From: Styela clava
Lineage: Eukaryota; Chordata; Ascidiacea; Stolidobranchia; Styelidae
Assembly (NCBI RefSeq): GCF_964204865.1
Contig: NC_135251.1
Location: 18,228,001 to 18,292,000 of the forward strand
Direction: 5' to 3'
DNA: 64,000 bases
Below the pieces are notes generated by a model, which searched no databases, was not told where the DNA came from, and was given only the letters and a program-made list of their open reading frames with translations. Position numbers and translations under genes: made by a program. Below, one piece after another: positions 1 to 64,000 of the stretch. Every line of letters starts with the position of its first letter. The stretch's first letter is position 1.

Positions 1-1092
1 GAATCGGTGAAATTTTAAGTACCTTTGTACAGTTACTTTAAATGTCAACAAAGGTGTCTGATAACGCTCTACAGTGGAGGCCATTTGAATCGCGATTAGA
101 ACGATTAATAAGGTGTTAGATGAAACTGAATTTCTCTATATCGAATGATCAAGAAAATGAGAGGATTACATCTGACAGCGTTGGAAATCATAAATCATTT
201 TTGGTTATGACATTGTCAATATCAGCTAAAACTGAGTTAGAGGCAAAGTTATTTTACGGCTCCGAAAGTCGGAAGTGGACTATTCATATGAAATAATTCA
301 AATTAATGAGTTGAGAGTTATTAAACTTTCACGGTATTTATGGGCATTATTGAGTCTTATGAGCAGCATTATTATTTTAATATATATTGTCTCATTTGGG
401 AAGCAGAGTCTCAAACAGAATCGCAATTTTCGAAATATTGGAGTCAACACACGAATGACGGACCGCGATATGCGGAAGAAAAATACTAGATGCAGTTGAT
501 GGAATTATTCTATTAATTTTTTAATCTGCGAGTTATCACAAGCTGAGGCAGAAGTTGCTATAATTGTAGCTGATCTTACATTGGAAATATGATATTTCAA
601 TTTTGCTACAGCTGTGTTTTCATTGTAATTCCGTAAACGTTTTTGATTGACGTCTTCGATATTCATGATGATATCATTGAAATTTATGCTTTCAAGTTCA
701 CGTCAATTGGTATTTTGGTTGTCCATTAAATCAGTGAATCGCAACATAAATTGCAAGATTATTTCGATAAGAATTGACGTATATTCAATTACAATAAATA
801 AAAAGCTTCGGGCAACAAATTTCCCAAACGTTCAGTTTAAAACCTCACGAGTGTAACATACCAATTTTAATGATTGCATTCGTGTAATTTCTATCCGAGA
901 AGGTCAACAGTACTGTTGTCTATTTTCTAACCATTACAAGGTGAATTGCATTGGATTTAACAATCCAACATTTGCTTTTGCTTGAGACTGTGTTATATAT
1001 TTTTATTCAGAACGAAACTTTTACACAAATACAGAAAATATGGTATGAGTCAACTTAAAAACTGTATGTACGCATCATGAAGAAGTTGTCGG
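1..1092. other. 5' flank without a supported gene
   Basis: No exon that I can support. An open frame at 275-499 (+) has no ATG at its start but holds one plausible hydrophobic helix (YLWALLSLMSSIIILIYIV). It could be the last exon of a gene lying to the left, or chance. The rest is AT-rich DNA and presumably includes the promoter of the gene starting at 1093. A short upstream ATG at 1077, in another frame, precedes the chosen start. Confidence 0.3.
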
Positions 1093-4000
1093 ATGAGAAT
1101 GAAAAACACAGAAAATTATCAATATACTGGAAATTATGGCGATGACATCATGAGAGGAAATGAAGAAGCAAATCCATTAACCTGGCAACGAGAACTTAAT
1201 TCTGGGAATATTGGTTCTTCTCATGATGGCGAAAAGAACAATGACGTCACCATAAATAAAAAGGTGAGGGAATATAAGACTCAAAACACTACAACAAATA
1301 CTGTCACTCGGAGTGAAGAAAATAACTCTAAAGTTGCTGGGAGCCATTAATTAAGCACTAAATATATATATATATATATACCGTATGCTAATATACAGAA
1401 TAAAAATCTATAGCACAAATTATTTTACTGAATTGGTTTCATTAGTTTAATAAATAAACCCCTTTAAGAATTGCATTCGCGCATAATTTAGCCAACTCTT
1501 CGGGTATATATGCTAAGTACCGAAGATGGAGTGCAAAATTGAATCGCTCTGATATTGACATTCGTAAAGAAATTGCCGTACTCTTATTCGTTCATGTAAC
1601 TGCTGGTCGGTGACGGCTTACTTAACTAACTAATTTGTCACATACCCAGCAACACCTATAACTCAACTCGAGTGACTAAATCACCATGACAGCTTTCTTA
1701 TCCCCACATTTAAAAAAATTAATCTATATATATTAGAATTAGATGCATATAATTTTTGTCACTTTGACCAGTATCTAAATCCTTATAAATACCTTTAACC
1801 AAACAAATTGTGGTAGAGCAGTGTGGCAATCATGTCGTTATATTTCTGGCAAATTGGATTATCGGAATATTTCTGGCAAAGTGTGTAGTCATTTTAGGTC
1901 TTTACTAAAGCATCGAGAATTTTAACTATTCAAACAATTGCATGTTTTCAGCGATGCCAACTAGATATTTTTCTTTGAGTACTTTTAAGTACGTGTTAGG
2001 TGCATGACCGGTATAAACTTCAGTGTGTTAGCGTGTATTTTCTATATACTATTTGTGAATTGTGCGATTGTTGTTGTATTAGCAATGAACTCAATCAAAA
2101 GTACTACTACATTTCAGTCCGGCATTTCATTAGACCATAGTCCGAACAATTTGAATTATCATTCTAATTATTACCACTTTTATTCATGATTAAATTTTGA
2201 AAATTTATTGTATGCAGACCAACTGTAAGCATCCCAAAAAGCATCGCATGGTAACCTCAGCTTGGACCAGAAAAAGTCGTCGAAAACCCACAATTGTGAT
2301 TTTAGTGATTGCATTCGTTTTTTTCATTCTACTCGCGTCTGCTCTGATCGTAAATTTATATTTCAAGATGAAAGACTATTTTAACGTCAATATAGGTAAG
2401 GCTTTTAGTGAGTATTTATTCCCATTCATTACAGATATTACCACACTTGTTTTAATATGTCGAGGTAAATTTGCGACGGAAAAAAATTATCGCGAGCAGA
2501 GTTATATGTCAGGTCAGACTTTCACGTAAACCGTGAAGGTTTACGACCATACTTTTGAAAATTTTATATGTCCTTTGCGGACGAATAGCCATTTCAAGCA
2601 CCGATGAAGTAGAAAGTTCAACTTCAAAAGTAAGATGACATAGTGGTGACATAATAGTACGTGAATCAAAATTTTATAACTGACCCATGTTTGTTTCGAT
2701 TCCATGTGCTAAAATAGTCTTAGATTGTTCCGACAATTAAAAAAAAACGCACAAAACGAATCCTAAACACACAAACTATAAAACGAGAATATCGGTCGGA
2801 GACCGAAGACTTATCGATCTTAGATCGGTAATTAGTTAATAACTCGCTAATTATACGACATATTTAACCCAAAATCTATAGACTTCTGGTCCGAGGTAAG
2901 ATGCATGCACATGCAAAATTTGGAGCAGATTCAACCGTGCGTTCGTGAGGGATATCGCGTTCATCTAACAGACAAACAGACAAACATACAAACAGACAGA
3001 CAGACAAACAGACAAATACCTATCAACATACTTACCGATCTTAAGATCGATAAGTAATGACATACACTTATCCAGCCCCAGGGTTTGTCTCAAAATTTGC
3101 AGCGATAGTTGAAACGATTAAAGACGTGCACTCGCGTAAAGATTGGAAAATGTCGTAAACTGAAGCAATCAAAATTAAATAATGAATTTCACAACATTAA
3201 AAGCTATTTTAGAATACTAAATACTTTCTTTAAAAACTTTTGTGGGGAAATGTTTTCTATTCATTTCAATCCAGTTGGTTGTAATTTGTTCCAATGCGCA
3301 GGTCGACTGTTGTAATTCGCTTTTGAATGATTTATTGAATAAGGTTTAGATCGAGGGGTACCTATAAATATTTCTTGTATAAATGTATGAGATTAACATT
3401 GAACTACGATTAACATTCTACGAACTACGATTAACATTCTATCGCACTTCAGTTAGTAGTATTAATATAGTCACAGCATCGAAGGATCAAAAATACAAAG
3501 GGTGATGGACAGTAGCTATATAAAGACATTGTTACTTTACATGATATATAGTCGACAAGTATATGATGGTAAATGACTTTATAGTGAATTCTATACGCAA
3601 TAAAATACTATCGTTTAAATTTATTAGCGATGTAATATCGTCAGGCTAATAACCGAATTGCGTAAGTCATTTTTGGCGATTTTGAGTTTTTTATAAAATA
3701 GGTATTTATGTAATGCGCACCTGTCTGTTAACTCAGATTTTATTAAGAATTACGGGACCCAAAAAATTGAAATTTAGTATGACATGCACATTTGTGCAAT
3801 TGTTTCGTCATTATGAATTTTCATTGTTTCTGTAGGACTATTGTGACGTCACCAAGACAAAATAACTTCGGCGAAGTATTTTCAAGAAATTGCCACTCAG
3901 ATTCTAGTTTAGCGCTTATATATTTGAATTTATACTACAGTATAAGAAGGCGTGCACTTGTAATATTCACTTTTCGGGTCCAATTCAACTTGGTTGGCTT

Positions 4001-7000
4001 TTATTTTGGGTGCATTGCTGTTTTATTCTTTATATTTAATCTTAGTCTTATTTCGGTGGGTGTGGAGAGCGTGTTATATTGATGAAATATATATTTTTAA
4101 ACAGGAAAAATAATGTAATTGAAACAGATTAGCTGTTTTGGGGATTAGACATCGTAGATACTGAGAATTACATTCGTTTTTGGAATGTATGGTTTTCAGG
4201 ACTGGTGCATATAGTCACGTTGCGTAATTGCGTATATCCCCAAGTCATAGACACATTTCTGCCTAAGTCACAGTGTGCCATTATGACGTCACATAACTGC
4301 GTCATACAAATTAACTTGGATCCGGCAGCGATCAAAAAATTGAACAATGGCAAATTATTGACGTTCAATGGCATAACAATATCATTAGGAATTTTTTTAC
4401 GTTTTTCTCAAAACTGCTAAAAATGACTTACGCAATTCGGTTATTAGCGTGACGATATGAAAATTGTTGGTATAGTATGTTAAGTTAGCCCTTCGACCGT
4501 TATTCTCAGTATCAGTGTCCCGTTGTTGCTTTTCTACTCATATATATGGAGTGATCATGTATAATGATATCTAATTTACAGAATATCCGGGTGTCGATGT
4601 AACGGAGCCAACGCTGATTTCAACCAGCACGGCTTCCTCGACAAATATCTATGCAACACCATCTGTAGTCAATTCTACTTCAGCTTATACAACCGTTCCT
4701 GCGACAGTGATACCTACAGGATTGAAGGTAAGCAAGATGCACAGATGAATTGTGATCATCCCTAATTAAATTAAAAATCCAGTAAAAAATATTTATTTAC
4801 CAAATTGAATGGATTATTGTACTATACCCATTTAGACAAAGTATCTGTACAAAAATAGTCACCTTGGTTTAAATAGTTTCTAGCGCATATTAAATATTAT
4901 CTGCTAGTATTTATTCTGAAGTAGCCTTTAATTTCTATTTTCAGGTTCCACAAGTACCGTATTCTGCAACGACATATACCTATACAACATCCGAAGGACA
5001 GACGTCCTCGTTGGCAATCTCAAATCCCTATTTAGAAACAGCGCCAAGTTTAACAACGAGGTTGGTTCTAAAACTGATAATATATATAATTAGGCTTACC
5101 ATACGCCCCGGTTTAGCCAGGACAGTCCCGGTTTTGACAAGCTGTCCCGGCGTCCCGCCCGGTAGACTTAAATGTCCCGGTTATGTAGCGTGGCAGTCAA
5201 AAACAATTTTTTCATATGATATTATCACAAAGTTATTTTCTTAACGGAAGCCTCCAATTTATCTCTGATTCACTAGTTAACAGAGGGAGAGAGAACTGCT
5301 GTTTTGTTGTGTCATAGGCAGTGACGTAGCAAGACTCTCGTGGAAATGACCCTAAAAACTCTCGGACATAAGCTAAAACGATTTTTTTATTTTGTCAAAA
5401 AGCATAGCATGCCGTTATTGAAAGACAATGGTAACCTAATATTTGCCGTTTATCTTGGTTACTTTAATTTTTTCATACGTGCTCCCTCCTCTGCCATTTT
5501 TCTGCGTTTCTGTGCGCCACTGAGAGGTTTTGCTTTCGACATCATTCTGACAGCCTTCGTAATTTTGCCGGTGCGAACAACCACAAGACGCGAAAAATCG
5601 ACGACTCCCTGGCATTGTTACGTAACGAAACGATTTGAGAACTAACATCAACGTTATAAGATGTGCATTAACAGATTATCTGGTTTTGCAATGCAGCTTT
5701 CGGTTTTGCGGCTTAAATTTCTAAATTCTAACCGCTTGGGCCCCTCCCGCGACCGCGGGGGTGGATGCTACGCCACTGGTCATAGGTTTTATAATTATGT
5801 TAATTGCGATAATTTGACACACAATGTTAACTGACCTGTCGATAAATTATCAAAATGCCAAATGGACGCGTAGAAAGACGAGGGACAATAATGTTTTTTT
5901 TCAAACTCAAAAATAAAACTGAAACGAGCCTTTACGAGACCGGCATAGGATTTGCGGCTCATTTACCTTAAAACCGAATTCAACATCATTCCGTGTCTCT
6001 CTTGTGTCGATTATTGAAATGTTCAAATAATTGACTGCTTTTATAAATACGGTAATGTTTGGCGACTGCGCGTACGAATTAATTTATTTAGGTAATTTAA
6101 TGCCCGGTATCTACTCGCAAATATATGATAGAAGTTTCAGATATTACTTAGCCTCAGAATCGAACCAAAGTTAGTCCGATCCGCACTGTCCCGGTTTTTT
6201 GTTCCAGATATATGGTAAGCCTATATATAATGTGTTTGGTGTATCCATGCCCTTTACATATATTCATAAATAAGAGCCGCAACATTTTACAATTGATTTG
6301 TTCCAGACGTAAAGCTTGTTTTGTTTGATAAATTGGAACAATATTTTTGAGCACAAGAATTTCATGGAAGAAGTTTTTTTCGGTAACTTTGGTCGTTAAA
6401 TTTTGATTTAAAACAATACTTATTCGTGTATTGAAGTTTTAAATTTTGGTACCCCCGTAGTGTGTGTATCGGGTTAGGGTAAGCCATAATTTTATTACGA
6501 TTTTTCCTTAAATTAGTTCTATTACAAGTTCGGGGACTGTCTGTGTTAGCCAAGTAAATATACCGCCTGATAATAGGTTTCAGTCCCTTTACACAACTTG
6601 ATGTAAAGTAGACTAACAAAATTAGTTAACTCCATATTGATACACACACTTCTGGAGCCAATTTACTACAGCATTTTAACTTTCTGATACACATACTGAC
6701 TTGAAAATACATTTTATTGTGCATGCAACAGAATAATTCAATATAGCACCAAGACAACACCAAGTCCCACGACGTTCGATGTAACAACTCAATATGGTGA
6801 ATTTACAACAATTGTGGAAAAAACGCCAACAAGTGGTAAATTTGAATATAGAAATAGTGTCATTTTATTTTTAAAGTCTTGTATAAAAGATATAATGAAA
6901 GTAAATGAGATTTTTAGAAAAAAGCACTCATATTTGTTTAAAATTTACATCTAACATGATCAAACTACCTCCCGCGGTCCAAATCCGGCCCGCTTGGTGA

Positions 7001-10000
7001 TTCAATCTGGCCCGCCTGATGTTGCCACAACCAAACTTTGATGGTTTAGCTCAAGGAATTTGTTGAAATTGCGATTAAATTTAGTTATGGCACGAAGCTT
7101 ATTGTTTTTCACATTTGCTTTTGTAAGACTGTGAATATTGTTTATAAAATGTAACTTCTTACGTCACACTTACATGGCCCGCCAGTCTAGGTGGACAAAA
7201 TGTTTGGCCCCTGATCTAGATACAACGCGGTTTTGCGGCGTTCTTATATATATTCTGGGATTCACGCGCGCAGGGTATATGCATATTTTATATGCAGTAT
7301 CGTTACTCGATATTTAATTTTTATTTTATTTTTTTGATAAGTTCTTTGGCAAACAGTAAAATTTTACAAGACAATACCTGGTTTACCTATTGAGAATTCA
7401 AAATCAATTTTCCTATTAACAGTTCCCATATTTTACATGAGTGGGCCATTTACATTTCATGAAGCGATAGAAGCTTGCGAAAGGGAAGGGACAAAACTAG
7501 CGTTAGAAGAAGATATAAATCAAGCTTGGAAAGGAGGATATAATAGGTGAAAATCTTATTTTTAACCAGAATATGATGCGGTTATTTCGGACCATACTTG
7601 ACTGAAGTAGTTTTCAATATATGATTAATTGTATGGATACAATAGAAAAAACAAATCAAGTATTTGCCTCGTAATGATGATGATTTTTGTACGCTAGCTA
7701 CAACTACAATTTCATTTCATTATAGTAATTTTGTCATCAAAACGTACTACTGAGTAAAAAGAAAAAATGACTTGTGGATCGAATGTTTTATAATGTATAC
7801 ATATATTTTTATTCTAAATTTTTAATAGTTATGCTATTTTCTCATTTTGAATCTGTAGCTTTGTCTGCTTTCCACAACCCTTCAATTTTTTTAAATGGTT
7901 GAATATCACGATTTAGAGCAATAAATTTTTTGACATGAATTATTTGCTGAGCAGAGGCTAACTTTTAATTACACCAGGTGCACTTTTGGTTGGCTACGGG
8001 ATATGCATATTGGAATGATTATACAACAAGAATATGCGAGTATAGATTGTGAGAAAGGAGCAGTTGGAGCGATTTATAAACCACCAAGAGAACCGATTAA
8101 TAAATATAGTGGAGCGTATTGTACAAAAGGTATGTGACGTAACATGTACAAAACTATGGTATAACGATAGATTATGGCTACGTTCAGGCGGTGTTCAAAT
8201 TTGAGGTTGAAATTAGGCAGCAAACTTCAGGAAATGAGGCTTTGTTTTTATACAGAAGTCTTGGGGTATTCCAGATAAACCTGCTTTAGCGCTTTTTAAA
8301 ATTAATTTTAGGTTTGAATCAGGTTCTACATATTTTACGGTCACAAATTTATTTAGCCTACAATTTTAACACAAACTCCATCAATTCTAGAGCTCCACGG
8401 AATTACCTAAAAACGTTAAACAGTTCTCATGAACATGGCATATTTTAAACAGCCAAAGCAGCATATTACCGAAATATAATAGATTTCCCGTTGGCATTAT
8501 TTTTCAATATTATTTTTTATCTTTTCAACATACCGACACAAAACCTTGGCTTAATGGCAATGCCGATTCGATTCGTGGTAATGGGTAAGTTGCGCCATCT
8601 ACCGGGCCAAAATAGAGTTGTTCTTAACGTAGAGATGAGACGCTTCTTCATTAGGAAGGGGCTAGAGACGTCGATTCTAACGAGAATATTTTGAATAAAT
8701 CTCATTTTAGACATACTATCTGTATTTAGGTCCTATATTTCGCCTGCTTGATAGACGCTAAGACGCTCGTTATTGTTACAGTGGCGAAATATTTTACTTC
8801 TTTAACCAAGTGTTATTGACAGTAAGTGTAACCGGTTTCATGCAAGAATCATGCCGCCGTTAGCGTATCATTGGTCCCTTTTCAGTAAAGTGTTTGTTGA
8901 GCTCGGATTAATTTTTACAAAATGACGGAACTGTTTTAGGAAATAAAAACTATCTTTTACAGGTAATCTCAACAATCCTGGAATGAAGTCTATGTCTGTG
9001 GGGTCGAATGCGAATAAAACTGTGAATTGGTGGGTAACCAATGATCCTGCAGATATCTACAACCTGCGCCACACTCTGATGATTGCTAAATCAAATGATG
9101 ACTCCTCCCGTTTTCCTTTGATGATGTCGCTTAAGTCTGTCTACACTTGTTGCAATTTCTTCAATATTACATACAATAATGTTGGTGGTTCTCCAACTCC
9201 TTTCGTGAAGCAACGATAGTAAGTCAGTTGTATTACAAATTATATTTAGCAGGCCTCTAGGGTGACCGAAAAAACAAAAACCATAAATTTATTTTACGAA
9301 AATGAAATTTATTTAATTTTGTTTACTTTCGGACTTCCGTATGTGTAAGATTGTACTCATTGTAAGTTGTAAGTTTTAGGCTGATCAGTAGGAATTGGGG
9401 CGTCGAGTGAGCACTTCATTCACTGACTTTATATCCCTACATTTTAATGTGGGGGGGGGGGGTGATTGAGGGACAATGTGTAATCCGAAATATCTTCAAA
9501 TAATTGGTGAACTCTCGCGGCTGCAATTGTAGAAAAAATGGAGAACTCATCGGAGAGGAGTATGCAGTGATTTCCCAACACCCCCCCCCCCCCTAAAATT
9601 TCAAACACCCCCCTAATTTTGAGGTGCGATTCTACACTGTAATTCCTAACTCAAGTATAATTGTATTCAAATATAACGCCTATGGCATATTCATCAGTGT
9701 AGATGAGGGGTTCCAAACCGCAGTCTGCGGGCCAATTACGGCCCGCGTGACGATTTAAAATGGCCCGCCGAACTTGAGTGAAATAGTTTAACCCTTCATG
9801 TGGTACCTTTTGAGTTTTAGATACCGTCTATTGTTAGTTGCAAATTACTATCAGTTGCAAATTACTTGTTGAAATGTAGTAGTATATATTTACGGTTGAA
9901 AGCCGTGCTTGTTATCTATTTCCCGGGAGTTCTATCAGCTAAATATTTTAATTATTGATTTCATTACATAACAAACTGCGATGCTAAGTGTATCTAAAAT

Positions 10001-12957
10001 CAAGCTTAGAGCCTATTTTGGTGCCTATTTCTCAACATTTTCTCAGGGCGCTTAAGCGCGCCCTGAACCCCAGCCGTGTCGTCCCGCACTTTTCCTCGCT
10101 GCCCTTTTCTGGCCCACAATTTTATTCTGCTGTGGATTTTGGCTCGCTGTCAATCAACTTGGGGGCCCCTCTTGTACATCGTTTCTTAAATACATACCAA
10201 TTTTTTAGGAATACAAATAGCCTAGTTTTTTCTCAAATAGCAAATTATTTACCACCCCCTAAATTTCAAAACACCCCTCCTAAATGGAAAAGCTGGGGAA
10301 CATACTGGGAGTATGTGCGAGTGATAGACACTTCCGCGCAACGGATGCAAGTTTCTCTACAATGCCAAGAAGGTCATTTGAAACATATTCTAGAGATAAC
10401 ATAACTTTTGTGCAAAATCGTCCTAAAGTATTGAAAATTTTGGGTACAATCATAAACAAACAGAAGTTCAAGTGTAAATAAAAATTAAATGAGTATTATT
10501 CATTCTTATCGAATTAAGAAACGTAAAAGTTTTTTTCACAGAATAGACAATTTTAACTGATAAATCAATATACATGCAAAGACGAGGTATATATATTTTA
10601 CTAAAACTGAGGACGCTCTCACATTTTTCTATCAAGAGATTACAACTCGCTTTACTTATATTTTGTAAAGAAGAATATTCTTTCTTGTAGCTCTGTGGAA
10701 TATTTCAAAACATTGGTTGAAATGTATCACAGGGAGTTCGCATCGGTGAGAGTTTTAACTCACGTAACTGCAAAGTATGACGCTATGATGAAATATGGAG
10801 CGGCAACAACAAACAGGTAAACTATGTTACTAATATTTTTACGTGAAAAAAAACTTTAAGCAAGACTCGACATTATTGCTAATTCTGTTTAACAGGCACG
10901 AAATAATATCGTCTCTCGTCAACAAAGCGAAAAACCTTAAACTCGATGGGCTTATATTGGATTATGAACCCAGGGAGAGTTATTCTAGAGAGCATGCTGT
11001 CACTTACCGTATATTTCTAGACGACTTGGCATCTGAGCTGAGCAAGTACAACATGTCCCTGGGAACTGTAGTTTCTTCTTGGGGTATATTAAAGGTATGA
11101 CTGATTCTAAGTAATATATCGTCAGGCTAATAACCGAATTGCGTAAGTCATTTTTGGCGGTTTTGAGTTTTTTTTATAAAATAGGTATTTATGTAATGCT
11201 GCGCACCTGTCTGTTAACTCAGATTTTGTTTTAAGAATTCCGAAACCCATGAAAATGGAGATTTTGTATGACATGCACATTTGTGCAATTGTTTCGTCAT
11301 AATGAATTATCGGTGTTACCACAGGACTATTGTGACGTCACAAAGGCAAAATAACCTCGGCGAAGGATTTTCGAGTGTTTGCATCTCAGATTAGCTATTT
11401 TGGGGATTAGACATCGTAGATACTGAGAATTATATTCGTTATTGGATTGTTTGGTTTTTAGGACTGGTGTACATAGTCAAGTTACAAAATTGCGTATGTC
11501 CCCAAGTCATAGACACCTTTCTGCGTAAGTCACAGTGCGTCATTATGACGTCACATAACTGCGTCATACAAATTACCTTACATCCGGCTACGATCAAAAA
11601 ATTGAACCTCGGCAAATTATTGACTCTCAATGGCATATCAATATCATTAGGAAGTTTTTTACGTTTTTCTCAAAACTGCTAAAAATGACTTACGCAATTC
11701 GGTTATTAGCGTGACATTATGTTTGTTTCTCGTTTTCTGATATTGCAGTATCTAACTTCGCTATTTCTATCAGAATAGTTGAAGAATAAACGACATTCTT
11801 GCATTATATATATTTTGTTTCATTTCCAGAAAATATGTAACTGGAGACTTACAACTGCTTTTGGTCATAATGCTTCAGTTATTTTGTCAATATTTTCATC
11901 AGTTTATTCCTCTAATATCTCCACAACCAACGTCTCAATCCAAAAAAGTAATCGTTAGATAAAACAGTAGCAAAGTACTTTGTTGAACGTTCTTAGTTTT
12001 TACTGTTCATTCAAGTTCCTGCCATTTTTAACACGCGTATTAATATATCTTATTTTCAGTACTACGATATTTTCGCAAATAGTAAAGTTAACTTCATAGG
12101 ATCAATGAGCAGCACATATTATGGGCATAATACAGATTCCAATAAACAACATGTGCTGGACATGATGAAAGAAATTGATACAGATAGGTAGGTTTATCTG
12201 AATTTCAAACGTACAGCTAAACCCCAACTAGTGAGTAATTTAATAACTTTGATAATTCACCTCATCGATACGCGTCTGAGAATTTGTGGCCACAAGTTCA
12301 CGGAGAAGATTACTTGTGGACCATTCCATCATTTGATTTGGTTCACGCTTTCACTTTAAAAAAAAGTCGTCACAAAAATCAAAAATTAAACGAGGTAAAA
12401 AATGTTTGAAAATACCGGAAATCAACCAAAATATTCACACTCAGATTGAGATAATAATTTACCAGGCTTAAATTTAATAATTGGTGTTTCAATAAAATTC
12501 GTTTGCCGAAAAAAATTATTTAGTTATTACGAATTCTTCGCTATTACCGGTGTGAAAATCGGTTATGAATTGACGTCAGTTATGAATTAATAAAATTTAT
12601 TAATCGCGAAATAAAATTGACAAAATACCAACTTCAATATAATAATCTCATGTACAACAATTAGGGAGGATGGAATAATTAGTTTTAAGTTATTTATAAT
12701 TTTGTCTCTATATATGATTGCTTTCTTTATATCGAAGGCTGGAAATTGGTCTTGGACTGATGTACAATGACCAGGTATTGCCCAAGCCAAAGCGAAACTA
12801 CAGGTGGAGTGAAGAGAGACTCGAAGACTTCATCAGGTGGTCTGATAACCAAGGAATACGTAGAGTTCACGTGTATCCGGGACAATGGAGATCTCATAAA
12901 GCTTCGGAAAAATATTTTTTACGGACTTTATCTAATTTTTCAGAGGGCAAGAGCTGA
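1093..12957 (+). CDS. Type II membrane protein: mucin-like stalk, Link domain and GH18-like TIM-barrel domain (12 exons, 634 aa)
   Basis: Exons 1093-1263, 2218-2395, 4582-4727, 4945-5060, 6747-6835, 7423-7546, 7978-8129, 8963-9218, 10691-10816, 10896-11094, 12060-12187 and 12738-12957 join in phase (1905 nt including TGA). Residues 1-80 are a polar, basic tail with no signal peptide. Residues about 82-104 form a membrane helix (PTIVILVIAFVFFILLASAL) preceded by RKSRRK, which suggests type II topology. Residues 117-233 are a Thr/Ser-rich stalk. Residues 234-326 are a Link domain with its four cysteines (C252, C276, C299, C323) and the CTFGW motif. Residues about 335-634 look like a TIM-barrel glycosidase. 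LDGLILDYEP carries D470, D475 and E477, like the GH18 DxxDxDxE motif, but the central Asp is replaced by Ile473. Inference: a cell-surface protein that binds and perhaps cleaves a glycan such as hyaluronan. Start, splice sites and activity are unproven. A poly(A) signal lies at 13030. Confidence 0.8.
2810..3054. repeat. Foldback-type repeat with internal (ACAG)n tract
   Basis: The left arm at 2810-2830 (cttatcgatcttagatcggt) is an inverted match to the right arm at 3033-3054, with one extra base in the right arm. Between the arms lie a segment ending in gatatcgcgttcat and a run of ACAG/ACAA tetranucleotides (about 2976-3017). A GATATCGCGTT-like segment before an ACAG run resembles the 3' tails of retroposons in many animals (known pattern; the assignment is inference). 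The repeat lies in intron 2 of the Link-domain gene. Confidence 0.55.
3638..4455. mobile_element. TA-flanked MITE, copy 1 (818 bp)
   Basis: It starts with tcgtcaggctaataaccg and ends with the inverted counterpart cggttattagcgtgacga. The terminal inverted repeats run about 45-50 bp, and a TA flanks each end (3636-3637 and 4456-4457), as expected for Tc1/mariner-type targets. Related copies lie at 11119-11717 and 24394-25218. The open frames inside do not look like a transposase, so it is non-autonomous. It sits in intron 2 of the Link-domain gene. Confidence 0.85.
5091..6223. mobile_element. hAT-type non-autonomous element (outer, host of a nested insertion)
   Basis: It begins taggcttaccata and ends tatggtaagccta, which are inverted repeats. 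Both sides are flanked by the 8-bp direct repeat tatataat (5083-5090 and 6224-6231), the hAT hallmark. It lies in intron 4 of the Link-domain gene, about 30 bp after the donor site. A second element (5319-5778) is inserted inside it. Cytosine-rich cccgg stretches occur near both ends. No transposase frame is evident. Confidence 0.88.
5319..5778. mobile_element. hAT-type MITE nested inside another hAT element (460 bp)
   Basis: The ends are cagtgacgtagc and gctacgccactg, imperfect inverted repeats of a very common hAT terminal type. The 8-bp direct repeat gtcatagg is perfect on both sides (5311-5318 and 5779-5786). The insertion is inside the older element 5091-6223, so it is the younger of the two. 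The frames at 5340-5645 (+) and 5436-5651 (-) are chance. Confidence 0.9.
6965..7225. repeat. Degenerate hAT-like repeat fragment rich in CGGCCCGC
   Basis: Segments such as tccggcccgcttgg, ctggcccgcctgatg and catggcccgccag resemble the ends of decayed hAT elements that begin with cagggg and cggcccgc strings. No clean terminal repeats or target duplication could be placed. It lies in intron 5 of the Link-domain gene. A related fragment starts near 9705. Confidence 0.35.
9219..10690. repeat. Repeat-rich intron 8 (G and C homopolymers, hAT- and mariner-like scraps)
   Basis: The intron holds a 12-base G run (9451-9462) and a 13-base C run (9581-9593) about 120 bp apart. A hAT-like end (aggggttccaaaccgcag) starts at about 9705. 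A stretch at about 10375-10480 (gaaacatattctagaga, then aacagaagttcaagtgt) matches the mariner-like remnant at 43498-43960. The 138-residue frame at 9988-10404 spans these scraps and is not considered a gene. Confidence 0.5.
11119..11717. mobile_element. TA-flanked MITE, copy 2, internally deleted (599 bp)
   Basis: It has the same termini as the copy at 3638-4455 (tcgtcaggctaataaccg ... cggttattagcgtgacat) with flanking TA. It lies in intron 10 of the Link-domain gene, 24 bp after the donor. Compared with copies 1 and 3 it lacks about 200 bp of the centre. The join falls at a short cagatt sequence that copy 1 has at both edges of the missing piece. Confidence 0.85.
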
Positions 12958-13029
12958 CAAAACTGTTGAAACACGAATATTTATGTTAAATTTGTTTATT
13001 TGAGCGCATATTAGTTATTTTTACGATAC

Positions 13030-13035
13030 AATAAA
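13030..13035 (+). terminator. Poly(A) signal AATAAA of the Link-domain gene
   Basis: An exact AATAAA lies 72 bases after the TGA at 12955-12957. It is the first one downstream and supports 12957 as the end of the coding region. Confidence 0.6.
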
Positions 13036-13215
13036 AAGAGATTCTCGCTATTCTTTTTTGTGTGTGTGTGATGATCTTTTATCAGCTATTAGGAAAATAT
13101 TCAAAAACGATAATTTACAATGTACAAGAGGGACGAGTATGACAAGCGGAACACGTGGGACAAGTGAAACAAGGGTGGGACTCGATTTTTTGAGACACCG
13201 AAATATGATGAGATA

Positions 13216-14086
13216 TCGCAATGATGGTTGTTTATTGTTAATCAGTGTTTCATAAAGTTTTTATTGACACATTTAATACACGTCTAAACGTTTAATTAAA
13301 AATATAATTACTCTATTTAATACGCTTCTATATATATATATGCACCATTAGTTGCACGAAGCGCATCCAGACGGTACTCATTTCCTGCCATGTTCGTTGT
13401 AACATAGCCTCATCAATGGTTGCAATGGCATTGAAATTTTTTTGTTTAAGGTTCCGTACTTTTGTTCGATACACAATATCCTTTACGTAACCCCAAAGAA
13501 AGAAGTCCAGGGGAGTGATGTCTGGTGAAATTGGTGGCCATGAAATCAGCCCATTCTTTCCAATCCATCGGTCGGGAAAATATGTTGCACCATCTTGCTG
13601 AAATATGATGGTTGGTTGAAATTCAATCAGTTGTGGTGCCACATATTCGCTCGGAAGGTTAAGGTAAATATTTGCAGCAATTGATGCCTCGTTAACGAAG
13701 AAAAATGGCCCAATTATTTGATTGCACATGATTCCACACCAAACATTCACTTTTAGACTATCACGCTGAAGTTCTCTACTCGCATGGGGGGTTTTCCGAT
13801 CCCAAATTCTTACATTGTGTTTGTTTTATTTACCATGAACGAATTGAAAGACGTAATGGTGGGTCTCTTCCATACTTACGCCTGTAGTTTCGCTGAACAT
13901 CTCTGATTTTGTCTCAATTAACCAGGATACACATTGCACTTTTTTGAGGAGTAGTCATTCTATGGGGGTTCGGGTCATATAATTTAATCAGTAAAAAATT
14001 TAAGAAACTTTATCTGAAACAATTAAATTTATTGTCAATAAAAACTTTATGAAATACCGATTAACACAAAACAACCCTCATAGCGA
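13216..14086 (-). mobile_element. Mariner-type transposon, decayed and internally deleted (871 bp)
   Basis: Long terminal inverted repeats of about 54 bp: the left end starts tcgcaatgatggttg and contains catAAAGTTTTTATTGACA-like sequence, and the right end is its inverted match, ending accctcatagcga. Each end is flanked by TA (13214-13215 and 14087-14088), the mariner target. It contains a broken minus-strand transposase and lies just downstream of the Link-domain gene. Confidence 0.88.
13328..13960 (-). pseudogene. Mariner transposase pseudogene
   Basis: Read from 13960 down. The N-terminal part begins MTTPQKSAMCILVN, meets a stop, then continues RDVQRNYRRKYGRDPP, the usual mariner N-terminal region. 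After a deletion the frame from about 13815 gives HASRELQRDSLKVNVWCGI, FQQDGA and SPDITPLDFFLWGYVKD. These carry the second and third catalytic Asp of the D,D34D family. Only about 23 residues separate those two Asp instead of about 34, so this part is shortened too. The middle of the protein, including the first catalytic Asp, is missing. It cannot be active. Confidence 0.85.
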
Positions 14087-15264
14087 TAACTTATCATTTC
14101 CCTTTGTAGTGATATAACTATTCTTCGTTTATTTTTACCGAGTGCATTTGTTATGTTTTCACATTTATTTAAATATATCTGTACGTAGTGCTTCCATCAT
14201 TTTTTTTTAGTGAAGATGAATACTTTATTTCAATAAAATAGAAAGAGGTTACAGGAGATGTTGAACGAGAGACATAAAAAGATATTAGAGTTCGTTATTG
14301 AAGTTGTAAATAAATCGTGCTGCTGAAAATAAAAACGTGAAATTGCTAAACATAGTCGTAATACATACCGGATACGAATTAATAATACATACGTAATATG
14401 AACGAATGAATGAAAGTAGTGAAATGTTGGAGCACTTATAATAACATAATCAATTTCGACTCAATAAATTTTACAATATGCAGGCAATATACGTATCGTA
14501 CTCATCGTTCTCGCATTCCTTCTTAAATCCGGCTTCACAAACTCCTTGATTTTTTTTATATACTAAAGCTATATATATAAAAGGCTATTCAGAGCAAACA
14601 AAATTTGCAAGTTGGCGTTTTCGCATGTAGTGCCAAAGCATATCCAGTCATGCACACATGTTGAATATTTGCAAATATCTTTCATTGTAAACACTTTCAA
14701 ACTGGGATTAGTGATACTGCAAAATGTGATCATTATAAAATAAGAACTTAATACTACGATCAAAATATAACACCTACAAATCAATATGCAAGATTTTTAA
14801 TCTTCTTTTAGTTCCCTTAACTTACTACGTCATGTCATATATATATATGAATCTCAGGAGAGATAGCTTTCGTCATACGTGTTGTTGAGCTACCAATCGT
14901 TCAACGAGGCTTTGCAAAACGTGAAAATGGTATAGAAAAAACAAATACAAATGTACAGCAATGCCTTTTAAAGTAGGAAAAAAGTGCACATTGAACCTTT
15001 TATGTTTATATTCATCGAATATATATTTTAAAATTCACTGCAATCGGGATACCCGTCGTGAAAGAATATTATACTTGCATTTGAGAAGATCCTGGGCAAT
15101 ATATTCAAACTAAATGGGGCATTTGAGGCATCAGTGATGAACTCGAGTTTGCCATGCATATGAGAGGAACCGATAATTTTATAATGTAATATAATAATTT
15201 TAGGTATATTTTTACAAATTCTTCATCAAATAATCAATCGTTCGTGTTAAGGCTACAGCACAAT
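14087..15264. other. Intergenic, nothing recognised
   Basis: AT-rich DNA between the mariner remnant and the 3' end of the minus-strand methyltransferase gene. It probably includes that gene's 3' untranslated region, but I could not place a convincing poly(A) signal. The 71-residue frame at 14569-14784 (-) shows no family features. Confidence 0.4.
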
Positions 15265-16544
15265 TTAATCATCGGGCTTTGTGCCAAAAATGAGTTTGAA
15301 ATCTGATTTCACTTCTCCATTGTAAATATTCTTCTCTTTTATATTCTCAAATCCGGCTTCCTGTAAAGCATTGATGTACCTTTTTGGTTCAAACATCCAG
15401 CTTTCTAACAGACCTTTATCTTTCACCATTTCAAGCTTTTCAGGATGCATTCCAGCTATCATCAATCCACCGGGTTTCATGACTCGTTTTATTTCGTTGA
15501 TTGAATTTGCCAAGCTAGGCCAGAAATAAAAGCAATGAACGTGGAATACTTTGTGTATAGTCGCATCAGGAATCGACATTTTAGCAACGTCTTCATTTAG
15601 TATTGTGAGTTTCCCAGATGCTACGTCCTTCTTCAATGACTTCCGCGCCCATTTACACACGTCTTCTGAATAATCGACACCATAAAGTGAACCTTTGCCA
15701 TTTCTGATAGTGTTTTGCAGAACATATTCAAGTCCATCACCTGTCAATTATAATTTTAATAACAGAAACTGTTTGAACCAATGCTTGTTGGATCTACAGC
15801 TGGTCTTAACATGTGTTATGTGCACAGGACTGACATTTTCAAATGGCTATATATTTAAGAGAAAATATTTGTCCGAAATTTAATCCTGTTTCTGACTGTC
15901 AATTCGGACTTGTGTTTTCACACATGAATAGGTTTTGGAACTTTTGAGCACTTTCAACAAAACATATTATCACTTGTGAAATAATCGTCTACTGATTAGT
16001 GTTCGCTCGTTTGCATCCACCAATGTGCATAATGATATCAAACAACAATAAATTGCGGCTTCCATTTCAACAAATCAATATTTAAAAATTTTAAATAGGG
16101 CTTTCTCTAGTATAATTCTGAATAATTCGAATTCAAAATGCGATAGTGGTCGTAATTTTAATAGCTCTAGCCAGAAAAATTGACGAAATGAATTTTAGTT
16201 TATTGTGAACTAATCAGTATGTTGGAGGTGATGTTTGTCAGCTGATTACTCAAAATTCTGATTGCATTCCTACTCAAGTGTTTTTCATAAAATTCTCTGA
16301 TCATTATTTTAAAACAAAAATATTCAGTGGGATTTTCTACTTTGGACTCACCAAGACCGAATCCAATCTCCAGTATATTTTCATCAGCCCCAGCATTTGT
16401 CGCACGAGCAACGTCTATTTCAATTGTTGAATTGCCTTTCAGCAGACTCTTTCTTGCGATGAATCCCCAAAAACCTGAAGATGGCTTCCTGATTTGCTCT
16501 TTGATGTATTTCCTAGCAAATGGCATTTCAACAAGCTTCAACAT
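15265..16544 (-). CDS. Class I SAM-dependent methyltransferase (2 exons, 222 aa)
   Basis: Exon 1 is 16544-16352 and exon 2 is 15740-15265. The junction (G|GT) is in phase and falls inside the cofactor motif. The joined protein reads ENILEIGFGLGDGLEYVL at residues 56-73, which is motif I (E-x-G-x-G-x-G) of class I methyltransferases. It is followed by GVDYSEDV (the acidic residue that binds the ribose) and INEDVAKM-type and KPGGLMIAG motifs, as in the Methyltransf_11 family. The predicted role is methyl transfer from S-adenosylmethionine to an unknown, probably small-molecule, substrate. No signal peptide or membrane segment is seen. The start ATG has the family-like lead MLKLVEMPFARKYIK. The frame 15265-15747 read alone would give a false internal ATG that lies in the intron and exon edge. 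Confidence 0.87.
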
Positions 16545-18245
16545 TTTGTCAGTAGCCTATATAATATGCTTTGCAAGTCTATACTAAAATTGTCAAGTTC
16601 CCTCTGGCAAAAATAAACATATTAGAAAAAGCACAAAACGCAACAGCGACAGTAGATTAATGAGGTTGGACGTTTTAAACTGACTTTTCTAACTTCGCTG
16701 TGTTATATAATTTCAGTGATAATATACAACTTTTCAAATCCAAGTCGAAAATTGAATATCTATCTGTTGATTGAATATATATATATCCTTGCATTTTGAA
16801 AAACATCGTACATTATAAGATCTGACACTAAACTTGGCTAGATATACTTGACTGCACAATAGTTTTTAAATGTGTTGACTCATCTCTAAAATTGCGATTC
16901 TAGACCGCATGATGCGAGATAAGCCATCATTTTAAATATTGACATTGGGTTTTCTTATTTACTTTCAAGAATTCATGTGTTGGCTGCCTATGGTTAACAT
17001 GCACAGATTTCTGCTTTAAATAAACAAGGAAGCCCGGAAAGTGCGGAAGGCCTATATTTCATAGTCATCGTGGAAGGTAAATTTTTACTTTATTCAATAC
17101 AAGAACTGCAATGATATTCCTATTATTACAAATATTCCTAAATTATTTGTTTGAAAAACACTGCAGAAAATTTATGTGATATTAACTGCAAAATAAACTT
17201 GTAAGGCTGCATTAGATGCTCACACAGAAAGATAAAAATAAAATGAATATATATATATATAAAGCAAAATACTAAATCCAGTTTAAGAGTTTGGTCTGAC
17301 GTTTTTCTGAAGTTATGCATTGCCTCAGTAGACTGTTTACTAGTGCGATATTCAGTATTCAAACAGTATGCATCAACAGCAGACCTATACGCTTTTGAGA
17401 AATCGTGGTCTGCATTTTTGATATTTTGGTACAGACAATTTCACATCAGTTTCCAACGAACAAATGCAGCAAATCAACATAGTAACAACATGTTTCTTGT
17501 TTCATATTGGTCAGCTGAAGCTTGAAAATATGTAACTTCAACAAAAATACAGATAACAAATACTAACACAGCCTTATAAATGAAAGAATTTGTGCACACC
17601 ACCATCAATAATAATGGCAATCCTGTCGAATGTATTGTATATGGAATGTATTGAGTGGAACTGTATGTACAAAATATTATTCTTACATGATATATGCGCC
17701 GTTTGTAGTCCTGTGTATAAGCCTTCCCCTTTAAAATAAGGCATGTTCTATAGCGTGATTTTTTTTTATCTAGTTGATAGCAAGAAATCTCTCCTACACG
17801 TTTTAAATGATTAATATTCTATGTAGGTAGCGATTTTTTTTAAATAGAAACTTGTTATTTATAAGAAAATGGATATCGGTTTATATTTGAAAATTTCGTA
17901 ATTTTCTACTTTACAATTTTGTTTTTGATAAATGGGAATAAAATACATCCCCCTAAATAACCCCTAGCGTTATTTTCGAAATTGAAATAGGACCCTGTCT
18001 TATTTTCGGGGAAACACCGTATGTAGTACTTCATAAATATTTCTTCTTTCTAGACCCGTTGTTCTTAAACTTTGCTAGCCTTTCGCACCTCTACGTTACT
18101 CTAGGAGATTTTGTCGAAACCCAAACTGCCTTCAATAGACAGAGTACGGATTTGTTGGAGAGTATGAATTTGCTGGGTATAAAGCAACATAAATTGCAGT
18201 GAGGGAATAACTACACATAATTATCCGAACATTTCTCGTTCTTGG
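16545..18245. other. Intergenic, few decayed repeats
   Basis: Presumed promoter of the methyltransferase, then gene-free AT-rich DNA. At about 17935-18020 there is a stretch (cctgtcttattttcgggg, cccctaaataacccct) resembling a widespread decayed DNA-transposon repeat. At about 18055-18125 there is a hAT-like scrap (cccgttgttcttaaac). Frames in this stretch show no domain. Confidence 0.4.
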
Positions 18246-18249
18246 TTGA

Positions 18250-18594
18250 CATATCAAGGATAGGATAGGATTCACATTTTTATCCCGGGGGAGAGGAAAG
18301 CCGATAAGATCGCTTATCCATGTGGCGAACCACGGCATCTCGTCCGGTTACCATTCCATGTCGGGTATGGGATTAGTTAGTTACTTGTTTTTCGAAAGCA
18401 TGGACTTGACCGTGGAGGAAGCCGTAATCGACCAGCGGTTACGTGAACCACCCTACGGCGGCGAAAAGTCCAGCAATCCTCTCGCACATAACCATTCCGC
18501 ATGGGATTCGAACCTGCGAACCCACGCAGAGTAATTAGAGGTGCGGTGGCGAGCGTATTTCTAACGCTTATCACGATGAGCCACACCGCCGCGC
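18250..18594 (-). repeat. tRNA-derived SINE, family 1, copy 1
   Basis: Read on the minus strand, the head starts near 18594 with gcggtgtggctcatcgtg (A-box like, TGGCTCATCG). It is followed about 70 bases later by ggttcgaatccc (B-box). This is the split RNA polymerase III promoter of a tRNA-derived SINE. The body runs left to a tail near gggataaaaatgtgaatcct. Further copies are at 25333-25676 and 42853-43113. The open frames across it are shadows. Confidence 0.8.
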
Positions 18595-19065
18595 GGTAAA
18601 TGGTGGAAGAATAACACGAACAGAGCTCGATGGAATTTTTATGAACTCACCTGGTGAAGCCCTATTTTGCCTGTGTTTGAAGAATTTTTCAGTTATGAAA
18701 ATTTGGCTTATTGCTTCATCACTTCGGTTTCTTAAATACTTATATATACAGTATTACAATCAGGTAACTAACATCTTGACTGAGGCAGCCATGAATCATA
18801 ATCGAATTTGTCCATTTAATATTAAGTTTTTCTTTCCAAGTTATTGTTTGTCGTAATATTACCTCACCACAAGGACGGAAATTGCTAATTAGGGAAATAG
18901 AACTTAGCGAGACCAGTACCGAAACCAATTCATCATTTGGATTAGCGGACTTGTTTACTTACCAAGAGCATTTCAAAACGCATCTTATTTCGAGAATTTT
19001 TTGTTACTGAATCTGGGCTTGATTAGGACATCCATTGATAGTAAAGTGCATTCAATTCTAAGAGC

Positions 19066-19651
19066 ATGCTGAAGATACTTTTATTGACGTTAGCTTGCTG
19101 TTTCATATTTGCTGATGCTTTGCGATGTAGTTGTAGAGGAGTAAAATGCGGAAGTTTACGATGTGGACCACGCGTTGGCAAAGTTAGAATTTCGTGCGGG
19201 TTAGTGATCTTTCTTATGTAGTGTTTCCACTAACTCCATTTCTGGTATTAGCTGAGAATAATGAAGTTTATCATTGTCAGATGTTGCCCTGTATGCGCTA
19301 AGCAAGAAGGTGATGAATGCGGAGGAGCATGGTTTCATCGAGGAAAATGTGATACTTGTTTAGAATGCGTCAACAAAAAATGTGTGCAGGTAAGCCAAAT
19401 TCTATTCATTGTATAAATTACAAAGATATAATTATTTCGATTTCGATCTCTACTATGTCTCTGAAATAAAATTACTTACCTAAAATTGCAATATTTTCAG
19501 ATATATGATTTATTGCCATAATCAATTTGAATACATGGTTGTAACAGCTTGGAAAATCAAATATCTTCACTTTTTATTTTAGACGAAAGACGATGAAGAT
19601 TGTAATCAGGAACACCAACAAATTCCAGAAGAATCCACTCTTTTTGATTGA
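19066..19651 (+). CDS. Secreted single IGFBP-N-like domain protein (3 exons, 103 aa)
   Basis: Exons 19066-19199, 19281-19389 and 19583-19651 join in phase. Residues 1-18 (MLKILLLTLACCFIFADA) are a signal peptide. The mature part is cysteine-rich. SCGCCPVCAKQEGDECGG (residues 43-60) matches the core GCGCCxxCA...CG of the insulin-like growth factor binding protein N-terminal domain, preceded by CSCRGVKCGSLRC and followed by paired cysteines to C79. The tail (82-103) is acidic, with one more cysteine. No thyroglobulin, Kazal or Ig domain follows, so it resembles the single IGFBP-domain proteins of invertebrates. Likely role: an extracellular binding protein for an insulin-like or other ligand (inference). 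An AATAAA at 19731 supports the 3' end. Confidence 0.85.
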
Positions 19652-19730
19652 ATGAAATGTCCTTGCAACAACATGTGGGAAATTGTTAGATTTGTTGTCG
19701 ATTTTTTGACTGATTTTACAAAAGGGGTTT

Positions 19731-19736
19731 AATAAA
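19731..19736 (+). terminator. Poly(A) signal of the IGFBP-N-like gene
   Basis: An exact AATAAA lies 80 bases after the TGA that ends at 19651, in an otherwise plain 3' region. Confidence 0.6.
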
Positions 19737-19739
19737 GTC

Positions 19740-22700
19740 TACAAGAGCAAAAATTTATTGAATTGGGGCATAAAAATTACTTTGCAGAATCGTGTAATTT
19801 CAAGGAAGGCAAACGATTAGTTACATCAAAGAAATATCGTGATAAGTACAACAAATGGTGTTCATTACGTAGCAACCCAGAGCACGCTTCTTTTGTCTGA
19901 CCCTCAAACAGGCTTCTACTAGCTAGCGGTCAGAATAATATGCTATATTTGGGGAAGATTGGATATTTTTGCGTCCGACATTGCCAGCTGTGGCGTGGAT
20001 GGTGGGCATGGAGATAGAACCCAAGATTTTCAACAAAGCCATATATAACTAGGTTCATCGATCTAATAATTACGAGGTTGCGTTCGTCTAAGCCGAAATT
20101 TAGAACTCTAATCTTCAACAAAGTTATTGTAGCCTATTCGAGATGGTGAAGCCCATCGAACGGGGGGTCGATTAGTAGTTAATGTACACGAAGCACTAAA
20201 ATACGGTCGTTGAAGTACCAATTATTTCTGAATTCCTAAGTTCGTTATTGCCTTCTGGAATACTGGTAAAATATTAGAAAAACATTTTTGATTTCTCGTT
20301 CGAATCGTATTTTCTTATTCAACACTAGATCAGTACTTTTTTTCAATTTTCTTCACCCTTTCTACAAATCGTTAAATTTTGTTCACCACAGGAAATCTTT
20401 TATTAACCCTTTTTTTCCGCTGTATACAATCGACTTTATGTACCATTTTATAATATGCAATGACCAGTTAACCAAACGTACAAGGAACACCCCCAATATC
20501 TCTTTAAAAAGCTTATTTTCGCGTCTTCCTACTAAAACGCGCCCAAATGACGTAGGCGAAACTGTTCGACCCTACGCGTGTAAGAAGAGAGAAATTTCAA
20601 AAAATTTTGAGAGAACGTTTCACACTCTTATCGCTTCGATGAACACGTGGTACAAAGAAACGAAATTCCAAGCGCTCTTCTGAAAGAGGGTTACGTCACC
20701 TTTGCAGAAAAACCAGACTCAGCTTCGCAAGCGAAGCGAAACGCGAAATAATCAATGATATGTGAGAGCATGTCCACGATAGTTGTCTGGAATCTTTGTT
20801 TGTTTATTATGTGCGCGAAATTGTTTCCCGCTCGTTCAAATGACTTATTTTTGAAGTAATGACAAATACTTTCGTGTATCTCTAAGCTTTGAAATGCCTA
20901 CACAAATAAAATTCACTTAGTAGTAAAATAAAAAATTTACAAAAAAACAAAATGTTGACAGATCAAGCACGGATCATAGTTGGATGCTCAAAATGATTTA
21001 GTTAGTGCGGAATACTTCACAAAACATGAACATAAACTTAAAATAGTCCGAAAATAACTATTATGACCAAGGATGGTAATACGAATATATAAGTTATACG
21101 GAACAAAAGAGTTAAGAGCCATAGACATCTACCATCCAATGTCGGTAATAAACCATTACTAGCATCCTTTCATTTAACGTTAGTCTGAACAAGCTTGGTT
21201 ACCTTGTTAAAATACTCGAAATGACTCGACATGAATAACTATTAGCAAACTTGGCGCGAGACTAGAAAATAATTCTATGCAAGTCTCAAATTAAAAAACT
21301 CGGCAATTATATATGATACGCCACCTTGATAATTGTGGTATTTGGAAGTTGAAAATATATTACAGTGTTGCGGAAATACCTTGCAATACGTCGTGTTCTT
21401 GTTAAAGATAAATCAACATATTTTTCAATCCCAGATTGATTTTAAAAATAACGAGGATGGCGTGGTGAAAGTCGTAGTGTTAATGTGACTGGAGTTTATC
21501 CATTTTAGGGTTGCTTATAATTTCTACTCAAACTCGAACCCTCAATTGACAACTCAATTCAGTGTAATTTTAACTAGTTCCACAATTGACAAAATATATT
21601 CAGAAACCAAATTTAACTGCTAACAATAAAATTCTCGAAACTTAGAAGAGGTCACAAGGACTTGGATTCCACTCGGAAGCAAATAATATCGTGTCAAAAT
21701 CTAAATATATCTAATAGGACTTATAATAGAAGCTAACCGCAAAACTGACAACGGATTACATTAAGCAGAAATCGGTGCAAAACCTGGCGTCTCTAAATTG
21801 TTTACAAAATTTTCATTCACACACTATTATTCGTTATTCACCACGGGGTGAACCATTCACTACACGAATTCCGTACGGCTGTTTTGGGAAGTCGTATAGG
21901 TTAGTACTAATGTCTTATATATGTTCATTTCTCCATTCAAATATAATAACGTTTTATTTCTGTCTTACATTACATAAAACAGAATCGACATTAAGTATTA
22001 CTTCGACACAATTTTATATTCATGGGTGACAGAATAGCGAGCTATTCGAATGGTGAAATTGGAATTTAAAACAATCGAGAGCGTGATCAATTGATTCATG
22101 TTGTAATGGTTCAAAGAACTGTCACAGTCAATCTATCATGACTTATCATGTTTGCCGATGAAGTGATATTTAATTTTTCAAGAACAAATGAATAGTGACA
22201 TTGCCTTACACCAGTTTTGATCCTAGACAAATTGCATGCTAGCTTTAATTCTCTGTAGGCTATTCTCAGCATACTTAGTCAGAAACAGAAATAGTAATTA
22301 AATGACAAATTACCTTAATTACTTGTGATTACCAGTATGATTTTTTTATTTTTCTGATAGTGCAAGCCAGTTTTCCTAGACATGTTTGATTGATTTTGGA
22401 ATGTGAAACACTCAGGAAGGCTATGGCGCACAATAGAGTTGGTGCAAGGCTTGCATTGCATTGCAGCATTGTAGTTGCATAGTTTTAGCTGCAAGTGTTA
22501 AATAGGAAATGAAGATTATCTTTACTCTGTCAGTTTCATTTTCTTATTCTAATTTAGTCGGAATAATAAGTAATAACAATGCTCATGAATCTTTGATGAA
22601 TGTATGTTAAATGAGATCACTTCACACCTAAAGCTGGTTCATTTATTCGTATCAATGCGTTCGGTTAACGATGGGTATTATGCGTGTCATTCAACATTTT

Positions 22701-23436
22701 GAGCTTTCGTCGATGAAATACATCCTCCAGGCACCACGTTAATATGAGAAGTATAAATAGGCGGGTAATATTCAGATTTGGGGATAAAACGCATGTTGCA
22801 TAACTTGTAAAGCTCTCATCTTAGTTAATCATCTCTTAATAATATTTAATTGTTAGTTAAGAACACAATAAATTTATTTAAAATATATTGAAACTACTAG
22901 AACGCTGCACATCACGTTAACTCTTAATATAATACGGGAGGCCAATTTTCTTTCTTTAAATATCATTGAAGAGAAGGTGTTGGGAAAAACAATATCTGGA
23001 GAATATAGCTCAGTGATAATGGCTACTAACGCTACAGGTTGCGTATTTGGTTTTTTATTTTTCTTAAGTAGTGCTTGAGAATAGTCGTAAAATTTGAACA
23101 TTTGCCCATTGTTATTACGGTATTACTAAATTGCTACTAAACAGTGGTAGAATGAATTGATGAATGGGTTTTCTGAATAATTCCACCGTTGCGATGGATA
23201 TAAATATCTGTTTTGTAATAATACTTGCAATATATTTTGAATATATATGTTGAAAATTAACTTGGTAAATTTTCTAAACTACTAGTCGCTGAATACATGC
23301 AATTCATTTTTAATGAAAAGGAACGATTGGAATGACTTTCATGCAAAAAATTAATTTAGTATATTTTTGCAGTGCCAATTTTATAGATGGCTATTGTTAC
23401 AGATTTTTATTGAAACTTTTGTTGTTAATATTTCAG
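19740..23436. other. Long intergenic stretch, no supported gene
   Basis: I see no exon with family similarity. The longest frame (20288-20683, 131 residues, no ATG at its start) has no recognisable domain. A TATA-like box (gtataaataggcggg) lies at about 22751-22765 and might serve the exon at 23437, but nothing connects them. The rest is AT-rich. Confidence 0.35.
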
Positions 23437-23621
23437 CCTCAATTACGTCAATGCTTGAAGAAGAAACTGCCAAATTACAGGAAATAGACTTGGTGACACC
23501 TGATGACGCCAAGAAAGAATCAGAAATGCCGATTCCGAAATTCATGACAATTGGAGTACCCGTTCTTATAGTGGTTGCATCTCTACTTCTATCAATTATT
23601 ATATATTTTGTTAAACGGTAG
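23437..23621 (+). CDS. Possible terminal exon of an unknown single-pass membrane protein
   Basis: A good acceptor (ttgttgttaatatttcag) precedes 23437. From there the frame runs as a charged, probably helical stretch (MLEEETAKLQEIDLVTPDD) into one strong membrane helix (GVPVLIVVASLLLSIIIYF) followed by VKR and TAG at 23619-23621. This looks like a stalk and C-terminal anchor. A donor-like CG|gtagg overlaps the stop, so the exon might also be internal. Upstream exons were not found. A frame reading from 23373 after another AG would add a second hydrophobic stretch. I do not recognise the protein. Confidence 0.35.
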
Positions 23622-24079
23622 GCTGATGTGCTGGATTCCTGTATATATATATATATACTATAACCAAAATCGTGATCAATGAACACGACAAATATAACTA
23701 TAATAAGTCGTTCCTATCTTTTATTTTCTTTAATTTACAACCAAGCGTAAATATACACCAAAAGTAGTCCCTGTTTTACACCTGGTAGCTGGCACAATAA
23801 TAAATATTCATGTTGCATGTTGAATCATAATCTCTTTTTACCATGTATGGCACACCCGATTTAGTGCTGCAATCTAAAAAAAATAAATCAAATAAAGCAA
23901 TATAATCCACGAATTCAATATTTACAGGTTTACCCGGCCAAAGGAAGCACTTCTGAAAAGAACTGACAGTAGCTACGCTAGAGAGAGAGAAGAGTATCAT
24001 GCATGAAATACACCATCAACATTACACTTGAGAACCATAAAGCCTTCCGTACAAATTAAATGTTTATATATATATCTAT

Positions 24080-24390
24080 ATACTGACATCTATGACGTTA
24101 TCGCAGGTTAAAATCTTGGGTTCAAGTCCCATAACGACCGTCTCTTCCATGTTGTAATAGGTTGGGTAGGTAATGCCGAACCTGTAATATTCCGGTCTTT
24201 CCAAAAAAGCTTTTGACCAAATTGACAACGCAAGATCCCAATTTTGAGCACTCCCGGAAAAGTCGTTTTGGTTCTTTTTTTAAGCGAGAAACTTCACGAT
24301 TGTGCGTGTCAAGTCCTAGACCAACTATGCATGCCGGTGGACCACTGGCCCCTGGCGGTAGTATGTAAGAACTGAGTTTGAAAAAGTGGA
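24080..24390. repeat. Possible 5'-truncated tRNA-SINE fragment
   Basis: At 24116-24127 lies gggttcaagtcc, a good RNA polymerase III B-box, with tRNA-like flanks (atcttgggttcaagtcccat). No A-box is visible upstream, so this is at most a truncated SINE, not a functional tRNA. Confidence 0.3.
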
Positions 24391-24393
24391 ATA

Positions 24394-25218
24394 TCGTCAC
24401 GCTAATAACCGAATTGCGTAAGTCATTTTTTGGGATTTTGAGTTTTTTTATAAAATAGGTATTTATGTAATGCTGCGCACCTGTCTGTTAACTCAGATTT
24501 TATTTTAAGAATTCCGAAACCCATAAAAGTGTGGATTTAGTATGACATGCACATTTGTGCAATTGTTTCATCATAATGAATTATCATTGTTACCGCAGGA
24601 CTATTGTGACGCCAGAAAGGCAAAATAACCTCGGCGAAGTATTTTCGAGTTTTTGCATCTCGGAATCTAGCTTAGCGCGTATTAATTTGAATTTATACTG
24701 CAGTATAGGAAGGCGTGCACTTGTGATATTCACTGTCCGAGTCCAATTCACCTTGGTTGGCTTTTATGTTGGGTGCATTGCTGTTTTATTATTTATATTT
24801 AATCTTAGTCTTATTTCGGTGGGTGTGCAGAACGTGTTATATTATTGAAATATATATTTTTAAACATAAAAAATAATGTAATTGAAACTGATTAGCAATT
24901 TGGGGGATTAGACATTGTAGATACTGAAAATTACATTCGTTTTTGGAATGTTTAGTTTTCTGGACTGGTGCATATAGTAAAGTTGCAAAATTGCGTATGT
25001 CCCCAAGTCATAGACACATTTCTACCCGAGTCACAGTGCGCCATTATGACGTCACTTAACTGCGTCATATAAATCAACTTAAGTCCTGCTACGATCAAAA
25101 AATTGAACCATGGCAAATTATTGACTCTCAATGGCATAACAATATCAACAGGAAGTTTTTTACGTTTTTCTCAAAACTGCTAAAAATGACTTACGCAATT
25201 CGGTTATTAGCGTGACGA
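24394..25218. mobile_element. TA-flanked MITE, copy 3 (825 bp)
   Basis: The ends tcgtcacgctaataaccg and cggttattagcgtgacga form a near-perfect inverted repeat pair flanked by TA (24392-24393 and 25219-25220). It is colinear with the copy at 3638-4455 over its whole length, including the central segment missing from copy 2. It is non-autonomous. Confidence 0.87.
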
Positions 25219-25332
25219 TATAGTAATTTTGACACGAGATGCGAGATGGGCACGAGTACACGTAATTCAAAATTTTAGCTGTGAGTGAGTTTTAGTTAAG
25301 TTGTAGTATTGGAGAAACAGAAAGGAAAAGAT

Positions 25333-25676
25333 TAGATAGGATTAGATTTACGTATTTATCCCAGGAGAGAGGAAATTGTACAAGATGGCTCAACCATATA
25401 GCGAACCGCGGCCTCTCGTCCGATTGCCAGTCCATGTTGGAAAGTGATTAGTTAGCCAGATATTTGTTTATAGGTGCATGGGCTTGATGGTGGAGGGAGA
25501 CGTAACCGACCAGAGGTTACGTGAACCACACTATGGCGTCGAAGAGTCCAGCAATCCTCTTGCACATAATTTTCCCCGCATGGGATTCGAACCACTCAGG
25601 GTAATCGAAGGTGCGTGCGGTGCGGTATTTCTAACACATTGCACAATGAGCCACACTGCCGAGTTGCACACACCAA
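25333..25676 (-). repeat. tRNA-derived SINE, family 1, copy 2
   Basis: On the minus strand: a head with gtgtggctcattgtgcaa, then a B-box ggttcgaatccc, a body shared with the copy at 18250-18594 (the gaggattgctggact and ggttacgtgaacc segments, in either orientation), and a tail near gggataaatacgtaaatc. The A-box is more diverged than in copy 1. Confidence 0.78.
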
Positions 25677-26117
25677 CTCGCGAAAACACTATAATAATAA
25701 CAAGAGAGCCACGCCCAAATATATGGACACGTCTGTTCGCAGTACAGTACGGTTTACTGTACCGTCAGATCACAGTCTGCAAATATATTCACACCAAGCG
25801 AAGCAGTACAGTAGGACACAAAACAGCGTCCGATGTCCGCAGAACGTTTAATGACGTCATAGAAAACAAAAACAAATCTCACAGAGCTAACAGAAATATT
25901 TAAAATGAATAAAAGTAATAGCCGTCTGGGGAAAAATTTTATCTTCAACCACTGAAAATTTCAAAGCAATTGGTCCAGTATTCGAAGAAAAAACGGTTTT
26001 TTGATATTTCCACTAGGTGTGTTATTCTGTGTCCAAGAACAAGAACAACATAATACTGAAACGATCGTTATGCCCACTACGTGTCCAATAATGAGCATTG
26101 AATTCTATGATCTGGAC

Positions 26118-27701
26118 TAGGCTTGCACGTAATTGACAAAAATCAATTCCGTAATTACGGCCAAATCGATTACGTAATGACCCCGTAATTGCGATATTTT
26201 TTCACACATTTAAACCTATCATAACAACCAATTTAATCCACTTCTATTCCGAATGGGACATCGAAGTTTGGTTTTCATATTCCCGGCAATACTACACGCC
26301 GGCGACAGATGTTAAAGACAAATACCAAGGAGTGAATTCAAAATAATTTTATTCTGATTTTTATCTTTTGTATTAGGTTTGATTTTATTATCCACTTTAT
26401 AAACAAATTTTATGCGATCAATTTTATCATTACCAACACTGGTAATATATTTAAGAAACGATAGTTCACTTTTTTAAAATCGTATTAACGTATTATGACG
26501 ACTTTCGTATTAAATAAAAATTCCGGGTTGCTAATTTATTAATCAACTACAAGCGTATTCTTTCGTTTGATTATACTTTCGCTTGCCTCGCGACGAATAC
26601 TTGTTATTTCACCGTTTTTTAGAATATCCGACTTTACTACTTAGTAAGCATTTTATAATAATTATTGATGCCGACTTATTGACGATATTCCGAATTCCAT
26701 GCTTCATTTTACATTAAATCATTTCGCGGCCTAAAAGTTATAACATTATTTGCGATAAATTTAGACCAAATATTAATTATTTGCGCATTATTTAAAATAC
26801 CGTACTTATATGACATGCCTTCTCCGAAAATACAAAGTTATATCGCAAAACAATGCATTTTGTGACATTTATTTTGCACTCATGAAAATATTAATTTATT
26901 TTTCTAACTAAAGTCGACAATCCTATTTGTCAAGATTGACACAAGTTTGGTCGAGTGCCGGTGGTATTCGAGTCGACGATAAATCAAAATAAGTTGCCGC
27001 ATTTGGTAAAGACAGGTAATCATATTTGGCCGACATATTGCGAGGCATTGTGAAAAACGTATTGAGCAATGCCAAGTCCGGACAGATATATAACGATAAA
27101 ATCGGTAACAGAACATCAAGATTTTGTGATAGAAAATGGATCTCGTGCAGAGTAAACACGGGAAATCCCGTCGTATTGTTGTTTCTCTGCCGTCTCAATC
27201 GCTTTAACGATGCCGAAAAGACTAAGTTGCGTTGGTTCATTACGCAATTTCTCTTCCGTCTTTATATTGCTGCTTGATGAGCGCGACATCAATTATCACG
27301 GCATTTACAAATAGACCATGTTTTATAAGTTGATCTCTTACATTCTTTAGTCATTTCACCCGAAGAAGTTGAAACCAGGTGTGTTGACGTCCATCGGTCT
27401 CAACACAATTCTATTCCTTATCTACGGTTAAAATGTACATTGGCCATCCTAGATAAGTTGATAATAGGTTAGTAAGTGACGCGTTATCCCTTCCCCATCT
27501 GCCTAACAAGAGAGAGAAAAACTTCTTTCACTTAAACTTATAATTTTTTACAATCGACAGAATTGACTGCTCCGAAGAGAGCTCGTTTCAATCGCGAAAG
27601 CGCTCGACCAATAATTACGACTTTACGTAATTCGTAACTTCGCTTCCGTAACTCGAAATAATTCCGTAATTCCGTAAATCCGTAAATTACGTGCAAGCCT
27701 A
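26118..27701. mobile_element. hAT-type element, 1584 bp
   Basis: Terminal inverted repeats of 17 perfect bases: left taggcttgcacgtaatt, right aattacgtgcaagccta. The 8-bp direct repeat atctggac is perfect on both sides (26110-26117 and 27702-27709). Beyond the perfect repeat, both ends carry clustered ccgtaattacgg-like units. No intact transposase is visible; frames at 26923-27277 show no hAT motifs. A segment at about 27190-27275 resembles 33725-33815 in the hAT element at 33598-34731. Confidence 0.9.
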
Positions 27702-27709
27702 ATCTGGAC

Positions 27710-28080
27710 CTGAAGTAAAACATTGAGAACCAACGATTTTTTTCGCGCAGTTTACTTGCACCCTCTAGCGGTGTGTTTACCTATGCAATCTATGTTATAC
27801 CTGTTCTGGGTTCTGAACATTGGTGATTTCTTTGTGAGTTGGGCCTGTTTACTGTTGCTTTGTTTCTTTGTTTTGAATGCCTAGATTTCAATTTGTAAGT
27901 TCGGAAATCGCGGGCGTTGATAAAAGCCACTCACTCTAAATATGACTTTCATGGGTTACTAACCTTTAAACACCTGTTTTGAAATTCTTACACCTATGTT
28001 TTCTGTCTGTTGATAAATTAATAAACCTAACTTATGAACTTAGAAAATTTAGCCTAAATGAATGCTTTGGCTGTTTTGAA
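27710..28080 (+). promoter_or_regulatory. Upstream region of EI24
   Basis: About 370 bp between the hAT element and the EI24 start codon, which must hold the proximal promoter and 5' untranslated region. I see no TATA box at a usual distance. The hAT element directly abuts this region. Confidence 0.3.
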
Positions 28081-31000
28081 ATGGGAGAAGCCATTAAAGG
28101 ATCTTTTTATCAATATTTACAAGGACTGAAAGACTCTGGTTATGGAATTGTTTATATTTATCAATTGGATAAAAAAGTAAAAGATCAAAATCGTCGAAAG
28201 CGACAACGAATTCAAGATGAAATCAATTCAAGGTAGTTCAATCTGACATCCAGACTGTATGATTTTTTCCTGTTTATGTATTATATCGTAATTTTCAGTT
28301 GTCTTCTGGCTTATGTATTGAAACGAGGGCATGTGGCAGACAGCGGGTGCGTCAAATTGCACCAAGCTTGTCATTGATATGCTGATATGGGGGCTATTCT
28401 TTGAATCAGAGAACTGTGCTCTCCTGCTGCACTGTATTATGTCAATGGTTGCTTGTAAATTTCCTAAATTGGAATCGATCCATTATTCACCTTTACATGA
28501 TGAATTATGACTCTGTCTCGAGTATCTTGCTTAATAAATAAGTACGGTACCGAGGTAGGGTACTTGTAAAAGTTGGATCTTTCAACCGTCCCTGTCTCTT
28601 TACAGTCTTCTTCATTTCAGTCAGACTTACTCATATGTAAAAATTTGACATTGGCTTAGTTTTACTCAAACCACTAGATTTTGATTTAGGACACGCACTC
28701 AATTATTAAATATTATCAATTATTAATTCCACAGGAGGCAAAGAGGTAGATTTGACGTACGGCGGCCAATACATCCCGGAACATCAAGATTAAATGATCA
28801 AAGTCTTCCAGTTAAAACAGAACCTCGTTTATTGGGGAGAGTCGCTCTCAGTGCAACAATGAGTTCATTTATTTGGATTAGTATTTGGGGATTTAATACA
28901 TTTTTGCTGCCCTTGATTCGGTACTATGCTCAGGTAATATTTTTTTAGTAGTAAAGGAAGTGTATTTTGCACACATTTGGATGCTTTTTAAGTTACTGTT
29001 GAAGGCTATAAGATTTATTTATCATTTTATAAATACTTAGGAATGATGGAATTCTGATATATTTTTGTCAAACAATAAATCTAATTTTTATTATTTATGT
29101 CACCCATTATAGTAAACTTGATGCAGATTGGTAGTTGGAAATTCAAATGTAGAGAAGTTATTTCTCATCGTTTCATCATTGCTTCTTTTTTCCTTCTTAC
29201 TATTCACTTTTTCTACTATGATGTATTAGTATTTGTCTTAGTATTATTTTCGATATTCGGTATCTGAATCTTAGTTTCAATTTCATTGCCAAATTTTTTA
29301 TACCTCATGAGTGTGCTTAGAATTATTACCCATATGTGGTTTTTCCAATCTTTTAGAATGATTATGATATTGAATAACTTTAACCAATTGTACTTTAGAA
29401 TCTTCTACCTGGATCTCCAGCTGTTGAAACTGTAGAAAAAACAAGAAAAGTTTGGGAAAACACAGAATTTGTTCTGCAGTTTATTTTTTCTTCATTATGG
29501 GTGTTGCCTTTGTATATAATCAGCAAGGTTAAATTAATTTATTCATATTTATTTGAGTACAATCAGAGCCTAACTTGTTGTCTTTAGATCAATTTTCTAC
29601 ATTCTATAACACCAAACACAGTAAAATCTATATGACCTGTTTCATGCCTTTGTGCAATGTTCGCATGGTGGATGTCTATTAAAATGTTTTTTTCTTCCAA
29701 ATAGGTATATTAAATGAAAGAATGTTTCCAAATCTTGACTATATGTGATAAAATTATCTACTATTTGAGGAAAAAATTACCATTCAATAGGCTAATAATA
29801 GTCTTATTTTATTGTTTGCTCTTAATCTGTATGCTTGTCGTCAATGTAACTCCCAACAGTCCCAAGCATCACTAATTCTCTATGTAAATTTCACACAGTT
29901 GTAAGTTCACAAATATATATTCTAAATGTTTTAACATTCCCAATTCCACATATTCTCCATTCCAATATAGCTATATACTTTTTTTAAAACTAAATTACTG
30001 AAGAAATTCGTCTTCTCACATTTTTTACTGCTTTTTATTTGAGTGTTTTTTCACTTTGTAGATTGTCAATGGATTCTGGTTTGTCGATGTATCAAACTCT
30101 GTTTATCAGTTATATCATGGTAGACCTCGTGCTTTTCCTACCGTAGGAAAAATGATAGCAGATTTTATATATGGACTTGTCATTGAAACTGTGTTCTTAT
30201 TGCAGGTAATATTGCTTTATTAATGATGTACGAGTTGTATTTTCTGTTTATATCCACAGTGGATTGATTATCTCACCAGCCACCTATTGTTGTTTGTTAT
30301 TGTTAAAATACTTCATATACCAGTATCTCAAAGTTCGTTTTCCTAAACATATCAAACTTTTGAATTAGTTTTAAATTAGCTACATTCTTTATATTAAATT
30401 TTTCTTCCTGGGGAATAATTTAGAATACTTGTATTTTCATTTTGAATTTTGGGCATATGAGTTGATGGTCAGACGAAGAATAAACTTCATTTATCATCTG
30501 ACACTGTATAAATGTAAAATCAATAATAACAATGTTTATCTTGACTCTTCTGAATTTGCCTACTTTATTTCTATGGAACTACAATAATTTGTTCAACTTC
30601 TCTGTCAACTAAGACTCAATTCAGAATATATTCAAATACAAAATATCCAAGTTATGAAACGTCTTTTCGTAGAAATAATGTTTCAAATAACTTACTGCCA
30701 TTCCATTGGCCCATTTGTTACCCACGGCACCATTGGCCCATTTGTTACCCACGGCACATACAATGCTCCTCACTTGGTTTCAGTTGCTAGCGATATTCAG
30801 TGAACGCTGAACGACAAGTGTTACCGTTCGCAGTTCTTATTCGTTTTTCCTCATTCTTCTTTCCATGTGTACCTTTTCTATTTATCTAGTATCAGATATC
30901 TAGTTTTGGTCATCCTTATTAATCATCTCAAACTCTAATTATGTTCCAATATTCTCTTTTCCACCATTCTTTATTTCTAATTGTTTATTTTGTTTCTAAT

Positions 31001-31468
31001 TGTATATTCTGTATCTCACAGGCCATGTTGGTGAAACATATTCCAGTTATGCAAGAATTGACTTACATAATGTTCTGCATACATCACTCTCTTCTCTATG
31101 CATTATACGCTTTCGAATACAAATGGTTTAATATGGGCTTGGATGTACGATTGAGGATACAGATGGTTGAAACTCACTGGCCGTATTTTTGTGGATTTGG
31201 TACTCCACTTTTCGTACTTACAAGCGTAACTTATAGTTTTTATCCTACCGTTATAAGTGCTTGTGTATTTTCTATACTGTTTCCATTTTTTATCATAAGT
31301 GCCACAAAAGCAGGGACCCCTAGAGAAACTCCTGCTGTCAGGTTAAGGATATTTGAGCTTTCCATGTCATTATGCAATACTCTATTCAAAACTTCAGTCA
31401 AAGCAAGAAATAATGCAGAAGCAGATAACAATAGCCAATATTATTTGAGCAATCAGCAACAAAGATGA
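28081..31468 (+). CDS. EI24: EI24 (PIG8) homologue, ER membrane protein (5 exons, 356 aa)
   Basis: Exons 28081-28232, 28735-28933, 29399-29527, 30062-30205 and 31022-31468 join in phase to 356 residues (human EI24 is 340). Family features, in order: a charged N-terminus (KDSGYGIVYIYQLDKKV, then Arg/Lys-rich); a hydrophobic segment (SSFIWISIWGFNTFLLPLI); FIFSSLWVLPLYIISK; VNGFWFVDVSNSVYQ with RPRAFPTVGKMIAD; and the strongly conserved HHSLLYALYAFEYKWFN and FSILFPFFIISA. EI24 is a multi-pass endoplasmic reticulum protein, p53-induced in mammals, and required for basal autophagy (established knowledge). The start matches the human N-terminus; an in-frame extension upstream lacks an ATG. The gene is convergent with CDK11. 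Intron 1 contains a dispersed repeat and intron 4 a small tandem duplication. Confidence 0.96.
28315..28455. repeat. Dispersed repeat fragment in EI24 intron 1
   Basis: Segments such as gagggcatgtggcagacag, gtgcgtcaaattgcacca and gaatcagagaactgt match, in the same order, the longer copy at 48135-48545 in CDK11 intron 1. About 250 bp between the two halves is absent here. The family is not identified. Confidence 0.55.
30708..30762. repeat. Short tandem duplication in EI24 intron 4
   Basis: The 27-base unit beginning cattggcccatttgttaccc and ending cacggcac occurs twice head to tail without mismatch. A recent slippage or duplication; no function is implied. Confidence 0.8.
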
Positions 31469-32517
31469 ATTTCAATTTCTTGATTTAGAATCAATTGCCA
31501 ACAAGACTGCTTATATAGACTTAAAAATTTACTCGCATTTCTTAGCTTCACATCAGTCAATGCTATATACATTCTTGCAGCGTTACTTTTATGATCTGAG
31601 TTGATATTTGTAATATATCACAATTGGTATTTGTAATATATGACATATGGTAAAATAACATTTACAATATAATTTAGTTTGAGACTCGCAGTTCTGACTT
31701 TTGTTTATTATTTTTTAAGCTTTTAATGTAAAATTTTTATTTTTTCGTTTCTTTTAGTCGTACTGAGTATTTGAACATAAATTGTTGTAACTATCTGCCT
31801 CAATGTTTGTTACAAAATGAAATGGATTTTACATGGCAACTAAAGAGTGTGTGATGACTGATATGTTTATTTGATTAATCCTCTCTCTTCTATGACATTT
31901 TATGAATTTGCAGTGTTTATAAGTTAGCATTTATCTATGGATAAGTTTCATTCATTGAATTACTCCTTATTGAGTACAAATATTCATTCATTGTTCAGAT
32001 CAAACAGACGTTTGCACATGTCAACATGATATATTTTCCGTTTTCAAAATTCACCAAAAATATTTAATGGCCAGCAGAGAATTTTAAATAGAATAGAAAT
32101 TGTTTATACCTGCTGCCTTTATACTACAGTAATATCTGGTATCAAGCAACCCACTATCCTACAAATTAGGTACTTCCAGAAAAAAAATTTAATTACATTT
32201 CTGTGTTTCGATTCAGCAATGGAAATGGCATATTAGTGACGCATATTGTTGTAAACTCAGTCATACCATGCATGTTTAATAAGCTTGGTGATTTGTGAAT
32301 GTTTTTTTCTTCTTATTTTTAAGATTTGCCTGTTGTTTATTTGAAGCAATACAATCTTTTTGAATTTATTGTGTGCATGTTCAGTCTTAATTTCCAGAGC
32401 TTTAGCCAAGTCAGTTTAACAAGATGATAATAGTTATTTCTGATCACAGGCAGGCCAGAATTAGGCGACAATATTATAAGTATGTGAAGATCGTGAAACT
32501 TCCTTTGTACTTAATAA

Positions 32518-32745
32518 TCACTGCCTGACTGGAGGATCCATTTCAGTTAGGACCTTGTTTGCATGTTTTTTGCCGACTTCTCGGTCATCATCATTCAAGA
32601 ACTTGTCAAGATGATCCCACGCTACATACTCAACTTCGTAAATCTTAGATGGTTGTAGTATACTCAGTCCTAATGGCTCCAAGCTTGTTACAAACATAGA
32701 TCGGATTAATAAGTTTGATTTTAAATAATTCGATTGTATATTCAA
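32518..32745 (-). pseudogene. Unidentified coding-like fragment, with a decayed second copy
   Basis: The minus-strand frame ends ...IYEVEYVAWDHLDKFLNDDD, REVGKKHANKVLTEMDPPVRQ and stop. Its composition is like a real protein, and ccatctaag just before IYEVEY could be an acceptor. The tandem copy at about 34735-34830 keeps parts (VWDHL, KSAKN-like) but is frameshifted. It may be the last exon or a retrocopy of an unrecognised gene carried along by the duplication. I cannot name it. Confidence 0.3.
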
Positions 32746-33597
32746 GAAGAAGTATAAATTGGCATTCTTTCAAACAAACCACAGAATTTTGTAAGCAAGG
32801 TTCTACATGGCACTAGGAAGTTAACTTAGAATCAAGACTGCTTGTTTAGATTTAGAAATTTGTTCGCATTTCTTAACTTGGGTTATCCATAGTAACCTAT
32901 GATTAATAACAAAGATTATTTTTTCCTGACAAATAGTGACAGTGACTCATCAGTCAGTCATCGCTATATACATTCTTGCAGCGTCACTTTTATGATCCGA
33001 GTTGACATAGGGTAAAATAACATTTACAATATAATTCAGTTGGAGATTCGCAGTTCTGGTTTTTGTTTATTATTTTATAAGCTTTTAATGTAAAATTTAT
33101 ATTTTTTCGTTTGTTTATAGCTGCTGCCTTTATACTACAGTAATATCTGGTATCAAACAACCCACTATCCTACAAATTACGTACTTCCAGAATTTTTTTT
33201 TTTTTATATTTCTGTTTCAATTCAGCAATGAAAATGACATTAGTGACCCATAATTGTTGTAAATCCAGTCATACCATGCATGTATAATAAGCTTGGTGAA
33301 TTGAGGATGTTTTTTTTCTCTATTTTTAAGATTTGCCTGTTGTTGATTTGAAGCAATACAATCTTTCTGAATTTATTGTGTGCATGTTTAGTCCTAATGT
33401 CCAGTGCCTCAGCTAAGTCAGTTTAACAAGGTGATAACTGATAATAGTTATTTCTGATCACATGCAGGCCAGAATTAGGCGACAATGTTATAATTATGTG
33501 CTAGATGTGAAGAACGCGAAACTTCCTTTTTACCTACAACTCACTTCACTGCCCGACTGGAGGATCGCATTTTAATTAGGACCTCGTTTGCATATGT

Positions 33598-34731
33598 CAG
33601 GGGTTCTCAACCCTTTTCCTGTTAAGTACCCCCCGAGTCATGAAATAATCAACACGAACCCCCGGTAATTAGACACCAAACAAAGTTGTCATATATTAAC
33701 TAATAAGTCTGCGAGAAATTTTGTTGTTTTTCAATCGCTTTACCGAACCCGAAATAACGACGTTGTGTTTGTTTATTACACAATTTATCTTTCGCCGACA
33801 TATTGCTGTTTGTGGCCCGACGACGGCTTGGCGCCGAGTAATCACGCTTTTTCGGTTCAAATTCATCGCGAAGCGTCCGTCAAATCTCGCAAGATTCAGA
33901 AGGCCAAAAATGTATTTTCTCTGTTCTGCATGCTTTTCCTGCTTAATGTGAACATTGTGAAGGTTTGAATATTTCTTTGTTCAAGCCGGAAAACAGTCAT
34001 GGACAATATAATATTCCAGGGCTTCGCTTTGACATATAGTAAAATAGGGTCTTGTTGCGATCCTGCATGTGGTCACAAGACGCGCAACAAAAGCATGGGC
34101 CGCAGAGATCTTTTCCAGGTTATGCACAGCAGAGAGAGAGAGAGATTGTGAACCTGGTGCCAAGTTACAGACGACTTTTGTTTGATGCTTTGATTAACTG
34201 CAGAAGGATTAATATGAGATCAGTTAACCAACAGCGCATTTTGGTATTTTTTCAAATAAGAACGAGGAGAATAGGTCCTCTTCTGGACAAAGTTTGATCT
34301 ATGTGTTATTATTTTACTATTCCATTTCAATTTTTTGCCGGTCTGCGAGTACATTTTATTTAATTTTACCGGTCCGCCAGAAAGGTTGGGGACCCCTGTT
34401 TTAAATGATATTAAACAAAAGTATTCATTTTATTTATACAGAACATTAGTGTGAAGGCTGTCCCTGTTTATTGCGAATAAGTTTCTTAATTCGAGGAGCA
34501 AACAGCACATTGTCTATTGAGATTTGCCCTGTTTGGCTGCAAAGCTGTTGATTTCACATTGTTCGGTCACAACAACTCAAGATCAGGGAAAATCCACGCT
34601 AATTTTCAATCGGCACGCTTTTTCCTCTGATAGTAATAGACATTAAAAAATAGCAACACATGCAAACTCAACTGTCATCCAAGTACTCCTGGAAATCTGC
34701 TCGTGAACCCCTGGGGGTTGGCGAACCCCTG
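33598..34731. mobile_element. hAT-type element inserted in copy 2 of the tandem duplication (1134 bp)
   Basis: Left end caggggttctcaaccc; right end ggttggcgaacccctg, an imperfect inverted match. Flanks gcatatgt (33590-33597) and gcattatgt (34732-34740) fit an 8-bp target duplication with one extra base. The uninterrupted site is visible in copy 1 near 32560 (gtttgcatgtttttt then gccgact). Inside, ggttggggacccctg near 34383-34397 looks like the end of another hAT element. No transposase is evident. Confidence 0.85.
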
Positions 34732-35101
34732 GCATTATGTTCTTCGCCGACTTGGCAGTCATCAGTTCCATTTAAAAACTTAAAAGATGGTCCCACACTA
34801 CATACTTGCAATCAGTCCTAATTCTTCCCCTTGAACCAAACGCAAAAACTCAACTTGACGTGCATTGATTGTACTATCAACAATATTTTATTCATAAAAC
34901 ATAGTAAAGAAGTATAAATTGCCATTCTTTCAAACAAACCACAGAATTTTGTAAGCCAGGTTTCTACATGGCACTGGGAGCATATCTGTTCATTCTGTAG
35001 TACCACCAGGTCCTCAAACTGAAATTTCAGGTTCTTCCCATGTCTTCCAGGTAGGGTAGTTATCGAGCAAGTTTGAAGACTATATTACTGACAAGATGCT
35101 T

Positions 35102-38100
35102 TCAGAACTTTAGATTGAATCCAACTCCATGTTTACTTATTCCATGCTTTGGTGCAGTTAATTGAAATCCTGTGACTAATCCTTCTTCATCATTCTACAG
35201 AAAAAAAGTTCAATCTTCAAACTTTGAATTATAAATTCTGTTGTACTCTAGTGATTCGAAGATATGAAATGTTCGTACATAAAACGTACAGGTTTCAATA
35301 ATAGTCTAAGAAGCATGATGAACTTTAAATCATGAAATTTTGAGCAGATGTCCATTATTATAAAATCAAGGCAAGAGCAACACTTGAAACAGCATAGTTC
35401 CCATCAAACCCCATTTCCAGTTTACGACGTCGTCATTTCAAGTTTCTAGTGTTTTAAACAACCTTCGTATTGTAGCAATAAAACAGTTAAGTATAATAAA
35501 ATGCAAGATTTACTGACCAAAAATCGAAGCTCAAAGAAGCAATAGAACAACATTTGTATAGCATAAACACCTTTTTCATCAAGTGGTGCATACAAGCTGA
35601 TATGCAAGAAGTTATCATAATTTTGGAAGGAATATAATTTTTCCAGTTAAAAGAAAATCCTACCAATTTATAATACTTTTGAGTGAAAAGGCATTCATCT
35701 TTAGCTTAGGTAAGTCTAATATGCAGACACCTGGTCTCGGCCCTGACGAGACTTTCAAATGTAAAGTCTTGATAAATAACCACCATATATATATACATGG
35801 AATTTTGTATACCAAAGAGGACTTTTTACGTAAAACATAAGAATCAGGAACAAAACTCACTATAAGACTGTTGTATTCTTTTCCACCTTGTGGAGCTTTA
35901 GGACTGTCAACAACTTTCTTCACCCTGGGTTGTTCACTCTTTGCAGGCCACGTTGGAAACATAGCAGGATCAACGGGTTGTGGAGTTTCATGAAACCAGT
36001 CATGCTTTAACGCTCCTTGGGCAGTGATGCGCTTGCTTGGGCAGTATGTGAGAAACCTAAATCAGAATTAAACGATGCAGGATTACTGATAGTCTATAAC
36101 TCTATGTTCTCGAATAAACACTCTCCAAAGCAAAATATCAAACATACTTTAATGGGTAAGTTCAAGAAGAAGAAAAAATCAACAAATTTAGAGTGAAGAT
36201 TTGTTTTAAATAGTCTGGCTGACAGAGAGGATTTACATGAGCTAAGAACCACTAAGCTCATAGTGTTTATGAATACACAAAGCTTGATTTTATACACTGT
36301 TATAAGTATTGTTATTGAGTATTGTCCCAACTTCCAATTAATCATCATTACATAAACAAACCTGGAACTTCATGTAAGGAGATGCAAAATAGATTTCGAC
36401 ATTGGTATCGAGTTTTTATTTTAATCTATATTTTAAGAAACGATTTGAAAAGTGACAATCAGTTGGCGTTACACTGACAACTTATCTAAAATATTTTTTT
36501 TATATAACACTTATTCACTTTTGCTCCAAACAAGGCCCTTTCCAAGCAGCCACTGATAGATCATGTTACTTTTATTTGGAAAGACCGAAATCTTTGCACC
36601 ATCCACCATTACAAAAAGTGTTATCTTTAAATGACCTGTTCAGAAGTTTGAATCCTTTCTCAGTTATGCTTGTTCCAAATCTTTTTCTTAACTGATTATA
36701 TGGATAATTTACAAAAGTCGCTTTTCTCACCATCGGCAACTCATCGTAACCTGGCCAAATTTTTTCGCTTGGTGTACCGAGTTCCTGAAATACATCAAGT
36801 CGGTGTTTATAAAATATTTACAAATGAAATTACCGGAAACATATAAAATATTATGAATTTACCTTAAATATTAAGTTGAGTTGCATTATTTCAGATTTCC
36901 CAGGAAACAAAGGTTTCATTGTTAGAAGTTCAGCAAATATACAACCAACACTCCATATGTCTATATATGTTGAATATTCCTAAAGAGAAAAATACATTGA
37001 AAAGATACCAAGATTTCCGAACTTTATGTTGAGAGTTGAGACTCATAGTTAAACTTTTGACATTGACCTTGACATCATACCTTGCATCCTAGTAATAACT
37101 CAGGAGATCGATACCATAATGTAACAACAATGGGTGTATAAGGTTTCAATGGTGATCCGTACTCCCTCGCAAGTCCAAAATCACCTGTGAAATAAAAAAA
37201 ACAATTATTAGTGCTCAGGGTATTTTGCTGCAGTTGAACATGTGAATGAACTGCTAATTGACTTGTTCTCACCAACGTGGTTTAAACTTGCAACTGATTT
37301 ACCAATCACTATTTATGTTTAGTGTGCATTGTACACTTACTTCGTGATAATTGGTTGCTTAATTGATTGCTTCTTGCTATGGTTCACTATTTTGCACTCT
37401 GGTTTAAATCAGTTTTTTCAGCTAGTTACTGGTGCAGTTATTTCTTAAGTTTCTAAGATTATCTGTTCTGACTAAGACTTATTTAAATGCAAGTGAAGTG
37501 ATATGTATATTCATGCTTGCTTGTAGTACTTATTTTCATGATAATCTTTTATTGTTTGTTTAATGTAAGCCACTGTGCCTGACTGGTATCTGGATTGAAA
37601 CAATTTGGGCAAATCTGTCTGTTTCATATCGGATAGTATAAATAGACATGGTAGACGAGGTTAATTTGTCAATGCACAAACTATCACCATTAACTACTGG
37701 GGAACACAAATATTATAAACTTACATTATATACTAGTCATATTCAGAAACTATGCCATAATACATTAGAAAATTGAATCAATAATCCACGATTATTATTG
37801 AAATCCCTTAACAAGTACACATGGAACATGTACTCACCAATTTTCAATATTCCTCTGTGGCTCAATAACAAATTAGATGTTTTTAAATCTCTGTGTAATA
37901 TCCAGTTATCATGTAGATGATGGACACCTCTTAATAATTGAATCATCAATGTTTTAACTTCACCTAAATAAGAGAATTTTTATTTCATTGGTTATTCAAA
38001 AGGCTAGCTCTTATTTGTGCGAGAATGCACCTAAACTTTATCATATCTTAAAGCATTTACCAATCCAGAAATGGGGAGCTGGTTTGAAACCACAATGTCT

Positions 38101-41100
38101 CTGGCTCCAGAACTAAAGTCAAAACTCAAAACTTTTAAATTAATATTAAAACTGAAACTGTGGTTCCAGCCCTGGCTCCATAACCGATATGTTTTTGGTA
38201 TAAACAGAGCACCATGAAACATCAGCCCCATCAAGTTTTGCAGCGGAGAGGCTAAAAACCATGCTATAAGGCAGCGGTTCTCAACCGGGGGCCACAGAGG
38301 AGTTGGAGGGGAGCCACAAGGATGGGCTGAAATCTGAATTTACTTTTCACTTTAAAAGAAATCTCACAGTTTTTTCTAGTTTGCTGCTCAACAAGGTTAT
38401 TTCGCAGGGTGTTTTCGCTCTCTTTTGTGCAAATTGTTATAACATAATGGGATTTGGAATCTGTCAATGAAAATAACCCTATAAATACCTCTGAAATATT
38501 AAAGTGGGGGCCATGAGTGCTGAAAGCCTCCGAAAGGGGGCCACGAGTCATAAAAGGTTGAGAACCACTGCTATAAGGGATTCAAATTTTGAAATTAAAC
38601 ATTATACTTTTAATTTACCATTTACATTAATTTTACAACCTGAATATTGGAAAAATATATATAGAAGCCAGAAGGAAAAGTGTTTTACTATTTTTATAGA
38701 GTATCAGAAAATCATTAATGTGAAAAATAACTGAATATTAAGAGCTGGAGACACCAATACTTCTGGTAGCTTCAGTTCCACCTATGATGGTAAGCTTGGC
38801 TCCAGTTCAGACTCATACAGAAAATAAACAGCTCCAGTCTCCCTACCCGGCACAGATTCAACACAGTTTTATTATCATGGTATATCATCATCTTCAATGC
38901 AAATTTATGAATGTGACAACATTTGAAAAAATTGTATTAAATACCACACAAACATAAAAATGCAATTTTATCAAAAAGATGTTTTTGAATATTATAAATA
39001 AAAGTAAACTTCATACCAACGAGGAAAGGTTGTTTCATAGTTTCCATCAAACTTTTCAAATCGTGTTCAACATAATCCATCACAATGTATATCTTATCCA
39101 TGTTTGATCCGACAACAATTTCCTAGAAATGAAATTTCATTATTATGTCATGACCAGGGATGGACAAAACCAAATAATTTAATATTCTGAATATCTTCTG
39201 AAATGCGTCTGCTCCATAGAAAAATCCACTCTGTAAAATAGTAGAATTTGAATTTGGTTATGTCAAATGTTTGAGATTGATTATGTTCTAATTAGTATTC
39301 TCTGTGTTATAGCGCCAGAAGTAATTTTTCGTCTGACCATAAGGGTATCCAGGCCTGATAGCGACTGTCAAAACAGCGACTTCATAATAGCGACGTAATC
39401 AAGTGAGTGACATTCCAAACAGCGATTGTATAAATGCTGACCACATTAAAACAGCGACTGTTATGATAGCGACTTAATCCATGTCCACTGAGTTGAATTC
39501 ACTGAGTCAAATTTCCTGGTCGGTCGTTGAAAGGTAACGCTATGATGTCGTGTCACATTAATTTGAAAAAGGTCGTTTGAAAAATTTGCCCAATGGATTT
39601 CATAACATAAAAGGAAGTGACATGATATGTCACGAAGGCTTTTTGTACAGGAATGCCAAAACAAAGTTAGGGCTAGGGTGTGGGGGGATGGAAGGTGTGT
39701 GTGTGGGAAGGGGTTGGGGGGGAGAGTGTGTGTGCGAGTAAGACTTGGATTTAATAAAGGAAGTGATGTCGCTGTTTTGAATGAATCGCTGTCGTGTAGT
39801 CACTCAATTGACAGTCACTGTTTTAAATTAATTGCTGTCGTGAGTTCGCTCTATTGACAGTCGCTATTTGGAACCCTAGCCGACCGTAAGATATCAAACC
39901 CATAAAAAAATCAATTTTCAAATGAAAATATTTTGTGAATCATTCCTAAAATGAAAAATTCCCTATAACAAATGTATTTGAATATTCGATTCGTTTTGGA
40001 CATGCCTGATCAAGACTAATGAAAAAATGCAGGTATACTTTTTATAAAGTTTTACACCTCCGCTCCATAGATTTGGGCCATGTGTACAGTATAACAATTA
40101 CTTTTAGTAGAGCGGAATTGCAACAGGACCCAACACGGAACTTGAACAGAAACTTGTGGCACTATACAACACCAAGCTCTCAGATATAGGGGGATACTGA
40201 TTTAGAAAGGTATAAAAATCTTTCACATTATTGATAAACAGAAAGTAGCCCAAAGTAAATCACCTGTACTGTAACAATATTAGGATGATGTGCTTTTAAT
40301 AAAGTGCAAACTTCTCTTAAAGATGTGATAGGAAAACCCTCACGTTCTTTCTCCATTTTTAAACGTTTTAATGCAACAACTTCACCTGAATAAAAAATTA
40401 TGGTACTATGAGACATCACAGCCAATGTACATACTTTTGATTACCTAAAATATTCTAAAACTTTTTGTGGATAAAGAAGGCTTCAAATGACGCACAAGCA
40501 TGGTGTTTGAAATTCAATAATTGATAACTCAAGGTTAAGTCCATGGTACAGCGCAACCCCAAAACAGAACCCATAATTTTCTTAATAACTGACACTTAAC
40601 ACTAATAAGTAACACTAAAACTTCTGCTTGTGTATGATTTAACTCAAAAAAGTTACAGTTATCTAGACAATTCGCACAAAAGTTATGCTCGCCCTAGAAT
40701 ATGTTCCAAATGTCCTGGGTTCAGTTTTATGGGGCACTGGTTGACTATCATGCATTGACTGCACTGGAGACTGGATGATATTGAAAAGTGTTAATTTGCA
40801 ATATGATCAAGCTGTCCAGTTTAACTCTTTTTCATATTAAATATGAAAATCCTATCTCTCATTGGTAGTAATGAATATAGTATTAGCAGTTAGCACACAA
40901 ATATAAAAGCATGAATACCTGTTTTCTTGTCTTTTGCTCTATAGACAACACCATAAGTGCCTTCTTCAATTCGATTTAAACACTGGAACTCATCAACACT
41001 TCGACATCCTTGTATCGCAGGTAAATAATATGGAAGTTCTGGCTTCAATATCTCTGTAGATGTCAAGTAAATTATCCTATTAAAAACATTTGCAAAGACA

Positions 41101-44100
41101 AGCTACTATATAGTTCGGAGTGAAAGCTTCAAACAGAACTGTTATGGCCTATGGAGCTATATAATACGAAGAAAATATTAATTTCAATAACAAATTGATA
41201 ATAGAAATTACAATAATAACAATCATTTTTATATCGCGTTTTCAAGCCTTTCATTTCAAGCAAGGTTCTGTGCTGCCTTAAATCTTCCACCATTTACTCA
41301 AAATGCATATTCGTATGAAATACCACACTTGATCAAGTGTGTAACTTGTCCGTCATTGTATTTAGCTTTTATTGCCCGTATGTATTGCGTATATGTAACT
41401 ATTTTGTTTTTTCTTTTCATGAAAATTTAATGTTGTTTTTGGACACACCTGAAATATGCTATACCATATCTGAAGAGTTTTTTATTCATGTTTATTGATA
41501 ATAATAATGGGTGGTAACTGACTCCAATGATCGCACGGTCGTATCGTTGCCACCCAGTCTTTACTGAGAACTATTTTGTTTTCTATTAATTATGTTTTTG
41601 TTGTGAATATGTTTTCTGGTGGACAAATAAACTATCATTCTTTTGTGGCTCAAACAACTCGGGGGTTCATTGGGTTTTAACCTCGCTAACACGGCAGACG
41701 GCACACCCGCAAATGTTGGACAAAATCAGTAAAATATCACCCCAGACACGGTCATAAAAATCTGGTCTCCCGTGAAATATTCTACAATAATTTTGTAATA
41801 ACAATAATGAATTACCTGGAGAAGGAACAGGAGATTCCTCCATTTGTTGATCAGAATCGGATGCAGCACTTTCATCTTCACCTTCCTCCTGTCCATCATC
41901 ATCAGATTCTGAACCTTCTTGATCAGGTTCTGGAGAATCAAACTTTGATCTCAAAGGCTCTGTGTGAATAATTGAAATTGAGTTTTATGACAAAAATTAA
42001 AATGCATTCATTTCAACAATAAACAGAATAACATCTTAAATCAAGAATGTGCATTATTTTTTATCAGTGGGCCATATGACCAACTTCTGACATCTAGCTT
42101 GGCCACACAAAAAGTTTAGTTTTTCCATGTACACAACAAATTTAAAAATTCGCTGTGAGAAAGAGATCGCTTGGCAAGCGACTTTCAATAAAGAGCGAAC
42201 ACTACGACTACTCTCAAACTATCTTACTAGGCAAATAATCTGCTTGCGTTTTGTCGCTAAATTTCAATTAAGCGTCGTGGGCTGAATTATTTTACCGCTA
42301 TCAGTAATAGAGGCACCGGGTAAAACAGCAAAAGGTCTAATGCAACGACAAGAACAAAAAAACATGTATTTTTACCCATGTGACTGTGAGCGCCTTTGTA
42401 AACAAATTGTCAGATTCCGACTTTTGTGCTTGGTGGGGAAAAATCTAAGTGGCGACAAGGGTCATACTAAATGACTCGGCGGAACGGGTTGTGGCCAGCT
42501 GGCTGCCACTTGCACGCCCCTGTCATAATGCTCACAAAATTTCAACATTTGAAGGATTAATGATTCGTTTTGGATACCCGTGATTTACAAAGACAAGAAA
42601 TAATGTAACCCAAAGGAGATTCATTTCCACTCTCAGCATCCTCCTCTTCAGAAGATCCTGGTACCTCTTCCTCACCACTCCCACTCTCCTCTCCAGATAA
42701 ATCTTGTTCCTCCTCATCAGAACCCTCAGACCCAGAAGATGCTTCTACATCTTCTCCTGAACCAGATCCTGCTGGGCTCTGGTCTGCCATTTCCTTGAAA
42801 AAATTAAAGTAGCTATTTTCTATAGAAGCAATATTGTTGTTTCTATAATAGTAGGATAGGATTTACATATTTATCCCGGCTTAATCATATGTTGAACCAC
42901 GGCCTCTCGACCAGTTGATTGTTTTCGGAAGCATGGACTTGATGGTGGAAGAAGCCGTAACCTACCAGCAGTTACGTGAAACACCCTACGGCAGCGGGGG
43001 TCCAGCAAAGCAGCAATCCTCTCGTACATAATACGCAGGGTAATCAGAGGTGCGGTGGCAAGCATATTCCTAATGCTTAGCAGTTAGCACAATGCGCCAC
43101 ACGGCCGAGCCACCTGTGTACCACGTTAGAAAATTGGAATCTTTTCAAACCATAAATATACATTCACAGTGAGAGCTTAAAACCCGGGTGCCTAAACAAT
43201 TTCAATAGCGAAAGCTTTTATTTTTAGCATCATTTTGTATTGTTTGGTAGAGTGGCATATTCACTATAGAAATCAGGTGGTTAGATCTGCTCAATCTCAG
43301 TTGACCGTTTTAATTGAAGAAAAACAATAGAAACCTCAGTAACATCTTTGTCACTTTCTTCGTCTTTTTGATTTTCTGATATATCTTCATCTAGAAATAA
43401 ATCCAAGCTGGGTTGGCATAATATCAAAATGTAACCATGGGCCAAATGCAAGGCAGGTTAGCTAACCCAATGGGTAGAATATAACTAGCTTAAATACGGG
43501 GTGATCCAAAAAAACAGAATGTAGGTAATTTGGAACATATTCTAGAGAGAACATAATTTTTGTGCAAAGTGTCTAAGATTACTAAAACTTTTTACAGTCA
43601 TACACAAACAGAAGTTCAAGTGTTAAATGAATATTTTTTTTACAAGTTTCGTACAAGCATTAAGAAATTAATGATTTCCATATAAGATAAAAATCTCATT
43701 GATATAAACATGAGAGCAGAGCTCAAATATATAGACACAAACGTCCCTTGCTTTAGTATCAGTAAGACCTTATCTGAACACCGAGCTTGCTGTAAAGATT
43801 CAGTCAAACGTGACTGGAAAAGTGTTCCGATGAATTTTCTACAAGATTTTTCATGCACTTATTCACGCCTTTCAAGAACAAAGCCCAGTACAAGCAAGCA
43901 GCCACTGATATCTTACAATATATAAGGAGTTACTTTTATTTGGAGGGACCGGTATCTTTCTGGTTCAGCATTGCCTACTGAATGTATAAAACCCTGGGTG
44001 AGATAGAGAGCATGGGGTTTGAACCTGAGGTGTGTAATGTGAGATGCCAAGCAGTTATTAATGCTTCACTAGGCCATCACAGTGCCAAATATCCATATTT

Positions 44101-47100
44101 CACGACACTTAAGTGTCCAAAAACAATTCGCACCTGATGAATTGATGCTCAAAACTTCATCATTCATATTATTTTCAACTCTTACACCCGTAGAAGTTTG
44201 TGCTCGTCGATGAGATTTTGTTGGAGATTTATTTCGTGATTCATCTCTTCGTTTTCTATCTTGATCTCTGATTGATATTTTGGATCTTTCAGAAGACGAT
44301 GACACCGTTGATGACGGTTTTGAATATTTTCCTGAAATATCAATGAATCGATAAACATGAACATATTGGTTACATATTCAACATTCAGAAAAATCGTGTG
44401 GGAGATTACTATGTGCGAGTAGATTGCCGTTCGGTTATGGCTTGCTCCATCATCAAGGTCATGCCTCTGAAACAAATAACTATTCCCATACAAGACATGG
44501 ACTGGTAACCAGACAAATGGCTGTGGCTTGCCATATGATTAAGGTGTCTTATCATCTTTCCTCTTCCCAGAATAAATATGAAATTTCTTATCTATATCAG
44601 TTCAAGAAAAATAGAAATCAAATATATAACATTTAACCAATTTCCGATTTGTTTTGGGCATCATCAGAAACAAGACTCTACAAAATCTAGTTTACTTTCA
44701 GTTTCACATATCACATAATAATTTAGCCCATTATGAAATGAAATTTTGAAACATGAATTCAATGAAAACAAGGATATATTAATGGTACAAACCCACCTGG
44801 TTCATTTTTAGATCTGTCATCTTCATCATCATAACGTCGAACAAGTAATGGCGGCGGTGGTCTATCTCGTCTACCACCCCGAACTGATGAAAATAAACAA
44901 AGAAATCAAGGTAAATAAATAAGTAGCCTATATAGTTTTGTTATAAACACAGGATTTCATTGATAAATTGTTAAAATATTCATGCTCCTTTTCTGCCTGT
45001 TCCTGCCACATCATAATTATTTGTATCATTCATATACAAGCGTAAGATTTTATGATTAATGAAGCTCTTATTCTCACTAAACACATATAAGTCTGAAATA
45101 TGCACGAGTGAGTGAGCATGGCACTGATGCCTGTGAATCTTGGTTCTCAACAAATAAAGAAAAATACATGATATAGGATAAATAAATTGTAGGAAAATAT
45201 TAAAGAGAATAACAATGAGATTACCAACAATTTATCTTAGAATAGTGATCATTCAAATGCTTACAAAAGATATGGTTTTAGATTAGAAAATCAAAGAGCC
45301 TACCAAAATCCCTTGGGTTTACCAAACAGAGAAAGTGAGTTTTGACCTCATCCCTAGAGCTAGATTGATTAAACTTTCATAGATATATTCAGCTCTCATT
45401 ACCTTCCTCTCTTCTATGTTGTGCTGATGAACTTTCACCTCCTCTTCTTGAGATTTGTGATCCAGGACGAGTATGAAAGTCTACCCCACCTGTTGTCTGG
45501 TATCGGCCATGATCTTTACCACTGATATAAAGAAGAATGTAAATAAAGAAATACTATATATTGAGGATACAGCACATTGTCACATAAAATGAAAACAGAA
45601 TTCATCAGTTGATACAATACAGGCAATCTTGATAATTTTTCAATTTTCTTGAATGTAAATAAGTTTACCAGGGTTCACTGGAAGGCTGCTTTGCTCTAAT
45701 TGGAAAAAAAGGACATGAACCAAATAACTGAGCGGACTGTTATATTGTAGTTGAATTATTTCCTGTGACTGAACAACTGTGTATGCAAACAAAGTCCACA
45801 CATAGTTATAAAAAGTATAAATAATCCATGTTTATTACAAAGCCTGTACTCAAGTAATGCCAGGTGTCATGTCTCCCTACAAACAAGGTTGCTACAGATT
45901 CACATGTCAGTATGTCACTGTCTACAAACTCTCCATCAAACATCAAATTTGATTACCACCATTTCCATTTTTTCATCTGTAGTTATTTCAAGGCTTTGGC
46001 CTAGCAAGGCTGACAAGAGCACGGAGAAGGTTAATCTTAGCATCATATAAACTACCACCTAAAATAAGTGAACAATCAAAAAACTTGAACAGCGTCCGAA
46101 AAAGCCTGGAATGATGAACAATAGTATACTAACCGATATTGTGAAGAATATCTATCTCCTCCACTTATTCTGTCATCATCTTCTCTTCTCAATGGATGAT
46201 AATAGTTATCTCGGTCACCTCTGGCATCACCTCTGGTAAAAAGTAATAAAAATCTGGTCAATTTGGCACAGAAAATGTTGTATAATAATTCTTACTTGGG
46301 TTAGATTAGTTTTAATCTATTTTTTATTTTCAGAAAGATTGCGTACTCTTTCAATCAGACACAGCTAGGCCAACATCAGTTTCCAGTTTGGCATAATGTT
46401 CAGTTTTTGTCAGTTTTACAATGACAGTTTTCTATATATCGTAAATATCAAAATTTCCCAATCGCACTTGCAAACAAATTTAAAATAAAAAAACCTTAAC
46501 TTCTTAGAAAAAGCTAACTACACCTATATGTGAAGGAAAAAATGAGCAGGGTATAAAAGTAAACAAAAAAAAAATAAAAATTCATTCAGGTGGTATGTTA
46601 TCTTCATAAGTTTAAATTAAGCTGAATGGGACAATAAGCTTGAAACAAACCGGCTACCGAATTCTTCCCTTCTTTCATGAATCCTAGGTTGACGATTTGT
46701 GTTTCCTCTACCACTAATTAAAACAACACAAAATTGGGCGTTAATGTATGATATAAAAAGATAGCTAAAAAGCTTAATCTATCAATTTTGGAATTTCAAT
46801 TTTCAATTAAGAAAAAATGGTGACTATTTTTAGGTATAAGGTAAGTAAGTACAACATTGCATCAAACTATCATATATTTGTTTGAACTTTTACAAAAAAT
46901 ATGGGTGACAGAAATGAATATTTAAAATAAAAATATCCATATTGAGTTGAATAGAATCAAGTACAAATCGATTCAAATATTCAATTCTTTTTGGACAAGC
47001 CTGCTGGTGATCTTGCTACAAAATGAACCTCTATCTAATCACAAGATAAATAGTATGCTACGATTTCAACCATCTACAGCAATTCAATTATTAATTACCG

Positions 47101-48841
47101 ATCATAATTTCTATTATCGTCATTTCTCCTTCTCTCATCTTTACCTCCTCTGTAATCATCATATTTTTCTGGGTATTTATTACGATCAGTTCTATCGTCT
47201 GGTTTTAGAACTGTGACTCTTGATTTTTGTTCATCTGTATATGAAATAGAGGAAAAATATAATTCTGGTCAAAATATGTGAGAATCTAAGATTTCGCTCG
47301 GAGCATTGACACTCGCACTCACTTGGATGTAAAGAAGACTCCAATGTGATCAGAGTTACAAGTGACCAATGACATTCCAAGAACTACTGCAACTGTATAG
47401 ACTTATGGTAGTGTTTTACATGACAATTAAAATGAGACTCTAAGTGCATACAATCAGGAAAACAGCTTTGAGATAAACAATTCCTCATAACCAAAAATCT
47501 TGGGAAAAAGTTAAAAGATAAAACTTATTATAGCACGAAGAAGAAATATACAAGCATAAATGAGTAAAACGTTGCCAAGTAAAATAATTTCAATTGTGAT
47601 CAATTATATATGTAAAGTAATATATTACCATATTTCACTCATTAAACAATTTTTTTGTCTACCACCCGTACAACATGTATATTTTGTTTTTTTTTATGTA
47701 AACTGTCAAACTACATATTATAATTGTTCGAACAAATTTCATTTCATTGAAAATAATTCGCAATCTTATTCATATTTTCAAAAATTCTTTTGAAAGGTTT
47801 ATTTGAGTAAAAACTAATAATTGATACTTACTTTTTTTCTCTCTCGATCTGCTCCTTTTTTTCCTGTGTTTTTTCTTTTTTTCTTCCTTATTTTTGTGCC
47901 TATGCTTGTGTTTCTTAGTTGGAACAGGGGGAGGTTTTATTGATAATCCTTCCTCATCTTCTTCTTCTTCAGCATCAAAGCGCTCCCTAGTTGAATCGAA
48001 ATATTAGGTAGATATTCTTGCATTGCTACATGCTTGATAAACAATATATAGGGTGAAAATAGTGCATGATCATATAACACAGTTCTCCGATTCCAAGATG
48101 CCCCAACATTTGGCAATAAAACAATCACTCAATTGGTCTCTGAAATGAGGGCGTCTGGCACGACAACAGATGCGTCAGATCGCGCCATGCTTGATTCACT
48201 ATTAAAATAAATTTATCGTGACATGCGCCGGCCGTCCCATGACCAAAATTGCAATTTTTTGCAAAAACTCTTGATGCTACGGTAAATATTTTTTTCCTTC
48301 GGTAAGTCGGATTATTTTTTTCCGAGGAATAGGAATCCAATGGTGACGTTTTTAGACCGCGCTCCTTTTCTATTTTATAGTGCAGTGCGGAATTGTCGAT
48401 AAGGAGGCCCAGACTGTCTCGTATAGAAGGGGTTTGCACTGACTGTTATAATTGATGTCTTTCAGTGTGGGGGCTTTGGTATCGTATTCTTGGAATCAGA
48501 GTACTGTCAAGCTGTGCCATATTGCATAACTAAGCCAAATGATCAACTATCTCACTTTAGTTGGTCATGTTGAAGGTTTTGATTTAAACCAACTTATTAA
48601 AAAAAATTGAATCGTTGGTGCAGACGTTCAGTAAAAACATGCTTGCCATTTGAGATATTTATTGCATTGAGATTTCTTAGAATAAAATCATCTTGTCCAA
48701 TTTTTCAATTAATATAAGGAATATTAAGACAGACGTAGGAGCACCCATACGGTACCTTTTGAGCAATTTTTGTCTCAGGTCTGTTTCTTCTTTTACTTCA
48801 ACTACCTCACCCTCCTCCATGTCACTGTGATCCGACGCCAT
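35102..48841 (-). CDS. CDK11: CDK11 / PITSLRE cyclin-dependent kinase (20 exons, 824 aa)
   Basis: Exons, in transcript order: 48841-48756, 47986-47832, 47234-47099, 46713-46651, 46232-46134, 45521-45403, 44883-44797, 44331-44134, 43390-43335, 42793-42610, 41959-41816, 41053-40919, 40385-40264, 39122-39017, 37963-37838, 37184-37081, 36979-36863, 36784-36636, 36056-35861, 35194-35102. All phases agree (2475 nt with TGA). The N-terminal half is charged, Arg/Ser- and then Glu/Ser-rich. The kinase domain has [10 protein letters not shown] (471-480), Lys494, the diagnostic FPITSLRE (505-512), HRDLKTSN (Asp589), DFG (Asp607) and [12 protein letters not shown]. The C-terminus GVGFNLKF matches human GPGFSLKF. 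Human CDK11B has 795 residues. CDK11 pairs with cyclin L, phosphorylates splicing and transcription factors, and acts in mitosis (established). All catalytic residues are intact. Confidence 0.97.
36515..36605. repeat. End fragment of a mariner-like repeat in CDK11 intron 18
   Basis: aagcagccactgatagatc, then gttacttttatttggaaaga matches the right end of the remnant at 43498-43960 (same words, small differences). Only this end is present. It lies about 30 bp from the end of exon 18. Confidence 0.5.
38272..38570. mobile_element. hAT-type MITE, 299 bp, in CDK11 intron 14
   Basis: Left end cagcggttctcaacc, right end ggttgagaaccactg: 15-bp inverted repeats with one mismatch. The 8-bp direct repeat ctataagg is perfect on both sides (38264-38271 and 38571-38578). 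Inside are ggggccac units near both ends. No coding capacity. Confidence 0.93.
39342..39877. mobile_element. MITE-like element with AGCGACT subterminal motif arrays, CDK11 intron 13
   Basis: The left end agggtatcca ... atagcgactgtca faces the right end tgacagtcgctatttggaaccct in inverted orientation. The left 130 bp carries about six AGCGAC/T units and the right 110 bp carries matching inverted units (agtcgct, gtcgctgt, tcgctgtcgt). The centre has a G-rich tract (about 39670-39725). Target duplication not resolved. Confidence 0.65.
42060..42530. repeat. Decayed hAT-like repeat in CDK11 intron 10
   Basis: cagtgggccatatgacc on the left and cacttgcacgcccctg on the right are compatible with eroded hAT ends. 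The inside has G+C-richer sequence (ggcggaacgggttgtggcc) than the intron around it. No target duplication could be recognised, so the limits are uncertain. Confidence 0.35.
42853..43113 (-). repeat. tRNA-derived SINE, family 1, copy 3, lacking the B-box
   Basis: On the minus strand, ggccgtgtggcgcattgtg gives the tRNA-like head and gccaccgcacctctgatta the following segment. The stretch that carries ggttcgaatccc in the other two copies is deleted. The tail ends at about gggataaatatgtaaatcc. It lies in CDK11 intron 9. Confidence 0.75.
43498..43960. mobile_element. Mariner-like remnant in CDK11 intron 8
   Basis: It starts cggggtgatccaaaaaaac, a typical mariner-type terminal sequence, and ends near gttacttttatttggaggga, an approximate inverted match. 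Parts recur at 10375-10480 and 36515-36605. The 71-residue frames on both strands (43640-43925) lack catalytic motifs. Confidence 0.55.
43970..44090 (-). repeat. tRNA-derived SINE, family 2
   Basis: On the minus strand, tgatggcctagtgaagcat contains TGGCCTAGTG, an A-box (44076-44066). ggttcaaacccc is a B-box (44025-44014). The spacing is about 40 bp between boxes, as in tRNA genes. The sequence differs from the family 1 SINEs. The arms do not fold as an obvious intact tRNA, so a SINE is more likely than a working tRNA gene. Confidence 0.6.
48135..48545. repeat. Dispersed repeat in CDK11 intron 1
   Basis: Shares ordered blocks (gagggcgtctggcacgac, atgcgtcagatcgcgcca, ggaatcagagtactgt) with 28315-28455 in EI24 intron 1, and is about 250 bp longer. 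It is more G+C-rich than its surroundings. The family is not recognised. Confidence 0.55.
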
Positions 48842-49199
48842 TTTGAAGACTGATTTAAACGAAAAGTAAATGATCTCACAAGAAAATCCCCGCGCTGAAT
48901 ATCGTCCAAAACTCCCCAAAAAGCACACCTCTGCGAAGCTAGCAGCAAAACACGAAATTGTGACTGACAGAATCGCAGAAAATACCCACGCGTAAAATTA
49001 AATGTTCCCAATGATTTTTATAAAAAAGTGTATATTTTGATTATTTTCACAATAGCAATTAAAGCAAAACAATCATTAACTACACTCCTCGTATTGTTAA
49101 TATATGGTAAACAAGCTAAAGCGACTGTTACAGTGCACAAAATTTTTTTATAATTCTTTGAGAGATGTTTAAAAATGACTGAATTTTCGTCGTGTAACA
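48842..49199 (-). promoter_or_regulatory. CDK11 promoter region between gene and satellite
   Basis: Only about 360 bp separate the CDK11 start codon (48841) from the first satellite monomer. The region is less AT-rich near the gene (cgcgctgaat, cccacgcgtaa). No TATA box is evident at a usual place. Any upstream regulatory DNA beyond this is satellite. Confidence 0.4.
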
Positions 49200-52100
49200 T
49201 GGTCGTTTCATGAAAACCTCCAATAAAGGCAGCATTGCAACACCATTGGTGAAAAGTAGAAACCTCAAAGATTCGATTTCAATATGTCAGAACAGTCTCA
49301 GCACGTTTTGACTTGACCATATATAATACTAAACATAGCGTATATTCTTCAATTTTTAAAACAATGTATATACAACAAATTTGAAACTGATTTTGTATTT
49401 CAATTAAAATTACTGAATAGTTCATCAAAGAAGATATTTTTCTCTTTGTCACACAACAATAATGCACTTCATTAAACTTAGAATAAGTTGAGTAAAGTCT
49501 GAAATACTGAAAAAAAATGTACGCCCTCTTGTGGATTCTTTGATAAATTTCACAAAGTTATCGTTTTCGAAAGGGCAATTTCTCAAAAACCGCCAATAAA
49601 GGCAGCACTACGACACATTCGAAGAAAAGCAGATACCCTATAGATTCGATTTTAATATGTCAGAACAGTAGCAGCACGTTTTGACTTGGCCAAATATAAT
49701 TCCAAACATAGAGTATATTTTTAATTTCATTGAAAAAAATGTAGATTGACATATTTAAAAACGGTTTGGTATTTCAACTAAATTTACTGGAAAATTCATC
49801 AAATACTTTCTTCTCTTGGGTATACAACAAAACTGTACGTTTATTAAACTTGGAATTAGTGTGCAAATGTTAAAATGCCAAAAAATGATTTGACGCCCTC
49901 TTGTGGATTCTTTTCGGAATTTCGAAAAATTATTGTTTTTGAAAAGGGCGATTTCTCAAAAACCGCCAATAAAGGCAGCACTACGACACATTCGGAGTAA
50001 AGCAGATACCTAATAGATTTGATTTTATTATGTCAGAACAGTAGCAGCACGTTTTGACTTGGCCATATATAATACCAAACATAGCGTGTATTCAAACTTT
50101 TATAAACAATGCAGACGTAACATATTTAAAAACGGTTTGGTATTTCAAATAAATTTCCTAGATAATTTATCAAACATCTTTTTCTCTTGGACATACATAT
50201 ATACTATACGTTCATTAAACTTGGAATAAGTTGCGGAAAGTATAAAATACCAAAAAGCATTTTACGTCCTCTTGTGGATTTTTTTCAAAATTTCAAAAAA
50301 ATTATCGTAATTGAAATAGCGATTTCTCGGAAACCGCCAATAAAGGCAGCACTACGACACATTTGGCGAGAAGCAGATACCTTATAGATTCGATTTTAAT
50401 AAGTCAGAACAGTAGCAGCACGTTTTGAGTTGGTCATATATAATACCAAACATAGCGTATAATTTTTAATTTTATCAACCATGTATATGTAACATATTTA
50501 AAAACGGTTAGGTATTTCAACTTAATTTACTGGATAATTCATCAAACACTTTTCTCTCTTGGTCATACATCAAAACTGTATGTTCCTTAAACTTGGAATT
50601 ATTGTGCAAATCCTAAAATGCCAAAAAATGATTTGACGCCCTCTTGTGGATTATTTTCGGAATTTCGAAAAATTATCGTTTTTGAAAAGGCGATTTCTCG
50701 AAAACCGCCAATAAAGGCATCACTACGACACATTCGGAGTAAAGCAGATACCTTATAGATTTTATTTTATTATGTCAGAACAGTAGCAGCACGTTTTGAC
50801 TTGGCCATATATAATACCAAACATAGCGTGTATTCAAACTTTTATAAACAATGCAGACGTAACATATTTAAAAACGGTTTGGTATTTCAAATAAATTTCC
50901 TAGATAATTTATCAAACATATTTTTCTCTTGGACATACATATATACTATACGTTCATTAAACTTGGAATAAGTTGCGGAAAGTATAAAATACCAAAAAGC
51001 ATTTTACGTCCTCTTGTGGATTTTTTTCAAAATTTCAAAAAATTATCGTAATTGAAATAGCGATTTCTCGGAAACCGCCAATAAAGGAAGCACTACGACA
51101 CATTTGGAGAGAAGCAGATACCTTATAGATTCGATTTTAATAATCAGAACAGTAGCAGCACGTTTTGAGTTGGCCATATATAATACCAAACATAGCGTAT
51201 AATTTTTAATTTTATCAACCATGTATATGTAACATATTTAAAAACGGTTAGGTATTTCAACTTAATTTACTGGATAATTCATCAAACACTTTTCTCTCTT
51301 GGTCATACATCAAAACTGTATGTTCAATAAACTTGGAATTAGTGTGCAAATCTTAAAATGTCAAAAAATGATTTGACGCTCCTTGTGGATCCTTTTCGGA
51401 ATTTCGAAAAATTATCGTTTTTGAAAGGGCGATTTCTCAAAAACCGCCAATAAAGGCAGCACTACGACACATTCGGAGTAAAGCAGATACCTTATAGATT
51501 CGATTTTAATATGTCAGAACAGTAGCAGCACGTTTTGACTTGGCCATATATAATTCCAAACATAGCGTATATTTTCAATTTTGTTTAAAAATGTAGATGT
51601 GACATATTTAAAAACGGTTTGGTATTTCAACTAAATTTACTGGAAAATTCATCAAATACTTTCTTCTCTTGGGTATACAACAAAACTGTACGTTCATTAA
51701 ACTTGGAATTAGTGTGCAAATCTTAAAATGTCAAAAAATGATTTGACGCTCCTTGTGGATCCTTTTCGGAATTTCGAAAAATTATCGTTTTTGAAAGGGC
51801 GATTTCTCAAAAACCGCCAATAAAGGCAGCACTACGACACATTCGGAGTAAAGCAGATACCTTATAGATTTGATTTCATTATGTCAGAACAGTAGCAGCA
51901 CGTTTTGACTTGGTCATATATAATACCAAACATAGCGTGTATTTAAACTTTTATAAAAAATGCAGACGTAACATATTTAAAAACGGTTTGATATTTCAAC
52001 TAAATTTTCTAGATAATTTATCAAACATCTTTTACTCTTGGACATATATATATACTATTCGTTCATTAAACTTGGAAAAAGGTTGCGGAAAGTATAAAAT

Positions 52101-55100
52101 ACCAAAAAGCATTTTACGTCCTCTTGTGGATTACTTTCAAAACTCCAAAAAATTATGGTAATTGAAATAGCGATTTCTCGAAAACCGCCAATAAAGGCAG
52201 CACTACGACACATTCGGAGTAAAGCAGATACCTAATAGATTTGATTTTATTATGTCAGAACAGTAGCAGCACGTTTTGACTCGGCCATATATAATACCAA
52301 ACATAGCGTGTATTCAAACTTTTATAAACAATGCAGTTGTAAAATATTTAAAAACGGTTTGGTATTTCAAATAAATTTCCTAGATAATTTATCAAACATC
52401 TTTTTCTCTTGGACATACATATATACTATACGTTCATTAAACTTGGAATAAGTTGCGGAAAGTATAAAATACCAAAAAGCATTTTACGTCCTTTTGTGGA
52501 TTATTTTCAAAATTTCAAAAAATTATCGTAATTGAAATAGCGATTTCACGAAAACCGCCAATAAAGGCAGCATTACGACACATTTGGAGAAAAGCAAATA
52601 CCTTATAAATTCTATTTTAATATGTCAGAACAGTAGCAGCACGTTTTGACTTGGCAATATATAATTCCAAACATAGCGTATATTTTCAATTTTGTTAAAA
52701 AATGTAGATGTGACATATTTAAAAACGGTTTGGTATTTCAACTAAATTTACTGGAAAATTCATCAAATACTTTCTTCTCTTGGGTATACAACAAAACTGT
52801 ACGTTCATTAAACTTGGAATTAGTGTGCAAATCTTAAAATGTCAAAAAATGATTTGACGCTCCTTGTGGATCCTTTTCGGAATTTCGAAAAATTATCGTT
52901 TTTGAAAGGGCGATTTCTCAAAAACCGCCAATAAAGGCAGCACTACGACACATTCGGAGTAAAGCAGATACCTTATAGATTTGATTTCATTATGTCAGAA
53001 CAGTAGCAGCACGTTTTGACTTGGCCATATATAATACCAAACATAGCGTATAATTTTCAATTTTATCAACTATGTAGATGTAACATATTCAAAAACGGTT
53101 AGGTATTTCAACTTAATTTACTGGATAATTCATCAAACACTTTTCTCTCTTGGTCATACATCAAAACTGTATGTTCATTAAACTTGGAATAAGACGGCGA
53201 ATCCTAAAATAACAAAAAATGATTTGACGCCCTCTTGTGGATTTTTTTCGAAGTTTTAAAAAAAATATCGTTTTTGAAAGGGCGATTTCTCAAAAACCGC
53301 CAATAAAGGCAACACTACGACACATTCGGAGTAAAGCAGGTACCTTATAGATTTGATTTCATTATGTCAGAACAGTAGCAGCACGTTTTAACTTGGCCAT
53401 ATATAATACCAAACATAGCGTGTATTCAAACTTTTATAAACAATGCAGACGTAACATATTTAAAAACGGTTTGGTATTTCAAATAAATTTCCTAGATAAT
53501 TTATCAAACATCTTTTTCTCTTGGACATACATATATACTATACGTTCATTAAACTTGGAATAAGTTGCGGAAAGTATAAAATACCAAAAAGCATTTTACG
53601 TCCTCTTGTGGATCATTTTCAAAATTTCAAAAAATTATCGTAATTGAAATTGCGATTTCTCGGAAACCGCCAATAAAGGCAGCACTACGACACATTTGAA
53701 GAGAAGCAGATACCTTATAGATTCGATTTTAATAAGTCAGAACAGTAGCAGCACGTTTTGAGTTGGCCATATATAATACCTAACATAGCGTATAATTTTT
53801 AATTTTATCAACCATGTATATGTAACATATTTAAAAACAGTTAGGTATTTCAACTTAATTTACTGGATAATTCATCAAACACTTTTCTCTCTTGGTCATA
53901 CATCAAAACTGCATGTTCAATAAACTTGGAATTATTGTGCAAATCCCAAAATGCCAAAAAATGATTTGACGCCCTCTTGTGGATTCTTTTCGGAATTTCG
54001 AAAATTTATCGTTTGTGAAAAGGCGATTTCTCAAAAACCGCCAATAAAGGCAGCACTACGACACATTCGGAGTAAAGCAGATACCTTATAGATTTGATTT
54101 CATTATGTCAGAACAGTAGCAGCACATTTTGACTCGGTCATATATAATACCAAACATAGCGTGTATTTAAACTTTTATAAACAATGCAGACGTAACATAT
54201 TTAAAAACGGTTTGATATTTCAACTAAATTTTCTAGAAAAGTTATCAAACATCTTTTTCTCTTGGACATACATATATATTATTCGTTCATTAAACTTGGA
54301 ATAAGTTAGGAAAGTATAAAATACCAAAAAGCATTTTATGTCCTCTTGTGGATTATTTTCAAAATTTCAAAAAATTATCGTTTTTGAAAAGGCGATTTCT
54401 CAAAAACCGCCAATAAAGGCATCACTACGACACATTCGGAGTAAAGCAGATACCTTATAGATTTGATTTCATTATGTCAGAACAGTAGCAGCACGTTTTG
54501 ACTTGGTCATATATAATACCAAACATAGCGTGTATTTAAACTTTTATAAACAATGCAGACGTAACATATTTAAAAACGGTTTGATATTTCAACTAAATTT
54601 TCTAGATAATTTATCAAACATCTTTTTCTCTTGGACATACATATATATTATTCGTTCATTAAACTTGGAATAAGTTACGGAAAGTATAAAATACCAAAAA
54701 GCATTTTACGTCCTCTTGTGGATTATTTTCAAAATTTCAAAAAATTATCGTTTTTGAAAAGGCGATTTCTCAAAAACCGCCAATAAAGGCATCACTACGA
54801 CACATTCGGAGTAAAGCAGATACCTTATAGATTTGATTTCATTATGTCAGAACAGTAGCAGCACGTTTTGACTTGGTCATATATAATACCAAACATAGCG
54901 TGTATTTAAACTTTTATAAAAAATGCAGACGTAACATATTTAAAAACGGTTTGATATTTCAACTAAATTTTCTAGATAATTTATCAAACATCTTTTTCTC
55001 TTGGACATATATATATACTATTCGTTCATTAAACTTGGAAAAAGGTTGCGGAAAGTATAAAATACCAAAAAGCATTTTACGTCCTCTTGTGGATTACTTT

Positions 55101-58100
55101 CAAAATTCCAAAAAATTATGGTAATTGAAATGGCGATTTCTCGAAAACCGCCAATAAAGGCAGCACTACGACACATTCGGAGTAAAGCAGATACCTAATA
55201 GATTTGATTTTATTATGTCAGAACAGTAGCAGCACGTTTTGACTTGGCCATATATAATACCAAACATAGCGTATATTCAAACTTTTATAAACAATGCAGA
55301 CGTAACATATTTAAAAACGGTTTGATATTTCAACTAAATTTTCTAGATAATTTATCAAACATCTTTTTCTCTTGGACATACATATATACTATTCGTTCAA
55401 TAAACTTGGAATAAGTTACGGAAAGTATAAAATACCAAAAAGCATTTTACGTCCTCTTGTGGATTATTTTCAAAATTTCAAAAAATTATCGTTTTTGAAA
55501 AGGCGATTTCTAAAAAACCGCCAATAAAGGCATCACTACGACACATTCGGAGTAAAGCAGATACCTTATAGATTTGATTTCATTATGTCAGAACAGTAGC
55601 AGCACGTTTTGACTTGGTCATATATAATACCAAACATAGCGTGTATTTAAACTTTTATAAAAAATGCAGACGTAACATATTTAAAAACGGTTTGATATTT
55701 CAACTAAATTTTCTAGATAATTTATCAAACATCTTTTTCTCTTGGACATATATATATACTATTCGTTCATTAAACTTGGAAAAAGGTTGCGGAAAGTATA
55801 AAATACCAAAAAGCATTTTACGTCCTCTTGTGGATTACTTTCAAAATTCCAAAAAATTATGGTAATTGAAATAGCGATTTCTCGAAAACCGCCAATAAAG
55901 GCAGCACTACGACACATTCGGGGTAAAGCAGATACCTGATAGATTTGATTTTATTATGTCAGAACAGTAGCAGCACGTTTTGACTCGGCCATATATAATA
56001 CCAAATATAGCGTGTATTCAAACTTTTATAAACAATGCAGTCGTAAAATATTTAAAAACGGTTTGATATTTCAAATAAATTTCCTAGATAATTTATCAAA
56101 CATCTTTTTTTCTTGGACATACATATATACTATACGTTCATTAAACTTGGAATAAGTTGCGGAAAGTATAAAATACCAAAAAGCATTTTACGTCCTTTTG
56201 TGGATTATTTTCAAAATTTCAAAAAATTATCGTTTTTGAAAAGGCGATTTCTCAAAAACCGCCAATAAAGGCATCACTACGACACATTCGGAGTAAAGCA
56301 GATACCTAATAGATTTTATTTTATTATGTCAGAACAGTAGCAGCACGTTTTGACTTGGCCATATATAATACCAAACATAGCGTATATTCAAACTTTTATA
56401 AACAATGCAGACGTAACATATTTAAAAACGGTTTGATATTTCAACTAAATTTTCTAGATAATTTATCAAACATCTTTTTCTCTTGGACATACATATATAC
56501 TATTCGTTCAATAAACTTGGAATAAGTTACGGAAAGTATAAAATACCAAAAAGCATTTTACGTCCTCTTGTGGATTATTTTCAAAATTTCAAAAAATTAT
56601 CGTTTTTGAAAAGGCGATTTCTAAAAAACCGCCAATAAAGGCATCACTACGACACATTCGGAGTAAAGCAGATACCTTATAGATTTGATTTCATTATGTC
56701 AGAACAGTAGCAGCACGTTTTGACTTGGTCATATATAATACCAAACATAGCGTGTATTTAAACTTTTATAAAAAATGCAGACGTAACATATTTAAAAACG
56801 GTTTGATATTTCAACTAAATTTTCTAGATAATTTATCAAACATCTTTTTCTCTTGGACATATATATATACTATTCGTTCATTAAACTTGGAAAAAGGTTG
56901 CGGAAAGTATAAAATACCAAAAAGCATTTTACGTCCTCTTGTGGATTACTTTCAAAATTCCAAAAAATTATGGTAATTGAAATAGCGATTTCTCGAAAAC
57001 CGCCAATAAAGGCAGCACTACGACACATTCGGAGTAAAGCAGATACCTGATAGATTTGATTTTATTATGTCAGAACAGTAGCAGCACGTTTTGACTCGGC
57101 AATATATAATACCAAATATAGCGTGTATTCAAACTTTTATAAACAATGCAGTCGTAAAATATTTAAAAACGGTTTGGTATTTCAAATAAATTTCCTAGAT
57201 AATTTATCAAACATCTTTTTTTCTTGGACATACATATATACTATACGTTCATTAAACTTGGAATAAGTTGCGGAAAGTATAAAATACCAAAAAGCATTTT
57301 ACGTCCTTTTGTGGATTATTTTCAAAATTTCAAAAAATTATCGTTATTGAAATAGCGATTTCTCGAAAACCGCCAATAAAGGCAGCATTACGACACATTT
57401 GGAGAAAAGCAGATACCTTATAGATTCTATTTTAATATGTCAGAACAGTAGCAGCACGTTTTGACTTGGCCATATATAATTCCAAACATAGCGTATATTT
57501 TCAATTTTATTAAAAAATGTAGATGTGACATATTTAAAAACGGTTTGGTATTTCAACTAAATTTACTGGAAAATTCATCAAATACTTTCTTCTCTTGGGT
57601 ATACAACAAAACTGTACGTTCATTAAACTTGGAATTAGTGTGCAAATCTTAAAATGCCAAAAAATGATTCTACGCCCTCTTGTGGATTCTTTTCGGAATT
57701 TCGAAAAATTATCGTTTTTGAAAGCGCGATTTCTCAAAAACCGCCAATAAAGGCAGCACTACGACACATTCGGAGTGAAGCAGATACCTTATAGATTTGA
57801 TTTCATTATGTCAGAACAGTAGCAGCACGTTTTGACTTGGCCATATATAATTTTATCAACTATGTAGATGTAACATATTTAAAAACGGTTAGGTATTTCA
57901 ACTTAATTTACTGGATAATTCACCAAACACTTTTCTCTCTTGGTCATACATCAAAACTGTATGTTCATTAATCTTGGAATAAGACGGCGAATCCTAAAAT
58001 AACAAAAAATGATTTGACGCTCTCTTGTGGTGTTTTTTTGAAGTTTTGAAAAAATATCGTTTTTAAAAGGGCGATTTCTCAAAAACCGCCAATAAAGGCA

Positions 58101-58460
58101 GCACTACGACACAGTCGGAGAAAAGAAAATACCATATAGATTTCATTTCATTATGTCAGAACAACAGCAGCACGTTTTTACTAGGCCATATATAATACCA
58201 AATATAACGTCTATTTACAATTTTATAAACAATGTACACGTAACATATTGTAAAAAGATTTTGTATTTTAACTAAATTTACTGGATAATTCATCAAAAAG
58301 TTGCAAATTGTATAAAACAACAAAAAAATGACTTACGCCCCATAGTAATTTTGTTTAATATCTCGAACATACCGTTTTTGGAGTGGCGATTTCCACAAAA
58401 CCGCCAATAAAGGCAGCACTACGACACATTCGAAGAAAAGCAGATACTCCATAGATTTTG
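49200..58460 (+). repeat. Satellite array, about 370-bp monomers, forward block (about 25 copies)
   Basis: The block ccgccaataaaggcagc followed by gtcagaacagtagcagcacg recurs about every 370 bp, for example at about 49666, 50032, 50402, 50770, 51143 and 51515. At least three monomer subtypes differ between the aaacttgg and cttgtgg blocks (aagtataaaataccaaaaag; gtgcaaatcttaaaatg; gacggcgaatcctaaaat). Identical sequences spaced 741 and 1111 bp show dimer and trimer higher-order units. Monomers at 49200-49560 and 58080-58460 are the most diverged. The repeated 83-residue frames are a by-product and not genes. Confidence 0.95.
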
Positions 58461-61400
58461 TTGAAATACCTAACCGTTTTTAAATATGTTACGTCTGCAT
58501 TGTTTATAAAAGTTTGAATACACGCTATGTTTGGTATTATATATGGCCAAGTCAAAACGTGCTGCTACTGTTCTGACATAATGAAATCAAATCTATAAGG
58601 TATCTGCTTTACTCCGAATGTGTCGTAGTGCTGCCTTTATTGGCGGTTTTTGAGAAATCGCTCTTTCAAAAACGATAATTTTTCGAAATTCTGAAAAGCG
58701 TCCACAAGAGGGCGTCAAATCATTTTTGGCATTTTAAGATTTGCACACTAATTCCAAGTTTAATGAACGTACAGTTTTGTTGTATACCCAAGTAAAGAAA
58801 GTATTTGATGAATTTTCTAGTAAAATTTAGTTGAAATACCAAACCCTTTTTAAATATGTCACATCTACATTTTTTAATAAAATTGAAAATATACGCTATG
58901 TTTGGAATTATATATGGCCTAGTCAAAACGTGCTGCTCCTGTTCTGACATATTAAAATCGAATTTATAAGGTATCTGCTTCTCTCCAAATGTGTCGTAAT
59001 GCTGCCTTTATTGGCGGTTTCCGAGAAATCGCTATTTCAATAACGATAATTTTTTGAAATTTTGAAAATAATCCACAAAAGGACGTAAAATGCTTTTTGG
59101 TATTTTATACTTTCCGCAACTTATTCCAAGTTTAATGAACGAATAGTATATATGTATGTCCAAGAGAAAAAGATGTTTGATAAATTATCTAGAAAATTTA
59201 GTTGAAATACCAAACCGTTTTAAAATATCTTACGTCTGCATTGTTTATAAAAGTTTAAATACACGCTACGTTTGGTATTATGTATGACCAAGTCAAAACG
59301 TGCTGCTACTGTTCTGACATAATGAAATCATATCTATAAGGTATCTGCTTTACTCCGAATGTGTCGTAGTGATGCCTTTATTGGCGGTTTTTGAGAAATC
59401 ACCCTTTCAAAAACGATAATTTTTCGAAATTCCGAAAATAATCCACAAGAGGGCGTCAAATCATTTTTTGGCATTTTAGGATTTGCACAATAATTCCAAG
59501 TTTAATGAACATACAGTTTTGATGTATGACCAAGAGAGAAAAGTGTTTGATGAATTATCCAGTAAATTAAGTTGAAACACCTAACCGTTTTTAAATATGT
59601 TACATCTAAATAGTTGATAAAATTGAAAATTATACGCTATGTTTGGTATTATATATGGCCAAGTCAAAACGTGCTGCTACTGTTCTGACATAATAAAATC
59701 GAATCTATAAGGTATCTGCTTTTCTCCGAATGTGTCGTAGTGCTGTCTTTATTGGCGGTTTTTGAGAAATCGCTATTTCAAAAACGATAATTTTTCGAAA
59801 ATTTGAAAATAATCAACAAGAAGGCGAAACATGATTTTCCGTTATTTCATACTTTCCGCAACTCATTCCAAGTTCAATGGAGGTACAGTATATATGTATG
59901 TCCAAAAGAAAAAGATGTTTGATAAATTATCTAGGAAATTTAGTTGATATACCAAACCGTTTCTAAATATGTTACGTCTGCATTGTTTATAAAAGTTTGA
60001 ATACACGCTATGTTTGGTATTATATATGGCCAGGTCAAAACGTGCTGCTACTGTTGTGACACAATGAAATCAAATCTATAAGGTATTTGCTTTACTCCGA
60101 CTGTGTCGTAGTGCTGCCTTTATTGGCGGTTTTTGAGAAATCGCCCTTTCAAAAACGATAATTTTTCGAAATTCCGAAAAGGATACACAAGAGCGCGTCA
60201 AATCATTTTTTGGCATTTTAAGATTTGCACACTAATTCCAAGTTTAATGAACGTACAGTTTTGTTGTATACCCAAGAGAAGAAAGTATTTGATGAATTTT
60301 CCAGTAAATTTAGTTGAAATACCAAACCGATTTTAAATATGTCACATCTACATTTTTTAATAAAATTGAAAATATACGCTATGTTTGGAATTATATATGG
60401 CCAAGTCAAAACGTGCTGCTACTGTTCTGACTTATTAAAATCGAATCTAAAAGGTATCTGCTTCTCTTCAAATGTGTCGCAATGCTGCCTTTATTGGCGG
60501 TTTTCGAGAAATCGCTATTTCAATAACGATAATTTTTTGAAATTTTGAAAATAATTCACAAAAGGACGTTAAATGCTTTTTGGTATTTTATACTTTCCGC
60601 AACTTATTCCAAGTTTAATGAACGTATAGTATATATGTATGTTCAAGAGAAAAAGATGTTTGATAAATTATCTAGGAAATTTAGTTGAAATACCAAACGT
60701 TTTTTGGATATGTTACGTCTGCATTGTTTATAACTTTTTGAATACACACTATGTTTGGTATTATATATGGCCAAGTCAAAACGTGCTGCTACTGTTCTGA
60801 CACAATGAAATCAAATCTATAAGGTATCTGCTTTACTCCGACTGTGTCGTAGTGCTGCCTTTATTGGCGGTTTTTGAGAAATCGCCCTTTCAAAAACGAT
60901 AATTTTTCGAAATTCCGAAAAGGATCCACAAGAGCGCGTCAAATCATTTTTTGGCATTTTAAGATTTGCACACTAATTCCAAGTTTAATGAACGTACAGT
61001 TTTGTTGTATACCCAAGAGAAGAAAGTATTTGATGAATTTTCCAGTAAATTTAGTTGAAATACCAAACCGATTTTAAATATGTCACATCTACATTTTTTA
61101 ATGAAATTGAAAATATACGCTATATTTGGAATTATATATGGCCAAGTCAAAACGTGCTGCTACTGTTCTGACTTATTAAAATCGAATCTATAAGGTATCT
61201 GCTTCTCTCCAAATGTGTCGCAATGCTGCCTTTATTGGCGGTTTTCGAGAAATCGCTATTTCAATAACGATAATTTTTTGAAATTTTGAAAATAATTCAC
61301 AAAAGGACGTAAAATGCTTTTTGGTATTTTATACTTTCCGCAACTTATTCCAAGTTTAATGATCGTTTAGGATATATGTATGTCAAAGAGAAAAAGATGT

Positions 61401-64000
61401 TTGATAAATCATCTAGGAAATTTAGTTGAAATACCAAACGTTTTTTGAATATGTTACGTCTGCATTGTTTAAAACTTTTTGAATACACACTATGTTTGGT
61501 ATTATATATGGCCAAGTCAAAACTTGCTGCTACTGTTCTGACATAATGAAATCAAATATATAAGATATCTGCTTTTCTCCGAATGTCTCGTAGTGCTGCC
61601 TTTATTGGCAATTTTTGAGAAATCGCCCTTTCAAAAACGATATTATTTTGAAATTCCAAAAAAAATCCACAAGAGGGCGTAAAATGATTTTTTCGGTATT
61701 TCCTACTTTACGCAACTCCTTCCAAGTTTAATGGACGTACAGTATGTATGTATACCAAAAGAAAATGATGTTTGATAAATTATCTAGTAAATTTAGTTGA
61801 AATACCAAACGGTTTTTAAATATGTTACGTCTGCATTGTTTATAACATTTTGAATACACACTATGTTTGGTATCATATATGACCAAGTCAAAACGTGCTG
61901 CTACTGTTCTGACATAATGAAATCAAATCTATAAGGTATCTGCTTTACTCCGAATGTGTCGTAGTGCTGCCTTTATTGGCGGTTTTTGAGAAATCGCCCT
62001 TTCAAAAACGATAATTTTTCGAAATTCCGAAAAGGATCCACTAGAGGGCAAATCATTTTTTGGCATCTTAAGATTTGCACACTAATTTCAAGTTTAATGA
62101 ACGTACAGTTTTGATGTATGACCAAGAGAGAAAAGTGTTTGATGAAATTTAGTTGAAATACTTAACCGTTTTTAAATATGTTACATATACATAGTTGATA
62201 AAATTGAAAATGATATGCTATGTTTAGTATTAAATATGGCCAGATCAAAACGTGCTGCTACTGTTCTGGTTTGGTGAAATCGAATCTTTAACGTATCTGC
62301 TGTTCTCCAAAAGTGTCGTATTGCTGCCTTTATTGGCCATTGTCCAAGAAATCGTCACTCCAAAAACGGCATGCTTGGGAAATTGAAAAATTATATATAG
62401 GTTGTAAGACATTTTTCACTTTTTCATACAATTTGCATCTTATTCCAAGTTTAATTAACACACAGTATCGGTGTTTGAAAAAGTAAGAAAATGGAATATT
62501 ACGATATTAGGTGAGTTTATTTGAAATACCAAACCTTTTCAAAATATGTGAACATCTACGCTATTCAAATATTTGAGATATACGCTATGTTTGGTATTAT
62601 AAAGGCCAAGTCAAAACGTGCTGCTACTGTTATGGTATAGTGAAGTCGAATCTAAAAGGTATTTGCTTTTTTCCGAATGTGTCGTAGTGCTGCCTTTATT
62701 GGCGGTTTTCGAGAAATCGCCCTTTCAAAAACGAATATTTTTCGGAATTCAGAAAAGAACCCATTATAGAGAGCGTAAAATGTTTTTTTTTTATTTTAAA
62801 CTTTCCCAATTAATTCTTAGTTTAATAAACGTACAGTATTCATTTGTGACAAAGAGAAAAATATATTTGATCAATTTTCCAGCAGCTTCAGTTGAAATAC
62901 AAATCCCTATTAAATTTGTTACGTCGACAATGTTTATAAAACTGAGAATACACGCTATTTTGGTATTATATGTAGCCGAGTCAAAACATGCTGCCACTGT
63001 TTTGTTATAGTGAAATCAAATCTATAGGGTATATACTTTTTCCAAAGTGTCGTAGTGCTGCCTTTATTGGCGGTTTTCGAGAAATTCCCCTTCCAAAATC
63101 GATAATTTTTCGAAATTTTGAAAAGAATCCACGAGAGGGCGTAAAATATTTTTTTGGTATTTTATACTTTTCTTCTGCAACTCATTCTAAGTTTAATAGA
63201 CGTACAGTATTAATGTGTGACAAAGAGAAAAATATATATTTTATCAATTGTTCAGCAAATTTAGTTGACATACAATTCCTTTTTAAATTTGTTTCGTCCA
63301 CATTGTTCATAAAATTGAAGAGTATACGCTATGTTTGGTATTATATATGGCAAAGTCAAAACGTTCTGCTACCGTTCTGACATAATAAAATTGAATCTAT
63401 AAGGTATGTGCTTTTCTCTGAATGTGTCGTGATGCTGCCTTTATTGGCGGTTTTTGAGAAATCACTAATCCAAAAACGATAATTTTCGAAATTCTCAAAC
63501 TAATTCAAGGGGGTGCGCAAAATTTTTATTATTACTTTATACTTTCTGAAACTTATTCTAACTTTAATAGACGTACAGTATTGATGTGCGACAAAGAGAA
63601 AAAGATATTTGATCAATTATCCTGCAACTTTAGTTGAAATACAAACCCTTTTTTAATATGTTACGTACCTTTGTTTTAAAAATCGAGGAATATACGCTAT
63701 TTTTGGTATTATATATGGCCAAGTCAAAACGTGCTGCTACTGTTCTGGCATAATAAAATCGAATCTATAATGTATGTGCTTTTATCCGAATATGTCGTAG
63801 TGCTGCCTTTATTGGCGGTTTTCGAAAAAATCGCCATTTTAAAAACGATAATTTTTTGTAATCCAGGACAGAATCCACTAGAAGTCGCAAATGATTTTTT
63901 GCTGTTTTATACTTCCCGCAACGTATTCCAAGTTTAAAAGATGTACAGTATTAATGTGTGACAAAAAGAAAATGATATTTTATCCATTATCTAGCAAATT
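58461..64000 (-). repeat. Satellite array, inverted block (about 15 copies, runs off the window)
   Basis: From 58461 on, the same monomer appears as its reverse complement (gtgctgctactgttctgac, then gctgcctttattggcgg). Monomers 58461-62200 are similar to the forward block. From about 62200 to the window end they drift (changed spacing, small insertions), as at an array edge. Identical frames at 60133 and 60874 are 741 bp apart, so the dimer unit exists here as well. Confidence 0.95.

Follow-up and report, generated by a model that had tools for sequence, protein, structure and literature searches.

A predicted membrane-anchored protein of the ascidian Styela clava that joins a Link domain to a GH18-like barrel

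Link domains have been studied mostly as vertebrate hyaluronan binders, and what ligands they bound earlier is an open question. Of the proteins that carry a Link domain, CD44 and LYVE-1 are type I membrane proteins, and TSG-6 and aggrecan are secreted. Among GH18 proteins, the motif of strand beta-4 is DxxDxDxE, in which chitolectins often lack the third Asp and the catalytic Glu.

CHID1 is described as a GH18 chitolectin that interacts with the endocytic receptor stabilin-1 (PMC1945033), and stabilin-1 as a carrier of a Link domain (PMC12383584). The first of these sources, a census of GH18 genes across animals published in 2007, gives Ciona its own CHID1 orthologue and counts three Ciona genes, one per recognised group, with no further chitinase or chitolectin candidates (PMC1945033). 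A Link fusion is not mentioned in the passages of the census consulted (PMC1945033), and the words GH18, chitinase, glycosyl, and Styela are all absent from PMC12383584. Among the papers listed by searches of the open-licence literature, nothing relevant on the Link and GH18 combination or on the gene name appeared, and within that scope the original prediction that such a protein might not yet be described holds.

Here, we analyzed a window of 64,000 nucleotides on contig C2 of the 376.6-Mb Styela clava genome, which contains a gene coding for a Link domain followed by a GH18-like barrel. We judge the domain architecture of the product to be new, in that it combines two domains of known kinds; neither domain is itself of a new kind.

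Gene structure, protein layout, and relatives

The gene lies on the + strand at 1093-12957. As had been proposed, its exons join without phase conflict: the phases of the 12 exons agree throughout, and all introns (11/11) are GT-AG. The joined coding sequence of 1920 bases, including the stop codon, gives a product of 639 amino acids. The exons are listed below; P0001 is a database protein described later in this section.

Exon 1, 1093..1263, + strand: start codon and residues 1-57 of the cytoplasmic tail; P0001 begins at the same residue
Exon 2, 2218..2395, + strand: a basic stretch, then the anchor in the membrane (residues about 83-105, bases 2293-2361), then the first part of the stalk
Exon 3, 4582..4727, + strand: Ser/Thr-rich stalk
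Exon 4, 4945..5060, + strand: Ser/Thr-rich stalk
Exon 5, 6732..6835, + strand: Ser/Thr-rich stalk; the following intron is phase 1, just ahead of the Link module
Exon 6, 7423..7546, + strand: first half of the Link domain (PF00193), from residue 239
Exon 7, 7978..8129, + strand: second half of the Link domain (PF00193), to residue 330; the following intron is phase 1
Exon 8, 8963..9218, + strand: N-terminal part of the GH18-like barrel
Exon 9, 10691..10816, + strand: barrel, with predicted beta-3
Exon 10, 10896..11094, + strand: barrel, with predicted beta-4 DGLILDYE (residues 475-482, bases 10945-10968) and beta-5
Exon 11, 12060..12187, + strand: barrel, with predicted beta-6 (FIGSMSSTYYG)
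Exon 12, 12738..12957, + strand: barrel, with predicted beta-7 and beta-8 (VHVYPGQW), and stop codon

Phase-1 introns flank the Link module on both sides (residues 238.33 and 330.33). A 1-1 module of this kind is the trace expected of exon shuffling.

One element occurs twice within the gene, in the introns that lead into exon 3 (3635-4458) and exon 11 (11113-11723), and its inverted ends of about 52 to 55 bp give it the look of a short inverted-repeat transposon. Elsewhere in the window, a 165-amino-acid open frame on the - strand (13328-13825) resembles by eye a piece of a mariner-type transposase, although Pfam gave it no match with an E value of 0.1 or less. Another - strand frame (15265-15747) matches Methyltransf_11 (E 3.3e-13), and a further exon seems, by eye, to lie near 16350-16560. 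Also by eye, + strand exons at 19069-19651 resemble a small secreted cysteine-rich protein, and a - strand frame at 35660-36061 has a start similar to the C-terminus of a CDK-like protein kinase. The right end is filled by long arrays of a repeat unit about 370 bp in length, with 24.6 copies at 49213-58297 and 15 copies at 58455-64000. Rfam gave no match over the window at gathering thresholds.

The protein has a single N-terminal anchor at residues 83-105, and the best 19-residue hydropathy window begins at residue 83. Residues 1-82 contain 16 Lys+Arg and 9 Asp+Glu, and no Lys or Arg occurs within the anchor. A lone anchor near the N-terminus, with the basic residues on its presumed cytoplasmic side, is the pattern of a type II protein, and these charges suggest that the C-terminal part lies outside the cell. 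The anchor of the original prediction, which had been placed at 82-104, was recovered, with its type II orientation read from the charges. The predicted Ser/Thr stalk was likewise found, at residues 106-238, with 35% Ser+Thr. The layout of anchor, stalk, Link domain, and glycosidase-like barrel on one chain was supported as a whole, the orientation again being the part that is drawn from charge, and the evidence for a two-headed surface protein is good.

When residues 239-639 were searched against 5.8 billion proteins, two of 1767 candidates reached E up to 1; the search needs shared five-residue words, and lancelets, echinoderms, or other tunicates may have relatives that gave no hit. The first, a predicted Styela clava protein of 639 amino acids (P0001, "uncharacterized protein LOC120336905 isoform X1"), matches the window product end to end, so the gene model agrees with an outside annotation. 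The two differ at 14 of 639 residues (cytoplasmic part, 6/82; anchor, 0/23; stalk, 5/133; Link domain, 2/92; barrel, 1/309), and P0001 keeps exons 1 to 12 in one protein. At the level of this database model, therefore, the split of exons 1 to 7 from exons 8 to 12 that would have spoken against the original prediction did not appear. The second, P0002 ("uncharacterized protein LOC100184569," Ciona intestinalis, 546 amino acids, predicted), covers 98% of residues 239-639 with the same order of Link domain and then barrel. Styela belongs to the order Stolidobranchia and Ciona to Phlebobranchia; the fusion of Link domain and barrel is therefore also predicted in another ascidian order. Conservation is lower in the stalk than in the Link domain or the barrel. 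Set against the 2007 census, P0002 may be a fourth Ciona GH18-like gene that was overlooked as too divergent.

Because the Ciona relative has the same domain order, the fusion is unlikely to be the error of a single model. Gene prediction can fuse neighbours, and the junction here is known from gene models, so one may ask whether a Link receptor (exons 1 to 7) and a separate barrel gene (exons 8 to 12) were misjoined. We regard this as highly improbable. The Ciona protein shares the junction, and although both proteins are predictions, they come from separate genomes. Moreover, exon 8 shows by eye no signal peptide with which a barrel alone could be secreted, and the Link module stands between two phase-1 introns, as exon shuffling leaves it.

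Searches with the barrel were less productive. The barrel alone gave 459 candidates with none at E up to 0.01, and an alignment of the two species' barrels gave 2032 candidates with none at E up to 1; both searches had a limit of 1.75 query lengths, so proteins longer than about 540 amino acids, including P0001 and P0002, were skipped. In bacterial and archaeal genomes, two short patterns gave 75 pattern matches, of which 0 were confirmed. NCBIfam returned weak, unrelated matches only.

Within the Styela genome, the barrel was detected a single time: its search gave six matches at E up to 10, five of which were exons of this gene and the sixth of which had an E value of 0.99. The GH18 family search gave 13 matches, all elsewhere (11 in two clusters on C9, 1 on C3, and 1 on C18), and the Link family search gave a single match, on C18, without listing the gene in question itself; these searches were six-frame and exon by exon, and they may overlook other Link or GH18 genes. 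The Link gene on C18 (L003 4587-7190) scores 62.6 bits for the domain, which is flanked by phase-1 introns there as well. In contrast to the gene described here, it has a signal-peptide-like N-terminus and no barrel in four joined exons. Its later exons look discoidin-like by eye.

The Link domain and its candidate ligand

PF00193 matched residues 248-328 with 54.6 bits against a cut-off of 27 (E 1.4e-14), and the Ciona relative scored 51.6 bits, also above the cut-off. The Link domain of the original prediction, with all four cysteines, was confirmed, and these cysteines (residues 257, 281, 304, and 328) are all invariant with Ciona. The nearest solved Link relatives were aggrecan (E 1.2e-12), LYVE-1 (E 1.8e-6), and TSG-6 (E 5e-4), with CD44 far behind. 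A search of solved structures also returned intimin (E 0.0084) over residues spanning the stalk and the Link domain.

In a TSG-6 study, hyaluronan is contacted by Lys11, Tyr12, His45, Tyr59, Lys63, Phe70, Tyr78, and Arg81 (PMC3937638). By alignment, these eight sites read Pro, Phe, Asn, Met, Gln, Lys, Lys, and Arg in Styela and Arg, Tyr, Glu, Tyr, Lys, Gly, Thr, and Lys in Ciona. Identity is therefore retained at 1/8 of the sites in Styela (Arg81) and at 3/8 in Ciona (Tyr12, Tyr59, and Lys63). Tyr12 is replaced by Phe in Styela, and Lys11 by Arg and Arg81 by Lys in Ciona. Since so few contacts are kept in either species, hyaluronan is a doubtful main ligand for this Link domain.

The same sites bear on whether the protein might be a tethered hyaluronidase, that is, a hyaluronan receptor fused to a hyaluronan-cutting enzyme. 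The idea draws on the nearest solved Link relatives being aggrecan, LYVE-1, and TSG-6, and on the beta-linked N-acetylglucosamine that hyaluronan contains. With the TSG-6 contacts mostly gone in both species, however, we consider it very improbable. A known hyaluronidase was also absent among the structural matches listed for the barrel, which excludes nothing.

Predicted fold, family resemblance, and putative catalytic face of the barrel

By structure prediction, the C-terminal half of the protein falls in the fold class of the GH18-type (beta/alpha)8 barrels. For either predicted barrel model, all 50 of the 50 entries listed by VIA-align were GH18 proteins by title, although both models are shallow, their confidence is low, and VIA-align re-examines Foldseek's own matches only. 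Foldseek on one barrel model would not decide the family because non-GH18 TIM barrels were mixed in with the GH18 proteins (for example, 3cqj at rank 7). The non-barrel fold that would have spoken against the original prediction did not appear.

The profile evidence was weaker. PF00704 (GH18) scored 23.5 bits on the window protein (E 5e-5), 24.4 bits on the other Styela version, and 25.4 bits on the barrel alone, all below the cut-off of 29.6, and it was not among the Pfam matches listed for the Ciona relative. Of the GH18-like barrel originally proposed, the predicted fold thus stood, whereas a profile match over the Pfam cut-off was not obtained. Against solved structures, the single barrel sequence matched aminopeptidase N (E 0.03 to 0.045) and then a chitinase (E 0.3), and the barrel alignment matched chitinase 8hw6 (E 0.015), two pantothenate synthetases (E 0.039 and 0.047), and 4wiw (E 0.062); none of these matches was firm. 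GH85 was rejected at 13.2 to 15.7 bits against a cut-off of 22.2. Because only 19 residues, mostly of low confidence in the model, separate predicted beta-7 from alpha-7, the chitinase insertion domain is absent from the modelled barrel.

At the end of predicted beta-4, Styela has DGLILDYE (residues 475-482) and Ciona has DGMVVDYE. Of the four acidic residues of the GH18 motif, both species keep three, namely the first Asp, the third Asp, and the catalytic Glu; neither has the second Asp. The full DxxDxDxE was found nowhere in the Styela or Ciona protein, nor were MxYD and SxGG, and beta-6 has MSST where 8hw6 aligns MCYD. In the alignment, the solved bacterial GH18 domain 4wiw reads DGVVIDFE, the same pattern as Styela beta-4, and two chitinase-like loci of the same Styela genome read FDGLDLDWE and FDGLDMDWE. 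Because the profile score stays below the cut-off and the full DxxDxDxE and MxYD are missing, we call the barrel GH18-like and do not file it as a GH18 member; it may still work like one.

Identity between Styela and Ciona is 29/49 at the C-terminal strand ends, 17/49 at the N-terminal strand ends, and 54/159 elsewhere, and 3 of 256 circular shifts matched the 29/49; the windows and strands were chosen by us, with beta-1 unassigned and a predicted strand at 81-84 left out. Adding strand 81-84 gave 30/56 identical residues, a level reached by 8/256 shifts, and substituting it for 66-70 gave 28/49, with 3/256 shifts. Thus, in the models, identity with Ciona is concentrated at the predicted active-site face.

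These residues leave two readings of the barrel. In one, it would be a lectin like the chitolectins YKL-40, YKL-39, and Ym1, and the protein a pseudoenzyme, a two-headed glycan receptor without hydrolase activity. The loss of the second Asp in both species and the absence of MxYD agree with this reading, as do the chitolectins among the structural matches and the receptor-like look that a mucin-like stalk and a Link domain give to a surface protein. However, two residues often lost in chitolectins, the third Asp and the catalytic Glu, are invariant between the two ascidians, and 4wiw shares the beta-4 pattern. The peak of identity at the catalytic strand ends also points away from a lectin, though a lectin could show the same. 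We take the lectin to be a serious possibility, rated somewhat below an even chance. Catalysis by the barrel is plausible from the residues kept, and cutting is given a small lead over binding alone, since Glu482 and Asp480 do not vary and no part is better conserved than the catalytic face, even with the supporting motifs altered.

Proposed function and comparison with known systems

The best explanation, to which we assign a probability of about 50%, is a tethered, glycosaminoglycan-binding GH18-like glycosidase, for which we infer orientation, ligand class, catalysis, and substrate. As a type II cell-surface glycoprotein, it would be held by its cytoplasmic tail and one membrane helix, and its mucin-like stalk would carry two heads outward, the Link domain and the compact GH18-like barrel. 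The Link head would grip a glycosaminoglycan, for which a sulfated, heparin-like chain is a likelier candidate than hyaluronan. The barrel would most likely use the GH18 mechanism of substrate-assisted catalysis to hydrolyse a glycan of beta-linked N-acetylglucosamine, and Glu482 is the proposed acid and Asp480 its proposed partner. The Link domain would meanwhile hold the enzyme at or close to its substrate in the matrix.

A more specific version, in which a membrane-tethered, Link-guided glycosidase of a previously unrecognised GH18-like branch works at the surface of ascidian cells and cuts either a glycosaminoglycan or the glycan of a proteoglycan, is tentative and, taken as a whole, rather unlikely. 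If it is true, an old job of Link domains, apart from hyaluronan binding, would be to aim a matrix-cutting enzyme. The pairing of a Link domain with a GH18-like barrel, predicted in two orders of ascidians, offers a direct test of what Link domains bound earlier, by way of the ligand of one head and the substrate of the other.

With the GH18 proteins (chitinases, chitolectins, endo-N-acetylglucosaminidases, and SleL-type lysins), the Styela barrel shares the predicted fold and the first Asp, third Asp, and Glu of beta-4. It differs from them in its score below the Pfam cut-off, in the lost second Asp and missing MxYD, in the lack of a chitinase insertion domain in the model, and in being joined to a Link domain. 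With aggrecan, LYVE-1, TSG-6, and CD44, the protein has in common a Link domain over the Pfam cut-off and its four cysteines, but it lacks most of the hyaluronan contacts and is joined to a GH18-like barrel. Its anchor, type II as judged from the charges, also sets it apart from all four. Finally, CHID1 and stabilin-1 are two separate proteins, whereas in Styela the Link domain and the GH18-like barrel are carried by one chain.
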